A stretch of 64,000 bases of DNA, from the NCBI GenBank assembly GCA_029263455.1, contig JAJCXM010000007.1, positions 62,001 through 126,000 on the forward strand, read 5' to 3'. Numbering within the stretch: position 1 is the stretch's first letter; every line of letters begins with the position of its first letter. Below the pieces are notes generated by a model. That model was not told where the DNA came from. It saw nothing but the letters and a program-made list of their open reading frames with translations, and did not search any database. The translations under genes were made by a program, and so were the position numbers. Below are positions 1 to 64,000 of this stretch, piece by piece. The stretch comes from Holophagae bacterium. GTDB lineage: Bacteria; Acidobacteriota; Holophagae; Acanthopleuribacterales; Acanthopleuribacteraceae.

Positions 1-3000
1 CCGTCGCCGAAGTCCCATGCATAGCTGGCGATAGTGGCGTCGCAACCGGTTTGTACCTGAGCCGTAAAGGAAACCGTTTGGTTGAATTGCGCCGGGTTGG
101 GGGTCGCGTCGATGGTGATCAGCGGATCAGCAACAGAGATCCCGTAAACGCCGGCTAGGTAGTTCTGTTCGATCTCGCTGGCAGTCAGTGCGCGATCGAA
201 GACGGCCACCATGTGGTAGTCGCCAATAAACGATCGTTCTTGGGGGTTAACCTCGTTGGCCAATGCAAACGCATAGGTCGGGTCCCAGTTGGAAATATTA
301 GACCCGATCGATTCGGTACCACTCAGTGCACTGTCCACGTAGAGTTTGGTAACGCCGCTGGAGTCCCAGGTGAAAACCACATGAGCAAGCTCTGTGGTGG
401 CCAATGATCCAGTCGTGGTCGTAGAGGGATTGTTTCCGTTGATACCTGTTTGGGTAGTGCGGAACCGTACGTCCCATTCGGAGGCCTTTTGGCCCAGGGT
501 GAAGTTGCGTTGGTTGGGCGTGTCAGAAAGCGTGACCACGCGTGCCGGACTTGATGGACCTTGAGTGGTGTTTTCCGGCTGAATCCAAGCTTCAATAGTG
601 ATGGCCTGGCTGGCCTGGACTGCATTGTTGAATTTTGATCCCGAAATAGGGCCCAGGATGGTGTCGTCGATGATCGAGAGTCCGCCGCAACTGAGCCATA
701 CAGTATGGCTGAGGTCTTGTACACGTAAATCTTGCGGGCTGGATCCGCCAACAAGGTCAAAGACATCGTCGCCTTGCCCTTCGCGGAAGGCGTAAAGGCT
801 CAAGACACCTTCGTTGACGCGGTGAACTTGGCCGGGCTCTACCACCACGATTAAGAGGGAGCGCGTGTCGGTTGCTGCACCGTCATCGGTGACAGTGAGT
901 TGAACCTCGTAAATGCCGGGCTCGATGTAATTGTGGGTGACCGACGAACCGGAATCGGACGAACCATCGCCGAACAACCATTCGTAGCTGGCAATGGTAC
1001 CGTCAAGATCACGAGACCCGATTGAGTCGAATTCTACTAGCAGAGGTGCTTCACCAAACATTACATCGGACTGGGCACGAGCGATGGGGGGACGATTACA
1101 GTCTGGGTTGGATCCCTGACCGGGCAGACCGGCAAGGTAATTCTGCTGAATTTCTGATGGCAAAAGGGCGCGATCGTAGGCTGCAATTAGGTATATTTCT
1201 CCCAGCCACGGCCTTGCGCCGCCAATTTCGTTGGCCAAGGCAAATACGAAAGTCGGGTCCCAATTAGAAAGATCTCCATCGACCGTGTTTTGGATGGCCG
1301 TGTCGCCATTGATACTAATGGTTGCAACACCTTCGGCGGTGCGGGTGTAGACGACGTGGGTCAGCTCACCGACGGCAGCAGAGCTGCTGGTTTGCGTGAC
1401 TACGTTTGTGCCGTTAATGCCGTTGGTGGTGGTTCGAAGCCGAACCACGAACTCGGCGCCCTCTTGACCTAGGGTGACATTGCGATTGGAGGTCCCGTCC
1501 GATAGGGTGACCACTCGTGCTGGTCCTGTTTGGTTGATGTCGGCCGTCTGGAGCCATGCTTCAATGGTCAGCGCATTACTCGTATTAATGCCATTGAAGA
1601 GCTTCTCCGTGGAGCCTGTGCTTTGCGCGATGGTGGCTGCATCAAAGGAAAGCCCACCACACTCCAACCAAGATATTTTAGCGGTGTCCTCAATGGTCAG
1701 GTCCAGGCTGGGTGCGACGCCTGAAACGTCAGTCACCTGGTTCCCAGAGCTGGCGTCGAGGTGATATTCAACCAGGAGACCGGCAAAAACACGAGCACCT
1801 TCTTCATAGACAGTGAGGTTTTCTTGGTAGGACGCCTGGTTACCGCCGTCATCGGTGACGGTCAAAGTGATGGTGTAGGTTCCAGGTTCAGTAAAGACGT
1901 GAGACACACTGGTGCCCTGACCGATTTGACTGTCGCCGAAGTCCCAGTCGTAAATGGCAATCGTGCCATCGCAGTCACTCGACGATGAGGCGTCGAAGTC
2001 GACGGTTACCGGAGCGGTGGGTCCTGATGGGTTCATCTCAAATTGGGCTATCGGTAAGCCGTTACATGGATTCGCCAACTCGATAATCTCTGACATGTCC
2101 AAAGCGCGGTCGTAAATGCGGATATCATCGATGGTGCCGTCGAATGGGCGCGATCCCGCGCCTGTAGGTTGATTGCCTATGGCTACTCCGAGACCGTTTC
2201 GCTCGTCGATGTCACCCGACTTAGCAGCAACGCCTACTTCGGTGCCATCCTGATAGATCCGTATGTTGCTGCCGTCGTATACCATAGCGGCGTGGATCCA
2301 TCGATTCGGCAGCAAGAAATCTGAGTCACCGACAACCGTAGTGGTATTGCCTTGAGTACGTAACCGAGCTCTCAGGCGTATGGCGCTTCCAGAGGAAACG
2401 GTGGAGATCATCCAGTCGTGGTCGTTGCTGGACGAACCCAGTGCGCGACTGATGAGACGCGCATCATTGGTGTCAAAATCATCGGCGTTGAACCAGAGCG
2501 AGATCGTCATCGCATCGCCGCTCACACCTGGTCCGCTCATGCTGACTCGATCATTGCTTCCGTCGAACTCGAGGGCGCCGCCGAATAGTCCGTTCGTCCA
2601 AGACGCACCGTCAACAAACCCATCAAAGGTGCCTAACACATCAGATGCCGTGTTACCGGACCCATCGTCGAAGGGCCAATGGGATATGGGTGAACCGTCT
2701 GAGACCGCGATGGATTGGCTGGTTGTGGCAGTGTTGCCCTGATTATCGGTGATGGTCAGAACGATGTCGAAGGTGCCGGCCACTGAATATGTGTGACTGG
2801 AGTTCAAACCCTGTGCCGTGACCCCGTCGCCGAAGTCCCAATCGAACAAGCTGATCGTTCCGTCGCAATCGCTGGAATCGCTGGCGTCAAGATCCACGGT
2901 GACGGGAACGATTTCGCTAGACAGATTCATAGAAAACGCAGCACTAGGGAGACCATTGCAAGGGTTAGCCAAGTCGGCGATTTCAGTGATCCCGAGGGCG

Positions 3001-5444
3001 CGGTCGTAGATGCGAACTTCGTCGATCAAGCCGTCAAAGGGGCGTGAACCCGCACCGTTAGGCTGGTTACCAAACGCCACACTTAGTCCACTACCTTCAT
3101 CAATCTCACCGGTAAGGGTTGTTGAACCAACTTCACTACCATTCTGATAGATGCGCAGGGTATTGCCGTCGTAGACCCAAGCAGCATGGGTCCATTCGCC
3201 TGTGGAGAGTACGCCACTAGAACCGACGACGGTAGTGGTCGTTCCGTTAACTCGCAAGCGCGCTCGCAAACGGGTCTCGCCGTTGGAAGAAACGGTTGAC
3301 AGCATCCAGTCATGGTCATTTGCGTTTGTGCCGGAGGCGCGGCTGATCAGCCTTGCGTCTGCGACCCCGAAATCATCGGCATTGAACCATGCGGATAACG
3401 TCATCTGCTCGCCGGTCACTCCGGGTCCTGGTAACGAGACACGGTTATTCACGCCATCGAACTCAAGGGCTGACCCAAATAATCCGGGTGCCCAACTTGC
3501 TCCTTCTAAGGTGCCGTTGTTGGGGCCAGTCGAATCCGTGGCCACGGTGCCCGAGCCATCGTCCAATGCCCAATGTGCAAGTGGCGATCCGTCACTTAAC
3601 TCGACGCCTTGAGTTGTGGTGTCGGTATTACCGACATCGTCGGTAACGGTGAGCGTAATGGCATAGCTGCCAGGACTGTTGTAATCATGGCTGACGGAAA
3701 CGCCTTGTGCGGATTGACCATCGCCAAAGTCCCAATCGTAGCTACTAATGACACCATCACAGTCACTGGACTCGGTGGCGTCGAGGTTAACGGTGACCGG
3801 CACGACCAGACTTGAAGCGTCCAACGTGAATAACGCAACGGGCAGTCCGTTGCAAGGATCGGCAAGCTCTCCGAGTTCGGAAGCTGAGAGTGCACGGTCA
3901 TAAATACGGACGTCATCGATGATGCCGTCAAATGGTCGGCTACCTGCACCTGCCGGTTGATTGCCAATAGCCACTAGCAGCCCAGCGCGCTCATCGATCG
4001 CACCAGATAGGGCCGTAGAACCCACTTCAATGCCATTTAGGAACAGGCGCAGTTGCGTACCGTCATAGGTACTTGCAGTGTGGGTCCATGTATCTGACTG
4101 TAGGGCTCCGGACGCCGCGACCAGCGTGGTGGTGGACCCATTCACTCGTAGTCGAACTCTAAGGCGGCTTTCACCACCGGACGAAACGCTGGAGATCATC
4201 CAGTCATGGTCATTGGCGTTGGAGCCAGAGGCGCGACTGATCATGCGGGCATCGGCGGTACCAAAATCGTCCGCTTTGAACCAGAGTGACAAGGTGAGTG
4301 CATCACCAGACAGACCTGGACCTGACATGGTTATGCGGTCATTGCTGCCATCGAATTCCAGCGCAGCGCCGAACAGTCCGGCGGTCCATGATGCTCCGTC
4401 AATAGCTCCGTGATGGGAACCTTGCGAATCGCTAGCGGTAGCGCCAGCCCCTTCGTCGAGTGGCCAATGGGAGATCGGTGAGCCGTCGGCTGTCTCAATG
4501 GTCTGAAGTGAGGTGGCTGTGTTCCCGTTGTTATCGGTCACGGTAAGTGTCAGAGTGTACGAGCCTGGGTTGGTATAGGTGTGGCTTGTGGTCATGCCTG
4601 AACCGGTTTCGCCGTCACCGAAATCCCAGTCGTAGGCCGTGATGGTGCCGTCGCAGTCGGAGGATATGGAGGCATCCAGACTGATCACGACGGGCACCAC
4701 CAGGTCGGAAGGGTCGATGGTGAAGGCGGCAACAGGCTCGCCGTTACAGGGATCTGCCAATTCTGCCAATTCGGCGACGTTCAAGTGACGGTCGTAAATG
4801 CGTACGTCGTCCAGCTCACCGTCGAAGGGTCGGGAACCTGCGCCATCGGGCTGGTTGCCCAATGCCACGCTCAAACCACTGCGCTCATCGAGATCGCCGG
4901 ATTTGGAGGTCGAGCCCACTTCGATGCCGTCTTGATAGAGGCGCATTTGTGAGCCGTCATAGACTAATGCAGCGTGTGTCCAAGTATCAGTGGAGAGAGA
5001 TCCTCCGTCACCGACAAGCGTTGTGGTTGACCCGTTGGTTCGAAGTCTGGCACGGAGCCGGTACTGACCACCCGAGGACACGGTTGAAATCATCCAGTCG
5101 TGATCGCCCGCAGACGTGCCCTGAGCTCGACTAATCAGACGCGCATCACCCACGTCGAAATCATCGGCCTTGAACCAGCAAGCGAAGGTTGCCTCGCTCC
5201 CGGACAAGCCTGGTCCGGGCATGGCCACGCGGTCGTCGTTGCCGTCGAAGTCAAGGGCACCGCCGGAAACGCCGGTCGTCCAAGTAGCACCATCAATGGC
5301 ACCGTCATAGGTACCGACTATGTCGCTGGCAACTGTTCCGGTACCCTCGTCTAGTGTCCAGTGGGAAATGGGTCCCTGTGACCAACCCAAAATAGCAATC
5401 TGCGTTAATGAAAGGAGCGCGAGCGATTTGGTGAGTTTGATCAT
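1..5444 (-). CDS. Secreted LamG/PKD tandem-repeat protein (3' end outside window)
   Basis: The frame is open from an ATG at 5444 to the left edge, giving about 1,814 visible residues and no stop. An AAGGAG ribosome site lies 5 bases upstream of the ATG. A short hydrophobic signal sequence is followed by LamG/concanavalin-like jellyroll domains alternating with PKD domains. Six PKD cores of the W-D-F-G-D-G type sit near residues 275, 574, 873, 1170, 1491 (variant W-L-F-G-D-G) and 1813. The first four LamG copies share one sequence type; the two later ones (around bases 1700-1100 and 700-140) are a different LamG type. LamG and PKD domains usually bind glycans or proteins outside the cell, so a surface or secreted adhesive role is inferred. 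Only 14 bases separate it from the giant gene upstream, so co-transcription is likely. Any C-terminal anchoring or sorting domain lies outside the window. Confidence 0.9.
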   Translation of the reverse strand, partial: MIKLTKSLALLSLTQIAILGWSQGPISHWTLDEGTGTVASDIVGTYDGAIDGATWTTGVSGGALDFDGNDDRVAMPGPGLSGSEATFACWFKADDFDVGDARLISRAQGTSAGDHDWMISTVSSGGQYRLRARLRTNGSTTTLVGDGGSLSTDTWTHAALVYDGSQMRLYQDGIEVGSTSKSGDLDERSGLSVALGNQPDGAGSRPFDGELDDVRIYDRHLNVAELAELADPCNGEPVAAFTIDPSDLVVPVVISLDASISSDCDGTITAYDWDFGDGETGSGMTTSHTYTNPGSYTLTLTVTDNNGNTATSLQTIETADGSPISHWPLDEGAGATASDSQGSHHGAIDGASWTAGLFGAALEFDGSNDRITMSGPGLSGDALTLSLWFKADDFGTADARMISRASGSNANDHDWMISSVSSGGESRLRVRLRVNGSTTTLVAASGALQSDTWTHTASTYDGTQLRLFLNGIEVGSTALSGAIDERAGLLVAIGNQPAGAGSRPFDGIIDDVRIYDRALSASELGELADPCNGLPVALFTLDASSLVVPVTVNLDATESSDCDGVISSYDWDFGDGQSAQGVSVSHDYNSPGSYAITLTVTDDVGNTDTTTQGVELSDGSPLAHWALDDGSGTVATDSTGPNNGTLEGASWAPGLFGSALEFDGVNNRVSLPGPGVTGEQMTLSAWFNADDFGVADARLISRASGTNANDHDWMLSTVSSNGETRLRARLRVNGTTTTVVGSSGVLSTGEWTHAAWVYDGNTLRIYQNGSEVGSTTLTGEIDEGSGLSVAFGNQPNGAGSRPFDGLIDEVRIYDRALGITEIADLANPCNGLPSAAFSMNLSSEIVPVTVDLDASDSSDCDGTISLFDWDFGDGVTAQGLNSSHTYSVAGTFDIVLTITDNQGNTATTSQSIAVSDGSPISHWPFDDGSGNTASDVLGTFDGFVDGASWTNGLFGGALEFDGSNDRVSMSGPGVSGDAMTISLWFNADDFDTNDARLISRALGSSSNDHDWMISTVSSGSAIRLRARLRTQGNTTTVVGDSDFLLPNRWIHAAMVYDGSNIRIYQDGTEVGVAAKSGDIDERNGLGVAIGNQPTGAGSRPFDGTIDDIRIYDRALDMSEIIELANPCNGLPIAQFEMNPSGPTAPVTVDFDASSSSDCDGTIAIYDWDFGDSQIGQGTSVSHVFTEPGTYTITLTVTDDGGNQASYQENLTVYEEGARVFAGLLVEYHLDASSGNQVTDVSGVAPSLDLTIEDTAKISWLECGGLSFDAATIAQSTGSTEKLFNGINTSNALTIEAWLQTADINQTGPARVVTLSDGTSNRNVTLGQEGAEFVVRLRTTTNGINGTNVVTQTSSSAAVGELTHVVYTRTAEGVATISINGDTAIQNTVDGDLSNWDPTFVFALANEIGGARPWLGEIYLIAAYDRALLPSEIQQNYLAGLPGQGSNPDCNRPPIARAQSDVMFGEAPLLVEFDSIGSRDLDGTIASYEWLFGDGSSDSGSSVTHNYIEPGIYEVQLTVTDDGAATDTRSLLIVVVEPGQVHRVNEGVLSLYAFREGQGDDVFDLVGGSSPQDLRVQDLSHTVWLSCGGLSIIDDTILGPISGSKFNNAVQASQAITIEAWIQPENTTQGPSSPARVVTLSDTPNQRNFTLGQKASEWDVRFRTTQTGINGNNPSTTTTGSLATTELAHVVFTWDSSGVTKLYVDSALSGTESIGSNISNWDPTYAFALANEVNPQERSFIGDYHMVAVFDRALTASEIEQNYLAGVYGISVADPLITIDATPNPAQFNQTVSFTAQVQTGCDATIASYAWDFGD
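3..5390 (-). repeat. In-gene tandem LamG-PKD repeat units
   Basis: The PKD core motif recurs on the minus strand at about 4613, 3720, 2823, 1931, 967 and 3. This gives periods of about 893, 897, 892, 964 and 964 bases. Each period codes for one LamG plus one PKD domain. Copies are visibly diverged at the base level (for example the segments around 2405, 3300, 4195 and 5085), so this is an old duplication series and not a recent perfect repeat. The step from about 895 to 964 bases coincides with a change of LamG type. Confidence 0.85.
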
Positions 5445-5458
5445 GATTGACTCCTTGT

Positions 5459-8400
5459 TCATGGCAGTTGCCAGTTCTGGGCTGCATCGCGCCATTCTTG
5501 TGGAAGCTCCAGCCAGAATGGATCGGTCAGATTGGGGAATGCGGTTTTCCAGTCTTGGAATTCCTGGTTAAACTGGGTCGCGCTAGTATTGATGGGGCCA
5601 ACCATCGCCGGGAAGACCAAGTCCCATTCGTTCTGCATTTCGAAAGGAAGTGTGAACACCATGTGCATATTGAAGGTCCCTTCGAAGTTGTTTCCCTCGA
5701 CCGGGTTGGTAAGCGTCGGCTCGACAGCGGCACCACTAAGCCCCGTCAGCATGCCAAGGTGAAAATCGGTGGTGGCCATGGACTGAGTCGGATCATAGGT
5801 GGTGCCGAATTGGCCGCTGAAAGAGAGCGGGATTGAGAGTTCCGTGCCGCCCAAACGCCCACTAAAATCGATCAGATGGGTGCGGAAGGCTAATTTGTCG
5901 TCGGTTGAACTGCTGTGTGTGTCGACGAACCCTATCCATCCGAGCGGATTGAGGAAGAACCGATTGGGTATGAAGTAGTAGGGACTGCCAAAACAGAAGC
6001 GCGGGAAATTCTCTTCGTAGCCGCCGCCATAGTCCACTCGATCGGTGATGAATCCGGGACCGAGTCCTATGCTGTGCTCCGAATCCCAAACATAGGGTTC
6101 ATAGGCTTGAAATGGCAGATCGATTCCATTGTCCACATGGTCCTGAGTGATTTGCACCTCATAGACGCGAGCAATGGCTTGGCTCGTGCCAAGATCTTTT
6201 CCGGATTTGTAGGCATTGCCGATGTCGGCTTCATAGGTCACAAAGATCCACGCGCGATTCCCGACCGGGACATCGAACAAGTAGAACGAGTCGATGTCGC
6301 GTCGCTTGGCAGTCTGCGACTTGTAGTAGGGATCATAATCCGAAGCCCCGGTAGCCTCGGAGATGTAGGTTAGATCCCAATCATATGTCCAGAGCTGGTA
6401 ACCAAAATAGGTATCAGTCAGCTGCATGATCCAATTGGTGTCCAGTCGGACCTCAATATCTGCCGTTTGCAATTCATTTCCCGGTAACCAATCCAAGATT
6501 TCCTGCTCGCCGACACTTCCTGCGGTCCCATAGCGAGTTGGGAAACGGCTGGCATAGGCGGCCCAGAGCCGGCCCGGACTTAGATAGAACGGAATTTCGT
6601 TGTCGATAATCTCGGTGTCATCCCAGAGTTGGTAGGTATCGACGTGCGCCTGGCCGTCGTGTTCTTTTTCGCCACCTATATCGGAGACCATATTAGCAAT
6701 CCAGGACAAGGCTTCGGAATTGCCAACGTTAAGGTCAACGGTGGTTGCTGTGACCTGTTGGGGTGCGATTAGTTTGAAATGTGGGCCTAGATTGGCTGTG
6801 CCTGTGTCAACTAATGCAGAAGTGGTTAGAGTCCCGGGCTCAACCCAGATATCGTCGTAACGGATGGAGTAGTCGAAATCGTAGTTGTAGGGGTAACCAT
6901 TGACCAGGATGAAGTGGTGATGGTTTTCGTAGTCAGGTGTCACGCCGACTGTCTCTGAAAATGACTCTGAGTAGTACTTAAAGTCGGGCAGAGGATTACC
7001 CAGGTCATCCAGCACAAGTAGATCTGCCACGGGGAAGGGTAGGGTTACCGGGAAGGAGCCGTCGACCGCTTGGGCCAAACCCTGGGCAATAACGGCTTCG
7101 GACGTGGGAGCGGCTAGCCGGTAACGCAGGGCGACCGATCCGTCGGTCGGACAGCGCAAATTGTAGTAGAGCGACCCGCCACTGGCGGCGATGTAGGTGT
7201 AGTAGGAGGGTACCGCAGCGGGGTATTCCGCACCCGTGACTTGGTCTACGTAAAGTAGTTCCTGGAGATAGGTAGCCACGTCGTTACGGTAGGGAATGTA
7301 CGACGTGCCATCAGCGGCGTAGGTTCTTAGTGCGGTCGATGGCCATGTCGCTGGGCCCACCGTGTTGCTGGCGTTACAGTCGAGGAATAGTGTCTGGCTG
7401 AAGATTGGGTTGGAGAAGCCGGGTAAGTAGGCTTCCACCAAGGTGTGCAGACCGGCGATGGGTGCCAACAGGATGTAGCGGTCGTAGCTGGAACTATCAG
7501 TATGAACCGAGTAGATGTAGGTCGCTTGGCCGTCTATGAACCACTCCAGTTCTTTTCCACGCAGGTCATAGCGAGCGTGGATGTAGACAATGTCGTTCAT
7601 GCAGATGTTTAAGTACGAACGCAGGTATTCCCGTTGACCAACGGAAAGATCGCCGACCAAGTACCAGTTGGTCCCGTCCATGCTGAACTGAATCTCCCAT
7701 ACATCGCCCACGCGAATACCGCTAAACGCAACATCGCCGTTTTGGTCGGTGATCTCGGTCAGTTCGCGACCGTCGGTGTGGTTGAGGCGGATATAGCGAC
7801 CTGCCGTATTGGGCTCTCCGGTAATCAGTTTGTAAATCAAGGTAGTGGGTGCTGTGTGAAAGCCGCCATTGATGACAATGCTGCCTGATTGGCTGTCACC
7901 GTCGATTCCGTTGCGGGTCGAGACACGGTCGATGTCGAAGGTCGACAGCGCTTCGTCGTAGGTGAGCGCTACGCGCCCGCCACCGCCGCCGTTAGTACCC
8001 GAGTCTGTGACCCAATCGGCGTAGTTACCGTCGCCTCCGTGGGCTGATATGTGGCCCGTCCCAAGAATGCGTTCGGCGTGGATGTTGACGCTGCCGCCGG
8101 ATCCGGACGCATCGCTACTCCGTCCGTGCTGGCCATTTGCTTCAATGGCGCCATTAAGTGTCAGTGATCCAGTGATGTCGAGTATAACGACGCCACCGCC
8201 TGTACCGCCGCCCTGAGACGAAATGGTGTCTCCTCCTGACCCGAGATCTCGCGGGTCATAAGGATCGCCATAGGTCGGGCCGGCAAAGGTACCACCCGAT
8301 CCCCGACCACCGTAACCGGCGGCATAGCCGTTAGTGCTGCGACCGGGTCCAGTGCCTTTGACGTAGCCGCGTTCCGAGGCGTCAAACCGTGAACTATGAT

Positions 8401-11400
8401 CGATGAGAACGTCACCGCTGATTGTCAGGTCAATACCCGGTATTTCTTGAGTTCGGTGCGTAACCACGGCGCCATTGATAACTGTCATGCTGGCAAAGTC
8501 ATGAGGTCCGATACAAGTCAGTTCCGTGCCGGAAACATAAATGTCCATGCCCTCCACGTCCTGCCCAGTGGTCCCGACGGCCCATATCGTGTCGTTGGGT
8601 TGAGCCAGGTAGGCATTAGCCCCTAAGTCTCGGATCAGGTAGGTGGCGCTGGCGATTTTACCCGGCGACTTATTGGGAATATACAGACGTGCCCGCAACA
8701 GGGTATCGGCTGTGATAGAAAGTGTTCCGCCCGGGACAACGAAAGGATCGGTCTCGTCGGGCTCGCTTCCGTCAAGTGTGTAGTGGATGGCGCCGAGCGA
8801 AACGAGGGCATTTAGAGTGATCGTTTGTGCAGTCGGGTAAATTCCGCCCGCTGGATCGAAATGAGGTTCGGGTACCGCGACGTCCAGGGCATAGCGTTCG
8901 GCCAGATAATACTCGACCTGCTCAATTTCATCGCTGCTTAGGGTGCGATCATAAACGATGACTTCAGCTATTTCTCCAGTGAAATTGCTTGAACCATCGC
9001 CGCCAATATTTAGTTGGGCCGTGTCCGGGTCAGGGGTGAGCGACAGCCCGTCTAGTCCGGGCTCTCCATTGACCCGCGTGTACGTGTTGCCATTAGCCTG
9101 TTGACCGAAGGCCACAATCGACCAACGATCGAGCAAGGGCGCCTCGTGAATCAATTCGTAGTTAAGCTCCAGGTGTCCGGTTGCGTAGACCGACAAGCGT
9201 TGACGCACGTATCTGGTCTCGTCCGCAACGGACCATAAGCTCAAGCGGCTGGAGTACCCGATGCGTGTGGGGTACGCCACGGTAAAAATAGTGGCGTCCA
9301 GGCTAAGGGTTGGCGCTATATCATGGATCTGGAAGAAGTGGCTACCGTCGAAATGCCAAGCGTCCTTACCGTTGATCAGGTTGGGCGAGGTTTCCGGGAA
9401 GCTGGGGACATAGAATTGGTTGTTCCAGATTTCGCCCGGCCGAGCTGGATGTTGCCGGTAGGACTGGTCCTGCCAGCCGACCGTTTCGCCTTCAACTGTA
9501 ATGGCACCTTGGTCCGCATCTGCCCAGAAGGCCATACCGCGGGTAGGCAATTCAGGATGCGCGGCCACAAAGCCTGCGTAGCGCTGAGCTTCGTCACGTG
9601 AAAGTTGGAGTCGGTGGGTCTCGTCTTGGGCCTCTTGTGGCAGACTTGCGATCCAAGCGGCGGTGGGTGTGTAAGTGCCATAGGTGTCGGAGAGATAGGC
9701 GTGGACCGTATCCAATTCAGCGGGCGTCAGCGCGCGGTTGAAAATCATCACTTCTACTAATTCGCCGAAGAAGGTGGAATTTCCAGTCGCTGAAGCGCCG
9801 ATCCGGTTGAGATCGCGTGGAACACCTGTTGGGACGTGTACCGTGCCTACGCCTTCTTGCACGTTGTCTGTCAGCATCTTGACCGCGGTCCCCTGTTGGT
9901 GGACGGTGTAAGCGGAAGTGCGGTAATAGTCAATCACTTCGGGTTCGTTGATTGTTTGGGCTGAAGGTGCCTCAACTTTGTAGTAAAGGTTACGACTGCC
10001 GCCGAGTTTAAGCAGTTCGACTTGATAGGATCCATTCTGTTGACCCAACTCCAGCCAGGTAGCGGATTGACTTTGGGTTTTCTGGCCAATGTTGGCCACA
10101 AAAATTGCGGTCAAACCGAAGTTGAAGTTATCGAAGCCAGCTGGCATATCAAAGAAATCATTTTCGCCATCAAATACAACGGTCTGATGGGTCCCGTAGT
10201 CGCTGGTTCGAGTGATGGGCCGATTTTCTTTTTGGTTTTGAATGCCGTCATTGTTTTGGCCGGACAGATCAACCCATTGCGCTATAGCGCCTTCGTCGAC
10301 ATAAAGCGTACCTGGGTCCGCCTTGAACCAGACGAGGTTATTGGCGATCGATTGAGCGGAGAATTCGCTTGTTGTCAGTGTCACGGTCTGAGCCTCGCCA
10401 GCCGAAAGCGTGACATTTTGCGAGATGCTGCCCTGTACTGCAGCCGTCACGAAGCGGTAAGTGGTGGGGAACATGCTGAGGTTTAAATCGCCGTTGGTAT
10501 CGGTGGTGCCGAGACTTACGCCATCAGCAACGACTATGGCGTTGGCGATAGCGGTGCCGCTGGTATCCTGAACATGGACGGCTGCTGTTGCGGTTTGAGA
10601 GGCAGGAGGGCCGTTGAGGGTTAGCGCAGCGGTTTGATTTCGCGCGATATCGACCGGTACGGAAAACCATACGTCGCCCCACCGGGAGGTCACTTCGATC
10701 TCGTAGTGGCCTTCTTGCACTGGTAAGGATTGGGTTCCAGTAAACGGAAAGCTGAGGCTGTAGCGTTCGAATTCGAGGGTTCCTTGTAGTCCTTCAAAGC
10801 CAGACCCTAAGCTCAGGTCGAGTTGTCCTTCGTAGTAGGGTTCTAAAAGCAAGTTGACGTCTAGGCGATCCTGAATGGCGGTAATCGTCTCGTCGTAGAA
10901 CACGTCGCCTCCGGTCGAAGTGGTACCCTGCACGCGTAAGTCAAGCTGCGTGCCCAAAATGTAGGTGTCGTCGGAAGCCCACTCTCCTTGAAGGTCGGTT
11001 GTTCCGACCCATTCGTCATCCAAATAGATTTCCAGTCCAGGTATCGGTTCGAGGTTGGTGAAGCTGTCGAGCGCGCGGACGAGAATGTCGCCGCCACCTG
11101 GGTCTTGAACGGTTTGATCGGTCGGGGCGTGTGTTGAGGTAACTTGGTAGTTACCGTAGTCTACGGTCACTTTGTAGTACTGAGTTGAGTAAGAGTAGAG
11201 CCGTAACGGAAGATCAACCCAAGTTACCTGACCGTTACTGTTGGTGGTCTTAGTACCGTGGTCCCAGATTTTTGGCTCGCTTCCATTGGTGACGACATGA
11301 ACTTCCACACCAGGGTACGGCTGTCCGAAGCGATTGAGCACGGTGTAGGTCATCGAATTCGCTTGCAGAGGCGGGTTGTTGAACTGTATTCCGGTCGGGC

Positions 11401-14400
11401 TATCTAGGAGCCCGAAATGGTGGATGGCCCCGCTTCCTTGAGCGTGGTGGTTGACGACGTGGAACTTCCAGTCTCCATAGGCGAGTCCCGAAAGGGTGTA
11501 GCTCTGTTGGCCGAGAACGTCGTAACTACTCGGTGTGCCGTCAGGCGCAATGGCATGGATGGTCACATCCATTTCCGGGTCATTGCCGTAGCGTAGGTCG
11601 GGAAAGTGAACGATGCCGTCTTCGGGCAGATTTTGGAAAAGGATCTCATCGCTCAGGCCGGCTGGGTTTCCATCAAGGTCGAAGAACAAGATGTCGATGT
11701 TGTTGACACCAAGTTGCCAAGGATAGACCAGCACAACCACTTCTACGGATGCGCCATCCGAGCTTGGAAGCAGGGTATATGGGACGTCACGGTAGTTGAT
11801 ACGTACATGGTGAGACTCGGGTCCATTGTATACGTAGACCGTGCGATCGGGATCCAAGACGAAACCCGGATCACTCACAGTGAATTCGAGGTGCTGCGGC
11901 AATGAATCAAAAGGACCGCTGTCACTGATAACAATCTGTGTGGCGGATGGCCATTCCACAAAGTGAGAGGTCGTCGTGCGGGCGCTGGAAAGACCCGTTA
12001 CCTCGACTCTAATCTCGTTGGTGCCTACTTTCCATGGGTTGATGAAATCCGCTACATGGAATGTCCAGTTGTCCAAGGATTGGTTATAGGTGAAGTTCAT
12101 CCAGCTTCTGCCCGGGAATCCAGCGCGAAGTTGGGCAGCGGGTTTGTCGGTCGTCGCGACGAGATCGGCTTCTCCCGTCCCGGTTAGCGTCATGGTCAGG
12201 TTTGCTGATGGCGGCACGACATCCAAGACAATATCTTGCAGCTCTTGGTAGCCGGGTTGCAACATGAGATCGCTAACCATGCGAGCTCCAGAACCGTTGT
12301 AGTACTGAGCGACGGTTAGACTAGTCGTGTCCCAGGTTGGGAGGTAGTCCCAGGTGAGGAAGGGATTGGCCGTACGGTATTTGGGCGATGTCCAGCCCAA
12401 AGCGGAGACACGCACATAAGAGTTGAGGAACGCACCCTCGGTGTTGTGAGCCGATAGACGCACAGACGCGGTCTCTTGCGGGATCTTTTCGCGCAGTTCA
12501 AAGACCTGATCGGGAGTGGACACGGTGATTGGGTCACTCCAGTGAAAGACAGGTGAGTTTTCTGGGTTGAATTGAAGGCGCCAAGTACCAGGGGGAAGGC
12601 TCATCACGCCAAGCCCCCCCGTGTAGTAGCGCGTTTCGTAGTAGTTGTTTCCAGATGCGGGATACCGCCGGACCGTGAACTTGGGAATAGGGACGTCCCA
12701 GAAATCGGCGAAGAATACATTGGCACGCACCCAAAATGGTAGAGCTTGCGCGCCGAGCGCTTCGTAGCGGTTCACGGTGCCGAACAGAATGTCGATGCTC
12801 GGGTTCCATTGATTCTTTGGGATCGTAGACGTCGAGAGACGCCACTGTCCTTCGGGAAGAAGCGGAAAATAGGCTTGCTGCTGGCCTTGCATGTTCTCGC
12901 CGACTGCAGCCGTGAAGGTTTTCAAGGTGGTTGCGACTTCGATGACCTGACCCTCAATCAAGGGCGTGCCGCCGTCGAACTCACCAATGAACACCAAGGG
13001 CGAACTACCTGGCACTTCGATGGTCTCGGAAACACGGTTGCCGGGCACCACGCTGATCTGACCATTGACTAGGACTCCGGATACGGGATCGACGTAGCGA
13101 TAGCTATAGGAACCCTGAATGACAAAACGAAATCCCACCTGATCATTGCCGTCCAGAACGCGCACAAAGTTAACGCCCTGACCCTGGAGCTCGATCAGGC
13201 CAAAGCGGTGCGGGAACCCACGTTGTGTGAAGTGGAAGTCCAGATCGCCGACGTTCGAGTTGACGGGAACGGTGACTCGGGTGACTTGGTCCTCGCCGAT
13301 GATGACATTAGCCGCGCCGTAGTATTGCTGGTCTAGGGTCACAATGTGGACTTCGATATTCTCACCTTTAGTAATGTTTTTGATCCGAGCCAGTCCCGAT
13401 CCGTCGGTGTACGCGCGAGAACGGCCACTGACGATCGCGCCTTCGATGGGCGCCATCGTGGCCTGATCTACGACCGTGACCTCCAGAATACGCGGGAGTT
13501 CCACCGTGAATAGGTAGTCTGCTTCAGGGTCGTCGAGCTGAATGTCGTATTCGCGCACGACGTAGCTATGGCTTTGGCTTGCGTCGATGGTTATACGCAA
13601 ATGCACGCGTCCTTCCAGGAAATCGAATTGGATAGGAGTCCCATCGGGGTAAATAACGGAACCTTGACGATGGGCTAATCCGCCCAGAGCGGTCCATTCC
13701 CATTGCACAAGAATGCGTTCTTCAATGTTTTCATTGGTGTCCCATTGGAATCCAATCAGAGGTCGGAACTCGGGGATATCTAGGTAGGCTTGGGCCTCTG
13801 TAGTGGCATCGCTGACGATCTCGGTGTGGACCATAGTGACCAGCGTGTTGTCGGGTGTCTCCACCAGGAACGTAATGGGACCGGCCGGTAGAAATGGGGT
13901 CAGAAAATCGGCGTTTGCGCCGTCCAGATGACCACCGAAGAGTTGGTTTACACCGCGGAAAACTGTGAGTTTGGCGCCAACTGCCAAGTCGCCTGTTGAC
14001 AGGTAGCCCGTCAAATGGAGCTTGCCCACGGGCTGCATCACCACCCTAAGATCCTCGGTTTCCGGTACTGAGAAACTCACGGTGCTATGGCGATTGGTGA
14101 AGGGGTCGTAGACGGAAAGGGAGTAGTTACCGCGAGTAAGCGAGGGAAAACTAAAAAGACCGTCGATGTCGCTGGTGCCTAGTAACACCTGTTTGCTCAC
14201 ACCGGTGGCTCTGCTCCCCGAGTAGGCTAAAGTCCCTGACTGACGAGCCAAGGTGAGTTGGGCATCTGGGACTGGAGTTCCGGTGTCGTTCACGATACTG
14301 CCGATGAAGTCCTGTCCCGGTTGGATGGTGAGCTGGATACGTTCGTTGTTTTCACCGACGGTGCCATACCATCCATCGGCAACACCGGTCGAGATTTGCA

Positions 14401-17400
14401 TGGCCAAAACTGACCAGCGTCCCAGGGGCAGGTCCGGCAGTGTCATGACGCCGCTTTGCGAATCGGGTTCGTAGCGCTGTTCCTGCCAAAGCTTGTTGTC
14501 CTTGAAAATCTGGAGGAAGATGCCGTCGTTAAGGGGTTCCCCGGTGCCGTCTTGGACCGCGATCTGCAATTCACTCAACGGGCGGATGACGATGTCGATG
14601 GGACGTCCATCATCGGCCAATTCGACAACCGTGCGTTCGCAGAAACCGTTATAAGGTGCAGAAGGCCCTTCGTAGATGATGCAAAAAGGAATGGTCGTTC
14701 GCACTTGGAAACTAGGTTCAAAGTTCTCTTCGGACAGGGTCACAAGTTCCTCAAGCGTAACTTCCTGCATTGAGTTGTCGATGACTTGGGCTTGGGTAAA
14801 GTGCACCGAACCGACGCTCACACGCCGTCCCAAGGTGTCCCAGATACGTACGGGGACGTGGATATTGCCATTTAAGCTGATCGGAAGAAACGGGACCGCC
14901 AATCGCTGGTCCCAGAGCCATTTTCCCTGTCCAAAACGGCCAGTATCGTTGTCAAACACTTGGGCGCTGAATGTGTAGCTCACTGCGCCATCAGGAATCT
15001 CGATGTTGTGAAGGTCGATGGCCCCGGCTTCGGTGGTGAAGAAATCACCTAAGAAGATGTCGCCTTGAGGCATTTCGGGACCATGGGCCTCAACGGATAG
15101 GCGGTACTTAATTTGGGACTCCACATGTTCGTTCATGGCGTCGAACACTTGACCAGCGATGCTGATAAATTTCGGAACGATGACGCGTTTCTTACGCAAT
15201 AGCAGATCGCCCTCGAATGTTTGACCTGATGTGACCACGACGGTGGCCTCGGTTTTGACGTAGTTGGCCCGCAGTCCCTGCGAGGGCAACATGACAACAT
15301 CAGCGGTACCCGGATTGAGTCCGGTCAAGACGACTTCGCCTTGCGCATCGGTGACATTGGCGTAGGTGGATCCAGCACTGTCTTTAAGCTCAACCCAGAC
15401 ATTCTCAAGACGTTCGAGCGTGTCCTCGGAATAAATGGTTAGATGAGCGGAGCCGCTCTCGGGAAACGTGACGGTGGTTTGACCCTGAAACACGTCGAGC
15501 GGACGGGTGTAGATCTTCCCCGTGGTACGAAAGTTAATCGGATGTTGGGTCTCGATGAACATGGCGTACTCGAATTCCGGCACGAAGCCGACCCATTCAA
15601 ATGTGATATGCCCGTCAGCGCCGCTGAGCGCCGCTTGAGCGGGAAACCGCGGAAGTTCGGGTCGTTGGTAGTCGCTGACTTGGACCCATGCATTTGGCAA
15701 GGGAGAACCGTTCTCGTCAATCACCTGAACGTCCAGCGTAAATGGCGAATCGAGTATGAAGCTGATTTGGGTTTCGAGCTGATTGGGCGAGGCCAAGGTG
15801 AATCCTTGCGTGTGAATGACGCCGTACTTGCGAACGGTTGCCGTTCCAAAGCCCACCATCACGCCCTCAAAGACGACAATTCCAGTCTCGTCGGACTCTT
15901 GGATGGTTCGCGAAAGACCATCGCGAACCTCGACCGCTATCCCTGCAACCGGGGTGCCCATGCTGTCCTCGACGTGGACGGTCAAAGTGCCAGTCTCAGA
16001 TGGCGTGTACAAGAACGTTCCCAAATCGACCGTCTCGCCTGCGTGGGCCTCCACGGTTCGCCAATCTACCTGTGAGAAACTAAACCAATCGCGTATGTAC
16101 AAGATGTCCATGGTCCCTTCGGGAACTTCAAACGTGATGTTCCCGTTATCAAATCCCTTCAAACCGACCCCGGCAAAAATGTTGGGAACGGTGCTCGGCG
16201 GAATGCCACCGAAAACGGTGCCGTAATGACGAATGAGAATAGCGCCATCGGTAAGTGGAACCGTGTCCCCGTTCTCGTCAAGCGTGCGCATTTGGGCTGT
16301 TAGAGTGGCGGGCACTGTAGCTGGGTCAAGGGTGATCACCGTTCCCAGGTTATTGGGCCTTAGAGTGAAGGATTGGGCGTCGAAGCCCCCGACGCCTTGG
16401 GCCAAGATGCTAATCGGACCCAAACGCATATTCGTGAACTGGATAGACTCGCCGGGAAGCAGCGCGTGACTGACTCGAAACTCGTCTTGGTCAAGCGCTT
16501 GAACGTAGACAATGTCTTCGGGCAGCGCTTCTTCACCGCTGGCGAGCGAGGGGATCTGTACTTGGAAATGACCACGCGGAGTAAACACAAAGTCATAACG
16601 AACGGCCTGTCCTGCATAGCGTCCGTAAATGAGTCGATCAACTTGACGCCCGTTCCAACGTACGCTCCAAAGTAGATCGGGCGTTCTTGTCGAACAGGGA
16701 TAAGGAGGGTTGGCAGGGCATTGGCCGCAGCATGGATAGCGAGGGTCATCGTGATTGCGGTAGAACGGCCAATAATCCACGTGATAAGAGCCGTCGAGTC
16801 CGGTTAGCACGCCAAACTCTTGGATGTAGCTTTGGCCGTGTTGGCGGGTTTGTGCCTGTTGCTCGGCCAGTAACTCAAGGGATTGTTTGATCTGCATTGC
16901 CAAATCTTGGTTGCCGCTAGCCGCCAGCTCGTCGTAACCGTCGAACTCAATGGCAGGTGCGTTATTGAGCCGCGTCGCGGTCTGAATCAAGCGCACTTCC
17001 GCGGCCGGAACAGGCTCACCGCTGGGGCCGAGCACGATCCCGTCTAGGGTGGTGCCGTGCAGGTACTCAGACATTTGGATAGCCCGAGTAGCGGGCTCAA
17101 GTGGCGTACCGCCGACGGACTGAACGCCGTCGTCCATGTGGATGTCGCGTTCGATCAAGCCCATGGGGTTACGTGCCCAGACTTGAATAACGTGATCGGT
17201 TAGGCGATCGGCTCGCAGGACTTGGTTGTTGTCTATCTTGAAGCGGCTGGCAAAGGCCTCATCCAACAGGACCGGTGCACTGAAATAGAGCAGCACCTGG
17301 CGTCCGTAAAGGTCGGGGTCGATGGTCAGGAGTTCTAGGCCAACTTGGCGGGCAGCTAGTAACGTCGGCGATTGGGGCTCGCCCCAGACCCACTGTGGAT

Positions 17401-19624
17401 AGACACGCGTACCATCTTCGATGAACTCGAGGTTGAATCCGTTCCAGATAACGGTCACTTCGCCACCTTGGGTTGTGAAGGTGAATCGACCCCAACGTCG
17501 ACCATCGAAGAACCAGCCGGCAGTACTGGTGGTTGTCGGTTGCCACGTGATGTGTTCGAAATCGTCGCGGAAGAAGGTGCCTGTCACATCGGAGCCACTG
17601 CCAAAGGGTCCAAAGGAGAGTGCCCCTCTGGCTCCGCTCAGTGGATCGTTCTCAACCAAGAAAGCCAGGCAGGGGGCCATGACATCGGCCGTCATCAGGT
17701 CTTCGATGCCATTGACTTCGTTAGCCAGGTTTTGAGCCCATTCCGCGTACTTACTGTCTTGTTGGAGAAAATCCAACAAGGATTTCGGTTGAGCTAGGGT
17801 TGCAAAGAAGAAGTCCAGAACCAGGTCGCGTTTCTGCTCCTCAATCGTCCCTGAACGGGGTTTCAAGTAGGCGAATGTGAGTGCCTGGATCCAGTCCTTA
17901 ATGGCATCTTCGGGGATGTAGCGCAGGCCGTTTTCTTCGGTGCCGGGCGGGATCTGAGCCAAGCTAAGTGCCCGACCAGCTACGGTTTTTAGGTCTGCTT
18001 CTACGCTGTTTGGGAAGAAAAAGGGAGCTTCAGAAAGGCGACTCAACGCACGTGGCATGATCAGCGTCATGGCGGAAAGCGGAAGGCCGTGTTCGCCCAC
18101 CGCAACATGAATGGAATAGGTTAGTGGGCCGCCTAGATCTTCTCCACCACTGAGCTGCGTCACGGCAACTTTGCCGGTGCTCAGGCTAATTAGGTTCATG
18201 CGGAATATAGCTTCATCACCTTCGTTTTCCAGGTCCACAACTGAGACCGGGGTGCCGTTGACGAGTGGCGTGATGTCGTTGAGCTGAGCTCCCTGAATAG
18301 CATTCGAGTCGATCTCAAAACGCAAGTCGTACACTGGAACGCCATTACGGTTGGTGAAAATGGCGTCGATATCGAATTCCTCGCCTTCGCGGACGACCGA
18401 AGGGATATCGAAGTGCAGGCTCATCTCAGGGCGACGAATGTACAGATACCCGCGTGCATCGCCAGTGATGGGATACGAGGCGCCGTCATCGGCCAGAATC
18501 GTGCCGCGAAAATGAAAATCGAGTGTTTGTTCGCCTGGTTTAAGCGCTTCTATGACCCAAGAGGCGAAACCTCGCTGTTGTGGACCAATTTCATTGGTAT
18601 CGTCAGCGTTTCCAGCAACGCCGTCCGGGCCCGGACCGGTAACATAGATATCGGAGTACTGTGGGCTGCCACCGAGATCCGGCAGGCTTAGGGAATCGCT
18701 ATTAAATGACATCTCCGCGCTGAGGTTGCGGACGGTGTAGCTAGTGTCCTCAGGAGCCACGTTGAGCAATATCAAAGTGGGCTTGAAAAAGCTATTGAGG
18801 TAGCCGATGTTGGCTGGCAAGACGATCAGCGCATCTAGTTGAGGTAGGGTCCGTCGTGGACGAGGAATAGACTGGGTGGTTGCCTGAAAGACATCGGGTG
18901 ACGATTTAACTTTGACCCGCGGTGGGCGTTCCCAGACCAGGTGGACTGGATAGAATTTCAGCGAATGGTTCTGTGTCTTAATGGCTTCGTATTCACCACT
19001 GATCTCGTTCTTGATTAAGACAATTTCAGTGTCAATGGTTTCGCCGGGCTGGATCTCTAACTCAAGGTCAACTTGAATTCCAACGTATGAGTCGTCGTTG
19101 ATGGAGACGCCTAGCTCTTCCATTTCCTGTCGCGAAAGTCGATTGATCTCGACCTCGGGGATCAGGATCTCGCCAAGCACTTCCACAGTCAGGTTTTGGC
19201 TAAACACGCGTATCACCTGGCCACTTTGGTTAAGGATGCGCCAGCCACTTACTGATCCCACACCTTCTCCGCCGCCCGCCTGGAAAACAACAGATCCAGA
19301 CCAGGTTAAAGGAATTGTCTTTAAGGTCGGAGCAGCTCCGCCAGGAGGTTGATATTCCATGGCGAGTTGCCAGCCCTGAGGTATGGCTTGCGGGTTATCG
19401 CTGAAGTCGTTTTGATTGAATCGAAACCCAACTTTAAAAGGGATGTCCTTGATGGCGACGACATAAGCGGGTTCTGCGGTTAACTCGAGACCAATTAAGT
19501 CCCATGTTTCGTCAGCTTGCACGAATCCCGAGCCAACGACCCACGTCATCAGAATGGCAATAGGTTTGAATAGCAAACCTGATAGCGCAAAACGCTTCTC
19601 GGCAGACACCAATCCTGAAGCCAT
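5459..19624 (-). CDS. Giant secreted multidomain surface protein, about 4,721 residues
   Basis: One open frame of more than 14 kb. I choose the ATG at 19624 because GGAGG lies 6 bases before it; ATGs at 19630 and 19639 are worse placed. A signal peptide ends near a V-Q-A-D site at about residue 38. The bulk is beta-rich. Carboxypeptidase-regulatory/CNA-B-like folds are visible near residues 860, 1215, 1295, 1395, 1775, 2045, 2850 and 3015. Two LamG-like domains lie at about 3095-3330 and 3365-3580, and a chitobiase/hexosaminidase C-terminal-type module at about 3590-3665. A Gly-rich, beta-helix-like stretch covers about 3755-3900. A helical segment near 540-650 and a Cys cluster near 955-970 stand out. 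No catalytic domain was recognised. An extracellular structural or adhesive role is inferred. It lies downstream of the sigma factor and just ahead of the LamG/PKD gene. Confidence 0.9.
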   Translation of the reverse strand: MASGLVSAEKRFALSGLLFKPIAILMTWVVGSGFVQADETWDLIGLELTAEPAYVVAIKDIPFKVGFRFNQNDFSDNPQAIPQGWQLAMEYQPPGGAAPTLKTIPLTWSGSVVFQAGGGEGVGSVSGWRILNQSGQVIRVFSQNLTVEVLGEILIPEVEINRLSRQEMEELGVSINDDSYVGIQVDLELEIQPGETIDTEIVLIKNEISGEYEAIKTQNHSLKFYPVHLVWERPPRVKVKSSPDVFQATTQSIPRPRRTLPQLDALIVLPANIGYLNSFFKPTLILLNVAPEDTSYTVRNLSAEMSFNSDSLSLPDLGGSPQYSDIYVTGPGPDGVAGNADDTNEIGPQQRGFASWVIEALKPGEQTLDFHFRGTILADDGASYPITGDARGYLYIRRPEMSLHFDIPSVVREGEEFDIDAIFTNRNGVPVYDLRFEIDSNAIQGAQLNDITPLVNGTPVSVVDLENEGDEAIFRMNLISLSTGKVAVTQLSGGEDLGGPLTYSIHVAVGEHGLPLSAMTLIMPRALSRLSEAPFFFPNSVEADLKTVAGRALSLAQIPPGTEENGLRYIPEDAIKDWIQALTFAYLKPRSGTIEEQKRDLVLDFFFATLAQPKSLLDFLQQDSKYAEWAQNLANEVNGIEDLMTADVMAPCLAFLVENDPLSGARGALSFGPFGSGSDVTGTFFRDDFEHITWQPTTTSTAGWFFDGRRWGRFTFTTQGGEVTVIWNGFNLEFIEDGTRVYPQWVWGEPQSPTLLAARQVGLELLTIDPDLYGRQVLLYFSAPVLLDEAFASRFKIDNNQVLRADRLTDHVIQVWARNPMGLIERDIHMDDGVQSVGGTPLEPATRAIQMSEYLHGTTLDGIVLGPSGEPVPAAEVRLIQTATRLNNAPAIEFDGYDELAASGNQDLAMQIKQSLELLAEQQAQTRQHGQSYIQEFGVLTGLDGSYHVDYWPFYRNHDDPRYPCCGQCPANPPYPCSTRTPDLLWSVRWNGRQVDRLIYGRYAGQAVRYDFVFTPRGHFQVQIPSLASGEEALPEDIVYVQALDQDEFRVSHALLPGESIQFTNMRLGPISILAQGVGGFDAQSFTLRPNNLGTVITLDPATVPATLTAQMRTLDENGDTVPLTDGAILIRHYGTVFGGIPPSTVPNIFAGVGLKGFDNGNITFEVPEGTMDILYIRDWFSFSQVDWRTVEAHAGETVDLGTFLYTPSETGTLTVHVEDSMGTPVAGIAVEVRDGLSRTIQESDETGIVVFEGVMVGFGTATVRKYGVIHTQGFTLASPNQLETQISFILDSPFTLDVQVIDENGSPLPNAWVQVSDYQRPELPRFPAQAALSGADGHITFEWVGFVPEFEYAMFIETQHPINFRTTGKIYTRPLDVFQGQTTVTFPESGSAHLTIYSEDTLERLENVWVELKDSAGSTYANVTDAQGEVVLTGLNPGTADVVMLPSQGLRANYVKTEATVVVTSGQTFEGDLLLRKKRVIVPKFISIAGQVFDAMNEHVESQIKYRLSVEAHGPEMPQGDIFLGDFFTTEAGAIDLHNIEIPDGAVSYTFSAQVFDNDTGRFGQGKWLWDQRLAVPFLPISLNGNIHVPVRIWDTLGRRVSVGSVHFTQAQVIDNSMQEVTLEELVTLSEENFEPSFQVRTTIPFCIIYEGPSAPYNGFCERTVVELADDGRPIDIVIRPLSELQIAVQDGTGEPLNDGIFLQIFKDNKLWQEQRYEPDSQSGVMTLPDLPLGRWSVLAMQISTGVADGWYGTVGENNERIQLTIQPGQDFIGSIVNDTGTPVPDAQLTLARQSGTLAYSGSRATGVSKQVLLGTSDIDGLFSFPSLTRGNYSLSVYDPFTNRHSTVSFSVPETEDLRVVMQPVGKLHLTGYLSTGDLAVGAKLTVFRGVNQLFGGHLDGANADFLTPFLPAGPITFLVETPDNTLVTMVHTEIVSDATTEAQAYLDIPEFRPLIGFQWDTNENIEERILVQWEWTALGGLAHRQGSVIYPDGTPIQFDFLEGRVHLRITIDASQSHSYVVREYDIQLDDPEADYLFTVELPRILEVTVVDQATMAPIEGAIVSGRSRAYTDGSGLARIKNITKGENIEVHIVTLDQQYYGAANVIIGEDQVTRVTVPVNSNVGDLDFHFTQRGFPHRFGLIELQGQGVNFVRVLDGNDQVGFRFVIQGSYSYRYVDPVSGVLVNGQISVVPGNRVSETIEVPGSSPLVFIGEFDGGTPLIEGQVIEVATTLKTFTAAVGENMQGQQQAYFPLLPEGQWRLSTSTIPKNQWNPSIDILFGTVNRYEALGAQALPFWVRANVFFADFWDVPIPKFTVRRYPASGNNYYETRYYTGGLGVMSLPPGTWRLQFNPENSPVFHWSDPITVSTPDQVFELREKIPQETASVRLSAHNTEGAFLNSYVRVSALGWTSPKYRTANPFLTWDYLPTWDTTSLTVAQYYNGSGARMVSDLMLQPGYQELQDIVLDVVPPSANLTMTLTGTGEADLVATTDKPAAQLRAGFPGRSWMNFTYNQSLDNWTFHVADFINPWKVGTNEIRVEVTGLSSARTTTSHFVEWPSATQIVISDSGPFDSLPQHLEFTVSDPGFVLDPDRTVYVYNGPESHHVRINYRDVPYTLLPSSDGASVEVVVLVYPWQLGVNNIDILFFDLDGNPAGLSDEILFQNLPEDGIVHFPDLRYGNDPEMDVTIHAIAPDGTPSSYDVLGQQSYTLSGLAYGDWKFHVVNHHAQGSGAIHHFGLLDSPTGIQFNNPPLQANSMTYTVLNRFGQPYPGVEVHVVTNGSEPKIWDHGTKTTNSNGQVTWVDLPLRLYSYSTQYYKVTVDYGNYQVTSTHAPTDQTVQDPGGGDILVRALDSFTNLEPIPGLEIYLDDEWVGTTDLQGEWASDDTYILGTQLDLRVQGTTSTGGDVFYDETITAIQDRLDVNLLLEPYYEGQLDLSLGSGFEGLQGTLEFERYSLSFPFTGTQSLPVQEGHYEIEVTSRWGDVWFSVPVDIARNQTAALTLNGPPASQTATAAVHVQDTSGTAIANAIVVADGVSLGTTDTNGDLNLSMFPTTYRFVTAAVQGSISQNVTLSAGEAQTVTLTTSEFSAQSIANNLVWFKADPGTLYVDEGAIAQWVDLSGQNNDGIQNQKENRPITRTSDYGTHQTVVFDGENDFFDMPAGFDNFNFGLTAIFVANIGQKTQSQSATWLELGQQNGSYQVELLKLGGSRNLYYKVEAPSAQTINEPEVIDYYRTSAYTVHQQGTAVKMLTDNVQEGVGTVHVPTGVPRDLNRIGASATGNSTFFGELVEVMIFNRALTPAELDTVHAYLSDTYGTYTPTAAWIASLPQEAQDETHRLQLSRDEAQRYAGFVAAHPELPTRGMAFWADADQGAITVEGETVGWQDQSYRQHPARPGEIWNNQFYVPSFPETSPNLINGKDAWHFDGSHFFQIHDIAPTLSLDATIFTVAYPTRIGYSSRLSLWSVADETRYVRQRLSVYATGHLELNYELIHEAPLLDRWSIVAFGQQANGNTYTRVNGEPGLDGLSLTPDPDTAQLNIGGDGSSNFTGEIAEVIVYDRTLSSDEIEQVEYYLAERYALDVAVPEPHFDPAGGIYPTAQTITLNALVSLGAIHYTLDGSEPDETDPFVVPGGTLSITADTLLRARLYIPNKSPGKIASATYLIRDLGANAYLAQPNDTIWAVGTTGQDVEGMDIYVSGTELTCIGPHDFASMTVINGAVVTHRTQEIPGIDLTISGDVLIDHSSRFDASERGYVKGTGPGRSTNGYAAGYGGRGSGGTFAGPTYGDPYDPRDLGSGGDTISSQGGGTGGGVVILDITGSLTLNGAIEANGQHGRSSDASGSGGSVNIHAERILGTGHISAHGGDGNYADWVTDSGTNGGGGGRVALTYDEALSTFDIDRVSTRNGIDGDSQSGSIVINGGFHTAPTTLIYKLITGEPNTAGRYIRLNHTDGRELTEITDQNGDVAFSGIRVGDVWEIQFSMDGTNWYLVGDLSVGQREYLRSYLNICMNDIVYIHARYDLRGKELEWFIDGQATYIYSVHTDSSSYDRYILLAPIAGLHTLVEAYLPGFSNPIFSQTLFLDCNASNTVGPATWPSTALRTYAADGTSYIPYRNDVATYLQELLYVDQVTGAEYPAAVPSYYTYIAASGGSLYYNLRCPTDGSVALRYRLAAPTSEAVIAQGLAQAVDGSFPVTLPFPVADLLVLDDLGNPLPDFKYYSESFSETVGVTPDYENHHHFILVNGYPYNYDFDYSIRYDDIWVEPGTLTTSALVDTGTANLGPHFKLIAPQQVTATTVDLNVGNSEALSWIANMVSDIGGEKEHDGQAHVDTYQLWDDTEIIDNEIPFYLSPGRLWAAYASRFPTRYGTAGSVGEQEILDWLPGNELQTADIEVRLDTNWIMQLTDTYFGYQLWTYDWDLTYISEATGASDYDPYYKSQTAKRRDIDSFYLFDVPVGNRAWIFVTYEADIGNAYKSGKDLGTSQAIARVYEVQITQDHVDNGIDLPFQAYEPYVWDSEHSIGLGPGFITDRVDYGGGYEENFPRFCFGSPYYFIPNRFFLNPLGWIGFVDTHSSSTDDKLAFRTHLIDFSGRLGGTELSIPLSFSGQFGTTYDPTQSMATTDFHLGMLTGLSGAAVEPTLTNPVEGNNFEGTFNMHMVFTLPFEMQNEWDLVFPAMVGPINTSATQFNQEFQDWKTAFPNLTDPFWLELPQEWRDAAQNWQLP

Positions 19625-19639
19625 GATCATCCTCCGCAC

Positions 19640-19792
19640 CCATCAACCCGAAGCCAAAATTCAGAGAAAGCGACGCCCAATCAACCAGAGGTGGTTGCTG
19701 CCGCTCCTGTCATTTATTGGTTCTTTGTGTATTTAGGCGAGAAAAACGCGCGAAAAGTGTCAAAAAATTTGTATTTGTTGCAGGTTCTTTAT
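19640..19792 (-). promoter_or_regulatory. Leader region of the giant gene; promoter not resolved
   Basis: This 153-base gap between the sigma factor stop and the giant gene is AT-rich at its sigma-proximal side. On the minus strand it has a TTGACA hexamer (19763-19758) inside an A/T tract. The nearest TAAATA is 22 bases further on, too far for a normal housekeeping promoter. No terminator hairpin is evident after the sigma gene. Either the operon reads through, or an ECF-type promoter lies here. Confidence 0.3.
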
Positions 19793-20392
19793 TTAAACCT
19801 GAGGTTTAGTGTCCCCGCTCGTTTCCAATCTCCTGTAAAGCCAGGCCTTTGCCAATCTCCAGTTGCGAATGACGGTGGATCGAGAACAGTTCAGTAATTC
19901 GGCGGACTCGTCAATAGACAGCCCGCCAAAGAAGCGCAGTTCTACCAATCGGGCTTTCTCGGGATCTATTTCGGTCAGTGCATCCAATGCGTAGTGAACG
20001 GCTAATATATGATCGGGTCGCTGGACCGATATCTCACTCGAATGATTCAAAGAGACCATGGCTATATGGCCGCCCCTCTTCTCGCTCAAGTGGGCGCGAG
20101 CATGGTCAGTCAAAATTCGTCGCATGGTTGTGGCCGCGACGGCAAAAAAATGAGTTCGATTCTTCCAAGAAATCTCCTGATGCCCAATTAACCGGAAATA
20201 GGCTTCATGGACAAGTGCCGTGGGCTCGAGTGTGTGATCTGCACGTTCGCTTTGCAAGCATTGTCGTGCCATTTGGCGCAGCGTGTCATAGACCAACACG
20301 ATTAACTGTTCAGGAGCTTCTTGGCTCCCTTGCTGCCACTCGTTCAATAACTGGGTGATATCGTTTGGTTCCTGTACAGACATGATCGCCAT
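19793..20392 (-). CDS. ECF-family RNA polymerase sigma factor
   Basis: The 199-residue protein matches the Sigma70_ECF group common in Acidobacteriota and Planctomycetes. Region 2 carries the A-L-V-H-E-A-Y-F-R-L stretch and F-F-A-V-A-A-T-T-M-R-R. The C-terminal region 4 helix-turn-helix has V-E-L-R-F-F-G-G-L-S and R-S-T-V-I-R-N-W. It should direct RNA polymerase to a small regulon. No membrane anti-sigma factor is seen. Instead a Ser/Thr kinase gene ends 18 bases upstream, which suggests control by phosphorylation, as known for some ECF groups paired with kinases. The start may be 20392 or 20383; neither has a strong ribosome site. The giant gene follows on the same strand and is an obvious candidate target. 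Confidence 0.93.
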   Translation of the reverse strand: MAIMSVQEPNDITQLLNEWQQGSQEAPEQLIVLVYDTLRQMARQCLQSERADHTLEPTALVHEAYFRLIGHQEISWKNRTHFFAVAATTMRRILTDHARAHLSEKRGGHIAMVSLNHSSEISVQRPDHILAVHYALDALTEIDPEKARLVELRFFGGLSIDESAELLNCSRSTVIRNWRLAKAWLYRRLETSGDTKPQV

Positions 20393-20410
20393 TTTTGTTT
20401 AGTGAGTGTC

Positions 20411-23182
20411 TTAATTGGAACCCGGCTGGCGAGTTGCGTCAAGTGAGACATAGAGTTGATTGAGGTCTGGATCGCTCAGACCACTCTGCTTCAACTGAGG
20501 GATTAAGGCTTTGGCTTGTTGGCTATGTCCTAGAAGAAAGTGGACTTTAGCGCCTAAGGCAATTTCCTGTATTGATAAGGGACGGTCTGTTGGGAGCCTC
20601 GATGCAACGATTTCCCACTGGCGTGTTGCGAATTGAGAATCACCTCGACTTTGGGCCAGTCGACCCTTCAAAAAGTGCCATTCTTGTGAAAGTTGAAGAG
20701 CAAGAGCCGGCACCTGTGTTTGCATGGCGTTAAGTGTAGAATCGCATTCTAACAAACGATTCTGGCTGAGATAGAGTTCAGCCAAGGCTATTGAGATTTG
20801 AGGCCAAATATTTGCATCCGTCAAAGTCCAACGGTGCTCGTAAAGCTCGCAAAGCACTGATTCAGCTCGTTCCACGTCACCCCAGCAAAAGAGTGTCTTG
20901 GCCCATGCCAGTTTTGTTTGATCTGCCTTGATTTGCATATTTATGCGGGCTCGAATTTCAAGAGCACGGTCAAATAACTCGAGTGCGCGGCCATAATGAC
21001 CGAGTGAGTGTTCGTTGATCGCTTGCTCATGTATGGCATCTGCCAAATATTCATGGTCAATGCCAAACGAACGTTCGACAATCTGGACTACTTGGTCAAG
21101 TAGGGGGGCAGCGGATTCAAAGTGACCTTGAACCTGCTTGACTTCGGCTAAACGAGAAAGAGTACGAGCCGTGTACGGATGATCCCAGCCGATGGTGTTT
21201 TCGTAAATGGATAGAGCCTGTAAAAAGTAGTCGGTCGCTTTAGCGGGATCGGAATTTGAGTGAACTAAACCCAGATTGTTTAAGCTGAAGGCAACCGAAG
21301 AGTTTTGCTTACCATGAAGTTTTGTCCGGATGATTAATGACTGCTCGTAATAGTGTTTTGCCAATTGGGACTCACCCTGATAGTGGTAGTTTCCAGCCAG
21401 AGCGTCCATGCAGTGGGCGATGTTGGGATTGTTGGGGTCTAATGTGGCCTGAACGATGGCCAAGGCCTTTTCCAAATAGGGCTGCGCCTCAGCATGCCGT
21501 TTCTGGAACAAAAACAGGGTACCAATATTCATCGTTACGGAAGCTACGTCTTCATCAAAAGGATCTAGTATCCGCTGGCGAATTTCTAAACATTCCTTAT
21601 AAAGGTCCTCTGCTTGCTCGAATTCGCCCTTGAATTGATGCGTGACGGCTAGCATTTCGAGGGTGTTGGAAAGATCAGCGGCAGAGTCTGAGCTTAACTT
21701 CCTCCGTTTCGTTAGAGAACGCTTCAGCGTTTCTGATGATTTATCGTATTCTCCGAGCGTGAAATAGACCTTGCCAATGGTGTGCTGAAGTGCCGCTTGC
21801 ACCTCTGGCTGATTGTCTAATTCGGTGGTCAATCGTTGTGCACCCTGGTCCAGAACCTCGCGAACGGTGAGGTCGCCACCTTTGGATTGGTCTGGATCGG
21901 CATTTTCGAAAAGATTGACCAAGAATTCTGAGATTGTGTGTGCTTTGTCTCGTTCGATCAGAATTCGTCGGTTTTGCAAGACAGTCGACACCGCGAATAT
22001 CGACAACATAACGACAAGCGCCGATAAGCTAGAAACCGCAAGCGTATTGCGCCTGACAAATTTTCGTAGCACGTACCAAAATGTGACTGGACGGGCTTTT
22101 ACGGGCATGCCCGTCAAATATCGTCCCAAGTCTTCAGACAATGCATTAACTGAACCGTAGCGTTGGTCTGGGTCAATTCTCAATGCCATCATAACGATAT
22201 TGTCGAGGTCACCTTTGATGGCTCTATGTCTGGTTTCTGCAAATTTACCCAACTCAGTATCAGGTGAGTTGAGTCGTTCCTTGTAAGCGTCGCTTGGCGG
22301 CGTTGATGTCGTGTTGTCGGCGAGGGATCCATCCAGTGAAGGCGTATCACCAGTAAGCAATTTATACAGAAGGATGCCAAGGGAGTATACGTCGCTCGCG
22401 GTTGTGATGGGTCGCCCATTTCGTTGCTCAGGACTCGAATATCTCAAAGTCATAGGGTGAAAGCTTGTTTGTGTTTGATCCTTGTCGTTGGGCTCGAGCA
22501 GTTTGGCAATCCCAAAATCCAAGAGTTTGGGTTCCCGTTCAGGGGTAACAAGGATGTTCGCCGGCTTGATGTCTCGATGCACGATCAGATTACGGTGCGC
22601 ATGATCTACCGCCACACAGACTTTCTGGAATAACCTAACCGTATCGCTGACTGACATAAGATTGGCCACATATTGGTCTATAGGAACGCCATCCACACAC
22701 TCCATGACGAAATAGGGATCACCACTTGGGGTGGAGCCTCCGTCGTATAGGCGTGCGATGTTCGGATGATCCAAACCCGCTAAAATTTTGGCTTCACTTT
22801 GGAAACGCTGAATGGAATCTTTAGACTGGACTCCAGGATTCAGTACTTTTATGGCAACATTGCGTTCAAAGGACCCATCAGTTCGCTGACCAAGATAAAC
22901 ACTGCCCATACCGCCGTGGCCCAAGAGTGAGCGAACCTCATAGGCGCCAAGCATTTGGCCCGGTTGTAGGGATCCATGTTCACCGTTGCTGTTACGGGAC
23001 GCAGCAGGACTTTCGAGAAAACTTTCCGAATTTGACCAGGCCGCAAGTAGATTCTCAACCGATTTGCGGACCTCCGTCTGCTCGCACGAATCCCTGAGGA
23101 GTTGGGCTCGGTTTTGCTCGGGAGCCTCTAGCAGTCGTTTTAAGAGTAGTTGCTCTCTTTGCCAATGAGTTTTCTCACCCAT
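20411..23182 (-). CDS. Transmembrane Ser/Thr protein kinase with C-terminal TPR repeats
   Basis: The 923 residues comprise a short helical N-terminal part, a Hanks-type kinase domain (about 80-360), one membrane helix (about 381-402) and a long TPR region (about 425-910). The kinase has the G-H-G-G-M-G-S-V loop, Lys112, His-Arg-Asp at 202-204, Asp-Phe-Gly at 222-224 and Ser-Pro-Glu at 250-252, so it should be active. The TPRs include kinesin-light-chain-like units and would lie on the other side of the membrane from the kinase, sensing or docking a partner. The gene is directly upstream of the ECF sigma factor, so that factor is a likely substrate. Such kinase/ECF pairs are frequent in Acidobacteriota. 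Confidence 0.93.
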   Translation of the reverse strand: MGEKTHWQREQLLLKRLLEAPEQNRAQLLRDSCEQTEVRKSVENLLAAWSNSESFLESPAASRNSNGEHGSLQPGQMLGAYEVRSLLGHGGMGSVYLGQRTDGSFERNVAIKVLNPGVQSKDSIQRFQSEAKILAGLDHPNIARLYDGGSTPSGDPYFVMECVDGVPIDQYVANLMSVSDTVRLFQKVCVAVDHAHRNLIVHRDIKPANILVTPEREPKLLDFGIAKLLEPNDKDQTQTSFHPMTLRYSSPEQRNGRPITTASDVYSLGILLYKLLTGDTPSLDGSLADNTTSTPPSDAYKERLNSPDTELGKFAETRHRAIKGDLDNIVMMALRIDPDQRYGSVNALSEDLGRYLTGMPVKARPVTFWYVLRKFVRRNTLAVSSLSALVVMLSIFAVSTVLQNRRILIERDKAHTISEFLVNLFENADPDQSKGGDLTVREVLDQGAQRLTTELDNQPEVQAALQHTIGKVYFTLGEYDKSSETLKRSLTKRRKLSSDSAADLSNTLEMLAVTHQFKGEFEQAEDLYKECLEIRQRILDPFDEDVASVTMNIGTLFLFQKRHAEAQPYLEKALAIVQATLDPNNPNIAHCMDALAGNYHYQGESQLAKHYYEQSLIIRTKLHGKQNSSVAFSLNNLGLVHSNSDPAKATDYFLQALSIYENTIGWDHPYTARTLSRLAEVKQVQGHFESAAPLLDQVVQIVERSFGIDHEYLADAIHEQAINEHSLGHYGRALELFDRALEIRARINMQIKADQTKLAWAKTLFCWGDVERAESVLCELYEHRWTLTDANIWPQISIALAELYLSQNRLLECDSTLNAMQTQVPALALQLSQEWHFLKGRLAQSRGDSQFATRQWEIVASRLPTDRPLSIQEIALGAKVHFLLGHSQQAKALIPQLKQSGLSDPDLNQLYVSLDATRQPGSN

Positions 23183-23227
23183 ACATCCATCGCCTTTTTG
23201 GTCAGATCAAATAGACGCCCCGAAACC

Positions 23228-23233
23228 ATTATA
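23228..23233 (-). promoter_or_regulatory. Putative -10 of the kinase/sigma operon
   Basis: A perfect TATAAT on the minus strand lies 46 bases upstream of the kinase ATG. No good -35 hexamer is present at 16-18 bases, so an activator or another sigma factor may be needed. Confidence 0.35.
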
Positions 23234-23401
23234 GTAATCGAGGCAAAAACATTTTAGCAGGCAATTTGGGCCATGATGGACCCATTTCCAAATCGAATGG
23301 TGGGCGTGCCTGGTTCTATGCTCAGCTTTGGATAGGTAAATGCGTTTTTTTAACAAACGACGATCGCATGGTTTCACCAAGTTTTATTCACTTGGACTTG
23401 A

Positions 23402-23432
23402 TTGAACCCCGGTGCAACAATCCGCGTACAAT
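23402..23432 (+). promoter_or_regulatory. Putative promoter of the PP2C phosphatase gene
   Basis: TTGAAC (23402-23407) and TACAAT (23427-23432) are separated by 19 bases, a little long for a sigma-70 promoter. The start codon follows about 27 bases later, with a G-rich ribosome site (GGGGGA) just before it. Confidence 0.35.
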
Positions 23433-23458
23433 AGGATGGGTGCGAACGGAACGGGGGA

Positions 23459-24547
23459 ATGATGTCTAAAGGCAAGGGCTGGACAGGCCAGGGCGGTGAT
23501 CTCGTAAAAGGCGTGTCAAATCACTTGGCCCAGTCAACCTTTTCTCGCGAAATGAAGCGCGACTTTCATGAATCTATTGAGTACTACCTGGATAAACAAC
23601 AGAAAGCCAAATTAGCGACTTTAGGCAAGGCCAAACAGAGCATTTTCCTTACGCTGTGGCTTTTCAAGATCTTGTTCCTGCGGCTGTCGTTGGTGCGTCG
23701 CACACTATTCGTATTTGGGGTTGTTTTTGTCTTTATGGGCAAAGGCTATTACCGCGGTAGCCCTGTCTTCCTGGGTGGCTTGATTCTGGTTTGGCTTCTG
23801 CTGATTGAACTCAAAGATAAGTTATTTGCTAAGGAAGAGTTAGCGGAAGGTCATGCGGTTCAAGCTGCGCTCATGCCATCGTCCACGCCTGACGTTCCGG
23901 GATGGTCGGTTTGGTTATATACCGCTCCGGCCAATGATGTTGGCGGCGATCTAGTAGATCATATTTGTTTGGGTGAAGGCCGACACGGGATCGCTTTGGG
24001 CGATGTGGCTGGCAAAGGATTAAGTGCGGCTCTTTACATGGCTAAATTGCAATCCACACTTCGAGCTGTGGTAACCGACATGGCTGACCTTAAAGAGCTT
24101 GGTGAGAAAGTGAATCGTATTTTTTGTCGTGATACGCAAGCAAATCGTTTCGCGTCCATGATTTACGTCGAGCTAGATGAATCTAGCTCGGAGATCGCCT
24201 GGCTGAACGCGGGTCATTTGCCACCCTTGGTCATGAGAAACGGTCAACTGCAGGAAATGGACAATGGTGGTGCGGCCTTGGGGTTGTCGAAAGAGATGAC
24301 CTATCAGGCTCAATCTTTGACGTTGAGGAAGGGCGAATGGGCCATTTTCTATTCCGATGGCGTCACGGAGAGTTGCAATGAAGTCGGCGATTTTTTGGGT
24401 GATGAGCGTTTTAAGTCGCTACTGAGAGAGATTCCTCCCGGCAGCAGCCCACAGCTGGGAGCACATATCCTGGATCATTTGGCGAAATTCATCGGTCAAG
24501 CGCGTCTAAATGACGATATTTCACTAGCCATCATCCAACCAACCTAA
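23459..24547 (+). CDS. Membrane-bound SpoIIE-type PP2C protein phosphatase
   Basis: The 362-residue protein has a basic N-terminal part, two hydrophobic segments (about 81-94 and 102-117) and a C-terminal SpoIIE/PP2C domain (about 130-360). Visible metal-site motifs are N-D-V-G-G-D-L near 159 and G-D-V-A-G-K-G at 181-187, with Y-S-D-G-V-T-E and the closing L-N-D-D-I-S-L. The family removes phosphate from Ser/Thr, typically from STAS anti-sigma antagonists. It is transcribed divergently from the kinase/ECF operon. It could oppose that kinase, or act on the STAS protein at 40576-40914. ATG 23459 and 23462 are both possible starts. Confidence 0.9.
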   Translation: MMSKGKGWTGQGGDLVKGVSNHLAQSTFSREMKRDFHESIEYYLDKQQKAKLATLGKAKQSIFLTLWLFKILFLRLSLVRRTLFVFGVVFVFMGKGYYRGSPVFLGGLILVWLLLIELKDKLFAKEELAEGHAVQAALMPSSTPDVPGWSVWLYTAPANDVGGDLVDHICLGEGRHGIALGDVAGKGLSAALYMAKLQSTLRAVVTDMADLKELGEKVNRIFCRDTQANRFASMIYVELDESSSEIAWLNAGHLPPLVMRNGQLQEMDNGGAALGLSKEMTYQAQSLTLRKGEWAIFYSDGVTESCNEVGDFLGDERFKSLLREIPPGSSPQLGAHILDHLAKFIGQARLNDDISLAIIQPT

Positions 24548-24713
24548 AACCAAATGCAGTACGAAGGGACGAAACGGTTGAGGTGATTAAATCTTCGGTC
24601 GATCACAAAGGTGCTTGTAATACAAACAATGTCAGTGGCGAAATTTGGCAAACCCGCAGGCAAACTATTCTCTCTTGATCTCCGTCTGAATAGAAAACAG
24701 CGGAGCTAAATTC

Positions 24714-26864
24714 ATGATTGTTTATGCATTTGCGTGCATGTTCCTATTCCAACAGGTGCCATCCACTGAAGAGACCATCCTTGTGGACGGCCGGCTTGAT
24801 GAGCCTATTTGGGCAACGGCCAAACAAATATCTGTCACCCACGAATGGTTTCCTGGCGATAACCTGCCTGCTCCTGTGGAAACCATATGTTTGATCACCT
24901 ATAATGAACGTTTCTTGTATGTCGCTTTTCGCGCTTTTGATCCTAACCCCGCGCAGATCCGCGCTCACTTGGCAGATAGAGACGTACCTATCAGCGATGA
25001 CAATGTGGGCATACAAATCGATACGTTTAATGACCGCAGACGAGCATACCAGTTTCGAGTGAATGCGCTGGGTGTACAAATGGATGCCTTTAACGACGAC
25101 ATCACGGGCAGTGAAGATTGGTCGTGGGATGCTATCTGGGATGCGGCAGGCGCCATATGGGATTGGGGTTATTCGGTTGAAATGGCGATCCCATTCAAAC
25201 AGTTACGATTTCCCAGAGGTGAGAGCGAACTTACTTGGGGCGTGATGGCCATCCGTGATTATCCGCGTAACGTGGAACATCGTTTACGTTCTTTTGCCAA
25301 TGACCGCGATCGTGAATGCGTGGTATGTCAGTTTCCCGAGGTTGGGGGATTCCATAATATTAAACCGGGTCGCAATTTGGAAATCACGCCCACGGCCACG
25401 ACGGGTCGAACCGAGATACGCAATGAATTACCTGATGGCGGATTCCAGACGGGTGATGAAGAAACGGAATTCGGCCTCTCGGCGCGCTGGGGCATATCAC
25501 CCAACACGTCGATGCAGGGCACCCTTAATCCTGATTTTGCCCAGGTAGAGGCCGATGCCGCCCAGTTGAATGTCAACGAGCGATTTGCACTCTATTTCCC
25601 GGAAAAGCGACCCTTTTTTCAGGAAGGTTCTGAGTTTTTTGATACGCCAGTACCCGCCGTTTTCACACGATCCATTATTCAACCTCGATACGGCCTCAAA
25701 TTTACCGGTAAAGAAGGAAAACAAGCCTATGGTGTGCTTTTTGCCGAGGACCGCTTCAATCAAATTATTCGACCTGGTTATGAATCTTCGTCCACGCATT
25801 TTAGTGAGGAAAAGGCGACAACCGGTGTCGTTCGTTGGCGAACGGACCTTGGAGAGCAATCGAGCCTTGGTTTGTTGGCCACTTACCGCGACGCCGACGA
25901 CTATCACAATATGACCTATGGAGTTGACGGTTCATGGCAGGTGAGCGAAGCAGACACGATTCGTTATCAATTGATTGCATCAAGTACGGATGATGGACTT
26001 GGCATTGACACACAGAGTGGCAGTGCTAGTGATGTGTCTTACCGACATCGAAGTCGGAATTGGGTCTGGTCGGCATCCACGGAACACCGCGACCGCGGAT
26101 TCAGGGCTGATGCCGGATTCATATCTCAGGTAGATTATCGTTTTGCAAGGGCAGGAATCAGTCGTGTCTTGTGGGGTGGAAGCCAAACTTGGTTTCGCAA
26201 ACTCTGGTTCAACTTTGGGGCCGACTACACGCAGAATACGGATGGCAGTATTCAAGAGAATGGCCAGGATATTGGATTAGAGTATGAGGGCCCGATGCAG
26301 TCCTATGTGAGTGTTAATTTGGCCCCGAACCGTGAGCACTATGAGGGTGTCGACTATAAACATTTCCGGCAGAGCCTGTATGTTTCCATGCGGCCAAGTG
26401 GCGCGCTCTCGTGGGGTATGTCAATGAATAGAGGCGAAACTATTGATGTGGTCAACGCTCAATCAGCCGACTTCTTGACCCTAAACCCTTCGCTTCAATG
26501 GAGTATCGGTCGTCATGTGAGGTGGGACTTGGAGTACGTGCGCCAAAAATTCGAAGTCGATGCGGGACGCTTATTTCGTGTCCAATTGGTAGAGAGTCAT
26601 TTTTTGGTTCATCTAAATTTACGCACGCTCGTTCGCGCTATAGTTCAATACCGAGAAGTTAACCGCGATCAGGATCTTTATACAGGTGATGTAAACGCTA
26701 ACAGCCAAGACCTATTCACGCAGCTATTGTTTTCGTACAAGATCAATGCTCAAACCTTATTGTTAGCAGGCTATTCGGACAATTATGAAGGCAACGATCG
26801 CTATGATTTAACTCAAGCTCAGCGCTCTTACTATTTGAAGATCGGCTACGCTTGGATTCCTTAA
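24714..26864 (+). CDS. DUF5916 protein with N-terminal CBM9-like domain
   Basis: The 716-residue protein starts with a short signal sequence. A CBM9-like carbohydrate-binding domain (about 20-190) follows, with the typical V-D-G-R-L-D-E-P-I-W opening. A DUF5916 region, predicted to be an outer-membrane beta-barrel, runs to the C-terminus and is rich in alternating aromatic and polar strands. GGAG lies 8 bases before the ATG. Family members are common in Acidobacteriota and Bacteroidota; their substrate is unknown. It stands alone and ends before a clear terminator. Confidence 0.88.
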   Translation: MIVYAFACMFLFQQVPSTEETILVDGRLDEPIWATAKQISVTHEWFPGDNLPAPVETICLITYNERFLYVAFRAFDPNPAQIRAHLADRDVPISDDNVGIQIDTFNDRRRAYQFRVNALGVQMDAFNDDITGSEDWSWDAIWDAAGAIWDWGYSVEMAIPFKQLRFPRGESELTWGVMAIRDYPRNVEHRLRSFANDRDRECVVCQFPEVGGFHNIKPGRNLEITPTATTGRTEIRNELPDGGFQTGDEETEFGLSARWGISPNTSMQGTLNPDFAQVEADAAQLNVNERFALYFPEKRPFFQEGSEFFDTPVPAVFTRSIIQPRYGLKFTGKEGKQAYGVLFAEDRFNQIIRPGYESSSTHFSEEKATTGVVRWRTDLGEQSSLGLLATYRDADDYHNMTYGVDGSWQVSEADTIRYQLIASSTDDGLGIDTQSGSASDVSYRHRSRNWVWSASTEHRDRGFRADAGFISQVDYRFARAGISRVLWGGSQTWFRKLWFNFGADYTQNTDGSIQENGQDIGLEYEGPMQSYVSVNLAPNREHYEGVDYKHFRQSLYVSMRPSGALSWGMSMNRGETIDVVNAQSADFLTLNPSLQWSIGRHVRWDLEYVRQKFEVDAGRLFRVQLVESHFLVHLNLRTLVRAIVQYREVNRDQDLYTGDVNANSQDLFTQLLFSYKINAQTLLLAGYSDNYEGNDRYDLTQAQRSYYLKIGYAWIP

Positions 26865-26971
26865 CTACCTCTAAACACCAAATTTATTAACGCTGCTGGA
26901 CGCCAATCAATTGACTGATGCGAACTCATTTTACAATTCCCTTGTTGCTCGCTTTGGGTTCACCTAGGATT

Positions 26972-27004
26972 GGAGAGCAAATTTGGAAATATGCTCTCCT
27001 TTTT
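26972..27004 (+). terminator. Rho-independent terminator
   Basis: An 8-base perfect stem (26972-26979 with 26992-26999, GGAGAGCA/TGCTCTCC) and a 12-base loop are followed directly by TTTTT. It lies about 110 bases after the DUF5916 gene and separates it from the next gene. Confidence 0.75.
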
Positions 27005-27055
27005 CTGCATTGATAAATGTGCATTAGAGCGTGATTCAGCTTTCAGAGGTGATTC

Positions 27056-28756
27056 GTGGATTTCTTAATAGGACTAAGGGTTTCATTTGTTTATCTATTG
27101 GGCTTCGGTGTTTTTGCTCAGTCTTGGTACGATGGCCCACAAGTACTGACAAATCCTGAGGTGAGTGATCCGGTAATACCGTTCGTTTTGGACGTGGACC
27201 TGTCACAAATTGCGCTCGCACCAGCCTGGAAACCAGGTGATCCAATAAAAGAAATTCCAAGACGTTCCTATGGTGAACCAAATGATGACTATGTAGAGCC
27301 GCATCAGTTGGATCCCTTGTTAGAGCTTCAATCTGCTGTTACGACACGGGGTGGAACGGCCTTCAGCACACCCATTCTCAACATCGATGGACAGGGCTTT
27401 TCTGGCGTTAATCCTCCAGACACGACCGGAGACGTAGGTCTCAATTATTTTATTCAAGCCATTAACGACTCATTGGCTACAAAATACATTATTTACAACA
27501 AAGCCGATGGCTCCATAGCAGTCGGCCCGATTTCGTTTAATAGCATATCCGGATTTTGCGGTGGGGGCGGAGATCCCATCGTCATGTACGATGAAGCGGC
27601 CGATCGTTGGTTCTTAGCCGAGTTTGGAATAGGAAATGCCGTTTGTGTTTTGATTTCGCAAACGGCGGATCCCATTGCTGGTGGTTGGTTCGCTTACAGC
27701 TTCTCTGCACCGAGTCTTCCTGACTACCCCAAATTCGGGGTTTGGAATAATGCGTACGTGATGACGTCTAACGAAAGTGGGCCATCACCTATCTATGCGT
27801 TTGATAGGACAGCCATGCTCGCTGGCGCGGCAGCTACGTCACAAAGATTCACCGTACCCGACATGGATGGCTTCACCGTGTTCCAAGCGCTGACCCCCGC
27901 AGATTCAGATGGGGACGCGCCACCTCCCGGAACACCTGCCTACATCATGCGTCACCGTGATGATGAAGCACATAATTCTGGATCTAACGATCCCAGTCAG
28001 GATTTCTTAGAACTTTACGAATTCAGCATTGACTGGGTGACACCAGCCAACTCGACACTGGTCGGCCCCATGAATATTGCCGTGACCGAATTTGATTCGT
28101 CACTTTGCGGACTCACATCGTTTTCGTGTTTCCAGCAGCCTTCGGGTCCCTTACTTGACCCTCTACGTGAGATCATTATGTTCCGATTGGTGTACCGCAA
28201 TTTCGGAACGCATGAAGTCCTGCTTGGAAACTTCGTGACCGATGTGGATGGTAACAACACGGGTGGCGTACGTTGGTTCGAATTACGCAAGACTGTCGCA
28301 AGAGGGCCCGGCGCTTGGTCTTTGTACCAGGAAGGCACATACGCGCCCGATAGTGAAAATCGCTGGATGGGCAGCATCGCCATGGACGAAAGTGGCAATA
28401 TCGCTTTGGGATACAACGTAACCAGCAGTACCGTCAATCCTGGTTTGCGCTACGTGGGTCGCTTAGCAAGTGACCCCTTGGGAACCATGCCGCAAGGCGA
28501 GAACCCCATGATCGAGGGCACGGCATCAAACGGCTCAAATCGTTACGGCGACTACGCACAGATGAATATTGACCCTGCAGATGGCTGTACGTTTTGGTTC
28601 ACGGGCGAATACAACTCGAGTTCCACATGGTCGACCCGCATTGCTTCATTTCGGTTCGATGCATGTGAATCAACAGGATGCCCGGCTGACTTCAGCGGTT
28701 GGCCTATCACTTCCTTACTTGATCTGGTGAATTGCGTCACTTCAGGCGATTTGTAG
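27056..28756 (+). CDS. Secreted protein of unknown function with Cys-bearing C-terminal tag
   Basis: The 566-residue product begins at a GTG with GAGGTG 5 bases upstream. The N-terminus is a signal peptide ending near F-A-Q-S. The middle contains the P-P-D-T-T-G-D-V-G motif and several paired Cys (C-G-G-G-G-D, S-L-C-G-L-T-S-F-S-C), with repeating strand-like segments that could form a propeller. I recognise it only as a widespread extracellular family without known function. The last 25 residues (C-P-A-D-F-S-G-W then L-L-D-L-V-N-C) resemble the C-P-A-D-x-N-G-D-G dockerin-like C-terminal tags of large secreted bacterial proteins, though the calcium loop is degenerate. The gene is followed by a 13-base hairpin. 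Confidence 0.8.
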   Translation: MDFLIGLRVSFVYLLGFGVFAQSWYDGPQVLTNPEVSDPVIPFVLDVDLSQIALAPAWKPGDPIKEIPRRSYGEPNDDYVEPHQLDPLLELQSAVTTRGGTAFSTPILNIDGQGFSGVNPPDTTGDVGLNYFIQAINDSLATKYIIYNKADGSIAVGPISFNSISGFCGGGGDPIVMYDEAADRWFLAEFGIGNAVCVLISQTADPIAGGWFAYSFSAPSLPDYPKFGVWNNAYVMTSNESGPSPIYAFDRTAMLAGAAATSQRFTVPDMDGFTVFQALTPADSDGDAPPPGTPAYIMRHRDDEAHNSGSNDPSQDFLELYEFSIDWVTPANSTLVGPMNIAVTEFDSSLCGLTSFSCFQQPSGPLLDPLREIIMFRLVYRNFGTHEVLLGNFVTDVDGNNTGGVRWFELRKTVARGPGAWSLYQEGTYAPDSENRWMGSIAMDESGNIALGYNVTSSTVNPGLRYVGRLASDPLGTMPQGENPMIEGTASNGSNRYGDYAQMNIDPADGCTFWFTGEYNSSSTWSTRIASFRFDACESTGCPADFSGWPITSLLDLVNCVTSGDL

Positions 28757-28761
28757 GTCAG

Positions 28762-28794
28762 CGCTCAAGCTTGCGTCAACGGCAAGCTTGAGCG
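28762..28794 (+). terminator. Strong hairpin after the secreted-protein gene
   Basis: A 13-base perfect inverted repeat (28762-28774 with 28782-28794, CGCTCAAGCTTGC) with a 7-base loop begins 6 bases after the stop codon. No U-tract follows, so it may act as a Rho-linked terminator or an mRNA 3' stabiliser. Confidence 0.55.
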
Positions 28795-28869
28795 ACCACT
28801 TTACATCGTCATACAGTCCTGAACCTTATTTGTAATAAAAATGTAAATTGTCATGTCAGGGTGCTAATT

Positions 28870-28902
28870 GCCATTCTAAAATGGCTTGATTGTCCCTATA
28901 AT
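28870..28902 (+). promoter_or_regulatory. Promoter -10 with adjacent inverted repeat
   Basis: TATAAT lies at 28897-28902. Just upstream is a perfect 6-base inverted repeat, GCCATT-CTAA-AATGGC (28870-28885), where the -35 element would be. This could be an operator. The -10 position rules out the upstream ATG at 28861 as the start of the barrel gene. Confidence 0.45.
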
Positions 28903-28965
28903 GCGACTGCGTCTCATCCTCATACCCGAGGTGTTTGGGGCAAAATGAGATTAGCGGGGATCCGT

Positions 28966-30021
28966 ATGTCACCAACATCAACAAGAATAGCTAGCTTTGC
29001 CATCGCTTTTTTTGGCTGTGGTCTTATTTATGCTGGCGGTTGCATAACGGCCAGATCCATGGGTAATCTCTCGTGTTCCATGGAAAGTGCCCATACGCCT
29101 AAAAAAGGTACCTTTGAGTTTTCACTAGGGTACCGAGACTTATATTCGGATCGTCATTTCCGAGGTACCCACGAAGAGACAGAACGTCAAGAGTTAGAGA
29201 ATGACGTGCGCAATGACGTTCAATCCTACGACATGAACCTTTCATACTGGTTGACCGACCGCTGGAAAATATCGGCAGGTCTTCCATATATTACTGCCGA
29301 TCGATCTTCGCTATACGAACATGACTTCCAGAATCGATACACCATGAAGGCTGATGGCATTGGTGATCTGCGCTTGATGGGCTTTTACGAATCTCTATTT
29401 ACTAAAGGTAAACACCCCAAGGGCTTAACGCTAGGTTTTGGTCTTAAGCTTCCCACGGGTTCTGATCACGTTCGTGACATTGCCTATCGCCCAACCGGTC
29501 CAGAAGAACGCAATATAGATCAGTCCATACAGCCGAGTGATGGCGGCACCGGTATCTATCTGGAAATATTGACATTCACTCAAATATTTAGCGAACGAAA
29601 TTTTCTCTACTTTTCGGGTTCATACCTTGTCAACCCTGAAGAAACCAATGGCGTTGAAACCCATCGTCGTAGTGAAGCAGAAGCCATCATGTCCGTGCCG
29701 GATGCCTATCAAATGCGGTTAGGTTATACGCGTAGCCTAATCCCGCGTCATGGACTAAACATGGACGTCGGTCTGCGTAATGAAGGGATTCCGCGTGAAG
29801 ACCTCATCGGAGGCAGTAATGGGTTTAGACGCCCAGGTTACGCTGTCTATGCGGAATTCGGTGTCAGCATGGACGTTGGTGCTCATCGTGTAGGTATCAA
29901 TATCCCTTACGCGATCCAACGCAACCGCGTAAAGAGCGTCGCTGACATCCAAAACGGTACCCATGGCGACGCCGCTTTTGCCGATTATTTGGTTCTAGCC
30001 ACTTATGGTTATCGTTGGTAA
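28966..30021 (+). CDS. Outer-membrane beta-barrel protein, MetA-pathway/transporter-like
   Basis: About 351 residues from the ATG at 28966, chosen because GGGGAT precedes it and a signal peptide (I-A-S-F-A-I-A-F-F-G-C-G) follows at once. A frame with an earlier ATG at 28861 exists but starts upstream of the predicted -10. After a Cys-containing leader, possibly a lipobox (Y-A-G-G-C), the chain shows alternating strands, with phrases such as L-S-Y-W-L-T-D-R-W and L-G-F-G-L-K-L-P-T-G that recall the putative phenol-degradation (MetA) barrel family. It ends in an aromatic residue (Y-G-Y-R-W), as barrels do. Substrate unknown. Confidence 0.72.
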   Translation: MSPTSTRIASFAIAFFGCGLIYAGGCITARSMGNLSCSMESAHTPKKGTFEFSLGYRDLYSDRHFRGTHEETERQELENDVRNDVQSYDMNLSYWLTDRWKISAGLPYITADRSSLYEHDFQNRYTMKADGIGDLRLMGFYESLFTKGKHPKGLTLGFGLKLPTGSDHVRDIAYRPTGPEERNIDQSIQPSDGGTGIYLEILTFTQIFSERNFLYFSGSYLVNPEETNGVETHRRSEAEAIMSVPDAYQMRLGYTRSLIPRHGLNMDVGLRNEGIPREDLIGGSNGFRRPGYAVYAEFGVSMDVGAHRVGINIPYAIQRNRVKSVADIQNGTHGDAAFADYLVLATYGYRW

Positions 30022-30030
30022 GTAAGGACT

Positions 30031-30058
30031 AAAAAGCCATAGCTATTGGGCTATGGCT
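30031..30058 (-). terminator. Rho-independent terminator of the ferritin-like gene
   Basis: Arms at 30035-30043 and 30050-30058 (AGCCATAGC/GCTATGGCT) form a 9-base stem with a 6-base loop. On the minus strand the stem is followed by five U residues. It lies about 20 bases past the stop of the 30079-30555 gene and may also stop the converging barrel transcript. Confidence 0.8.
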
Positions 30059-30078
30059 CAGGCCATTTGTCCGCTGAC

Positions 30079-30555
30079 CTAACCCATGCCCGTGATGTCT
30101 TGGGCTTCCTGGCTAACGTCAATCTCTCCAGGCTTGCGTAACATCTTATCGATTTCACCGATGTGCAAAGATTCCTGAACAATCGCCTGCCTGGCGTATT
30201 CTTCCAGAATGACGGACTCACCTTGTACTAACTTAAGCAGGTTCTCATACAGCTCAAGCGTTTTTTGTTCTGATTCCAAGGCTTCAAGCAGGATTTGGCG
30301 TATATCGTGTTGATGCGTCTCTAAAAGTGGTCCGATGCTTAGTGACGGGTGCGCCCCAAAATGGGTGATCAATTCCCCAGCTTTATGCGCATGGTCCATC
30401 CCTTCAGCCGCCTGGCTGCGCAGCCAGGAAACGATGGGGATACGGTTGTAGCCAAATACCATGAATGAGTAGTGGGTGTACTTCATGGCACCGGCTAGTT
30501 CGGACTCCAATATGCGGTTAAGCGTGTCAATGACGGCGTTTCTTTCGACATTCAT
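30079..30555 (-). CDS. Bacterioferritin-like diiron protein
   Basis: The 158-residue four-helix protein starts at an ATG with AAAAGGAG about 5 bases upstream. Conserved acids and His of the ferritin/bacterioferritin fold are present: Glu17/19, Glu51, Met53, His55, Glu94, Glu128 and His131. The family oxidises and stores iron, some members binding haem. The first metal motif is E-x3-H and not the E-x2-H of E. coli bacterioferritin, so it may be a divergent branch. Single-gene unit with its own terminator. Confidence 0.85.
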   Translation of the reverse strand: MNVERNAVIDTLNRILESELAGAMKYTHYSFMVFGYNRIPIVSWLRSQAAEGMDHAHKAGELITHFGAHPSLSIGPLLETHQHDIRQILLEALESEQKTLELYENLLKLVQGESVILEEYARQAIVQESLHIGEIDKMLRKPGEIDVSQEAQDITGMG

Positions 30556-30654
30556 AATGACTCCTTTTCTGACTCATTCAGGTCATGATTTTAGCTAATT
30601 AGCCGTTGTTTGTGGTGGCACAAGATGGAATGACAATTGATATATTTGGTCGTT

Positions 30655-30682
30655 CCCCGCAAGGTGGATTTTGTTTGCGGGG
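30655..30682 (-). terminator. Hairpin downstream of the DUF6607 gene
   Basis: An 8-base perfect stem (30655-30662 CCCCGCAA, 30675-30682 TTGCGGGG) with a 12-base loop lies about 25 bases after the DUF6607 stop. It lacks a U-tract, so termination is probable but not certain. Confidence 0.5.
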
Positions 30683-30706
30683 ACCGGCCATTGAAAATGG
30701 AAGCAG

Positions 30707-31648
30707 TCAGGATGAACTGTCATGTTGTGTTTTTACTGCCGCGGACGGAGCAGGAATTAAGAACGAATGAATGATTTCTTTCGCTTGCGCGTAGGCCAAT
30801 CCCTTGGTCTCGGTTTGCATGTCCGAAGCCAGTTGGAAAAGATGATGATAAAGTCGTTTCCCATCTTTTTCTTTTAATAACTTGATGTGTTGTTCGCTTG
30901 TATAGAGATCACGCCATGCGGCGCGAATCTCTGCCCACACGGACTCACGTGCTTGCCACCAAAGCAACACGTCTTTGAGGCTGTCGTCGCGGATGATTTG
31001 GTATTGGTTTAGGCCCGCTTCGCGAACGAGGCTGCGCGATTCGCTAACGATGAACTTGGTGTTGTCTTGTTCATGAACCCAGCCAGTTGGTGTTACCAGG
31101 TGGCGGTTTGTGGCGACTAATACGTCATAGTCACTACGCTTGGTGTATTCGCGTCGCGGTAAGGGTCGATTGGTCCGTTGGGATTGCCACAGCGAGTGCT
31201 CTTTGGCGTGTTCCCATGTACCAATGGACTCGTAACGAGGACTGTCGTCAACTTGGAAGACCCTTTGAATCCATTGACCCTTGACGTCTTTCGTTTCCAA
31301 TGTGCGTTTTGACCACGTCAGGTCAGTTTGGTATTCCCACAACCACTCGCCCTCATACTGCCAGTCTTGGCGCCAATGTTTGATGGCGCCGTTTGACGTT
31401 TTTAATAAATGCTGCAGCGAAATAAAGTGGGACGTTTGTTCAAGGACGACGACGATTTCCCTGGCTGCAGCCTTATAGGCAGGGCGCAGCTCATAGCCAA
31501 CTTCCAGAGGCACGGTTTCTTCGAAATTGAAACTCACCGAATAGGTGCCTGCCATCGCCAAGATAGCTTGCCGGTCCTTTTCGAACTTGCTCTCGTTTAT
31601 TGTTTCGGGACTATTCAATAACATGATGGCTGTAAGTATCGCGTTCAT
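30707..31648 (-). CDS. DUF6607-like secreted protein
   Basis: 313 residues from the ATG at 31648, which has AGGAGA just upstream; a TTG 15 bases earlier is less likely. The N-terminus is a short signal-like stretch. The body shows the G-Y-E-L-R-P-A-Y, L-Q-H-L-L and H-W-R-Q-D-W phrases I associate with the DUF6607 family, then W-L-W-E-Y-Q and many Trp and charged residues. The function of the family is unknown. It is a single-gene unit, divergent from the ABC transporter. Confidence 0.7.
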   Translation of the reverse strand: MNAILTAIMLLNSPETINESKFEKDRQAILAMAGTYSVSFNFEETVPLEVGYELRPAYKAAAREIVVVLEQTSHFISLQHLLKTSNGAIKHWRQDWQYEGEWLWEYQTDLTWSKRTLETKDVKGQWIQRVFQVDDSPRYESIGTWEHAKEHSLWQSQRTNRPLPRREYTKRSDYDVLVATNRHLVTPTGWVHEQDNTKFIVSESRSLVREAGLNQYQIIRDDSLKDVLLWWQARESVWAEIRAAWRDLYTSEQHIKLLKEKDGKRLYHHLFQLASDMQTETKGLAYAQAKEIIHSFLIPAPSAAVKTQHDSSS

Positions 31649-31827
31649 CTCTTCTCCTACCAATCTATTTTTATGAAAAAGTTGTGGGCCACTATAGTCG
31701 TCGATGGTTTCTGATGGCGCACGAAGGTTAAGGGGTTTTGCGTTTCAGGCTGCAAATGAAGCTGCAAATCCCCAAGAATTGGCTACGAACTTTTCGTCTT
31801 TTTGGGGCATGTATCTAGCTGATTGCG

Positions 31828-31833
31828 TATAAT
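31828..31833 (+). promoter_or_regulatory. -10 element placing transcription at the ABC gene start codon
   Basis: TATAAT ends 8 bases before the ATG at 31842. A start point 6-8 bases downstream would put the transcript's first base at or next to the ATG. No ribosome site is present between them. Confidence 0.5.
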
Positions 31834-31841
31834 GGCCGCTT

Positions 31842-32732
31842 ATGTTGGAACTAAACTCGGTTGTCAAAAGGTTCGGCCGCAATTGTGCCGTGAATGATGT
31901 GTCTTTTCGTGTACCGGCTGGCAGAATTAGCGGGTTGTTGGGTCCCAATGGAGCCGGTAAAACAACCATTATTCGTATGATCATGGACATTTTGAGGCCT
32001 GATGAAGGCCTAATCCAGCTGCACGGTGAATGGTCACAAAGCAAACGCAAGAATGCGATTGGTTATTTGCCTGAAGAGCGGGGCCTTTATACCCGAGAAC
32101 GGGTGGACGATACGCTGCTTTATTTTGCGATGCTTAAGGGTTTGTCGCGGCATACGGCGCAGAAAAACGTGGCGACTTTTTTAGAGCGTCTGGGTATGCA
32201 GGATGTGGCTCGTGAGCGCATCAAGAAATTGAGCAAAGGCAATCAACAAAAGATTCAGTTCATAGCCACCGTTGTTTCCAGGCCACCACTACTGATACTT
32301 GATGAGCCTTTCTCCGGTTTGGACCCCGTCAATGTCAAGCTAATCAGCGAAATCATTCGCGAGTTACACGACGACGGCATGACGATTATTTTCTCCACTC
32401 ATCAGATGAATCAAGTGGAAGCTTTCTGTGAAAACATGTTCCTCATTAATCATGGACGTTTGATTTTAGAAGGTGAAGTGGAACCCATCATCTCCAGTCG
32501 TTCCGGATCATTTGTGGTCATTGAAGGCCCGTCTGAGCTGGATGACAGCGACATGTTCACGGTGACGGGGCAGGTGAAGAACGGGTTCCAAATCAAACTT
32601 CGAGATGGGCAAACATATCGGGATCTGCTTGCTTGGTTGGCAAAGAGTCCAGTGGATGTCACCTCTGTGCAACCTTTCCGACTTCCTCTATCGGATATAT
32701 TCATCAGTGAGGTGCAAAGCCAAGATGGATAA
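31842..32732 (+). CDS. ABC transporter ATP-binding protein (ABC-2 exporter, NatA-like)
   Basis: The 296-residue ATPase has Walker [10 protein letters not shown] near residue 36, a signature L-S-K-G-N-Q-Q-K, Walker B L-L-I-L-D-E-P and the switch His in F-S-T-H-Q. The signature starts L-S-K-G and not L-S-G-G, as in several Na+/drug exporter ATPases. The C-terminal 70 residues form the usual extension of this group. It overlaps the permease gene by 8 bases, so the two should be made together as an exporter. Confidence 0.93.
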
Positions 32733-34071
32733 GATAAGGGTCGTTACCTTTCGTGAATTCATAACGCAATTAAAGCGACCTTCATTTTGGTGGCTCACTT
32801 TTGGCATGCCGTTGTTAATCGCCTTAGGCGTGCTGCTCATGTTTGGCATCATGGCCGTGGTGATAGCAACAAGGGACAGTAAAGAGACCGTTGGAAGTAA
32901 GGTTATTGGCATTGTTGACCATGCCGGTGTTGTGCACATTGATGCGCTAAACCACGGCGAGGCTAGACAGCCGTTTGATGCGGCCGAGTTCAAACAGAAA
33001 CTTAGTGGCTTCAAGATACATCCCAGCCTCGTTGACACCATCGTGAAATTCTCAGAGAAGCGAAACGGTCCAACAGACCGCGAGGATGGCTATCGCCTCT
33101 ATGCTGATCGTGAAACGGCCGTATTGGCTCTAGAAGCAGAAGCCATTAATTCGTTCCTGATTGTACCCGAAGATTTTCGTGAGTGTTTTGTTGCCGAATT
33201 TGTGCAAAAAAATGAATCGGAAGACCGTATTTCCGTGCGCTCAGTTGAAAGACATATTCGAAATATGTTGATCGATGAGGTGGCAGAGGAACCGCTCGCC
33301 AGTCATCTAATCTACCCACTCGAAGAACTAAATCGAACTTATTTGGAACCTAAAACTGTGGACGATGAGGAGTCTGAGTGGACGGAAAAGATACGCAACT
33401 ACTTAATGCCCATTATGCTTCTTGTCCTGATGGTGATGGTCATATTTGGTAGTACGGATCGCCTGATCCGCGGCATGGTTGAAGAAAAGCAGAACCGTGT
33501 CATTGAAGTACTGTTGTCGTCCGTTACCGCCAATCAATTAATGGCAGGTAAAGTGTTTGGCTTAGGCTTGGTTGGGTTAGTTCAGCTCATTATTTGGAGT
33601 TTGGGCTTTATCTGGCCATTGAGTTTTGCGGTTGGCATACTCAAGATAGGGCCAGCAACCTTGCTCGTCTTTTTGATCTTTTTTCTGCTGGGCTACTTTC
33701 TGCTGGCCACCTTCATCCTTTCGTTTGGATCGTTAGGAAACAATATTCAGGAAGCTGGCCAGTGGTCCATGGTTTGGATTCTCCTGGCTTTGTCACCTAT
33801 GTTTGTTCTTCCTAACATTATTGAGAGTCCAGAAGGTGTGTTAGCTCAGATAGCGACATACTTCCCGTTGACTGCACCGCTGGGCGTGGTTGCGCGAATG
33901 GGGGCCAATGCCATCAGTTTTGGCGAAATATGTCTGAGTTTATTAGTACTTATTGTTTCGCTAGCTCTGAGTATTCGCATAGGTGCCAAAGTATTCCGGA
34001 TCGGAATCTTAATGACTGGAAAATCCCCCAATCCCATTGAGTTATGGCGCGCTTGGCGACAGAGTAATTGA
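32725..34071 (+). CDS. ABC-2 type permease (NatB-like)
   Basis: 448 residues from the ATG at 32725, inside the end of the ATPase gene. An N-terminal membrane helix (about 20-48) is followed by a soluble extracytoplasmic domain (about 50-225) and five or six helices to the C-terminus. The stretch R-G-M-V-E-E-K-Q-N-R-V-I-E-V-L-L-S is the conserved coupling segment of ABC-2 permeases. With the ATPase it should form a Na+, lipid or drug exporter; the substrate cannot be read from sequence. Confidence 0.9.
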   Translation: MDKIRVVTFREFITQLKRPSFWWLTFGMPLLIALGVLLMFGIMAVVIATRDSKETVGSKVIGIVDHAGVVHIDALNHGEARQPFDAAEFKQKLSGFKIHPSLVDTIVKFSEKRNGPTDREDGYRLYADRETAVLALEAEAINSFLIVPEDFRECFVAEFVQKNESEDRISVRSVERHIRNMLIDEVAEEPLASHLIYPLEELNRTYLEPKTVDDEESEWTEKIRNYLMPIMLLVLMVMVIFGSTDRLIRGMVEEKQNRVIEVLLSSVTANQLMAGKVFGLGLVGLVQLIIWSLGFIWPLSFAVGILKIGPATLLVFLIFFLLGYFLLATFILSFGSLGNNIQEAGQWSMVWILLALSPMFVLPNIIESPEGVLAQIATYFPLTAPLGVVARMGANAISFGEICLSLLVLIVSLALSIRIGAKVFRIGILMTGKSPNPIELWRAWRQSN

Positions 34072-34081
34072 GGTTTTACGT

Positions 34082-34867
34082 ATGATCTTAGACATGTACC
34101 AGTTAGACGCTTTTACCGACGTCGTTTTTGCCGGTAATCCTGCAGCGATTTGTCCCTTGAACCGTTGGATCGCCGATGATCAAATGCAATCGATCGCTAC
34201 GGAAAACAATCTATCGGAAACGGCTTTTTATGTGCCCATCGCTGGTGGCTTCCATTTGCGTTGGTTTACGCCAACGGCCGAAGTGGATTTATGTGGACAT
34301 GCGACCCTTGCTGCCGCCGCTCTGCTGTTTGATCACTTACATTACGAACAACCGATCGTGCGATTCAAGACACGCAGCGGATGGCTGTCGGTGATGCGCA
34401 AGAATGGCGGCTTCGAAATGGATTTTCCAATAGACGTGGCAGAAGCTTGCCAGACGCCCGCGTTGTTGGCAGAGGCAATTCCGGCTGAGACTGAGTTTGT
34501 CGGCCGCAGTAAGGATGACTATTTAGTGGTACTAGCCGATGAAATGCAGCTTCGCTCGCTGCAGCCCGATTATCGTATGTTGAAAGCTTTGGGTGGACGC
34601 GGCGTTTTAGTAACTGCAAAAGGAAACGATGTTGACTTCGTTTCTCGCTGTTTTTTCCCCTTCCATGGCATTGATGAAGATCCGGTTACGGGATCTGCGC
34701 ATTGCACTCTGGCCCCTTACTGGTCGCATCGATTGGGGCGCAATAAATTGAGCGCTCGCCAAATTTCCGCTCGTGGAGGCGACTTGCTCTGTGAGGTGGA
34801 CGGCGATCGAGTACGGATAATGGGTCAAGCCAAACTGTTCATGAAAGGACAGATCTTTCTTGCCTGA
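34082..34867 (+). CDS. PhzF-family isomerase/epimerase-like protein
   Basis: About 261 residues from the ATG at 34082 (GAGG 8 bases upstream). The N-terminus has Y-Q-L-D-A-F-T-D and F-A-G-N-P-A-A, then L-S-E-T-A-F with the family's catalytic Glu, L-C-G-H-A-T-L-A-A-A, and D-E-D-P-V-T-G-S-A-H-C. These are the PhzF fold hallmarks. No phenazine genes are nearby, so it is probably a general isomerase. The gene starts shortly after the permease stop and may belong to its operon. Confidence 0.9.
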   Translation: MILDMYQLDAFTDVVFAGNPAAICPLNRWIADDQMQSIATENNLSETAFYVPIAGGFHLRWFTPTAEVDLCGHATLAAAALLFDHLHYEQPIVRFKTRSGWLSVMRKNGGFEMDFPIDVAEACQTPALLAEAIPAETEFVGRSKDDYLVVLADEMQLRSLQPDYRMLKALGGRGVLVTAKGNDVDFVSRCFFPFHGIDEDPVTGSAHCTLAPYWSHRLGRNKLSARQISARGGDLLCEVDGDRVRIMGQAKLFMKGQIFLA

Positions 34868-34918
34868 AAATGACTTGAGTGTCTTGTGGTGTAGAGGCTC
34901 ATTAGCGGCCGTCAATCC

Positions 34919-35587
34919 GTGATCATACAAGTTGCCGGTGTTCATGGCATTGATGAGATAGATATGTTGGCTAGCCATGGCGTGGATTGGGTGGGTTTTC
35001 CATTGCGCCTGGACATTCACAAGCCTGACGTATCTGAAAGCAACGCCAAATGTTTGATGCACGAGGTTCTGCAGCGAGCTATGACGCCTGTTCTGATCAC
35101 CTATGTCCAGGAGGCTAACGAACTTCTTGATCTTGCAGATGAGCTGGGTGTGGACCATATTCAGCTTCACGGTCCAGTGTCGGTTGAAAACTGTAGACTG
35201 ATTAAACAGAATAGGCCGAAGTGGACGATCATCAAGAGTCTTGTTGTTGGCCATCCACTTGAGCCGGATCCCTTGGTACTGGCTGATTCTTTACAACCCT
35301 ATGTCGATTGGTTCATTACCGATACATATGATCCCGCCACAGGCGCGAGCGGTGCCACGGGCAAGGTTCACGACTGGAATCTGGCCGCAGCGCTAGTGAA
35401 GTCTGTCAACAAGCCAGTCATGCTAGCTGGCGGATTAAGCGGTCACAACGTGGCGGCAGCCATCGGAAAAACAAATTGTGCAGGTGTTGATGCACATAGC
35501 AAGCTGGAAGACCGATATGGAAAGAAGCAGTCCAACAAGGTGTCGGCATTCGTACGTAAAGCACGGCAAGCAGCCTTGAAAAGCTGA
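34919..35587 (+). CDS. TrpF-like (beta/alpha)8 protein lacking the catalytic Cys
   Basis: 222 residues from a GTG; an in-frame stop at 34892 leaves no better start. The fold matches phosphoribosylanthranilate isomerase: I-Q-L-H-G near 81-85, T-D-T-Y-D-P with Asp135, G-A-S-G-A-T-G-K at 142-149, M-L-A-G-G-L-S near 168, and V-D-A-H-S-K near 190. The first strand reads Q-V-A-G where TrpF has K-I-C-G, so the general-base Cys is replaced by Ala6. No other tryptophan genes are present. It may be a paralogue with a new substrate or a variant TrpF using another base. Confidence 0.8.
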   Translation: MIIQVAGVHGIDEIDMLASHGVDWVGFPLRLDIHKPDVSESNAKCLMHEVLQRAMTPVLITYVQEANELLDLADELGVDHIQLHGPVSVENCRLIKQNRPKWTIIKSLVVGHPLEPDPLVLADSLQPYVDWFITDTYDPATGASGATGKVHDWNLAAALVKSVNKPVMLAGGLSGHNVAAAIGKTNCAGVDAHSKLEDRYGKKQSNKVSAFVRKARQAALKS

Positions 35588-35593
35588 TGTTTG

Positions 35594-35621
35594 TTGCACC
35601 GTGCCACGGAGTCGCTACAAT
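35594..35621 (+). promoter_or_regulatory. Sigma-70-type promoter of the S9 peptidase gene
   Basis: TTGCAC (35594-35599) and TACAAT (35616-35621) are separated by 16 bases. The S9 start follows 36 bases later. The same TTGCAC-16 spacing occurs before the tRNA-Thr gene. Confidence 0.6.
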
Positions 35622-35657
35622 AGCCGTCAGGGACTGATTGTTATTTGGGGGTTGTTC

Positions 35658-37718
35658 ATGATTCGATCGTTATTGATTTGTTTGTCGTTTTTGGCGTTGA
35701 TGGCCAAAGATCCGCTGACGCTGGAAGACATCACTAAATTGCAGAGCGTGACGGATGTTTGTATTGCGCCGTCTGGGCAATGGGCCGCGTACACTGTTTC
35801 TGTGCCGCGCAATCTATTTGTTGATGAAGATGGCCCCGCCTATAACCACCTTTACGTTTGGGACGCAAAGCGAGGTTCGCGCGCTTTTGTCACCGGCTCA
35901 CATTCCGTATCTAGAATTCAAGTGACAGGCGATAGCAAAAACATTACCTTTCTCTCCAAACGCGATAACGATGAATTTGCGGCTTTATATGCGTTGCCTG
36001 TTGATGGCGGCGAGGCGCAGCGCTGGATCAAACATGAGACTTCAATTGGCAACTATGATTTGAGTCCTGACGGTAAACGTGTCGCTTTTACCGCATTGAC
36101 CAAAGGTAAAGATCGGAAAAAGCTGGCAGAGAAGGGTTTTAAGGCCGAGCTATATGAAGAGGAAACCCCAATGGGTCAACTCTTTGTTTGGGATCACGAT
36201 ACAAAGTCGGCTGAACCCATGAACATCGACGGCTCGGTTGATCGCGTCGTTTGGAGCCCCAACAGCCAACAGATGGCCATAACGGTTGCGCCAACGGGTC
36301 TCATCGACGACAACTATATGTTCCGCCAACTTCAAGTGATTGACCAAGCCGGAGCTGTGGTTCAGAAGTTCAAGAACGCAGGAAAATCCGGATCTTTTGT
36401 GTGGGCACCAGACGGCCAAACGATTGCCATTATTGCCGGTCAAGATATCCATGATCCTAAAGAGAGCACCTTAACTCTTGCTTCCATGTCTGATGGCCGT
36501 TTGCGAACGTTATTAAGCGACTACCAGGGCCACGCCCATCAACTGCACTGGAAGAAAGCGGACAAAATATTGGCTCTTTATGATGTGGGCACCCAATCGA
36601 CCCTCTTATCAATCAATGTCGTTGATGCCAAAGCCAGCGTGCTCATTCCGCCAACAGGACCTTATTTCTCGAATTTTGAGGTTGCTGGCGATCAGGTTTT
36701 CCTGGAAGGTGAATCCTCCAAACATCCGGGCGAACTGTTCGGTTGGAAGTTGACCAGTAAAGAAAAGCCCAAGAGGCTCACGAATTCCAATGAATTTCTT
36801 GACCAAGCGGCGATTGGCAAACAAGAAGTCGTTCAAGTTAAAGCTCGAGATGGAGTGATGTTTGAAGGCATTCTCATTCGTCCGGTCGATGAACAACCCA
36901 ATACACGTTACCCCTTAATCATGTGTGTGCATGGCGGACCAGAATCTCACATCAGCAACGGATGGCTCACGCGTTACAGTTATCCTGGCCATTTGGCAGC
37001 AGCACAAGGTTATGCCGTTTTTTATCCCAATTACCGTGGTAGTACAGGCCGTGGCGTTGCCTTTTCTAAACTGAGTCAAGGTGATCCCGCTGGAAAAGAA
37101 TTTGATGACTTGGTCGATGCTGTGGACCATTTGGTAGCCATGGGACTTGTTGATCGTGACAAGGTCGGCATCACCGGAGGGTCTTACGGTGGTTATGCTA
37201 CGGCATGGGCGTCGACCAAGTTTTCAGATCGCTTTGCGGCTGGCGTCATGTTTGTCGGTATCAGTGACAAACTCTCGAAAGTAGGCACCACCGATATCGC
37301 CAATGAAGAGTTTTATGTGCATGCCATGCATCGAATCTGGGACAACGATGATACTTGGAGATTCTTTTTAGAACGTAGTCCCATTTTTCACGCAGGAAAC
37401 AGCAAGACACCGCTTTTGATCATGCACGGTAAAGAAGACCCACGTGTTCATCCAAGTCAGTCGATGGAAATGTTCAGGCATCTGAAGCTAAGAGGCGAAG
37501 CGCCGGTTCGTTTGGTCTTTTATCCAGGTGAAGGTCACGGAAATCGCAAAGGCGCTGCCCGCTACGATTATTCTCTTCGTTTGATGAGGTGGATGGACCA
37601 TTACCTCAAGGGTGCTGGGGGTGCAATGCCTGAGTTTGATTTGGAATACCCTGCTAAAGATTCGTCTGATTCGAGCACAAAGGTTGATACCGAGGTAGAA
37701 GTTGAGGAGGCTTTTTGA
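35658..37718 (+). CDS. S9-family prolyl oligopeptidase-type peptidase
   Basis: 686 residues from the ATG at 35658 with a G-rich ribosome site upstream and a signal peptide of about 17 residues. An N-terminal beta-propeller (about 25-400) precedes the alpha/beta-hydrolase domain. The triad is Ser509 (G-S-Y-G-G-Y), Asp594 (G-K-E-D-P-R-V) and His627 (G-E-G-H-G-N). The C-terminus is an acidic Ser/Asp/Glu-rich tail. It should cleave short peptides in the periplasm or outside. Its stop codon overlaps the Nudix start. Confidence 0.92.
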   Translation: MIRSLLICLSFLALMAKDPLTLEDITKLQSVTDVCIAPSGQWAAYTVSVPRNLFVDEDGPAYNHLYVWDAKRGSRAFVTGSHSVSRIQVTGDSKNITFLSKRDNDEFAALYALPVDGGEAQRWIKHETSIGNYDLSPDGKRVAFTALTKGKDRKKLAEKGFKAELYEEETPMGQLFVWDHDTKSAEPMNIDGSVDRVVWSPNSQQMAITVAPTGLIDDNYMFRQLQVIDQAGAVVQKFKNAGKSGSFVWAPDGQTIAIIAGQDIHDPKESTLTLASMSDGRLRTLLSDYQGHAHQLHWKKADKILALYDVGTQSTLLSINVVDAKASVLIPPTGPYFSNFEVAGDQVFLEGESSKHPGELFGWKLTSKEKPKRLTNSNEFLDQAAIGKQEVVQVKARDGVMFEGILIRPVDEQPNTRYPLIMCVHGGPESHISNGWLTRYSYPGHLAAAQGYAVFYPNYRGSTGRGVAFSKLSQGDPAGKEFDDLVDAVDHLVAMGLVDRDKVGITGGSYGGYATAWASTKFSDRFAAGVMFVGISDKLSKVGTTDIANEEFYVHAMHRIWDNDDTWRFFLERSPIFHAGNSKTPLLIMHGKEDPRVHPSQSMEMFRHLKLRGEAPVRLVFYPGEGHGNRKGAARYDYSLRLMRWMDHYLKGAGGAMPEFDLEYPAKDSSDSSTKVDTEVEVEEAF

Positions 37719-38242
37719 AGCGAACGGACAGTCGTCTTCAATACGGCGGCAGGTTCCTTGAATTCTGGGAAACCGGCGACGGTTATGAATATATAAAACG
37801 CAGCCAAGGTAGCGTCGTCGTCGGTATCATTGCGCTGACTGCGCAGGGCGAACTGGTTTTGGTAGATCAATATCGGCCGCCTGTAGACAATTGTGTGATT
37901 GGCCTGCCAGCTGGTTTAGTGGCTGACGAAGTGGTAACCGAAACTGAGTTAGCCGCAGCGCAACGCGAATTATTTGAAGAAACCGGATTCTGGAGTCCCG
38001 AATGGGAGTTGTGGATTAAGGGGCCGCTGAGTTCTGGTTCTTCGTCAGAGACAATGAGTTTGTTTGTTGCTCGAGATGCTGAAAAGAGAGGGGCAGGAGG
38101 GGGCGACCAATCAGAAACGATTGATGTTCACGTCGTGCCGGTCACTCAATTGGAGGTTTGGTTGAAGTCACAAGAGTCGTTGGGAAAGTGGGTTGACCCC
38201 AAGGTTCTGCTCGGTGCTTATGTTGCGCGTTGCATGCATTAG
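37715..38242 (+). CDS. Nudix hydrolase, ADP-ribose pyrophosphatase-like
   Basis: The 175-residue protein begins at a TTG overlapping the S9 stop by 4 bases, with a strong GAGGAGG 4 bases ahead, so translation is coupled. The Nudix core R-E-L-F-E-E-T-G-F is intact, with the upstream Glu correctly spaced. The leading Gly of the box is displaced by a small insertion. Preceding residues (Q-Y-R-P-P, L-P-A-G-L-V) match the ADP-ribose pyrophosphatase branch. It likely clears nucleotide-sugar or ADP-ribose. It converges on thiL with only 7 bases between. Confidence 0.88.
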   Translation: MKRTDSRLQYGGRFLEFWETGDGYEYIKRSQGSVVVGIIALTAQGELVLVDQYRPPVDNCVIGLPAGLVADEVVTETELAAAQRELFEETGFWSPEWELWIKGPLSSGSSSETMSLFVARDAEKRGAGGGDQSETIDVHVVPVTQLEVWLKSQESLGKWVDPKVLLGAYVARCMH

Positions 38243-38249
38243 CGAGTGA

Positions 38250-39182
38250 TTAAGCAAAATGGGACCAGGGTGACCGTTTAAAACCATAAGGCTTACCTTT
38301 TAAGTGGTAACGAACCTTGTCTTCGCTTTCCATGACGCCGATACAGTTTAGGTCCTGACCGACACGGGCAGCTATTTCGTTGACCTTTGCGAAGTCTTTT
38401 GGATTGATGGTAAAGAGCAATTCAAAATCTTCCCCACCAATCCAGCTAATCTCTTGTTCTTTTGAGTCGAGGCCGCTTGGTGTTGGCACCTGACGTAAGT
38501 CGACTGAAGCGCCCAAGTCTGAGGCTTCACAAAGTCTGCACAGATCCTGTACTAGACCGTCTGAAAGATCCATCATGGCTGTGATCGTGTGTGTTGGGAC
38601 AATGGCTTCAACAAAATCACGCGCCAGCGGACGCAAGCAATGTTGTCGAAGGTCTCGGCCAGGTTTGGCTGATCTTAGGTTGTCTTGCAAGGCAAGTGCG
38701 GATTCGCCTAAGACACCCGTCACTAAGATCATGTCTCCGGCTCTTGCACCACACCTGAGCACGGGCGCTTGGCCGATTAGAGGCCCGAGAACCGTGGCGT
38801 TGATAAAGATGCGATCCATCGAACTGGTTGTATCGCCGCCCACCCAATGCACGTCAAAATCACGTGTCGCGTCGGCTACTCCGCATGTGAAGCCTTGTAA
38901 CCAATCACTTTCAGTGTTCTTGGGAAAGCTGGCTGCGAGCGTCAGCCATTTTGGTTTTCCGCCACTGGCATAAATATCAGAGATGGTGGCTCTGACCACT
39001 TTTTGACCTACCAAGTGGCTAGGCATTTGTCGGTTGAAGTGAACATCTTCCACAAAAGAGTCTGTTGAAATTAAGAGCTTATCGGCTACTAGTGCGCAGT
39101 CGTCGCCAATACCTGTAACGTGAGCGGCAATCAACTGTTCAATGATCTGATCTTCGCTTGACTGATCGATAGTTTTCTTCAT
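38250..39182 (-). CDS. thiL: Thiamine-monophosphate kinase
   Basis: The 310-residue protein shows the ThiL pattern: G-I-G-D-D-C-A near residue 25, S-T-D-S-F-V-E-D-V-H-F, the W-V-G-G-D-T-T stretch, D-L-S-D-G-L near 205 and the late G-G-E-D-F-E-L-L-F. It makes thiamine diphosphate from the monophosphate with ATP. It is the last gene of the eno operon and overlaps the methyltransferase stop by 4 bases. No other thiamine genes are in the window. Confidence 0.95.
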   Translation of the reverse strand: MKKTIDQSSEDQIIEQLIAAHVTGIGDDCALVADKLLISTDSFVEDVHFNRQMPSHLVGQKVVRATISDIYASGGKPKWLTLAASFPKNTESDWLQGFTCGVADATRDFDVHWVGGDTTSSMDRIFINATVLGPLIGQAPVLRCGARAGDMILVTGVLGESALALQDNLRSAKPGRDLRQHCLRPLARDFVEAIVPTHTITAMMDLSDGLVQDLCRLCEASDLGASVDLRQVPTPSGLDSKEQEISWIGGEDFELLFTINPKDFAKVNEIAARVGQDLNCIGVMESEDKVRYHLKGKPYGFKRSPWSHFA

Positions 39183-39826
39183 TCAACTTTGCGGATGAGG
39201 GTCATTCCGTCTCGGACTGGTAGTTGTACACATTCACATTGAGGATGTTCAACAACGGTTTGATTGAATAGGTGAATTGCTGCTGTGGATTCATCATGTT
39301 GAGTTGCAGGATCTGTAACGCGGCCACTCCATAATGTGTTATCCGCGACGATCAAACCGTTGACTCGGAGCAAAGGCAGAACCGCATGAAAATAATTCAG
39401 ATAGTTCGTTTTATCGGCATCAATGAATACCAAATCAAAAGGTCCATTCAATGACTGAATAGTGTCCAACGCTGGTCCAACGGCGATACGGATTTTGGAA
39501 CCGTGACTAGAGCGCGCATGGAATCCCTTGGCGACTGCGACGGCCTTGGGGTCAATATCGCAGGTGATGACTTCGCCATCGTCGGGCAGAGCAGCAGCCA
39601 TGGCCAGGGAGCTGTAGCCTGTATATGTACCCACTTCCAGAATACGTTTTGCGTTTGTCGAGGCAACCAAGAGGCGTAGAAAGGCCGCCTCAAGGGGGCC
39701 GACCAACATTTGTGACATGGGAATATTTGCACTGGTATAGCGTTCCAATTCACCCATCACATCGTCCATCTTAGATGAATGTTTGCGGGCATAATCTTCA
39801 ATGTGCTTGGCAACCAATGGAATCAT
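39179..39826 (-). CDS. SAM-dependent O-methyltransferase, caffeoyl-CoA OMT type
   Basis: 215 residues with the class I methyltransferase core: E-V-G-T-Y-T-G-Y-S-S-L for SAM, D-I-D-P-K-A for the ribose, and the metal-site pair D-A-D-K-T-N-Y with A-D-N-T-L-W. It matches the catechol/caffeoyl-CoA family, which uses a divalent metal. The true substrate is unknown. It is coupled to thiL by a 4-base overlap and sits 12 bases after the unknown 39839-40576 gene. Confidence 0.92.
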   Translation of the reverse strand: MIPLVAKHIEDYARKHSSKMDDVMGELERYTSANIPMSQMLVGPLEAAFLRLLVASTNAKRILEVGTYTGYSSLAMAAALPDDGEVITCDIDPKAVAVAKGFHARSSHGSKIRIAVGPALDTIQSLNGPFDLVFIDADKTNYLNYFHAVLPLLRVNGLIVADNTLWSGRVTDPATQHDESTAAIHLFNQTVVEHPQCECVQLPVRDGMTLIRKVE

Positions 39827-39838
39827 CTTGTGACCTTT

Positions 39839-40576
39839 CTAATGTTCGTGTTTGTAATAAACAACAGATTCATCTTCGTCTAAGTATTGGGTGCGGGTCA
39901 ACAAATTGACAACATCCGATAACGTCTCGTGTTTCTCTAGGGCAATCGCAGTGCCCATGGTTTGATGGAGAATGGCGGCCAAGCTGCTCAAAGGGCAGCG
40001 AATCGCGTGATCTGGAGTGGACGGAGCCGATCGACCTTCGAATACTTGGCAAACTGCATCAAGCGGTCTGTATTGCACCAAAACGGGACGCGTTTTGTGT
40101 TGCATGCCCCAGCTTTTTGCTCGCTCTACTGCTAGCCCAAAGGCAAGCAGAGACTCAGCTTTACTGTCCTCGAGAATGATGACATCTGTCGACGACTGGG
40201 AAATCACGAGCAGGAATATCAAGGCAAGCGCTTCGATGCGGTATGGGTTTCCGTAAGGACGATGATCGACGGGCGTTCCGGTATTTTCAGCGGAATCTGC
40301 CAGCGACTGCAGCAGTTCGGGATGGATCGTGAGTAGCCGGCACGCTTGTCGCTCGCCGTGACTCTTTAATTCGTACATGGCATCAATTTTTGGGTCACGA
40401 GAAAGAGGCGGAAGCCATGGGAAATAGTCGGCCAGACGACGTGAGTGTGCTTGGAAGGGCGGGTCAGTCAGATAAACCGCGACGCAGCAACTTACTGGGT
40501 TAGGAGCTTTCCAGGGATCAGAAACGACCTGGTCGTCACCTACCCATTCGAAATGGGAAAAGGCGGAAGGCGCCAT
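39839..40576 (-). CDS. Unknown protein coupled to the STAS gene
   Basis: 245 residues that I do not recognise. The start ATG overlaps the STAS stop by one base (TGATG), so translation is likely coupled. It has no signal peptide. One hydrophobic stretch (E-A-L-A-L-I-F-L-L-V-I-S) lies mid-protein, the N-terminus is rich in Pro and Trp, and the C-terminus ends in a charged, Tyr/His-rich tail. No catalytic signature is visible. Its place right after an ATPase and STAS pair suggests an effector or accessory in a partner-switching circuit, but this is inference. Confidence 0.75.
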   Translation of the reverse strand: MAPSAFSHFEWVGDDQVVSDPWKAPNPVSCCVAVYLTDPPFQAHSRRLADYFPWLPPLSRDPKIDAMYELKSHGERQACRLLTIHPELLQSLADSAENTGTPVDHRPYGNPYRIEALALIFLLVISQSSTDVIILEDSKAESLLAFGLAVERAKSWGMQHKTRPVLVQYRPLDAVCQVFEGRSAPSTPDHAIRCPLSSLAAILHQTMGTAIALEKHETLSDVVNLLTRTQYLDEDESVVYYKHEH

Positions 40577-40914
40577 CAGCCAAAAGATGCCAACGCATTG
40601 CTTTCATCATTGAAATACTCGAATACACTTAGCAATTGCGTTATTTGCAGTAAGTCCTTGATTTTGGTCGATATGTTGAGAAGTTTTAAAGTACCGCCTT
40701 GTTCATTAACGGCCTGGAAACAGGCTAGCAATTCCCCAACCCCGGAGCTATCCATGTAGGCAACGCGAGCCATGTTCAAGAGAATCTTGGGATCAGATTG
40801 GCTGGTCAGCTCATGGATCGCTTCGCGCAGAAGAACGTCGCCTTCGCCAATGGTGATTTTTCCTTCTAAATCAACGATTGTGACCTCGCCCTCATTGCGT
40901 ATGTTTATTTTCAT
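40576..40914 (-). CDS. STAS-domain anti-sigma factor antagonist
   Basis: The 112-residue single-domain protein has the SpoIIAA/RsbV pattern, with M-D-S-S-G-V-G at about 54-60 containing the Ser that the partner kinase phosphorylates. When unphosphorylated it should bind the ATPase encoded just upstream (4-base overlap) and free its client. The membrane PP2C phosphatase at 23459-24547 is a plausible reactivating enzyme. Confidence 0.93.
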   Translation of the reverse strand: MKINIRNEGEVTIVDLEGKITIGEGDVLLREAIHELTSQSDPKILLNMARVAYMDSSGVGELLACFQAVNEQGGTLKLLNISTKIKDLLQITQLLSVFEYFNDESNALASFG

Positions 40915-41348
40915 GGCGTTTGTTCCTGAAGACGTTTAATCATTGTTACCGTTGTCCCGTTCTCTGTAGTGTATTCAACTTGGTCCATAAAACTCTTCAT
41001 ATAAAAAAGTCCGCGCCCGCTGGTTTTGAGTATATTTTCGGGTTTGGTAGGATCAGGCACTTTGCTTAAGTCAAACCCGTCGCCTTCATCTTTGACAGTA
41101 ATGCGAAATTCGCCAGCGTCAACGGTGACTTTCAACTGTACCTTCTTGTTGGTGTCCATCTTGTTGCCGTGCTCGATGGCGTTATTTAGCGCTTCTTGTG
41201 TCGCCAGCCATATCCAGTACTGGGCATCACTGTCGTAGCCAAGTTGCTCACAGATCCGGTTAGTGATCGGCTGGATAAGGTCGAGTATGGCCAGGCTAGT
41301 GCTGAACTGCATCTCAACGTAAACGATGTCGGAGTGAGGCGTTGTCAT
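40911..41348 (-). CDS. Anti-sigma kinase-like ATPase (RsbW/SpoIIAB family)
   Basis: The 145-residue HATPase_c protein has an N box (Q-E-A-L-N-N-A-I-E-H, Asn55/Asn56), D-E-G-D-G-F at 87-92 and G-R-G-L at 111-114. This family binds a sigma factor or other client and phosphorylates its STAS antagonist. No sigma factor gene is adjacent; the only one in the window is the ECF factor 20 kb away. It follows ftsB by 12 bases and overlaps the STAS gene by 4. Confidence 0.92.
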   Translation of the reverse strand: MTTPHSDIVYVEMQFSTSLAILDLIQPITNRICEQLGYDSDAQYWIWLATQEALNNAIEHGNKMDTNKKVQLKVTVDAGEFRITVKDEGDGFDLSKVPDPTKPENILKTSGRGLFYMKSFMDQVEYTTENGTTVTMIKRLQEQTP

Positions 41349-41360
41349 TGGCTTTGGCGT

Positions 41361-41702
41361 TTACTCATGGTTGGAATTTTCTTCGTGTTCACGATCTGGA
41401 AACCGAAATACTATTTCTCCAGGTCTGCCAAATCCGAATTCGGCTCGTCCAATGGCTTCTAACTTGCGAGGATTGGTCTGCAACTGTCGAATTTCTTGGG
41501 CTAAGGCGTGATTCTGTTCACTTAAAGCGGCGTTTCGTAGTGTTTGTTTTTCATATTCAGACTTCACTTGCAGGCCTACAAGAATGCCGGAGTCCCCAAA
41601 AAAGGCACGAGCCATATAAGTCAGGAACACCAAAGCCCCAGCCAGCGACAGGACAAAATGCCTGCGGCGTCGGCGTTTGATTCGGCGTTCGGTGGCATTC
41701 AC
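41361..41702 (-). CDS. FtsB/DivIC-like septum formation protein
   Basis: The 113-residue protein starts at GTG, 2 bases after eno stops. It has a very basic N-terminus, one membrane helix (about 18-36) and a coiled coil (about 45-75) containing L-R-N-A-A-L-S-E-Q-N. A closing E-A-I-G-R-A-E-F-G-F-G-R-P-G-E motif matches the FtsB/DivIC family. It should help assemble the division septum with FtsL and FtsQ. The eno-ftsB order is common across bacteria. Confidence 0.9.
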   Translation of the reverse strand: MNATERRIKRRRRRHFVLSLAGALVFLTYMARAFFGDSGILVGLQVKSEYEKQTLRNAALSEQNHALAQEIRQLQTNPRKLEAIGRAEFGFGRPGEIVFRFPDREHEENSNHE

Positions 41703-41704
41703 GA

Positions 41705-43027
<1,323 letters not shown>

Positions 43028-43071
43028 TTATCGTGCGATGGGCCCGCAATCAAGACGCCGAAGGCTGATAT

Positions 43072-45234
43072 CTATTCTGAATCCGGCGAATTCTGTCGGT
43101 TACGTCTACTTTTTGAGGTGCTTTTGCTTGATGTTTTGCGAGATTTCGTGGGCGTAGATGCTTTGGTTTTAGAGGTGCGAGATGGCTTGGACTTCACACT
43201 GCTTCTTTGCTTAACTGGGGCTGTGGTTCGGGTTGGCCGTTGAGCTTGCGGTCGCGAGGTTCTCGTTTGGGCCTTACGCGGAGGGGGAGAGGCTTGGCGG
43301 CTGCTTGAGCTACGTTGGACCGTGGATCTAGGTTTGCTAGTTGTTTGCGATTTAACTCTCGATTGACGGCTAGAAGAAGAGACGCGAGCACGTGGCTCGC
43401 GTCCATTGGATTGAGATAGTCGTGATGGAGCGCGATCACGGTCGCGCTCCGTTGTTTCTGTGTCAGTGGTTGTTTTGGGTGGTGCTGTGCGCTTAACGGG
43501 CTTGCGCGTCGTAGGTTTCGGCGCTGGTTTTTCCACTGTTCGTGGCGTGGGTGTAGCCGTTCTTGGCGGTGCAGTTGTTTTTGGAGGCGTGGCCTGTCGG
43601 GTTGGTTGCCGGTCCGTTGACGACCTTGTTGAATCCGTACTGCGAGGTGTGGCCGGCGACCGAGTGGTTGATCTAGGTTCCGGGGTCGTTCTCGTGTTGC
43701 GTGATGGGGTGTCAACCGTTCGCGGCTGTTTGGGATCGCTTGTACCTCGAGGCGTGATGGTTCGCGTTGTTTCCTGACGTTCACTAGGTGCTCGTTCGCT
43801 TGTGCGCGTATTAACCGTTCGTTCCGTTCTGGTTGAGGAATTGGTTCTGCTCGTTTGCGTGTCGTATCTTGAGACGGCCCGTGTGCCTGTATCTCGAGTA
43901 ACGACTGCTTGACGATTTTCTTTGCCTTCTGTTGAACGCAAGACCCGCGTACCTTCATTTCGCTGGCTCGCGTAACGGCGATTGCTTTCTACATCACGAA
44001 TGGCGGTTTGAACGGCGCGAGGTTTCTGGACGTCGCTGCGAGATACATGAATCGGGCGTGTCGTAATTTCGCGGCGACCATTCAAATGATCACGGCTTTC
44101 GCGACGAATATTGACTCGTCTATGATGCACTTCACGCACATTCACGTAGTTCCAATGGTGGTTGTAGTTATTGACGATAAGGGTGTTATGTCGGTAGTGA
44201 CGATCGTAATAAAACGGTGTTCTCCAGTATCCTAATGGGCACCAGCCGACGTAGTTGTCATAACTGTTCCAGGCGACCCATGCGGGTGAATAGAAACGAC
44301 CAGGGATCCAATACCAACCCCAACGAAGGTTCCAGCCCCAATTCCCATAATGGTGGGTGACCCATCCAAATTGGTCATAGGAAACCCATGTAAGGGAACG
44401 GTTTGCTGAAGTCCAATAGCCATTGTGATAGGGGCTCCAGCCAGTGTTCACGGACGGAACCCAGACGTGGACGTTGATATCTGATTCATAACGCCAGTCG
44501 CCACTATCGTCGAGGTCGGCCGCGTAGTAACGCAGATTCTGGTCGACGTATTTTGAGCTGGCATTGGCCGCTCGAGGTGCGCGTCCGTAGGCCCATCGTT
44601 CAAAACGATTACCTTGGAACGCGTTAAATGAGCGAACTCGACTAGGTCTGGTCATCCCCAAGATGGTTGCGTATTCGCCGGAACGCATCAAGGTGGAGCC
44701 CTCGCTACCTGACAACTCTGCCATGCCTCGATAGACCTTGAGCTTCATGTGCCTGACACGGAACTCGACGAAATAGACGCCTGGGGTGTCGAAGTAGGCG
44801 CTTCCGGCTTCCGTATCTACTCGGAATACGCGGCGACCAACATCAATTTGCGAATCGGTGATATGAAATAACACCGCTCCTTCGTACATGTTGATGACGG
44901 TTAGCGCTTCATCGTCTAGTATCTGTGATATCGCTTGAAACTCTACTCTAGAATTGCCATCGACCTGTAAAAGCGTACCGTCGATGAATTCTAATTCTGT
45001 GTAAGCACCTGTGGCTGACTCGATTTGGTCACCATAGGTAATTGGGTAATTAATAAGTGCGTCTTCCACTTCACCTTCGCGTTTGACGACCACGTTGCGG
45101 TCAACAAAGGTAAGACGTGCATAGTCTAATCCTTGCCCGTACTCTTCTAGTTCGGGCTCGTCGATGATGCGGTCCGTCTGCCACGCAAAAGCGCTCGGGA
45201 TAAATGTAAATAAGAGAATAAGGATCGTTTTCAT
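43072..45234 (-). CDS. FecR-domain/DUF6600 protein with Arg/Ser/Thr/Pro-rich tail
   Basis: 720 residues with a signal peptide ending near S-A-F-A-W and a strong AAAGGAGGG ribosome site. A FecR-like beta domain (about 40-200) is followed by a Trp/Tyr/Gly-rich DUF6600 segment (about 225-370) with W-V-S-Y-D-Q-F-G-W repeats. The last 340 or so residues are low-complexity, dominated by Arg, Ser, Thr and Pro. FecR domains often sense or bind at the envelope with a sigma factor, but none is adjacent here. The basic tail could bind polyanions such as nucleic acid or acidic glycans. The tail's skewed bases open a second 254-codon frame, which I treat as an artefact. Confidence 0.87.
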   Translation of the reverse strand: MKTILILLFTFIPSAFAWQTDRIIDEPELEEYGQGLDYARLTFVDRNVVVKREGEVEDALINYPITYGDQIESATGAYTELEFIDGTLLQVDGNSRVEFQAISQILDDEALTVINMYEGAVLFHITDSQIDVGRRVFRVDTEAGSAYFDTPGVYFVEFRVRHMKLKVYRGMAELSGSEGSTLMRSGEYATILGMTRPSRVRSFNAFQGNRFERWAYGRAPRAANASSKYVDQNLRYYAADLDDSGDWRYESDINVHVWVPSVNTGWSPYHNGYWTSANRSLTWVSYDQFGWVTHHYGNWGWNLRWGWYWIPGRFYSPAWVAWNSYDNYVGWCPLGYWRTPFYYDRHYRHNTLIVNNYNHHWNYVNVREVHHRRVNIRRESRDHLNGRREITTRPIHVSRSDVQKPRAVQTAIRDVESNRRYASQRNEGTRVLRSTEGKENRQAVVTRDTGTRAVSRYDTQTSRTNSSTRTERTVNTRTSERAPSERQETTRTITPRGTSDPKQPRTVDTPSRNTRTTPEPRSTTRSPATPRSTDSTRSSTDRQPTRQATPPKTTAPPRTATPTPRTVEKPAPKPTTRKPVKRTAPPKTTTDTETTERDRDRAPSRLSQSNGREPRARVSSSSRQSRVKSQTTSKPRSTVQRSSSSRQASPPPRKAQTRTSRPQAQRPTRTTAPVKQRSSVKSKPSRTSKTKASTPTKSRKTSSKSTSKSRRNRQNSPDSE

Positions 45235-45324
45235 GTCGAACCCTCCTTTCGAATAACTATAAAAGCAAGCTCCGTACCACTCTTTAGTGTTCCTTTAAGT
45301 AGCTCGTAAAAAACATGTTAACGG

Positions 45325-45873
45325 TTATGTTTGCTCAGGTTGTTGTGCTCTTTCTAGCTCAACAAGATCACGAACGTCGAGTTTAGAGAACAGTTTAGGA
45401 ACGTCCTCTACCTTGGTTATTGCCTTGAGATGGTTGATTCGATGGCGAATTGCAGCGGCTGTTCGTGGATGTCGGAATTCAGGCGCGACGTCAGCCAAGG
45501 GCAGGAGGACAAATAATCGGTCCCAAAGTCTCGGATGCGGGAGTGTCAGTAAATCGCTGTCGAGAGTGACTGAGCCAAAAGCGAGGAGATCCAAATCCAG
45601 CGTTCTCGGTGCATTGAGGTCCGTTCTCACGCGTCCAAACTGTTTTTCGATGTCCAAAAGCAAGTGCATGACTTGGTGGGGATTGAATTTTGTCTGGAAA
45701 CGGAGAACCGCATTCAGGAAATCGGGCCCATCAGGCCAACCGAAGGATGGGCTTTGATAATAGGGACTGACGCCCACTACATTCACGCTCATACCTATGC
45801 GCTCAATCGCGTGATTAAGATTTGTTTGCCGGTTGCCCAGATTTGAGCCTAAAGCAATATAGTTTCCGTCCAT
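45325..45873 (-). CDS. folK: HPPK, folate pathway pyrophosphokinase
   Basis: 182 residues from the ATG at 45873, where homology begins (I-A-L-G-S-N-L-G-N-R). A longer frame to 46065 would run into the divergent mazG gene and is rejected. The HPPK signature A-P-R-T-L-D-L-D-L-L is intact, as are S-P-x-Y and L-P-H-P-R. The enzyme pyrophosphorylates hydroxymethyl-dihydropterin in folate synthesis. It diverges from mazG. Confidence 0.93.
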   Translation of the reverse strand: MDGNYIALGSNLGNRQTNLNHAIERIGMSVNVVGVSPYYQSPSFGWPDGPDFLNAVLRFQTKFNPHQVMHLLLDIEKQFGRVRTDLNAPRTLDLDLLAFGSVTLDSDLLTLPHPRLWDRLFVLLPLADVAPEFRHPRTAAAIRHRINHLKAITKVEDVPKLFSKLDVRDLVELERAQQPEQT

Positions 45874-45966
45874 GATCGTCAAGATAACATGAAAAATTAT
45901 GGTGGTATTGAAGCACGTCAATGTCGAGGTTGATAGAATACTCGATCTTAAGCGAGGTGCTTGTTG

Positions 45967-46791
45967 ATGTTGAAACTGGACCAAGATGGACAACCGCTTT
46001 TTGACAGTCATCGAGAAGAGGCCATCAAAGAGGCATTTTTTGACGCGGTGTGTCTCATGCGGCATTTACGGGAGCGCTGCCCATGGGATGCAAAACAGAC
46101 GCCCGAGTCGCTGAAGAGATATGTCATCGAAGAGGCCTATGAAGTGGTCGACGCCATTGATGAGCAAGATTGGCAAGAGCTGGAAAAGGAACTTGGTGAT
46201 TTTGTTTTTCAAGTGCTTTTTCAAGCTCAGATCCAGGAGGAAAAAGGTCGTTTTCAAATTGAGACGGTGATAACGGCCTTGATCGAAAAAATGGTTAGGC
46301 GACACCCACATGTATTTGCCGATCAACAGGGGATTGGCATCGACCAGATCTGGAAAAATTGGCACGACATCAAACGTCAAGAAAAAGGTGAACAAAGTTC
46401 ATTGTTCGCTGGATTCCCTAACGCGTTACCGGCTCTTCAAGCTGCCTATAAGATTGGTAAGAAGACGGAATCTGTCGCTTTCGATTGGCAAGATGCGCAT
46501 CAAGTTATGTTGAAAGTTCGCGAGGAAATGCAAGAGATGGAAGCCGAACTTGAAATCGGAAATGAAGAACACTTAAAGGAAGAAATGGGTGACTTGCTAT
46601 TTACCCTGTCACAACTGTGCCGCAAGTTGAACATCGAACCGGAAGAAACATTGCGCCAAGCTAATCAAAAATTTCTGCGCCGATTTGAAGCCATGGAATT
46701 ACTCGCCAAGCAGCGACACCTCGAATTCTCCAAGCTTGCCAGTGAAGCGAAGGAGGACTTATGGCAGGAAATAAAAAGTCAGGAACTCTAG
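45967..46791 (+). CDS. mazG: MazG nucleoside triphosphate pyrophosphohydrolase
   Basis: About 274 residues from the ATG at 45967, with GAGGT upstream; TTG codons at 45961 and 45964 are alternatives. Two MazG domains are present. The first has L-R-E-R-C-P-W-D, E-E-A-Y-E-V and E-L-G-D-F; the second has R-E-E-M-Q-E-M-E and E-E-M-G-D-L-L-F. MazG cleans up non-standard NTPs and can lower ppGpp. Full length compared with E. coli MazG. Confidence 0.95.
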   Translation: MLKLDQDGQPLFDSHREEAIKEAFFDAVCLMRHLRERCPWDAKQTPESLKRYVIEEAYEVVDAIDEQDWQELEKELGDFVFQVLFQAQIQEEKGRFQIETVITALIEKMVRRHPHVFADQQGIGIDQIWKNWHDIKRQEKGEQSSLFAGFPNALPALQAAYKIGKKTESVAFDWQDAHQVMLKVREEMQEMEAELEIGNEEHLKEEMGDLLFTLSQLCRKLNIEPEETLRQANQKFLRRFEAMELLAKQRHLEFSKLASEAKEDLWQEIKSQEL

Positions 46792-47160
46792 CCGTCTAAA
46801 GCGCTGTCGTTGGCTTTAGCAATCATTGCCAATCTCCCACTAAATGGCCGAATCAAGCCCCCATAAACAGAAGCCTCGTCAAATTCACCGTTACCAAACC
46901 ATCTGCGATTGCGAGAAACTTGAGGTCTATCGATCGGAAAACGAAGGATTTCTGTCCGGTCTATACTCCTACTTTATAAACCAGATTGAATTTTTGTCTT
47001 GTTTGAGCTATCCATAAAACGGTCTGTGGTTAGCAACGTCCTGTGGCTAATCGTAGCCTTTGCCTGCTCTGGCTTTGATGCCAATTTCTCAGCTCACCAG
47101 ATTTTGGCGCCATTGGCATTCTGATTGGGCTGCTTGTAGACAAAAGAAGGGAGCTTTCTT
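46792..47160. other. 369-base intergenic region
   Basis: No convincing gene is seen on either strand. A 7-base stem (46796-46802 with 46813-46819) right after mazG may help termination. The right end holds the AGAAGGGAG ribosome site (about 47144-47152) for the next gene. The rest looks non-coding. Confidence 0.5.
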
Positions 47161-49075
47161 GTGAATTATTTTCTTATCCTCATTTCCATTTCTTGGGCTC
47201 AAACGGATCTTGTTTTCCCGTGGATCACAAATAACGCTCAATTCCAAGGTACCATCATTGTCAACAATCTCAGTGCCGAACAGGTGGAAGTCGAACTCGT
47301 TGCGACAAGGCCAAGTGGAGACCAGCAAATCGCACATATTTCTTTGCCTGCATTTGGGCAGTATGTTGCTAAAGCGAGTCAGGTTTTTGAGCAGTTAGGT
47401 TCTGGCAGTGGCTTTTCGGTACGTCTTCGAAGCAGTAGCGATCTTATTTCGGGCGGATTTGTTAATGAAGGAACGGGTAGTGATTCAGGCTCGTCACCTG
47501 CTCAAGCCAACCCCATCCCCTTTGGCACGGCAAGCAACGACCTTATTTTTAATTTCATGCCTACCACTTCAACTAGATTCTCCGCGCCCGTAATCTACAA
47601 CGCGAGCGATGAGTCACTTCGCGTCACGGTTAGAGCTTTCCGCTCTGGATATAGAAGTAGGTCGCGTAGAACGAAACATTGAAACCCAAAGACCCTTCGC
47701 TGCGACCACGCAATCCCTGTTTCCGGGCCTCTTGGGCAATACAAGATTGGTTGCTGAGAGCGATGGTCCAATCCTCGGTACGGCGTTTAATTTCAATTCG
47801 GCCTTGGAACCATCCATGGCGGATTCCATAGTCATTGATCCGTTGATTGAGGCGGTCGCGGTACAGTCTGACGTTATGCTGGAAAATTGGCGCCAAGATT
47901 TGGCTTTCATGGTGAATGCCATGAAAACAATACATCCCAATCTCTTCCACGACATATCAGAGGAATCGTTCGACCAATCAGTGTCTGAATTGCATGCCCT
48001 CATTCCTGGTTTTGATGATTATCAGATCCTGGCGGGACTCATGCGCATTGCCGCCTTGCCCGCCATCAGGGGTCGTGAAAGTCATATGGGTCTTGATTTT
48101 AGATCCAATCCGGGTTCAATCTTCCCATGGCAGCCATACTTTTTTGAGGGCGAGCTATATTTGGTAGATGCCCATCCAGATTTTCAAGAATATGTGGGCA
48201 TGAAAATCACTCATGTCGGAGCATTTAGCATTGCCGATATTTTGATTGCCATTGATCCTCTACTTGGTCACGACAGTGAAATGAATTTAGTCGCCGTGCG
48301 TCCCTTTGCCACCGTATTTCCATATTTAATGCACGCTGTGGGAATTGTTGAGGATCCAGATCGGGTTACGTTTCGACTGGAGTCTCATGACGGGGAAACC
48401 TTGACACGTGAATTGGTGCCGTTGCCTTTTGAGGTAGGCGGTCCGTGGCTGGCTGAGTCATACGCAATGGCCAATTTCATTCTGCCCCAGGATCCATCGG
48501 TCCTTTACTTAAGAAACATCGAAGAACGTTTCTGGGACACTTACCTCGATGATTCCAAAACTCTTTATCTTCAGTACAATGCCGTTCAGGACACCACTCA
48601 ATCTGGTGAGACATTGTCCCAATTCACGACACGCCTCACGTCATTCATTGATCAATCCGCGGTTGATAGGGTTGTTGTGGACATGCGCCTTAATGGTGGC
48701 GGAAACAATACGATCTTCGAGCCGCTGATCCGTTTTGTAGAGTCCGCCGTTGATTTACTGCCAAATCACGTTTTTGTTGTTATCGGACGGGCGAATCTTT
48801 CGGCTGCCGGCAATCTTGCAGCGGAGTTACAACGTAGGACCAATGCTTTGTTGATCGGCGAACCAACCGGGGGTAGCGCCAACCAATATGGCGATGCGCA
48901 AGTACAACAATTACCCAATAGTGGATATGAATTGTATGTACCCACTATCTATCATCAATTCTCTGATCCCGATGACCCAAATTTGTCGGTACTCCCGGAC
49001 ATAGGGGTCAGCCTAACTTTTGATGACTACATGAAGCGTCGTGATCCTGTTATGGCAGCGATTTTAGCCAAGTGA
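47161..49075 (+). pseudogene. Secreted S41-type peptidase, frameshifted near 47641
   Basis: Reading begins at a GTG with AGAAGGGAG upstream and gives a signal peptide (L-I-S-I-S-W-A-Q). A beta-rich repeat domain then starts V-F-P-W-I-T-N-N, and a second copy runs through V-I-Y-N-A-S-D-E-S. That frame stops at 47682. A second frame, open to 49075, continues the second repeat (P-F-A-A-T-T-Q-S-L-F-P-G) and then an S41 peptidase-like domain with V-D-M-R-L-N-G-G-G and G-R-A-N-L-S-A-A-G-N, where the Ser is the likely nucleophile. Dropping one C at 47640-47641 joins them smoothly (V-R-A-F-A-L-D-I-E-V). So it is one gene of about 637 codons with a +1 insertion: a recent mutation, an assembly error or, less likely, programmed shifting. 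Confidence 0.82.
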
Positions 49076-49189
49076 GCTTTTTTGCAGAAGCTACCAATGG
49101 TGCATTGAATACACGTTTAGTGGAAGCTGGTGACCAGCAATTGCCTGAGATCAGTTTGTGCAAGTTTACTAGTTTGTTTATTGAAGAAC

Positions 49190-49663
49190 TTATGGGTCGG
49201 AGCGTTGCCAATCGCCACTGCGCCCGCCGCTCTTTGTTAAGAGCTTAATGCCTTCGATCTGCATGTCCTTACTCTGCGATTTGGTCATGTCATAAAGCGT
49301 TAATAAGGCGACTGAAACGGCTGTCAATGCCTCCATTTCAACGCCTGTGCGTCCATGGCATCTACTTTCAGCACGGACGATGACACGATCCGCCAAGGCT
49401 TCAAACGTCACTTGCACTGAGTCAATCACAATCCCGTGGCACAACGGAATAAGCTCGGCTGTCTTCTTGGCTGCCATGATGCCAGCTAGTCGTGCAACTT
49501 CGTAGGCATTACCCTTGGGCAGAGACGTTAACGCGTCGATAACGGAAGCTGACATGGTGATCCAGCCTTCTGCCGATGCCGCACGTTGACTCTCGACCTT
49601 TTCGCCGATATCGACCATGCGTGCAGAGCCTTGCTCATCGAAATGGCTGAATGCGGCCGTCAT
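49190..49663 (-). CDS. moaC: Cyclic pyranopterin monophosphate synthase
   Basis: 157 residues with the full MoaC pattern: A-R-M-V-D-I-G, K-G-N-A-Y-E-V-A-R-L-A, L-I-P-L-C-H-G and G-V-E-M-E-A-L-T-A-V. It completes the first step of molybdenum cofactor synthesis after MoaA, which is not in the window. Last gene of the tsaD-lepA operon, 8 bases after yhbY. Confidence 0.96.
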   Translation of the reverse strand: MTAAFSHFDEQGSARMVDIGEKVESQRAASAEGWITMSASVIDALTSLPKGNAYEVARLAGIMAAKKTAELIPLCHGIVIDSVQVTFEALADRVIVRAESRCHGRTGVEMEALTAVSVALLTLYDMTKSQSKDMQIEGIKLLTKSGGRSGDWQRSDP

Positions 49664-49671
49664 ATGTCTTC

Positions 49672-49971
49672 CTAAATCTGTGGGAATTCAGAATCTTCAT
49701 GTCGTTTGCGGAAAACCGTCCAAACATTGCCTACCTTCTGGATGAAGATCGCGTCCGCTTGTTCGATGGCTGATTTGATGGCATCCGCTTCTTCAAGGCA
49801 ATTGTTTAGAACTCTGAACTTGAGTAGTTCGTGAATTTTGAGCTGCGAGTCCAGCTCTTTGACAAAACCTTGCGAAGCACCATCCTTGCCCATTTGAACC
49901 AAGGCCTTAAGATGATGCGCATTTGATTTTAGGTTGCGCTTTTGAGCGCCAGAGAGTTGTAAGTCGTTCAT
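49672..49971 (-). CDS. yhbY: YhbY-type CRM-domain RNA-binding protein
   Basis: The 99-residue single CRM-domain protein has [10 protein letters not shown] and the M-G-K-D-G-A loop, followed by the usual I-E-Q-A-D-A segment. YhbY binds pre-50S ribosomal particles. It overlaps the lepA stop by 4 bases, fitting a shared translation role. Confidence 0.92.
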
Positions 49972-51773
49972 TCGTCTACCTTTAACATGGCCAGGAAGGC
50001 TTCTTGTGGAATTGAAACTCTACCAACAGACTTCATTCGTTTCTTGCCTTCTTTTTGTTTTTCTAACAGTTTACGTTTACGGGAAATGTCGCCCCCGTAA
50101 CATTTGGCGAGCACGTTCTTGCGCAGTGCTTTGACATTGGTTCGGGCTACGATACGACTACCTATCGATGCTTGGATAGCGATATCAAACATTTGGCGGG
50201 GGATGAGTTCCTTCATTTTGACTGTCAGTGCCTGGGCCTTCGTGTGTGATTTCTCGCGATGCACAATCAACGACAAGGCATCTACTAGATCACCGTTTAC
50301 CAGAATATCCAATTTAACCAAGTTCGAAACCCAATAACCGGCTAAGTGGTAGTCAAAGGACGAGTAGCCCTTGGATACCGATTTGAGGCGGTCGTAAAAG
50401 TCCATTACGACCTCATTCAGCGGCAGATCATATTCAATTAAGACGCGATCCTGAGACACGTATTCAAGTTTCTTTTGCATCCCGCGTCGGTCCTCGCACA
50501 ATTTCAAGACGGCGCCGACGAATTCCTTTTGAGTAAGTATAGTGCCAGAAATATAGGGCTCTTCAAAGATTTGTATATCGCCTACATCAGGGAGTTTACT
50601 TGGTGCATCGACGTATACGATCTCATTCGCCCTCGTTGTAACCCGATATTCAACACCAGGTGCGGTGGTGATGAGGTCCAGATTGAACTCGCGTTCTAGC
50701 CGTTCCTGGATGATCTCCATGTGCAGCAATCCCAAGAACCCGCAGCGAAACCCGAATCCGAGAGCAACCGATGTCTCAGGCTCAAACACGAAAGATGTGT
50801 CATTTATTTGTAGTTTCTCCATGGCATCGCGCAGATCGGAATAGTCCTTCGATTCAACCGGGTAGAGCCCGGAAAAGACCATGGGCTTGGATTCCTTAAA
50901 ACCTGGTAGAGGCTTGTCAGACCCGCGTTTGGCGTTGGTGATGGTGTCGCCAACACGTGCTTCATCTAAGGTTTTGATGGTGGCAATCACATAGCCAACT
51001 TGGCCAAAAGATAACTCGTCGCTCTTCACCATCTTAGGTGTGAAGATGCCTACTTCATCGACTTGGTACTCGCTCAATGTCGCCATGAACTGTACTTTAT
51101 CGCGAGGTTTGATGCTGCCGTCGAAAACACGCACAAGGATGATCAGTCCGCGGTAAGCATCAAACCAGGCATCGAAAATAAGGGCGCGCAATGGTCCTTC
51201 TGGTGCCCCGCTAGGTGGCGGGAATTCAGTAATAACCGCTTCGAGTACACCGGGTACACCCTCTCCGGTTTTGGCGGAGATGAGCTGGGCGTTGTCGGTG
51301 TCGAGCCCAATCACGTTTTCGATTTGTTCCAAAATGGCTTCAGGTTGGGCAGACGGAAGATCAATCTTATTAAGCACAGGCAGGAGATGTAAGTCGTTTT
51401 CGAGGGCTAAATAGACATTGGCTAAAGTTTGCGCTTCCACCCCTTGAGCTGCGTCAACGACTAAGATGGCGCCTTCGCATGCCGCTAAACTACGGGAGAC
51501 TTCATAACTGAAATCGACGTGGCCCGGTGTGTCAATTAGATTGAATAGATATGTTTCGCCACTATTGGACTTATACAACATTGAAACCGCATGCGCCTTA
51601 ATCGTAATGCCGCGTTCGCGTTCCAAATCCATGTCATCAAGTATCTGCTCACGCATATCACGGTCAGTAACTGAACCAGTGGATTGCAGAAAGCGATCGG
51701 CCAAAGTCGATTTACCATGGTCGATGTGGGCGATGATCGAGAAGTTCCGAATATATTTGGGGTCGATTTTCAA
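49968..51773 (-). CDS. lepA: Elongation factor 4 (LepA)
   Basis: 601 residues, normal for LepA. GTPase motifs [17 protein letters not shown] and N-K-I-D are intact, and the C-terminus shows the LepA-specific domain ([12 protein letters not shown]). It is a ribosome-associated GTPase that affects initiation and back-translocation. It lies 82 bases after tsaD and overlaps yhbY. Confidence 0.98.
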
Positions 51774-51855
51774 GACGCGGCTCCTTAGGGCGCAACCGCT
51801 GATCCTAACACAACCCGCTTCGTCTTTCGAGTGTGCAGTGGTCGTCCGATATCCT

Positions 51856-52893
51856 TTATGTCAATGGAAGATATGACTGGTATGGTTTGGCCCGTATGGC
51901 CGGCGATAGTTCCAGTGAAGCGTGCGCACCTTGTTCTAATTGTATCCAGCCTTCCGCGCCAATCATGGCTGCGTTGTCCGTGCAAAGTGCAGGCGCGGAT
52001 ACAAAGTAGGGCAGGTTATTTTCGTCGGCCAGATGTTGAGCTTTTGACCGCAATGTGGAATTGCAGGCGACACCACCACCTAATAGAAAGCTTTTAACAC
52101 TGTGCTGTCGTAAGGCTCTGCTTACGCGATCCAATAGATGAGTGACAACGGCGTCCTGAAACGATGCACACAAATTTTGTCGTGTATGCAAATGACAAAA
52201 TGATTCGGGGTCTTTTTCGATATGTCTCAGGGCGGCCGTTTTGAAACCGCTGAAACTGAAGTCGAAAGAGCCATCACTAAGTTTTGGCTGGCTAAAGGGA
52301 AAACTCGTACTGTCCCCTTGCTGGGCTAAACGATCCACCGCCGGTCCGCCCGGAAAACCCAATCCCAACATCTTACTCAACTTATCAAAAGCCTCACCGA
52401 TGGCGTCATCGCGCGTTTTAACAAGCAAAGAGGTTTGTCGGACGTCATGAACTAGGAACAAGTGGCTGTGGCCCCCAGAGGCAATAAGCGCCAATGCCGG
52501 ATATTCGATGCCCGGATTCTCCAAAAAGCAGGCGCGAACGTGGCCACGAATATGATTGACGGCTACCAGAGGTAATGAGCTCGCCATGCTTAGGCCCTTG
52601 GCAAAATTGAGACCGACCAGCAGAGAACCGACTAAGCCTGGTCCATAGGTCACGGCGATGGCATGCATGTCCGAAAGGCGTAAACCGGCTTTGAGCAAGG
52701 CTTGCCCAAAAACGCTCTCAATCACGCGGATGTGGGCGCGGCTTGCAATTTCGGGAACAACGCCCGCGTAGGGTTGGTGGTCAAAGTCTTGGTTGGCGAC
52801 CAGATTGGCGAGGATAGTGCCCTTATCGCCAACGACGGCAACCGACGTATCGTCACATGATGATTCTATGGCCAGCAAAAACCGCTCGTTCAT
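51856..52893 (-). CDS. tsaD: tRNA t6A synthesis protein TsaD
   Basis: 345 residues. E-S-S-C-D-D-T-S opens the ASKHA fold, V-P-E-I-A-S-R-A-H follows, and the H-x3-H metal site is H-I-R-G-H. TsaD transfers the threonylcarbamoyl group to A37 of ANN-decoding tRNAs, with TsaB and TsaE encoded elsewhere. It starts 3 bases after the YccF gene stops. Confidence 0.97.
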
Positions 52894-52896
52894 GGT

Positions 52897-53274
52897 TTAG
52901 GGACGATATCGCTGACTAAGAGTTAGCAGCAGGGGGACGCGGTTGAGTACAAAAATGCCCACAGGAATACCAATTAGCGTAAGGCAAAACACATAACCGA
53001 CAAGCAATGCAAAAATGCCTAACTCCCAACCTAATACAAAAAACCAAATGATGCGGATCAGTAAGGGTAGTTCGTGGGAGTGCTGCAATCCCAGCGAATC
53101 AGATTCCAGCTCCTGACTCCGTTCGAGTAAAAAGATAAACGCTGGAAGTCGGTTTAATAGCATCACGCCAATTGGCAAGCCAATGACGCTAACGCACAGT
53201 AGGTAACCCACCACGGCGACCAGCGCGCCAAACCACCAGCCAAAGACGATGAAATAAATAAGCTGAAGCAACAT
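52897..53274 (-). CDS. YccF-domain membrane protein
   Basis: 125 residues with two tandem YccF-type units. The first has F-G-W-W-F-G-A-L and I-G-L-P-I-G; the second has L-G-W-E-L-G-I-F and I-G-I-P-V-G. A charged linker (about 53-65) joins them. Each unit should form a membrane hairpin. Function unknown. Embedded in the tsaD operon. Confidence 0.85.
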   Translation of the reverse strand: MLLQLIYFIVFGWWFGALVAVVGYLLCVSVIGLPIGVMLLNRLPAFIFLLERSQELESDSLGLQHSHELPLLIRIIWFFVLGWELGIFALLVGYVFCLTLIGIPVGIFVLNRVPLLLTLSQRYRP

Positions 53275-53290
53275 TTTGTTTTGTCCTGTT

Positions 53291-53884
53291 CTATTCCGTT
53301 TCGATGGCGTATCGGGCGTAGTCCACGTGGACGGCCTTTAACTCTTGGCCTGTTGCCAGCTCTAAGAAAGTGGTTGTTTCGAATTTGTTCTTATCGAAGA
53401 TGTAGAATTCGATGCGAACTTTCAATGGAAGAGCGGTCAAGGGATCCATCACCTCACCCCGTAACACAATCGTGCGACCTGTTTTGTTGAGTTGCCCAGT
53501 GAAGTGGTTCTGACTGGTTGAAGTTGTATCCATAACTGAGGCCGAATAGACTTCCCTCAGGCTATCAAAGCCCAAGATCAGGATACTCCTGAATTCGACC
53601 GTATTAATGACAGCGTCCATTTCGATTTCAATGAAGCGTCCGCCAAGTAGGGATTCGATCTTGGCGTTTCCGGAGGCTTCCGTAGCTGGCAGGGCCGGGT
53701 TGGTCCATAAAGTCAGGTCAGCGCGCCATTGTCCAGCCAATTCGGTCAGGTCATGATGACGCTGATCAGGTCTAGCCGTTTCTTGCCACGACTTTGTGGC
53801 TTGTAACTCGCGGCGTGCGTCCTGTTGGTCCTGGCACTCGGTCAGCAAAATCAGTGCGTGGCTGACTAAAAAATAGGCAAGCAT
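53291..53884 (-). CDS. DUF1579-family protein
   Basis: About 197 residues from the ATG at 53884, with GGAG 12 bases upstream; a GTG at 53908 is an alternative. A signal-like hydrophobic start precedes a domain with L-A-G-Q-W-R-A-D, L-G-G-R-F-I-E-I-E and L-G-F-D-S, then G-E-V-M-D-P-L-T, as in DUF1579. These are beta-barrel, lipocalin-like proteins of unknown role. It probably heads the tsaD-lepA operon. Confidence 0.78.
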   Translation of the reverse strand: MLAYFLVSHALILLTECQDQQDARRELQATKSWQETARPDQRHHDLTELAGQWRADLTLWTNPALPATEASGNAKIESLLGGRFIEIEMDAVINTVEFRSILILGFDSLREVYSASVMDTTSTSQNHFTGQLNKTGRTIVLRGEVMDPLTALPLKVRIEFYIFDKNKFETTTFLELATGQELKAVHVDYARYAIETE

Positions 53885-54042
53885 AGGTTCGAATGACTCC
53901 AATCCCACGATCGTCGTACGTGACTCGTTAACAACCCATTATGATCGTGATCAAATACGGGCAACAATTCATAACGACTCTACGCGCCAGGAGATAACGC
54001 AGCAAGAAGTTTTTAGTTGAAGAGAGGGGCAGGAGTCATTGT

Positions 54043-54825
54043 TTAGAAGTGGTCCTTTGCCTGTCTAAGTACCCTAAACACCTCAGCTGGGTTTGTATTG
54101 ATGGCTCCGCTTTTCAGGGCGTAAGCCGTCACGTCAGGAAGATGGCAGCGTAAAAAGGGGTTGATGAGTCGTTCATGCCTAAGCTCACATGGCGTCGTAG
54201 CTGTGTTCGGAGCTGACAATACCTTGCTCAAGGCTGCTTCAATGTGCGCATTGTTGGGTTCGACTTGTTGAGCAAAACGTAGATTTTGGGCCGTGTATTC
54301 GTGGCCGAAATACAGCTGGGTGTCATCGCTCAAAGCACCAATTACATGGTTTAGTGAATGCTGCATTTGATCAGCATTTCCTTCGAAAATACGACCACAG
54401 CCTGCTGAGAACAGGGTGTCACCTGTGAAAGCACAGCCGCTAAAGACGTAAGTTATGGCCCCTCGTGTATGGCCAGGATTGTGGAGTACCGTGCCCGAAA
54501 TGTCGGAGAATGTGAACGCGTCACCGTGTTGGAGGGGCCGGTTGAGGCCCGGAATTCTGTCGTGATCAGTTGTATGGCCATAAACTTGTAGGTCAGGTAT
54601 TTTGGCCAACAACTCTTTGTTGCCACCTACGTGATCCCAATGATGATGCGTATTAAGAATGGCAATCAAGTTGACTTGTAATTTAGAAACGGCTTCAAGG
54701 ACTGGCGTGCATTCCGATGGGTCAATGACGGCCGCATGGCCGCTTTTTCTGGAAACGATCAGGTACGCGTAGTTATCCGACAGGCAAGGGATGGGATGTA
54801 CGTCAAAGTTGTATGCTTGGGTCAC
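54043..54825 (-). CDS. gloB: Hydroxyacylglutathione hydrolase (glyoxalase II)
   Basis: 260 residues of the metallo-beta-lactamase fold. T-H-H-H-W-D-H-V-G-G binds two metals, with F-T-G-D-T-L-F and F-G-H-E-Y-T supplying the other ligands. The C-terminal domain ends in E-V-F-R-V-L-R, typical of GloB. It hydrolyses S-lactoylglutathione to lactate. It overlaps the ankyrin gene by 4 bases. Confidence 0.93.
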   Translation of the reverse strand: MTQAYNFDVHPIPCLSDNYAYLIVSRKSGHAAVIDPSECTPVLEAVSKLQVNLIAILNTHHHWDHVGGNKELLAKIPDLQVYGHTTDHDRIPGLNRPLQHGDAFTFSDISGTVLHNPGHTRGAITYVFSGCAFTGDTLFSAGCGRIFEGNADQMQHSLNHVIGALSDDTQLYFGHEYTAQNLRFAQQVEPNNAHIEAALSKVLSAPNTATTPCELRHERLINPFLRCHLPDVTAYALKSGAINTNPAEVFRVLRQAKDHF

Positions 54826-55565
54826 AGTTTACTGCGCAAAAACTTTTCGATTTCACTTTGACCGGCTGCCGCTGCTAGTTCCACGGCCGTGGATCCGTCA
54901 CTTGCACGCAGGCTGACATCTGCGCCTGCCTTGACCAATTCATTGACAATATGAACGTAGCCTTTTTTTGCTGCCCACATCAGGGCCGTCTCACCTAAGG
55001 CGGTCTGCTTATCTAAAACGGCACCATTTTCTAGCAGCACTTCGACCGCTGGCAACTGATTATTCATGCATGCGTGAATCAATGCATTTCCTCCGTAGTG
55101 ATTGGTCATGTTAACCGATGATCCGGCGCGAATGAGGACATTGACACAATCCGATTTACCATTTGATGCAGCGTACATTAAGGCCGTCCAACCATGTTCA
55201 TAGTCCTTAAAGTCCAAGATAGCGCGATGAGTGATCAATGTTTCGACGATTTCCGTGAAGCCTTCTCGTGCCGCCATGATTAGAGGTGTGTGTCCCACGT
55301 GATTGACAGAATGGGCATTGGCACCTCGGTCAAGGAGTAGCTTAACCACATCAAGATGCCCCTTCCAAGCTGCAAACATGAGAGGGGTGAAGTCGCCCGA
55401 TTTCGAGTGATTGACGTCGGCACCTTGGTCGATCATCAAAACAGCCTTTTTGGCGTCGCCCAAAATGACGGACTTCATCAATTCATGGTTGAGGTCCTGA
55501 GACCACAGTTGAGGGCAACAAAAGAGCGCGATAACTAGAAGTTGAAATTCATTAACACGATTCAT
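54822..55565 (-). CDS. Secreted ankyrin-repeat protein
   Basis: About 247 residues from the ATG at 55565, which begins a signal peptide (L-L-V-I-A-L-F-C). The frame continues upstream to 55640 but without signal-like sequence. Six or seven ankyrin repeats follow (T-P-L-M-F-A-A-W-K-G-H, T-P-L-I-M-A-A-R-E-G, T-A-L-M-Y-A-A-S-N-G and so on). It should be a periplasmic protein-binding scaffold. Its stop overlaps the gloB start. Confidence 0.87.
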   Translation of the reverse strand: MNRVNEFQLLVIALFCCPQLWSQDLNHELMKSVILGDAKKAVLMIDQGADVNHSKSGDFTPLMFAAWKGHLDVVKLLLDRGANAHSVNHVGHTPLIMAAREGFTEIVETLITHRAILDFKDYEHGWTALMYAASNGKSDCVNVLIRAGSSVNMTNHYGGNALIHACMNNQLPAVEVLLENGAVLDKQTALGETALMWAAKKGYVHIVNELVKAGADVSLRASDGSTAVELAAAAGQSEIEKFLRSKL

Positions 55566-55772
55566 GAGCCCGTTCACCGCCTTCCTGCTGCAGTTGGGGA
55601 CACGCATACTATTTGCTTTCAAGCATCTACTTGATATCAATCTAGGTCATGTGAAGATTTTTGTCGATGCCGCACGGCCTAGATTCCGATAAAAACGCAA
55701 TCGTCGTTAAGCAAAGTTCGACGATGTATCTGCTTAATATAAAGTTCATTCCTATGCTAGGCTTTGCCTTCA

Positions 55773-56339
55773 ATGAAAAACCTCAGTAGGACAAGCAACC
55801 TAGAAAGGCGAGAAAGCGAGCCCTTGTTCGCGATCAGCATCGCTTGCGGCATTTGCGCGGCTTTGTTCGTCGTCATACTCTCACTTGACTTGGTTCCTGG
55901 CGAAACGCACTACCAAGTTTGGGGCAATGCGTCACGCCGCTATAAGGGCGTTTGGATGCTTACTTGGTTGATCGCCTTGGGCATCTTACTTGGTCGAAAC
56001 CAAAGAATAAGAAACTCTACATGGCGTGATGTTATCGATTGGTTAGAGAAATTGAATTGGTGCTTCCCCGTCTTTTTATGGGCGCTCGTCGTTTCGCTGC
56101 TTAATATTTCTGCGGGTAAAACATTGATCCTCATGGGTCTAAGAGCTTCGGTTACTAACCCTCCGCTTGCGATGTTGGTTGTACCCTTTCTGGCGCTGTT
56201 AGGCATGTTACCGGCTTTACTGCTTATCGCTTGGGACAATCGCCGTCGACGCTATGTTCAAAATCATAGCGTTGGAATCTTGTTCGCCGCCATTGCCATC
56301 GGGTTAGATTGCTTGATCATAGCGATTTTCGCTAAGTAG
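55773..56339 (+). CDS. Small integral membrane protein, unknown
   Basis: 188 residues from the ATG at 55773; a TTG at 55764 is possible and neither has a good ribosome site. Five hydrophobic segments are visible, at about 20-40, 60-75, 95-110, 130-155 and 165-185, separated by basic loops (N-R-R-R-R-Y). I do not recognise the family. It stands alone. Confidence 0.6.
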   Translation: MKNLSRTSNLERRESEPLFAISIACGICAALFVVILSLDLVPGETHYQVWGNASRRYKGVWMLTWLIALGILLGRNQRIRNSTWRDVIDWLEKLNWCFPVFLWALVVSLLNISAGKTLILMGLRASVTNPPLAMLVVPFLALLGMLPALLLIAWDNRRRRYVQNHSVGILFAAIAIGLDCLIIAIFAK

Positions 56340-56367
56340 ATAGCTGGTTGAGCGATGAAAATGAAGG

Positions 56368-56443
56368 TGGTGCCGCCACGCAGAGTCGAACTGCGGACCT
56401 ACGGGTTACGAATCCGTCGCTCTACCAACTGAGCTATAGCGGC
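56368..56443 (-). tRNA. tRNA-Thr (anticodon CGT)
   Basis: A full cloverleaf on the minus strand. The 7-base acceptor stem (GCCGCTA/TGGCGGC) closes with one T-G pair. The D arm is GCTC...GAGC, the anticodon loop TTCGTAA, the T arm CGCAG-TTCGACT-CTGCG, and CCA is encoded. Anticodon CGT reads ACG. The anticodon stem has an A-C mismatch at its loop-closing pair. Confidence 0.96.
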
Positions 56444-56455
56444 ACACGGCTGGCT

Positions 56456-56483
56456 ATTATAGTGAAATCCCACATAAGTGCAA
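56456..56483 (-). promoter_or_regulatory. Promoter of tRNA-Thr
   Basis: On the minus strand TTGCAC (56483-56478), a 16-base spacer and TATAAT (56461-56456) sit 12 bases before the tRNA 5' end. This is a near-consensus sigma-70 promoter. Confidence 0.8.
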
Positions 56484-56690
56484 GGATCGGGCTAGCTGAT
56501 CATTAATGACTGGATGGTGAGTCTAGCGCTTGAAATATGGGTATGAATGTTCTAGAGAGTGGTCGATGTTTATTTCCGCTCAGCTAAATAACTGTCGTTA
56601 ACAAGCATAACTTACAAGGCTTTGGAGCTTGCGTAATCAGGGTCGACTTCTTTAAGATCATGGAGAGCTAAATCTGTTTAAAGGCGATAA

Positions 56691-57236
56691 ATGAGAGATC
56701 CGTCAGGACGTGAAGACATCCCCATGGAAAGACAGGGTACTGGTACTCAATTTGTCCTGATGTTCGCCATGTGCATGGTGACTTGGTTCGTTTTTTCGGG
56801 CCGCTACGACGTCTTTCATCTGGTGCTCGGAATGATCTCTTCGTTGATCGTAACTTGGGCCAGCGGCGATTTGTTGTCACCTAACCGTAAAATTTCTATG
56901 CGCTGTGCCATGACCATTTCATGGCGCATGGCTGTTTACTTAATCTGGCTCGTCATTGAGGTGGTTAAAGCGAATATCCATGTATTTAAGTTGGCACTTA
57001 GTCCCAATGTACGCGACCGCATAGAACCTTCGATCGTGACCTTCAAAACTGTCTTGAAGACGGATTTAGCGAAGTTTGTTTTGGCCAATTCCATCACGCT
57101 GACGCCAGGAACGGTCACAATAAAGATTGAGGATGGCGTTTTTGTGGTGCATGCCATTGACACAAGCGCTGCCGAAGGACTGCAAGAACAAATGGAACGA
57201 CGTGTGGCACATATCTTTTCGGAGATCGAGTCATGA
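56691..57236 (+). CDS. mrpE: Mrp antiporter subunit E
   Basis: The 181-residue protein has an N-terminal membrane region (helices near 20-40, 42-55 and 72-90) and a cytoplasmic C-terminal half. L-A-N-S-I-T-L-T-P-G-T matches the MrpE/MbhA family. It opens the antiporter operon and overlaps mrpF by 4 bases. The ATG at 56691 has AAGG upstream; an ATG at 56724 is possible. Confidence 0.9.
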   Translation: MRDPSGREDIPMERQGTGTQFVLMFAMCMVTWFVFSGRYDVFHLVLGMISSLIVTWASGDLLSPNRKISMRCAMTISWRMAVYLIWLVIEVVKANIHVFKLALSPNVRDRIEPSIVTFKTVLKTDLAKFVLANSITLTPGTVTIKIEDGVFVVHAIDTSAAEGLQEQMERRVAHIFSEIES

Positions 57237-57523
57237 ATATGTTCTTGATTGTGATCGGATTGTTATTGTTCGTACTGATGACGGCCATTTTGTATCGTGT
57301 CGCAAAGGGTCCGACAGTCATTGACCGTATTGTTGCCGCTAACATGATGGGCACTAAAACGACCGTGTTGCTGGTGATCATTGGCACTATTTTTGGCCGC
57401 GTTGATATGTTTGTGGATTTTGCACTTACATATGCTCTTTTGAATTTCATTGGTTCCATCGCCGCGTCACGGTTCTTTCAATGGAAACGCCTTAAGAGTC
57501 ATGGCGAAAAGGACATCATTTGA
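57233..57523 (+). CDS. mrpF: Mrp antiporter subunit F
   Basis: 96 residues with three membrane helices. K-G-P-T-V-I-D-R-I-V-A-A-N is the family signature. It is a small membrane subunit of the cation:proton antiporter complex, overlapping both neighbours by 4 bases. Confidence 0.92.
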   Translation: MNMFLIVIGLLLFVLMTAILYRVAKGPTVIDRIVAANMMGTKTTVLLVIIGTIFGRVDMFVDFALTYALLNFIGSIAASRFFQWKRLKSHGEKDII

Positions 57524-57852
57524 TGAATATCTTGGCCATGATTACGATTTCGCTGGGTGTTGTTTTCTTTTTTGGTGCAACATTGGGCTTACTGAGGTTT
57601 CCAGACTTTTATAGCCGTGTTCATGCTGCTGGCAAAGGAGACACCCTTTCTTCGTTGTTGATGCTGTTTGGCTTGGGGATCTTGGTTTTGGAGAACGCAC
57701 ATTTTATTGATGTATTGACTTTCATAAAGATCATGATGATTTGTGTCTTCATTTTTGTGACAAGTCCAACCACGACGCATGCGTTGACGGATGCGGGCTA
57801 TTCGGCCGGCGTTAAACCGTGGCAAAAGGATGATGAGGAGACCGAATCTTGA
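57520..57852 (+). CDS. mrpG: Mrp antiporter subunit G
   Basis: 110 residues with three helices. G-L-L-R-F-P-D-F-Y-S-R-V-H-A-A-G-K-G-D is the MrpG hallmark, and T-S-P-T-T-T-H near the end is typical. It overlaps the next gene by 4 bases (TTGA). Confidence 0.93.
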   Translation: MMNILAMITISLGVVFFFGATLGLLRFPDFYSRVHAAGKGDTLSSLLMLFGLGILVLENAHFIDVLTFIKIMMICVFIFVTSPTTTHALTDAGYSAGVKPWQKDDEETES

Positions 57853-58094
57853 TTTGGCAATTTGATCTCTTCATTTTGGTGTTGCTGGTGATCACAGCCC
57901 TGGTCGCGTTGAAGGTACGTGACTTGTTGAGCGCTGCGATGATTTTCAGCATCTATAGCTTACTGATGTGTCTTTTGTGGGCCGAAATGGGCGCTGTCGA
58001 TGTGGCGTTCACCGAAGCTGCGGTTGGCGCTGGACTCAGTACCGTTTTCTTAATTGCGACGATTCTCAGAACAACTAGGAGGACGACAGATTGA
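57849..58094 (+). CDS. DUF4040/MbhD-like antiporter subunit
   Basis: The 81-residue protein starts at TTG inside the mrpG stop, with GAGGAG upstream. Three helices; R-D-L-L-S-A-A-M-I-F-S and D-V-A-F-T-E-A-A-V-G match the DUF4040/MbhD family, equivalent to part of the C-terminal half of MrpA in classical Mrp complexes. Confidence 0.88.
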   Translation: MIWQFDLFILVLLVITALVALKVRDLLSAAMIFSIYSLLMCLLWAEMGAVDVAFTEAAVGAGLSTVFLIATILRTTRRTTD

Positions 58095-58846
58095 AAGTAT
58101 TCGCGTTTGTTCTAGTTATTGTCACAGGCATTATGTTGGTCGTTACGGCCGCCGATTTTCCTGCGTGGGGTGATGCCCACTCGCCACCAAACCAATACCT
58201 ATCAACGCATTACATAACCCAGGCCGAACACGAAACGGCGGTACCGAATATGGTGACAGCTGTGTTGGCGGACTATCGAGGGTTCGACACCATGTTCGAA
58301 ACGGCTGTTGTTTTTTGTGCTGGTTTGGCAATCGCTGCCATTCTGGGCCACGAGAAAAAGAAGCGTTATGTGGTGAGACGTAAGGCACTTCCAAAAACGG
58401 AAGAGGGCGATATCATTATTCGCATGGCGACTCGATTTCTGGTACCAGTTACGCAATTGTTTGCCATGTATGTGATAGCCCACGGACATCACAGTCCGGG
58501 TGGCGGATTTCAGGGCGGTGTTATTTTGGCCGCTACCTTCATTCTCATGACGCTGGCCTTTGATCTAAAAACCATTCTTGGCCGCTTCAGCGAGAAGATG
58601 ACATTGATATGGGCTAATGTGGGGCTTTTCATTTACGCGGGTATTGGTGTCTTATGTGTTTTGCTGGGATCAAGATTCCTCGAATACAGTGCATTGCACA
58701 AGATCTTGCCTGGCACAGATGAGATCATGGCCCGGTCGCACAGTATGTTGGGTGTTGAGATTGGTGTTGCACTCACGGTCATGAGCATGCTGTTCGCCAT
58801 CTATGCGCATTTGGTATCGAAAGGTCGATTGGAGGACGGGCTGTGA
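58091..58846 (+). CDS. MbhE-MnhB fusion antiporter subunit
   Basis: 251 residues from a TTG overlapping the previous stop. The N-terminal third has D-Y-R-G-F-D-T-M-F-E-T, as in MbhE or the MrpA tail. The rest is an MnhB domain with H-G-H-H-S-P-G-G-G-F-Q-G-G. So two subunits that are separate in archaeal Mbh clusters are joined here. GGAGG near its end serves the next gene. Confidence 0.88.
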   Translation: MKVFAFVLVIVTGIMLVVTAADFPAWGDAHSPPNQYLSTHYITQAEHETAVPNMVTAVLADYRGFDTMFETAVVFCAGLAIAAILGHEKKKRYVVRRKALPKTEEGDIIIRMATRFLVPVTQLFAMYVIAHGHHSPGGGFQGGVILAATFILMTLAFDLKTILGRFSEKMTLIWANVGLFIYAGIGVLCVLLGSRFLEYSALHKILPGTDEIMARSHSMLGVEIGVALTVMSMLFAIYAHLVSKGRLEDGL

Positions 58847-59244
58847 GCGATGTCCTAACCTTCATCATCTCGCGATTTAATTATTGGATCTATATCGTGT
58901 TGATGATGATTGGTCTATACGCCATGATCGCCAAACGCAATTACGTCAAGAAGTTCATCGGCATGTCAATTTTCCAGACGGCGATTATTCTTTTTTACGT
59001 CTCTACAGGCGTTAAGTCAGGCGCCACAATCCCTATTCTCGAACACGGTCATGACATCGGCCATGCGGCGGCCGCAATCAACCCGGACCATTACGCTAAT
59101 CCATTGCCTCATGTATTGATGTTGACAGCCATTGTTGTAGGTGTTGCTACGTTGGGTGTCGCATTGGCAGTTGTTCAAAAAGTACACGATCAGTACGAGA
59201 CGATCGAGGAGCCTGAAATTCTGTTCAAATTGGGCCAGGAATGA
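58843..59244 (+). CDS. mrpC: Mrp antiporter subunit C (NuoK-like)
   Basis: The 133-residue protein starts at GTG with GGAGG 7 bases upstream. Three helices with the NuoK-like layout; P-L-P-H-V-L-M-L-T-A-I-V-V-G-V-A is the family signature. A soluble His-rich loop (G-H-D-I-G-H) lies between helices 2 and 3. Confidence 0.92.
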   Translation: MSDVLTFIISRFNYWIYIVLMMIGLYAMIAKRNYVKKFIGMSIFQTAIILFYVSTGVKSGATIPILEHGHDIGHAAAAINPDHYANPLPHVLMLTAIVVGVATLGVALAVVQKVHDQYETIEEPEILFKLGQE

Positions 59245-60743
59245 GCGAGAATCTGCCATTTCTTGTGATCGCTGCGCCTCTTTTTGGTGCCTTAGTTGCC
59301 AGCCTCGTTGGCTGGGCCCGACCTCGATATTGTTACGCCATCGCCATGGTCTCTTTGGCCGCAGGCTTGACAGCGGCTATCGCTTTACTGGTTAAAGTAT
59401 CAGGCACAGTTAGCGGTTATGAGTATCGGTTAGGTGGCTGGCCGCCTCCCATCGGAATACAGCACTGGGTAGACCCATTAAGCGCGTTGATTTTGGTCGT
59501 GATAACGGCGGTTGCCTTTTTGGCTGTCATGTCGGCACGAGCGAACTTGCAGCTGGAGCTACCTGGAAAAGAACGGTTTGTTTACCCACTCATGCTCTTA
59601 ATGGTGACCGGTCTATCAGGCATGACGCTCACCGGCGATGCATTCAATCTTTATGTTTTACTCGAAATCACGTCATTGTCGTCCTACGCGCTGGTGGCCA
59701 TAGGTAGAGGTCGAGCTGCAGCTAGCTGCCTCAATTACATCATTATGGGCACCATTGGGGCCTCATTTTATTTGTTGGGTGTGGGTTATCTGTACCTGAA
59801 AACGGGCAGCCTAAACATGATTGACCTGCGTCAGATCATGATTGCTGGAGACATGCATGGCTCGCAGACGGTAATTACGGGTTTCATCCTGATCACCGTT
59901 GGTTTTTGGATCAAAATGGGACTTTACCCCTTACATGGTTGGTTGCCGAACGCCTATTCATTTGCACCCCATGCTGCATCAAACTTGATGGCTCCATTAA
60001 TGACTAAAGTTTCGGTCTACGTGAGTCTGCGCATGATGCTGAGCGTATTTACGCCAGACTTTCTTGCTGTGCATGCTTTGTGGGCGCAAACGGCATTACT
60101 AGTTGCCACGATAGCAATCATCGCGGGCTCATTGATTGCCTATTCGCAAACGGATGTTAAGAAGTTGCTGTGCTATTTAGTCGTGGCCGAAGTCGGTTAT
60201 ATGGCTGGAGGCATGTGGTTGATGAATCGGGCGGGGATTACCGGCACGATTTATCACATTGCTGCCGATGCTTTTATGACCTGTTGTCTGTTTCTAGGGG
60301 CATCGGGACTGATTGCTTCGACAGGGAGCCGCCACATACGTAGTTTCCGAGGAGCGACTCGTCGTATGCCTTGGACTTTTGCGGCCTTTCTGGTGGGCGG
60401 ACTTTCTATGATTGGTGTGCCACCCACCTGTGGTTTCTTCAGTAAGTGGTTCCTGATTCAAGGCGCTATAGAAGGCGGCGCCTGGCACTTTGTGGCAGCT
60501 CTTATCTTCTCGTCACTTATCAATGCACTCATCTTTTTTAGAATCATTGAACTTGCCTATTTTAAGGATGTTGAGCATGAGGATGACGTGTCGCATCCGC
60601 CACAAGTTCAACGAAATGAAGCGCCCTGGGGAATACGTATCCCGCTGTTTATCACGAGTGTGGTTATTGTCCTATTGGGAGTCTTTTCGCCTAGAGTCAT
60701 CAACTGGATCGAACGTTTTGTTGATTCGGTAGGCGTCACATGA
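59241..60743 (+). CDS. Proton-conducting antiporter subunit D, copy 1
   Basis: 500 residues with about 14 helices, NuoN/MrpD type. G-L-Y-P-L-H-G-W-L-P-N-A-Y and L-L-C-Y-L-V-V-A-E-V-G-Y are the conserved core, including the Lys of the V-K-K-L-L stretch. It should carry ions or protons through the membrane arm. First of three such subunits; overlaps the next by 4 bases. Confidence 0.92.
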   Translation: MSENLPFLVIAAPLFGALVASLVGWARPRYCYAIAMVSLAAGLTAAIALLVKVSGTVSGYEYRLGGWPPPIGIQHWVDPLSALILVVITAVAFLAVMSARANLQLELPGKERFVYPLMLLMVTGLSGMTLTGDAFNLYVLLEITSLSSYALVAIGRGRAAASCLNYIIMGTIGASFYLLGVGYLYLKTGSLNMIDLRQIMIAGDMHGSQTVITGFILITVGFWIKMGLYPLHGWLPNAYSFAPHAASNLMAPLMTKVSVYVSLRMMLSVFTPDFLAVHALWAQTALLVATIAIIAGSLIAYSQTDVKKLLCYLVVAEVGYMAGGMWLMNRAGITGTIYHIAADAFMTCCLFLGASGLIASTGSRHIRSFRGATRRMPWTFAAFLVGGLSMIGVPPTCGFFSKWFLIQGAIEGGAWHFVAALIFSSLINALIFFRIIELAYFKDVEHEDDVSHPPQVQRNEAPWGIRIPLFITSVVIVLLGVFSPRVINWIERFVDSVGVT

Positions 60744-62212
60744 ATATCCAATATTTACCGGTCGTCGCCGTGTCCATATCGTTGTTGGCCGTTCCGTTGA
60801 TCATCTTGCTGAACAAGAAACCTAATCTTCGCGAAGCGGTTAGTCTGCTCGCTGGTGTCGTCAAATTGGGATGTGTCATTGCATTGGTGCCACACGTTTT
60901 GAACGGAGAACAAATTGAAATAGTGCTGTGGGAGTTCGAAGCCGGATTGCCGATTGCTTTTCGTGTCGATGGGCTAGGTCTTCTTTTTGCCTTTGTGGCG
61001 GCGAGCCTGTGGATTGTGACGACCGCCTATTCAATCGGCTACATGCGCACGACGAAGAGTAAGAATCTAACCCGCTTCTACAGCTATTTTGCCATTTCTT
61101 TGGCGGCCACATTAGGCGTGGCTTTCTCAGCTAACTTATTAACCCTCTATCTTTTTTACGAAGCTCTTTCATTAGCTACCTTTCCGCTGGTGACCCATAA
61201 CGGAGATGGAGAAGCGCGGAGCGGTGGAAGACGCTACCTTTATTTCCTGCTAACGACATCGATCGGACTGGTGCTACCGGCAATGCTGTATATCTATGGC
61301 CAAGTTGGTGACCTGAATTTCCAGCCAGGCGGCGTTCTGGTTGATTCCGGGATGTCGCAAACCACGCTGCTTGTGCTGTTGTTAGCATTTGTCTTCGGTT
61401 TCGCCAAAGCGGCACTCATGCCCTTTCATGGCTGGCTGCCAGGGGCCATGGTCGCACCTACGCCGGTGAGTGCGCTGTTACATGCGGTGGCCGTTGTTAA
61501 AGTGGGCGTTTTTTCTATTTTGAGAATTATCACAGGCATTTTTGGGACTGATTTCATGGCGCAAGTGAATTGGCATGAGATCGTTACTTGGGTAGCGGCT
61601 GGCACGGTGGTGATCAGTTCTTTGATTGCCTTGAGCCAAGACAATTTGAAACGTCGATTGGCCTATTCCACCATTGGCCAACTTGCATACATTATCTTAG
61701 GGGCCAGCTTACTAACCGATCGAGCTGTGACCGGTAGCAGCTTGCATATTCTGATGCATGCGTTTGGAAAGATTACATTGTTCTTTTGTGCTGGTGCAAT
61801 TTACGTTGCTTCAGGCAAAAAGTACATTTCACAGATGGTCGGATTGGGTCGCATTATGCCGTGGACGATGGCGGCGTTCTTAATTGGGTCGATGAGCGTT
61901 ATTGGTTTACCGCCTACCGGTGGTTTTGTGTCTAAGTGGCTGCTCTTGATGGGTGCCCTTGATGCGCGCATGAATGCGGTAGTGGTTGTCTATTTAGTCA
62001 GTTCCCTGTTGAATGCGGCTTATTTTCTGCCCATCGTATTTCGCGGATTCTACGTTCCAGGTGACGACCCAACTAAGCCCGTTAAGATGAAGGAAGCACC
62101 ATTGTGGTGTCTAATCCCACTTTGGATTACAGCTTTGATTTCAATTGCTTTATTCTTCCTTTCAGATACCGCGATTCGGCTGATCGAAGTCTTTCTTGGG
62201 GTGGGCGTGTGA
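60740..62212 (+). CDS. Proton-conducting antiporter subunit D, copy 2
   Basis: 490 residues of the NuoM/MrpD type: K-A-A-L-M-P-F-H-G-W-L-P-G-A-M, L-H-A-V-A-V-V-K-V-G-V and L-K-R-R-L-A-Y-S-T-I-G-Q. The sequence clearly differs from copy 1, so this is an old paralogue or a distinct subunit. It overlaps the next gene by 4 bases (GTGA). Confidence 0.92.
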   Translation: MNIQYLPVVAVSISLLAVPLIILLNKKPNLREAVSLLAGVVKLGCVIALVPHVLNGEQIEIVLWEFEAGLPIAFRVDGLGLLFAFVAASLWIVTTAYSIGYMRTTKSKNLTRFYSYFAISLAATLGVAFSANLLTLYLFYEALSLATFPLVTHNGDGEARSGGRRYLYFLLTTSIGLVLPAMLYIYGQVGDLNFQPGGVLVDSGMSQTTLLVLLLAFVFGFAKAALMPFHGWLPGAMVAPTPVSALLHAVAVVKVGVFSILRIITGIFGTDFMAQVNWHEIVTWVAAGTVVISSLIALSQDNLKRRLAYSTIGQLAYIILGASLLTDRAVTGSSLHILMHAFGKITLFFCAGAIYVASGKKYISQMVGLGRIMPWTMAAFLIGSMSVIGLPPTGGFVSKWLLLMGALDARMNAVVVVYLVSSLLNAAYFLPIVFRGFYVPGDDPTKPVKMKEAPLWCLIPLWITALISIALFFLSDTAIRLIEVFLGVGV

Positions 62213-62481
62213 AAGATAAACGTGACCAACTGAGAACTCCGCATGAGTGGGATTGGTTTGATAAACCCAAGAATCGACGTTTGCTTTGGATCCTGTTATG
62301 GTCAGCCTGTGTCTTGTCTGTTGTGGCCGAATTATTCATTGAGCGTGAACCTCACTTTCCGGCTGACGAATACTTTGGTTCCTACGCCCTCATTGGATTT
62401 GCGGCGTGCGCGTTATTCATTCTTTTCGCGAAAGGGATCGGTTACCTACTAAAAGTTAAGAGTGATTACTATGATGAGTAA
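62209..62481 (+). CDS. Small two-helix protein of the antiporter operon
   Basis: 90 residues from the GTG at 62209. A longer frame from 62104 lies inside the previous gene and is rejected. Two membrane helices (about 22-43 and 58-83) are followed by a short tail ending S-D-Y-Y-D-E. From memory, similar small proteins with a D-Y-Y-D-type end occur between antiporter subunits in other Mrp/Mbh-like clusters. No known role. Confidence 0.82.
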   Translation: MKDKRDQLRTPHEWDWFDKPKNRRLLWILLWSACVLSVVAELFIEREPHFPADEYFGSYALIGFAACALFILFAKGIGYLLKVKSDYYDE

Positions 62482-64000
62482 TCTTCCTCCTTTCGTCATC
62501 TTCTTCGTTGGGGCAGTGCTTCCTTTTCTGTTCAAGGGTCGTGTGCGCAATTGGTTAATGATCGGTGTTGGTGCGGTCGGTTTATGGCAAGTACTCAGTT
62601 TAGACGTAGGTAGTACGTTTGATGTGCAGTGGCTCGGATACAACCTTGAATTGATGCGCGTGGACGGTATGAGTCGTCCGTTTGGAATCATCTTCACGTT
62701 GAGCATTACTGCGGTATTCATCTATGCCATGTATATGGACGAATCGACGCCGTATGTGGCCTCGTGCCTATATGTGGGCAGCGCTCTGGGCGCCGTGTTT
62801 GCCGGCGATCTAATCACCCTGTACCTGTTTTGGGAAATAATGGCGATTGCGTCAACTTTCTTAGTGTTACTTCGTCGTCGCAAACAAACCTATGGGTCTG
62901 CTTACCGGTATGTATTAGTCCATATATTTGGTGGGCTGATCCTGCTGTTTGGCATTCTGTTGACCATTTCTGCCACGGGCTCAACCACTTTTGATGCCTC
63001 CGTCTTCCATACACAATCAGTGGGGAGTTGGCTTGTCTTGGTTGGCTTCTTAATCAATGCGGCGGTACCGCCAATGTCAGCCTGGTTATCGGATGCGTAC
63101 CCCGAAGCAACGGTGTTTGGTGGCATCGTTCTCAGTGCTTACACCACCAAAACAGCCGTCTATACCTTGTTACGCGGATTCGCCGGTTGGGAAATTTTGA
63201 TCGTCATTGGCTGCATCATGTCCATTTACGGCATCGTTTACGCCTTACTCGAAAACGATATGCGACGCATTTTGGCCTATTCCATCATTAACCAAGTTGG
63301 GTTCATGATATGTGGCGCCGGCATTGGTACAGAGTTAGCCATTAACGGTGCCATTGCACATGCCTTCTGCCACATCATCTACAAGGCGTTGTTGTGGATG
63401 TCGGCAGGCGCAGTTCTGTACCGCACAGGAACCGCTAAGTGCACGGAGTTAGGTGGTCTCTACAAGAGTATGCCGACGACCATGATCCTGGGCACCATCG
63501 GAGCCTTGGCCATTTCGTCTGTGCCCGGCACAAGTGGTTTCACTAGCAAGACATTGATTTTGATGGCCGCCTCAGAACAACACCTGATGTGGCCATGGTT
63601 AATATTGGAAATGGCCTCTGCGGGTGTTTTCCTGCATGCGGGAATTAAGTTCCCGTATTTTGTCTTTTTTGACAAGGACCGTGGATTGAGACCCAAAAAG
63701 GCATTGCCTTGCATGACCGTTGGCATGATGGTCTTGGCGTTCTTCTGCCTGTTTCTTGGCATATTCCCTAATGTTTTGTACTCAATCTTGCCGTATCAGG
63801 ACATGTTCGCCGATGGAAGTTTCACCGTGTTTAAGGCCGAAAAGGTCGTTACACAGATGCAGTTGCTGCTGTTCTCCGGACTCGTCTTTTTCTTGTTCCT
63901 AAAACTCCTGAAACGCACGGATACGATCTCATTGGATACGGATTGGTTCTATCGCAAGGCGGGAAAATGGTTTTTTGCACGCTGCGCTAACTTGCTCAAT
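62474..64000 (+). CDS. Proton-conducting antiporter subunit, copy 3 (3' end outside window)
   Basis: Open from ATG 62474 (or 62471) to the right edge, over 500 codons with no stop. NuoL/MrpD-like helices; F-W-E-I-M-A-I-A-S, P-M-S-A-W-L-S-D-A-Y-P-E-A, L-E-N-D-M-R-R-I-L-A-Y-S and H-I-I-Y-K-A-L-L mark the conserved core. A third antiporter-type subunit makes the complex larger than a classical Mrp. It overlaps the small gene by 8 or 11 bases. Confidence 0.9.
   Translation, partial: MSNLPPFVIFFVGAVLPFLFKGRVRNWLMIGVGAVGLWQVLSLDVGSTFDVQWLGYNLELMRVDGMSRPFGIIFTLSITAVFIYAMYMDESTPYVASCLYVGSALGAVFAGDLITLYLFWEIMAIASTFLVLLRRRKQTYGSAYRYVLVHIFGGLILLFGILLTISATGSTTFDASVFHTQSVGSWLVLVGFLINAAVPPMSAWLSDAYPEATVFGGIVLSAYTTKTAVYTLLRGFAGWEILIVIGCIMSIYGIVYALLENDMRRILAYSIINQVGFMICGAGIGTELAINGAIAHAFCHIIYKALLWMSAGAVLYRTGTAKCTELGGLYKSMPTTMILGTIGALAISSVPGTSGFTSKTLILMAASEQHLMWPWLILEMASAGVFLHAGIKFPYFVFFDKDRGLRPKKALPCMTVGMMVLAFFCLFLGIFPNVLYSILPYQDMFADGSFTVFKAEKVVTQMQLLLFSGLVFFLFLKLLKRTDTISLDTDWFYRKAGKWFFARCANLLN

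What the first reader, a model, noticed from the sequence alone, without database searches (positions are those of the whole stretch)
5459..19624. Giant protein with no recognisable catalytic domain
A single 14 kb gene is intact, has a good ribosome site and signal peptide, and holds at least eight CNA-B/carboxypeptidase-regulatory-like modules, two LamG domains and a hexosaminidase C-terminal-like module. The first 850 and last 800 residues match nothing I know. Such size without frameshift implies selection.
Basis: partly seen in the sequence, partly recalled or inferred. Interest (0 to 1): 0.6.

Follow-up and report, generated by a model that had tools for sequence, protein, structure and literature searches.

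The report
Giant partner protein of Rhs toxin
This 4,721-residue bacterial protein is a secreted, apparently non-enzymatic giant that sits directly in front of an even larger toxin gene and its immunity gene, and the same two-giant arrangement recurs across the phylum Acidobacteriota, which suggests a widespread, undescribed style of bacterial weapon.

Summary
The gene is real: minus strand, ATG 19624 to TGA 5459, 4,721 aa, ribosome site, signal peptide, no frameshift, under purifying selection. It has no enzyme domain, but it is not an orphan and it does not stand alone. (1) Its first ~600 residues define a family, unknown to Pfam, found in 43 of 396 sampled Acidobacteriota genomes, mostly at the N-terminus of 2,000-7,700-aa proteins, and predicted to fold as tandem Ig/macroglobulin-like domains. 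(2) Fourteen bases behind its stop begins an 8,283-aa protein with LamG/PKD modules, an Rhs/YD shell, a HINT domain and an AHH-like nuclease tip, followed by an Imm11 immunity gene: a polymorphic toxin. (3) This order, constant giant then toxin giant then small gene, recurs across the phylum: 36 of 49 complete loci have an adjacent second giant, at least 24 of them with Rhs repeats. In close relatives the partner is >90% identical until its last ~200 residues, where the toxin tip is swapped, while the first giant stays ~90% identical. Best explanation: a co-made extracellular stalk/adhesin that displays or aims the Rhs toxin. How either crosses the outer membrane is unknown.

The parts
5459..19624 (-). 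Giant protein P1, 4,721 aa, first giant of the pair
   Evidence: orthologue and purifying selection
19514..19624 (-). signal-peptide-like N-terminus (cleavage after VQA, by eye)
   Evidence: translation; not run through a signal-peptide predictor
17723..19519 (-). Conserved N-terminal domain of a family not in Pfam; predicted Ig/macroglobulin-like domains plus helical tail
15791..15988 (-). CarboxypepD_reg/Big_1-like module
15215..15421 (-). CarboxypepD_reg/SpaA-like module
14033..14302 (-). CarboxypepD_reg module (best of the set)
11141..11344 (-). CarboxypepD_reg/Big_1-like module
10373..10576 (-). CarboxypepD_reg-like module
9713..10111 (-). LamG (Laminin_G_3) module 1
8924..9142 (-). LamG (Laminin_G_3) module 2
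8690..8854 (-). CHB_HEX_C-like module
5471..7711 (-). C-terminal ~735-aa region, conserved only in the same-genus orthologue and two proteins of genome G004; ends LPxxWRxxAxNW
   Evidence: AlphaFold model unusable
1..5444 (-). Start of partner P2, 8,283 aa (runs out of the window to G000:C7:42593): here six LamG and PKD modules; beyond the window Big/cadherin-like modules, Rhs/YD shell, HINT, AHH-like tip, then Imm11 gene at C7:41604-42596
19793..20392 (-). ECF sigma factor (TIGR02999) upstream, same strand
   Evidence: also upstream in the same-genus genome G001
20411..23182 (-). Ser/Thr protein kinase with TPR repeats, 18 bp upstream of the sigma-factor gene
   Evidence: also in G001
19730..19757 (-). 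promoter-like element CTTTTCGCGNNNTTTTCTCGCNTNAATA between sigma factor and P1; one match in this genome and one in G001, both in front of P1

Best explanation
P1 is the constant, non-enzymatic partner of a polymorphic Rhs toxin. The pair is made from one operon (short gap or start-stop overlap); both giants carry Sec-type signal sequences. P1 probably forms a long extracellular stalk of Ig/transthyretin-like modules with lectin-like LamG domains, which anchors, displays or aims the Rhs protein P2 at a neighbouring cell; P2 encloses its C-terminal nuclease-like tip in the Rhs shell, the HINT domain frees the tip, and Imm11 protects the producer. In this genus a Ser/Thr kinase and an ECF sigma factor next to the operon probably switch it on. 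Shown: gene order, domain content, conservation of the pairing, tip swapping in relatives. Inferred: shared operon, secretion, physical P1-P2 contact, adhesion, target, kinase control. Unknown: the route across the outer membrane.
For: P2 begins 14 bases behind P1's stop, with RHS_repeat E 7e-31, Hint/PT-HINT and DUF6531, AHH at 18.7 bits, just under its cut-off, then Imm11 with 4-bp overlap; Imm11 is listed with Tox-AHH in PMC3482391. Pairing: 36 of 49 complete loci have a same-strand, non-P1 ORF of >=900 aa within 2.5 kb; RHS_repeat in 10/14 and 13/16 partners examined plus P2 itself, with various tips (EndoU, Tox-REase-7, Ntox47, Tle1-like, deaminase, GHH, WHH, VanY). About 15 pairs have the partner frame opening at an ATG or GTG overlapping P1's TGA by 4 bp. 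Tips swap: G120 against G155 partners are 80-100% identical in every 200-residue block up to ~5,200, then 31 and 25%, while P1s are 90% identical; two S. corallicola P1s are 94% identical with partners 42%. A small ORF follows most partners within ~30 bp, one of them SUKH-4. No enzyme domain in P1; N-domain model resembles macroglobulin and transglutaminase Ig barrels. Pairing is spread over many clades of the N-domain tree. Precedent for a kinase-ECF pair controlling a contact weapon: PknS-EcfK and T6SS (PMC13147305).
Against: Thirteen of 49 complete P1-like loci have no non-P1 giant behind them, including two tandem P1 pairs, so P1 can exist without the toxin. Holophagaceae partners examined lack detectable Rhs repeats. 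P1 C-termini differ between clades and share no sorting signal. No direct evidence of P1-P2 contact, secretion or adhesion. Kinase and sigma factor are seen at this locus and its same-genus orthologue only.
Confidence: 0.6

Rival explanations
1. P1 is an independent surface adhesin or glycan binder that shares regulation with the Rhs toxin but does not work with it.
For: P1-like genes without a second giant in 13 of 49 complete loci, with two tandem P1 pairs; LamG and CHB_HEX_C modules.
Against: Adjacency held or regained across much of the N-domain tree, often with start-stop overlap; partnerless loci are clustered, which fits loss.
Confidence: 0.25
2. P1 is the export or translocation factor that carries P2 over the outer membrane or into the target cell, as TpsB- or TcA-type partners do.
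For: Constant upstream gene beside a polymorphic toxin; no other export gene seen in the operon.
Against: No barrel, POTRA or Tc-type domain found in P1 by Pfam or NCBIfam; homology hits are Ig/transthyretin/lectin modules. The last ~735 residues could not be modelled, so this is not excluded.
Confidence: 0.12
3. Assembly or frameshift artefact, or a decaying giant gene.
For: None found.
Against: Same length and order in a second genome, pN much below pS throughout, homologues in 16 of 100 relatives.
Confidence: 0.01

Closest known systems
Rhs/YD-repeat polymorphic toxin systems (Zhang et al. 2012, PMC3482391)
   Same: P2 has the Rhs shell, HINT, C-terminal tip and downstream immunity gene; relatives show tip swapping against a constant body.
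   Different: P2 is 8,283 aa, beyond the 1,400-1,600-aa peak reported for Rhs toxins, and is preceded by a second, constant giant that is not an Rhs protein.
MafA-MafB of Neisseria (described in PMC3482391)
   Same: A constant secreted surface protein encoded directly upstream of a polymorphic toxin: the same logic of a constant upstream partner.
   Different: MafA is a lipobox surface protein restricted to Neisseria and MafB carries a MafB-N domain; P1 is 4,721 aa with unrelated modules.
TcA/TcB/TcC toxin complexes
   Same: An Rhs-type cocoon protein with a separate giant partner gene.
   Different: No Tc-family domain detected in P1. General knowledge, not tested structurally.
CdiA/CdiB two-partner secretion (CDI)
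   Same: Giant surface toxin with variable tip and immunity gene.
   Different: No haemagglutinin-type repeats and no CdiB-like barrel found in P1 or P2.
Alpha-2-macroglobulin / transglutaminase Ig-like domains
   Same: Similar fold of the N-domain model (Z about 10 over ~190 residues).
   Different: No sequence match to solved structures; a common fold, so no shared function is implied.

Membership tests
Rhs polymorphic toxin (applied to the partner P2) | Rhs/YD repeat shell | tested here: met
   PF05593 E 7e-31, DUF6531, TEN_YD-shell
Rhs polymorphic toxin (applied to the partner P2) | processing domain before the tip (HINT) | tested here: met
   PT-HINT 32.4 bits, cut-off 27.7
Rhs polymorphic toxin (applied to the partner P2) | recognised C-terminal toxin domain | tested here: inconclusive
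   AHH PF14412 E 0.0017, 18.7 bits, under the 22.3 cut-off
Rhs polymorphic toxin (applied to the partner P2) | immunity gene directly downstream | tested here: met
   Imm11 E 5.7e-9, 4-bp overlap with P2
Rhs polymorphic toxin (applied to the partner P2) | tip swapped between close relatives with the body constant | tested here: met
   shown for relatives G120/G155, not for P2 itself, whose orthologue is cut by the contig end
Rhs protein (applied to P1) | Rhs/YD repeats in P1 | tested here: not met
   no RHS hit in P1 at E<=1
CDI / two-partner secretion (applied to P1/P2) | haemagglutinin activity domain or repeats | tested here: not met
   no such Pfam hit in P1 or P2
Tc toxin complex (applied to P1) | TcA-type domains | tested here: not met
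   no such hit in P1 at E<=1
Known gliding, S-layer or RTX adhesin (applied to P1) | SLH, RTX or T9SS sorting domains | tested here: not met
   none in Pfam or NCBIfam at E<=1
Alpha-2-macroglobulin family (applied to the N-domain) | membership beyond the shared Ig/MG fold | tested here: inconclusive
   fold matches only; no Pfam hit for P1's own N-domain, A2M hits one of 27 homologues weakly
MafA-MafB type module | constant upstream surface partner beside a polymorphic toxin | tested here: inconclusive
   constancy of P1 shown; surface location not testable here
MafA-MafB type module | MafA or MafB-N domain sequence | not tested
   no direct comparison was made; none surfaced in Pfam scans

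The most novel reading that the evidence does not exclude
Acidobacteriota carry a phylum-wide, undescribed contact weapon built from two giant proteins: a constant non-enzymatic stalk of a new family (P1) without which the downstream polymorphic toxin (P2) cannot be displayed or delivered.
Probability: 0.45. Interest if true: 0.78.

Novelty: new variant of a known kind. Interest (0 to 1): 0.62.

Why it matters
It gives a testable role to a set of giant bacterial genes that look like anonymous adhesins, defines a protein family that Pfam lacks, and shows a recurring two-giant layout of polymorphic toxins in a large, mostly uncultured phylum for which the held papers I searched describe no such weapon. 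It also raises a direct question: how do Sec-exported proteins of 4,700 and 8,300 residues reach the surface of a two-membrane cell?

Tried and rejected
AlphaFold of the C-terminal 737 residues: pLDDT 34.5, unusable, no fold claimed. Search of named genomes with the whole 27-row alignment failed for lack of conserved stretches; a family subset worked. The plasmid collection holds no match; PADLOC none. A home-made Rhs-core profile was too poor to use, so Pfam/NCBIfam models were used instead. Rejected: lone orphan protein; artefact; pseudogene; known S-layer or gliding adhesin. A genome-wide regulon of the promoter-like element was looked for and not found: one site per genome. dN/dS as a ratio could not be given because dS is saturated. 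Absence outside Acidobacteriota was not tested. Literature: eight searches of open-access papers; the paper on Acanthopleuribacteraceae genomes has no mention of Rhs, toxin or giant in its main text; subscription papers were not searchable.

Full report
OBSERVATION. The gene lies on the minus strand. It starts with a signal-peptide-like stretch (by eye). Pfam finds CarboxypepD_reg (four stretches in the whole protein, five at E<0.001 plus one weak when scanned in segments), Big_1, SpaA, two Laminin_G_3 and one CHB_HEX_C, and nothing enzymatic; NCBIfam finds nothing.

WHAT STANDS NEXT TO IT. The window is G000:C7:62001-126000. Reading with the gene: a Ser/Thr kinase with TPRs (20411-23182), an ECF sigma factor of TIGR02999 (19793-20392), P1, then P2. 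P2's ORF overlaps P1's end; its best start is the ATG 14 bases behind P1's stop, with AAGGAG in front, giving 8,283 aa; an ATGA overlap start is the alternative. P2 runs to C7:42593: six LamG and PKD modules, Big_9/cadherin-like and Big-like modules, DUF6531, RHS repeats (E 7e-31), Hint, PT-HINT and an AHH-like tip at 18.7 bits, just under Pfam's cut-off. A 330-aa Imm11 gene overlaps its end by 4 bp. Imm11 is listed with Tox-AHH, Tox-HNH and Tox-SHH in Zhang et al. 2012 (PMC3482391). The operon is therefore a polymorphic toxin operon with P1 as its first giant.

P1 IS A FAMILY. The first 880 residues match in 16 of 100 relatives. A 27-row alignment of ~600 residues matches no solved structure by sequence and no Pfam family for P1 itself; single homologues give weak Ig-type hits such as CARDB. 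The profile hits 43 of 396 Acidobacteriota genomes, 36 of 210 genera, mostly at the start of 2,000-6,800-aa open frames (some frames are cut by contig ends). AlphaFold gives mean pLDDT 74.7: beta-sandwiches followed by helices; Foldseek and VIA-align match the macroglobulin and transglutaminase Ig-like barrels (Z about 10 over ~190 residues, rmsd 5-11; a common fold that implies no function). Named carriers include Sulfidibacter corallicola M133 and Acanthopleuribacter pedis KCTC 12899. The window's genome has a second copy on contig C22 (6,536 aa), again followed 3 bases later by a giant partner.

THE PAIR IS CONSERVED. Of 49 P1-like genes with a complete 3' end, 36 have a same-strand, non-P1 ORF of at least 900 aa within 2.5 kb. 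RHS_repeat was found in 10 of 14 and 13 of 16 partners examined, plus P2; in three loci (G154, G389_C145, G418_C25) the Rhs ORF is not the first one behind P1. Rhs cores number 0-50 per genome, so this adjacency is far beyond chance (inference). In about 15 pairs an ATG or GTG of the partner frame overlaps P1's TGA by 4 bp. On the tree of 58 N-domains, Rhs pairing is spread over many clades and partnerless genes cluster, which fits an old pairing with losses; the tree is a quick one and the root is arbitrary.

THE PARTNER IS A POLYMORPHIC TOXIN. Tips differ: EndoU, Tox-REase-7, DUF900 hydrolase, VanY; Ntox47, Tle1-like, XOO_2897 deaminase, Tox-GHH, WHH. Partners of G120 and G155 are 80-100% identical in each 200-residue block over ~5,200 residues and then 31 and 25% at the tip, while their P1s are 90% identical; two S. 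corallicola P1s are 94% identical though their partners are only 42%. Small ORFs follow most partners within about 30 bases; one is SUKH-4, and several begin like lipoproteins or secreted proteins (by eye), for example behind the VanY-tipped partner in G009.

MECHANISM. Shown: gene order, domains, conserved pairing, tip swapping. Inferred: one transcript; Sec export; P1 as stalk/adhesin that displays or aims P2; HINT release; nuclease action; Imm11 protection. The upstream kinase-ECF pair occurs, among the loci fetched, only here and in G001; a 28-base promoter-like element in front of P1 occurs once in each of these two genomes. A kinase-activated ECF sigma factor switching on a contact weapon has precedent in Xanthomonas citri PknS-EcfK (PMC13147305). 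How the proteins cross the outer membrane is not answered; the C-termini of P1 differ between clades and the C-terminal fold could not be predicted.

RIVALS AND LIMITS. P1 without a partner in 13 loci, including tandem P1 pairs in A. pedis (G006) and the Holophagae MAG 8_bin.70 (G005), leaves room for a stand-alone adhesin. An export or translocation role is not excluded because the C-terminal 735 residues are structurally unknown. Presence outside Acidobacteriota was not testable here.

NOVELTY. The toxin is of a known kind (Rhs polymorphic toxin). What seems new is the constant giant partner family and the two-giant layout. The closest described logic is MafA-MafB (PMC3482391), with unrelated proteins. 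I found no description in the open-access papers searched; absence from that library does not prove novelty.

Noticed in passing
G000:C22:477067-512248 (L068, L069, L092): Second P1-like giant (6,536 aa) in the same genome, followed 3 bases later by a giant partner (>5,189 aa) cut by the contig end.
   Followed up: partly
L111/L078 (S. corallicola, NZ_CP071793.1 124915-138012): The Rhs partner behind one of two near-identical P1 genes is split into two ORFs (1,899 and 2,445 aa), so it may be broken; the other copy (7126313-7139779) is intact.
   Followed up: no
G005:C15:48625-95288 and G006:C59:360201-406802: Tandem P1-like giants (about 7,650 aa each) without an Rhs gene directly behind them, in two Acanthopleuribacteraceae genomes.
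   Followed up: partly
L104:9244-9720 and L102:6990-7988: In Holophagaceae the partner giant lacks detectable Rhs repeats; in G009 it ends in a VanY-like D,D-peptidase, and the small genes behind these partners begin with signal-peptide-like sequences, as periplasmic immunity proteins would.
   Followed up: partly
window 19730-19757 (-): Promoter-like element between the ECF sigma gene and P1, single copy in this genome and in G001.
   Followed up: yes
P1 C-terminus (window 5459-5540) and G142_C1, G290, G332, G401 proteins: The last residues (NLTDPFWLELPQEWRDAAQNW) resemble a recurrent end of other Acidobacteriota giants (NLTDPEALAGLxxxExAAIxNF); a shared C-terminal sandwich is possible.
   Followed up: no

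Follow-up and report, generated by a model that had tools for sequence, protein, structure and literature searches.

Family S41 comprises the C-terminal processing, tricorn and CPAF-like peptidases. In frameshifted bacterial pseudogenes, a single break interrupts an otherwise open coding sequence. We analysed a stretch of 64,000 nucleotides (the window) from the draft genome of a bacterium of the family Acanthopleuribacteraceae, in which an earlier note had pointed to a secreted S41 peptidase gene split by a frameshift. The locus likewise has a single break and nothing special in addition, and it looks like an ordinary frame-broken gene that calls for no new mechanism. We hold with high confidence that 47161-49075 represents one gene, the frame of which is broken in the sequence as given, be it by mutation or by an error of assembly.

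Organization of the two reading frames

Two overlapping frames, herein referred to as ORF1 and ORF2, were identified on the forward strand (Table 1). With respect to ORF1, ORF2 is read in the +1 frame; the two share 74 bases, and ORF2 stays open through to its listed end. The signal peptide of ORF1 was recognized by reading of the sequence, not by a predictor. On both sides the pair is flanked by genes that were named from a reading of their translations, a mazG-like gene at 45961-46791 and a moaC-like gene at 49190-49663 on the minus strand.

Table 1. Features of the frame-broken gene, in window coordinates
Feature	Position	Strand	Basis
Shine-Dalgarno-like GGGAG before ORF1	47149-47153	+	sequence; duplex energy of the 17 upstream bases, -7.6 kcal/mol
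ORF1 (173 aa): begins at GTG; brief signal-like N-terminus, then the first beta-sandwich, the beginning of the second, a short out-of-frame tail and a stop	47161-47682	+	
Module positions 2 to about 155 of 216, ORF1 frame	47197-47655	+	module HMM
Likeliest interval for the frame switch, at a strand-to-strand turn in the second sandwich	47641-47658	+	two-frame profile score, codon usage, strands E143-151/E154-163 of the model
ORF2 (488 aa) as mechanically listed; its ATG lacks a ribosome site, and its N-terminus is not signal-like	47609-49075	+	ORF list, duplex energies
Module positions 155-215, ORF2 frame	47657-47839	+	module HMM
S41 peptidase region, about ORF2 residues 90-486	47876-49066	+	PF03572, relatives across the phylum, conserved residues

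One module divided between two frames

A profile HMM of 216 positions was constructed from 26 copies of the N-terminal module, all cut from unbroken genes. The ORF1 frame matched positions 2-165 of this profile (2-158 in a wider scan) with an i-E-value of 7.2e-58, and the ORF2 frame matched positions 155-215 with 6e-18, both values referring to a search of three sequences. The two frames thus match, far above chance, neighbouring portions of a single domain, itself intact elsewhere, which is the pattern of a pseudogene formed by frameshift and agrees with the split proposed before. Within the same genome, 25 places were detected with the ORF1 query and 13 with the ORF2 query, the gene itself being counted in each. 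The second half of the module was found to continue in the same frame in 23 fetched frames carrying the first half, several of these loci repeating one gene.

The module HMM was then applied to C7, 640 kb of C8 and nine further loci of this genome, to five contigs of a same-genus genome, G001 (its C8 in part, and its C33 up to the last 2 kb), and to nine loci of other relatives, a set that includes part of the 25 ORF1-matching places. The other full copies in these stretches numbered 36, all of them unbroken within a single frame: 20 came from this genome and 16 from relatives, the latter including two of identical sequence. Many of the 36 had also served as seeds of the HMM. The scan also gave four weak partial matches within long frames. 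Among the stretches scanned, a split pair was seen at this gene only; the alternative form, separate genes sharing a conserved break, was sought in the comparison of orthologues and was not seen. A further profile search, in which up to 10 candidates were scored per genome, listed 20 matches for this genome and G001, and of these only the present gene stopped short (position 162 of 219).

Structure and distribution of the module

The module of a relative (L180), modelled from a 5-sequence alignment, was predicted to form two beta-sandwiches (pLDDT 86.8, pTM 0.83), to which the two repeat domains described in the earlier note correspond. About half of the model aligned with the beta-sandwich of the Anabaena sensory rhodopsin transducer and TM1070 (2ii7, 1nc7) over 89-114 columns, with target TM-scores of 0.60-0.75. 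Unlike these proteins, the module is a tandem pair, and the identity is as low as 10-18%, with Foldseek E-values between 0.003 and 0.034. As judged from the model, the likeness is a resemblance of predicted fold only, and membership in that family is not claimed. The best Foldseek E-value for the model was given by a transglutaminase (5e-4), yet with a TM-score below 0.2.

ORF1 matched no family above cut-off in Pfam or in NCBIfam, and its search by sequence against solved structures returned just four chance-level matches (E 0.54-0.94). Two of the six module proteins scanned showed a weak match over the module to DUF5719 (PF18986), with 19.9 and 17.8 bits; the better of these stays below the cut-off of 26.2 for membership, and ORF1 itself gave no match to DUF5719 at E 1. 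DUF5719 was not mentioned in the literature found by our search. In the passages found in PMC8841776, PMC13083261 and PMC13043013, nothing on this gene was seen; the term S41 occurs four times in PMC8841776.

Genomes of Acanthopleuribacteraceae carry numerous copies of the two-sandwich module of about 216 positions (47197-47839 here, and loci L004-L036), fused to a variety of cargoes. Those scoring above cut-off were NHL/SMP-30, erythromycin esterase and DUF11 domains; those just below it were cytochrome-like and PHB-esterase-like. At E 1e-10, matches were detected in 10 of 297 genomes of the phylum, strong ones only in this genome and G001. As a guess, the module may serve at the surface or in export.

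The peptidase part

ORF2 scored 36.5 bits against Peptidase_S41 (PF03572), for which the cut-off is 24. Ser398 (codon 48800) and His159 (codon 48083) were kept in 15 of 15 aligned sequences, and Glu418 (codon 48860) in 14 of the 15, ORF2 being included in each count. We take Ser398 to be the catalytic serine and His159 and Glu418 to be its partners, as in the CPAF/tricorn type. By the profile score and these residues, both shared with the family, ORF2 belongs to family S41, as a putative peptidase. Around the conserved His, the 14 aligned relatives carry a D-x-H-T/S motif, whereas ORF2 (48041-48100) reads E-S-H-M after an insertion of four residues. No match of ORF2 to solved structures was obtained by sequence at E 0.01, and the NCBIfam prc and CPAF models scored ORF2 far below cut-off. 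Of 32 near-invariant S41 positions, ORF2 deviates at 7. The corresponding figure is 0-5 for 13 of the 14 other sequences, and one distant sequence deviates at 13 of 36. These deviations weakly suggest that constraint on the ORF2 sequence is relaxed; they may instead reflect divergence.

S41 matches at E 1e-15 were found in 29 of 396 genomes of the phylum, the own genome included, with up to 4 candidates scored in each genome. All matches listed in the 28 other genomes start at ORF2 residue 78 or later, that is, past the module and not at the break. An orthologue with the same build of module plus S41 domain was not found among the relatives searched, so that the comparison rests on the relatives of each half, and the intact form of this very gene was not seen. 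In G001, nine ORF2 matches (E 0.001) were all located at the module end and none at the peptidase part. A contig scan with ORF2, outside of which the own genome may lie, yielded 32 pattern matches and no confirmed relative.

Position of the frame change

For homology, each column was scored in both frames by a scheme of our own (15 rows, 26 columns). The switch was placed best at codons 47650-47656 (28.9, 26.1 and 27.3 bits), while 47641 gave 20.6 bits. Codon usage peaked at 47632 and varied within about 3.3 bits over 47602-47653. The earlier note had put the change at 47640-47641; this site is about 8 bits worse by homology, whereas codon usage favours it over 47650 by 1.6 bits, and it is a possible position of the change. 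The reading in that note is otherwise supported, the exact position being the one point on which it is probably off. Alignment with the relative's module model locates the break in the second sandwich, in the hairpin that joins strand 143-151 to strand 154-163. Module matches in ORF2 extend to about residues 77-86. As the interruption falls within the second sandwich and well ahead of the border between module and peptidase, gene fission at the domain border was rejected: the module runs past the break, and the S41 domain begins further on.

Translation starts and export

The duplex energy at the GTG of ORF1 (Table 1) indicates a good Shine-Dalgarno sequence. At the ATG of ORF2 the value was +0.6 kcal/mol, with no Shine-Dalgarno sequence, and the other in-frame starts up to 47990 reached -3.8 kcal/mol at best. 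Better values, -5.3 to -6.1 kcal/mol, were obtained at 48041, 48086 and 48161, but these starts lie within the peptidase domain. As a yardstick, the 10% and 5% quantiles for random 17-mers were -5.6 and -6.3. At the starts of four nearby genes the energies were -9.6, -4.9, -4.2 and +0.2; since one of them also lacks a Shine-Dalgarno sequence, its absence alone is no proof. A hydrophobic stretch was absent from the N-terminus of ORF2 by reading. Given the weak starts and the absence of this stretch, the peptidase, as written, would be neither well started nor exported, in line with what had been noted before for the second part.

Origin of the break

The frequency of frame errors was estimated by comparing 792 kb of this genome with 1.38 Mb of G001, taken from contigs other than C1, C3-C7 and C10. 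A first pass gave raw split pairs in both genomes, 65 in this one and 39 in G001; three of the 65 rows represent this gene, and many others, with gaps of a multiple of 3, look like shadow frames. One case was checked by hand: the raw split at about 25500-26420 of the window lies on the strand opposite an intact frame of 724 aa, for which a counterpart with 66% identity exists. The remainder were removed by rule, retaining best-scoring non-overlapping matches with identity of at least 35% and two syntenic neighbours. The 272 matches that passed included 216 syntenic ones (205 with at least 100 aa aligned), and 56 were dropped, among them the two halves of this gene, the best partners of which are two different genes. 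No other frame split was detected in either genome among the 216 syntenic orthologues (238,404 aligned bases, mean identity 67%). As a control, one-base deletions were planted at random on this genome's side only, and 44 of 60 were reported (73% sensitivity); the 16 that escaped detection had been planted at fractions 0.03-0.19 or 0.73-1.0 along the aligned stretch. By our own calculation, with this sensitivity allowed for, the rate of frame errors in conserved genes is below about 1.7 per 100 kb (95%), which corresponds to at most about 0.03 expected errors in this gene. Ordinary pseudogene frequencies are of the same order. Conserved genes are under selection against real breaks, and the synteny test therefore speaks to the error rate only.

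With no other split among these orthologues at the given sensitivity, a real mutation is the somewhat likelier origin, and we consider it the probable one; the deviations of ORF2 at near-invariant S41 positions point weakly the same way. The other origin of a single broken gene, a one-base slip in the consensus while the gene of the organism is intact, is possible and rated lower. The open ORF2 frame with its conserved His, Ser and Glu speaks for such a slip, as does the draft state of the genome (40 contigs, 95.07% complete); against it stand the clean orthologue comparison and the composition of the site, where no single-base run longer than 3 was found at 47580-47700.

Explanations other than a broken gene would need the two frames to be used as they are. 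The ORF2 ATG falls inside ORF1, as it would if a small secreted module protein were followed by a separate peptidase gene starting within it, and the neighbouring gene without a Shine-Dalgarno sequence shows that such starts occur nearby. The border of these two genes, however, would cut the hairpin of one sandwich and is found in no relative examined, and neither a Shine-Dalgarno sequence at 47609 nor a signal-like start of ORF2 is present; two real genes are thus very improbable, and an internal start at 47609 was rejected, the ribosome site being absent. The overlap of the frames makes recoding possible in principle, whereby programmed frameshifting or transcript slippage would supply full-length protein at a low rate. 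Neither the classic -1 heptamer, XXX(AAA or TTT)Z, at 47601-47690 nor the longer base runs were found, inspection by eye recognized no known +1 recoding motif at the break, and all 36 other full copies lack the break. Programmed frameshifting was rejected for lack of a -1 motif and of conservation in relatives, and recoding of either kind is highly unlikely. We likewise give very little weight to a gene switched between two products by recoding or reversible change of length, with the bare secreted module made by default and the module-peptidase made when the frame is restored.

Genomic neighbourhood

Two synteny blocks, the mazG-side one (C26) and the lepA-moaC one (C2), are on different contigs in G001; in this genome they meet at 46792-49190, where the gene is located. 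Relative to tsaD, G001 has the lepA-yhbY-moaC block in inverted orientation. Elsewhere in the window, an open frame of 8,324 residues (C7:42596-67567) enters from the left edge at 1-5567 on the minus strand; its best match in the G001 stretches compared is a 2,086-residue frame, over 114 columns. At 43072-45234, also on the minus strand, lies a 720-aa protein that by reading looks exported, with a long C-terminal half rich in Ser, Thr, Arg and Pro.

Implications

Under the preferred reading of one broken gene, the intact protein would be secreted and would consist of a signal peptide, the two-sandwich module and a C-terminal S41 serine peptidase. A net change of one base inside the second sandwich puts the gene out of frame. 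Translation from the good ribosome site would then yield a stub of 173 residues that comprises the first sandwich and a fragment of the second but lacks the peptidase; we infer both export of this stub and loss of function of the gene. The peptidase part would be left without a start or an export signal and most likely is not made. The annotation should accordingly be corrected, the two ORFs being one disrupted gene, and the peptidase of ORF2 should be left out when functional secreted enzymes of this bacterium are tallied. The side result, a module with many copies and varied cargoes, may matter more than the broken gene.
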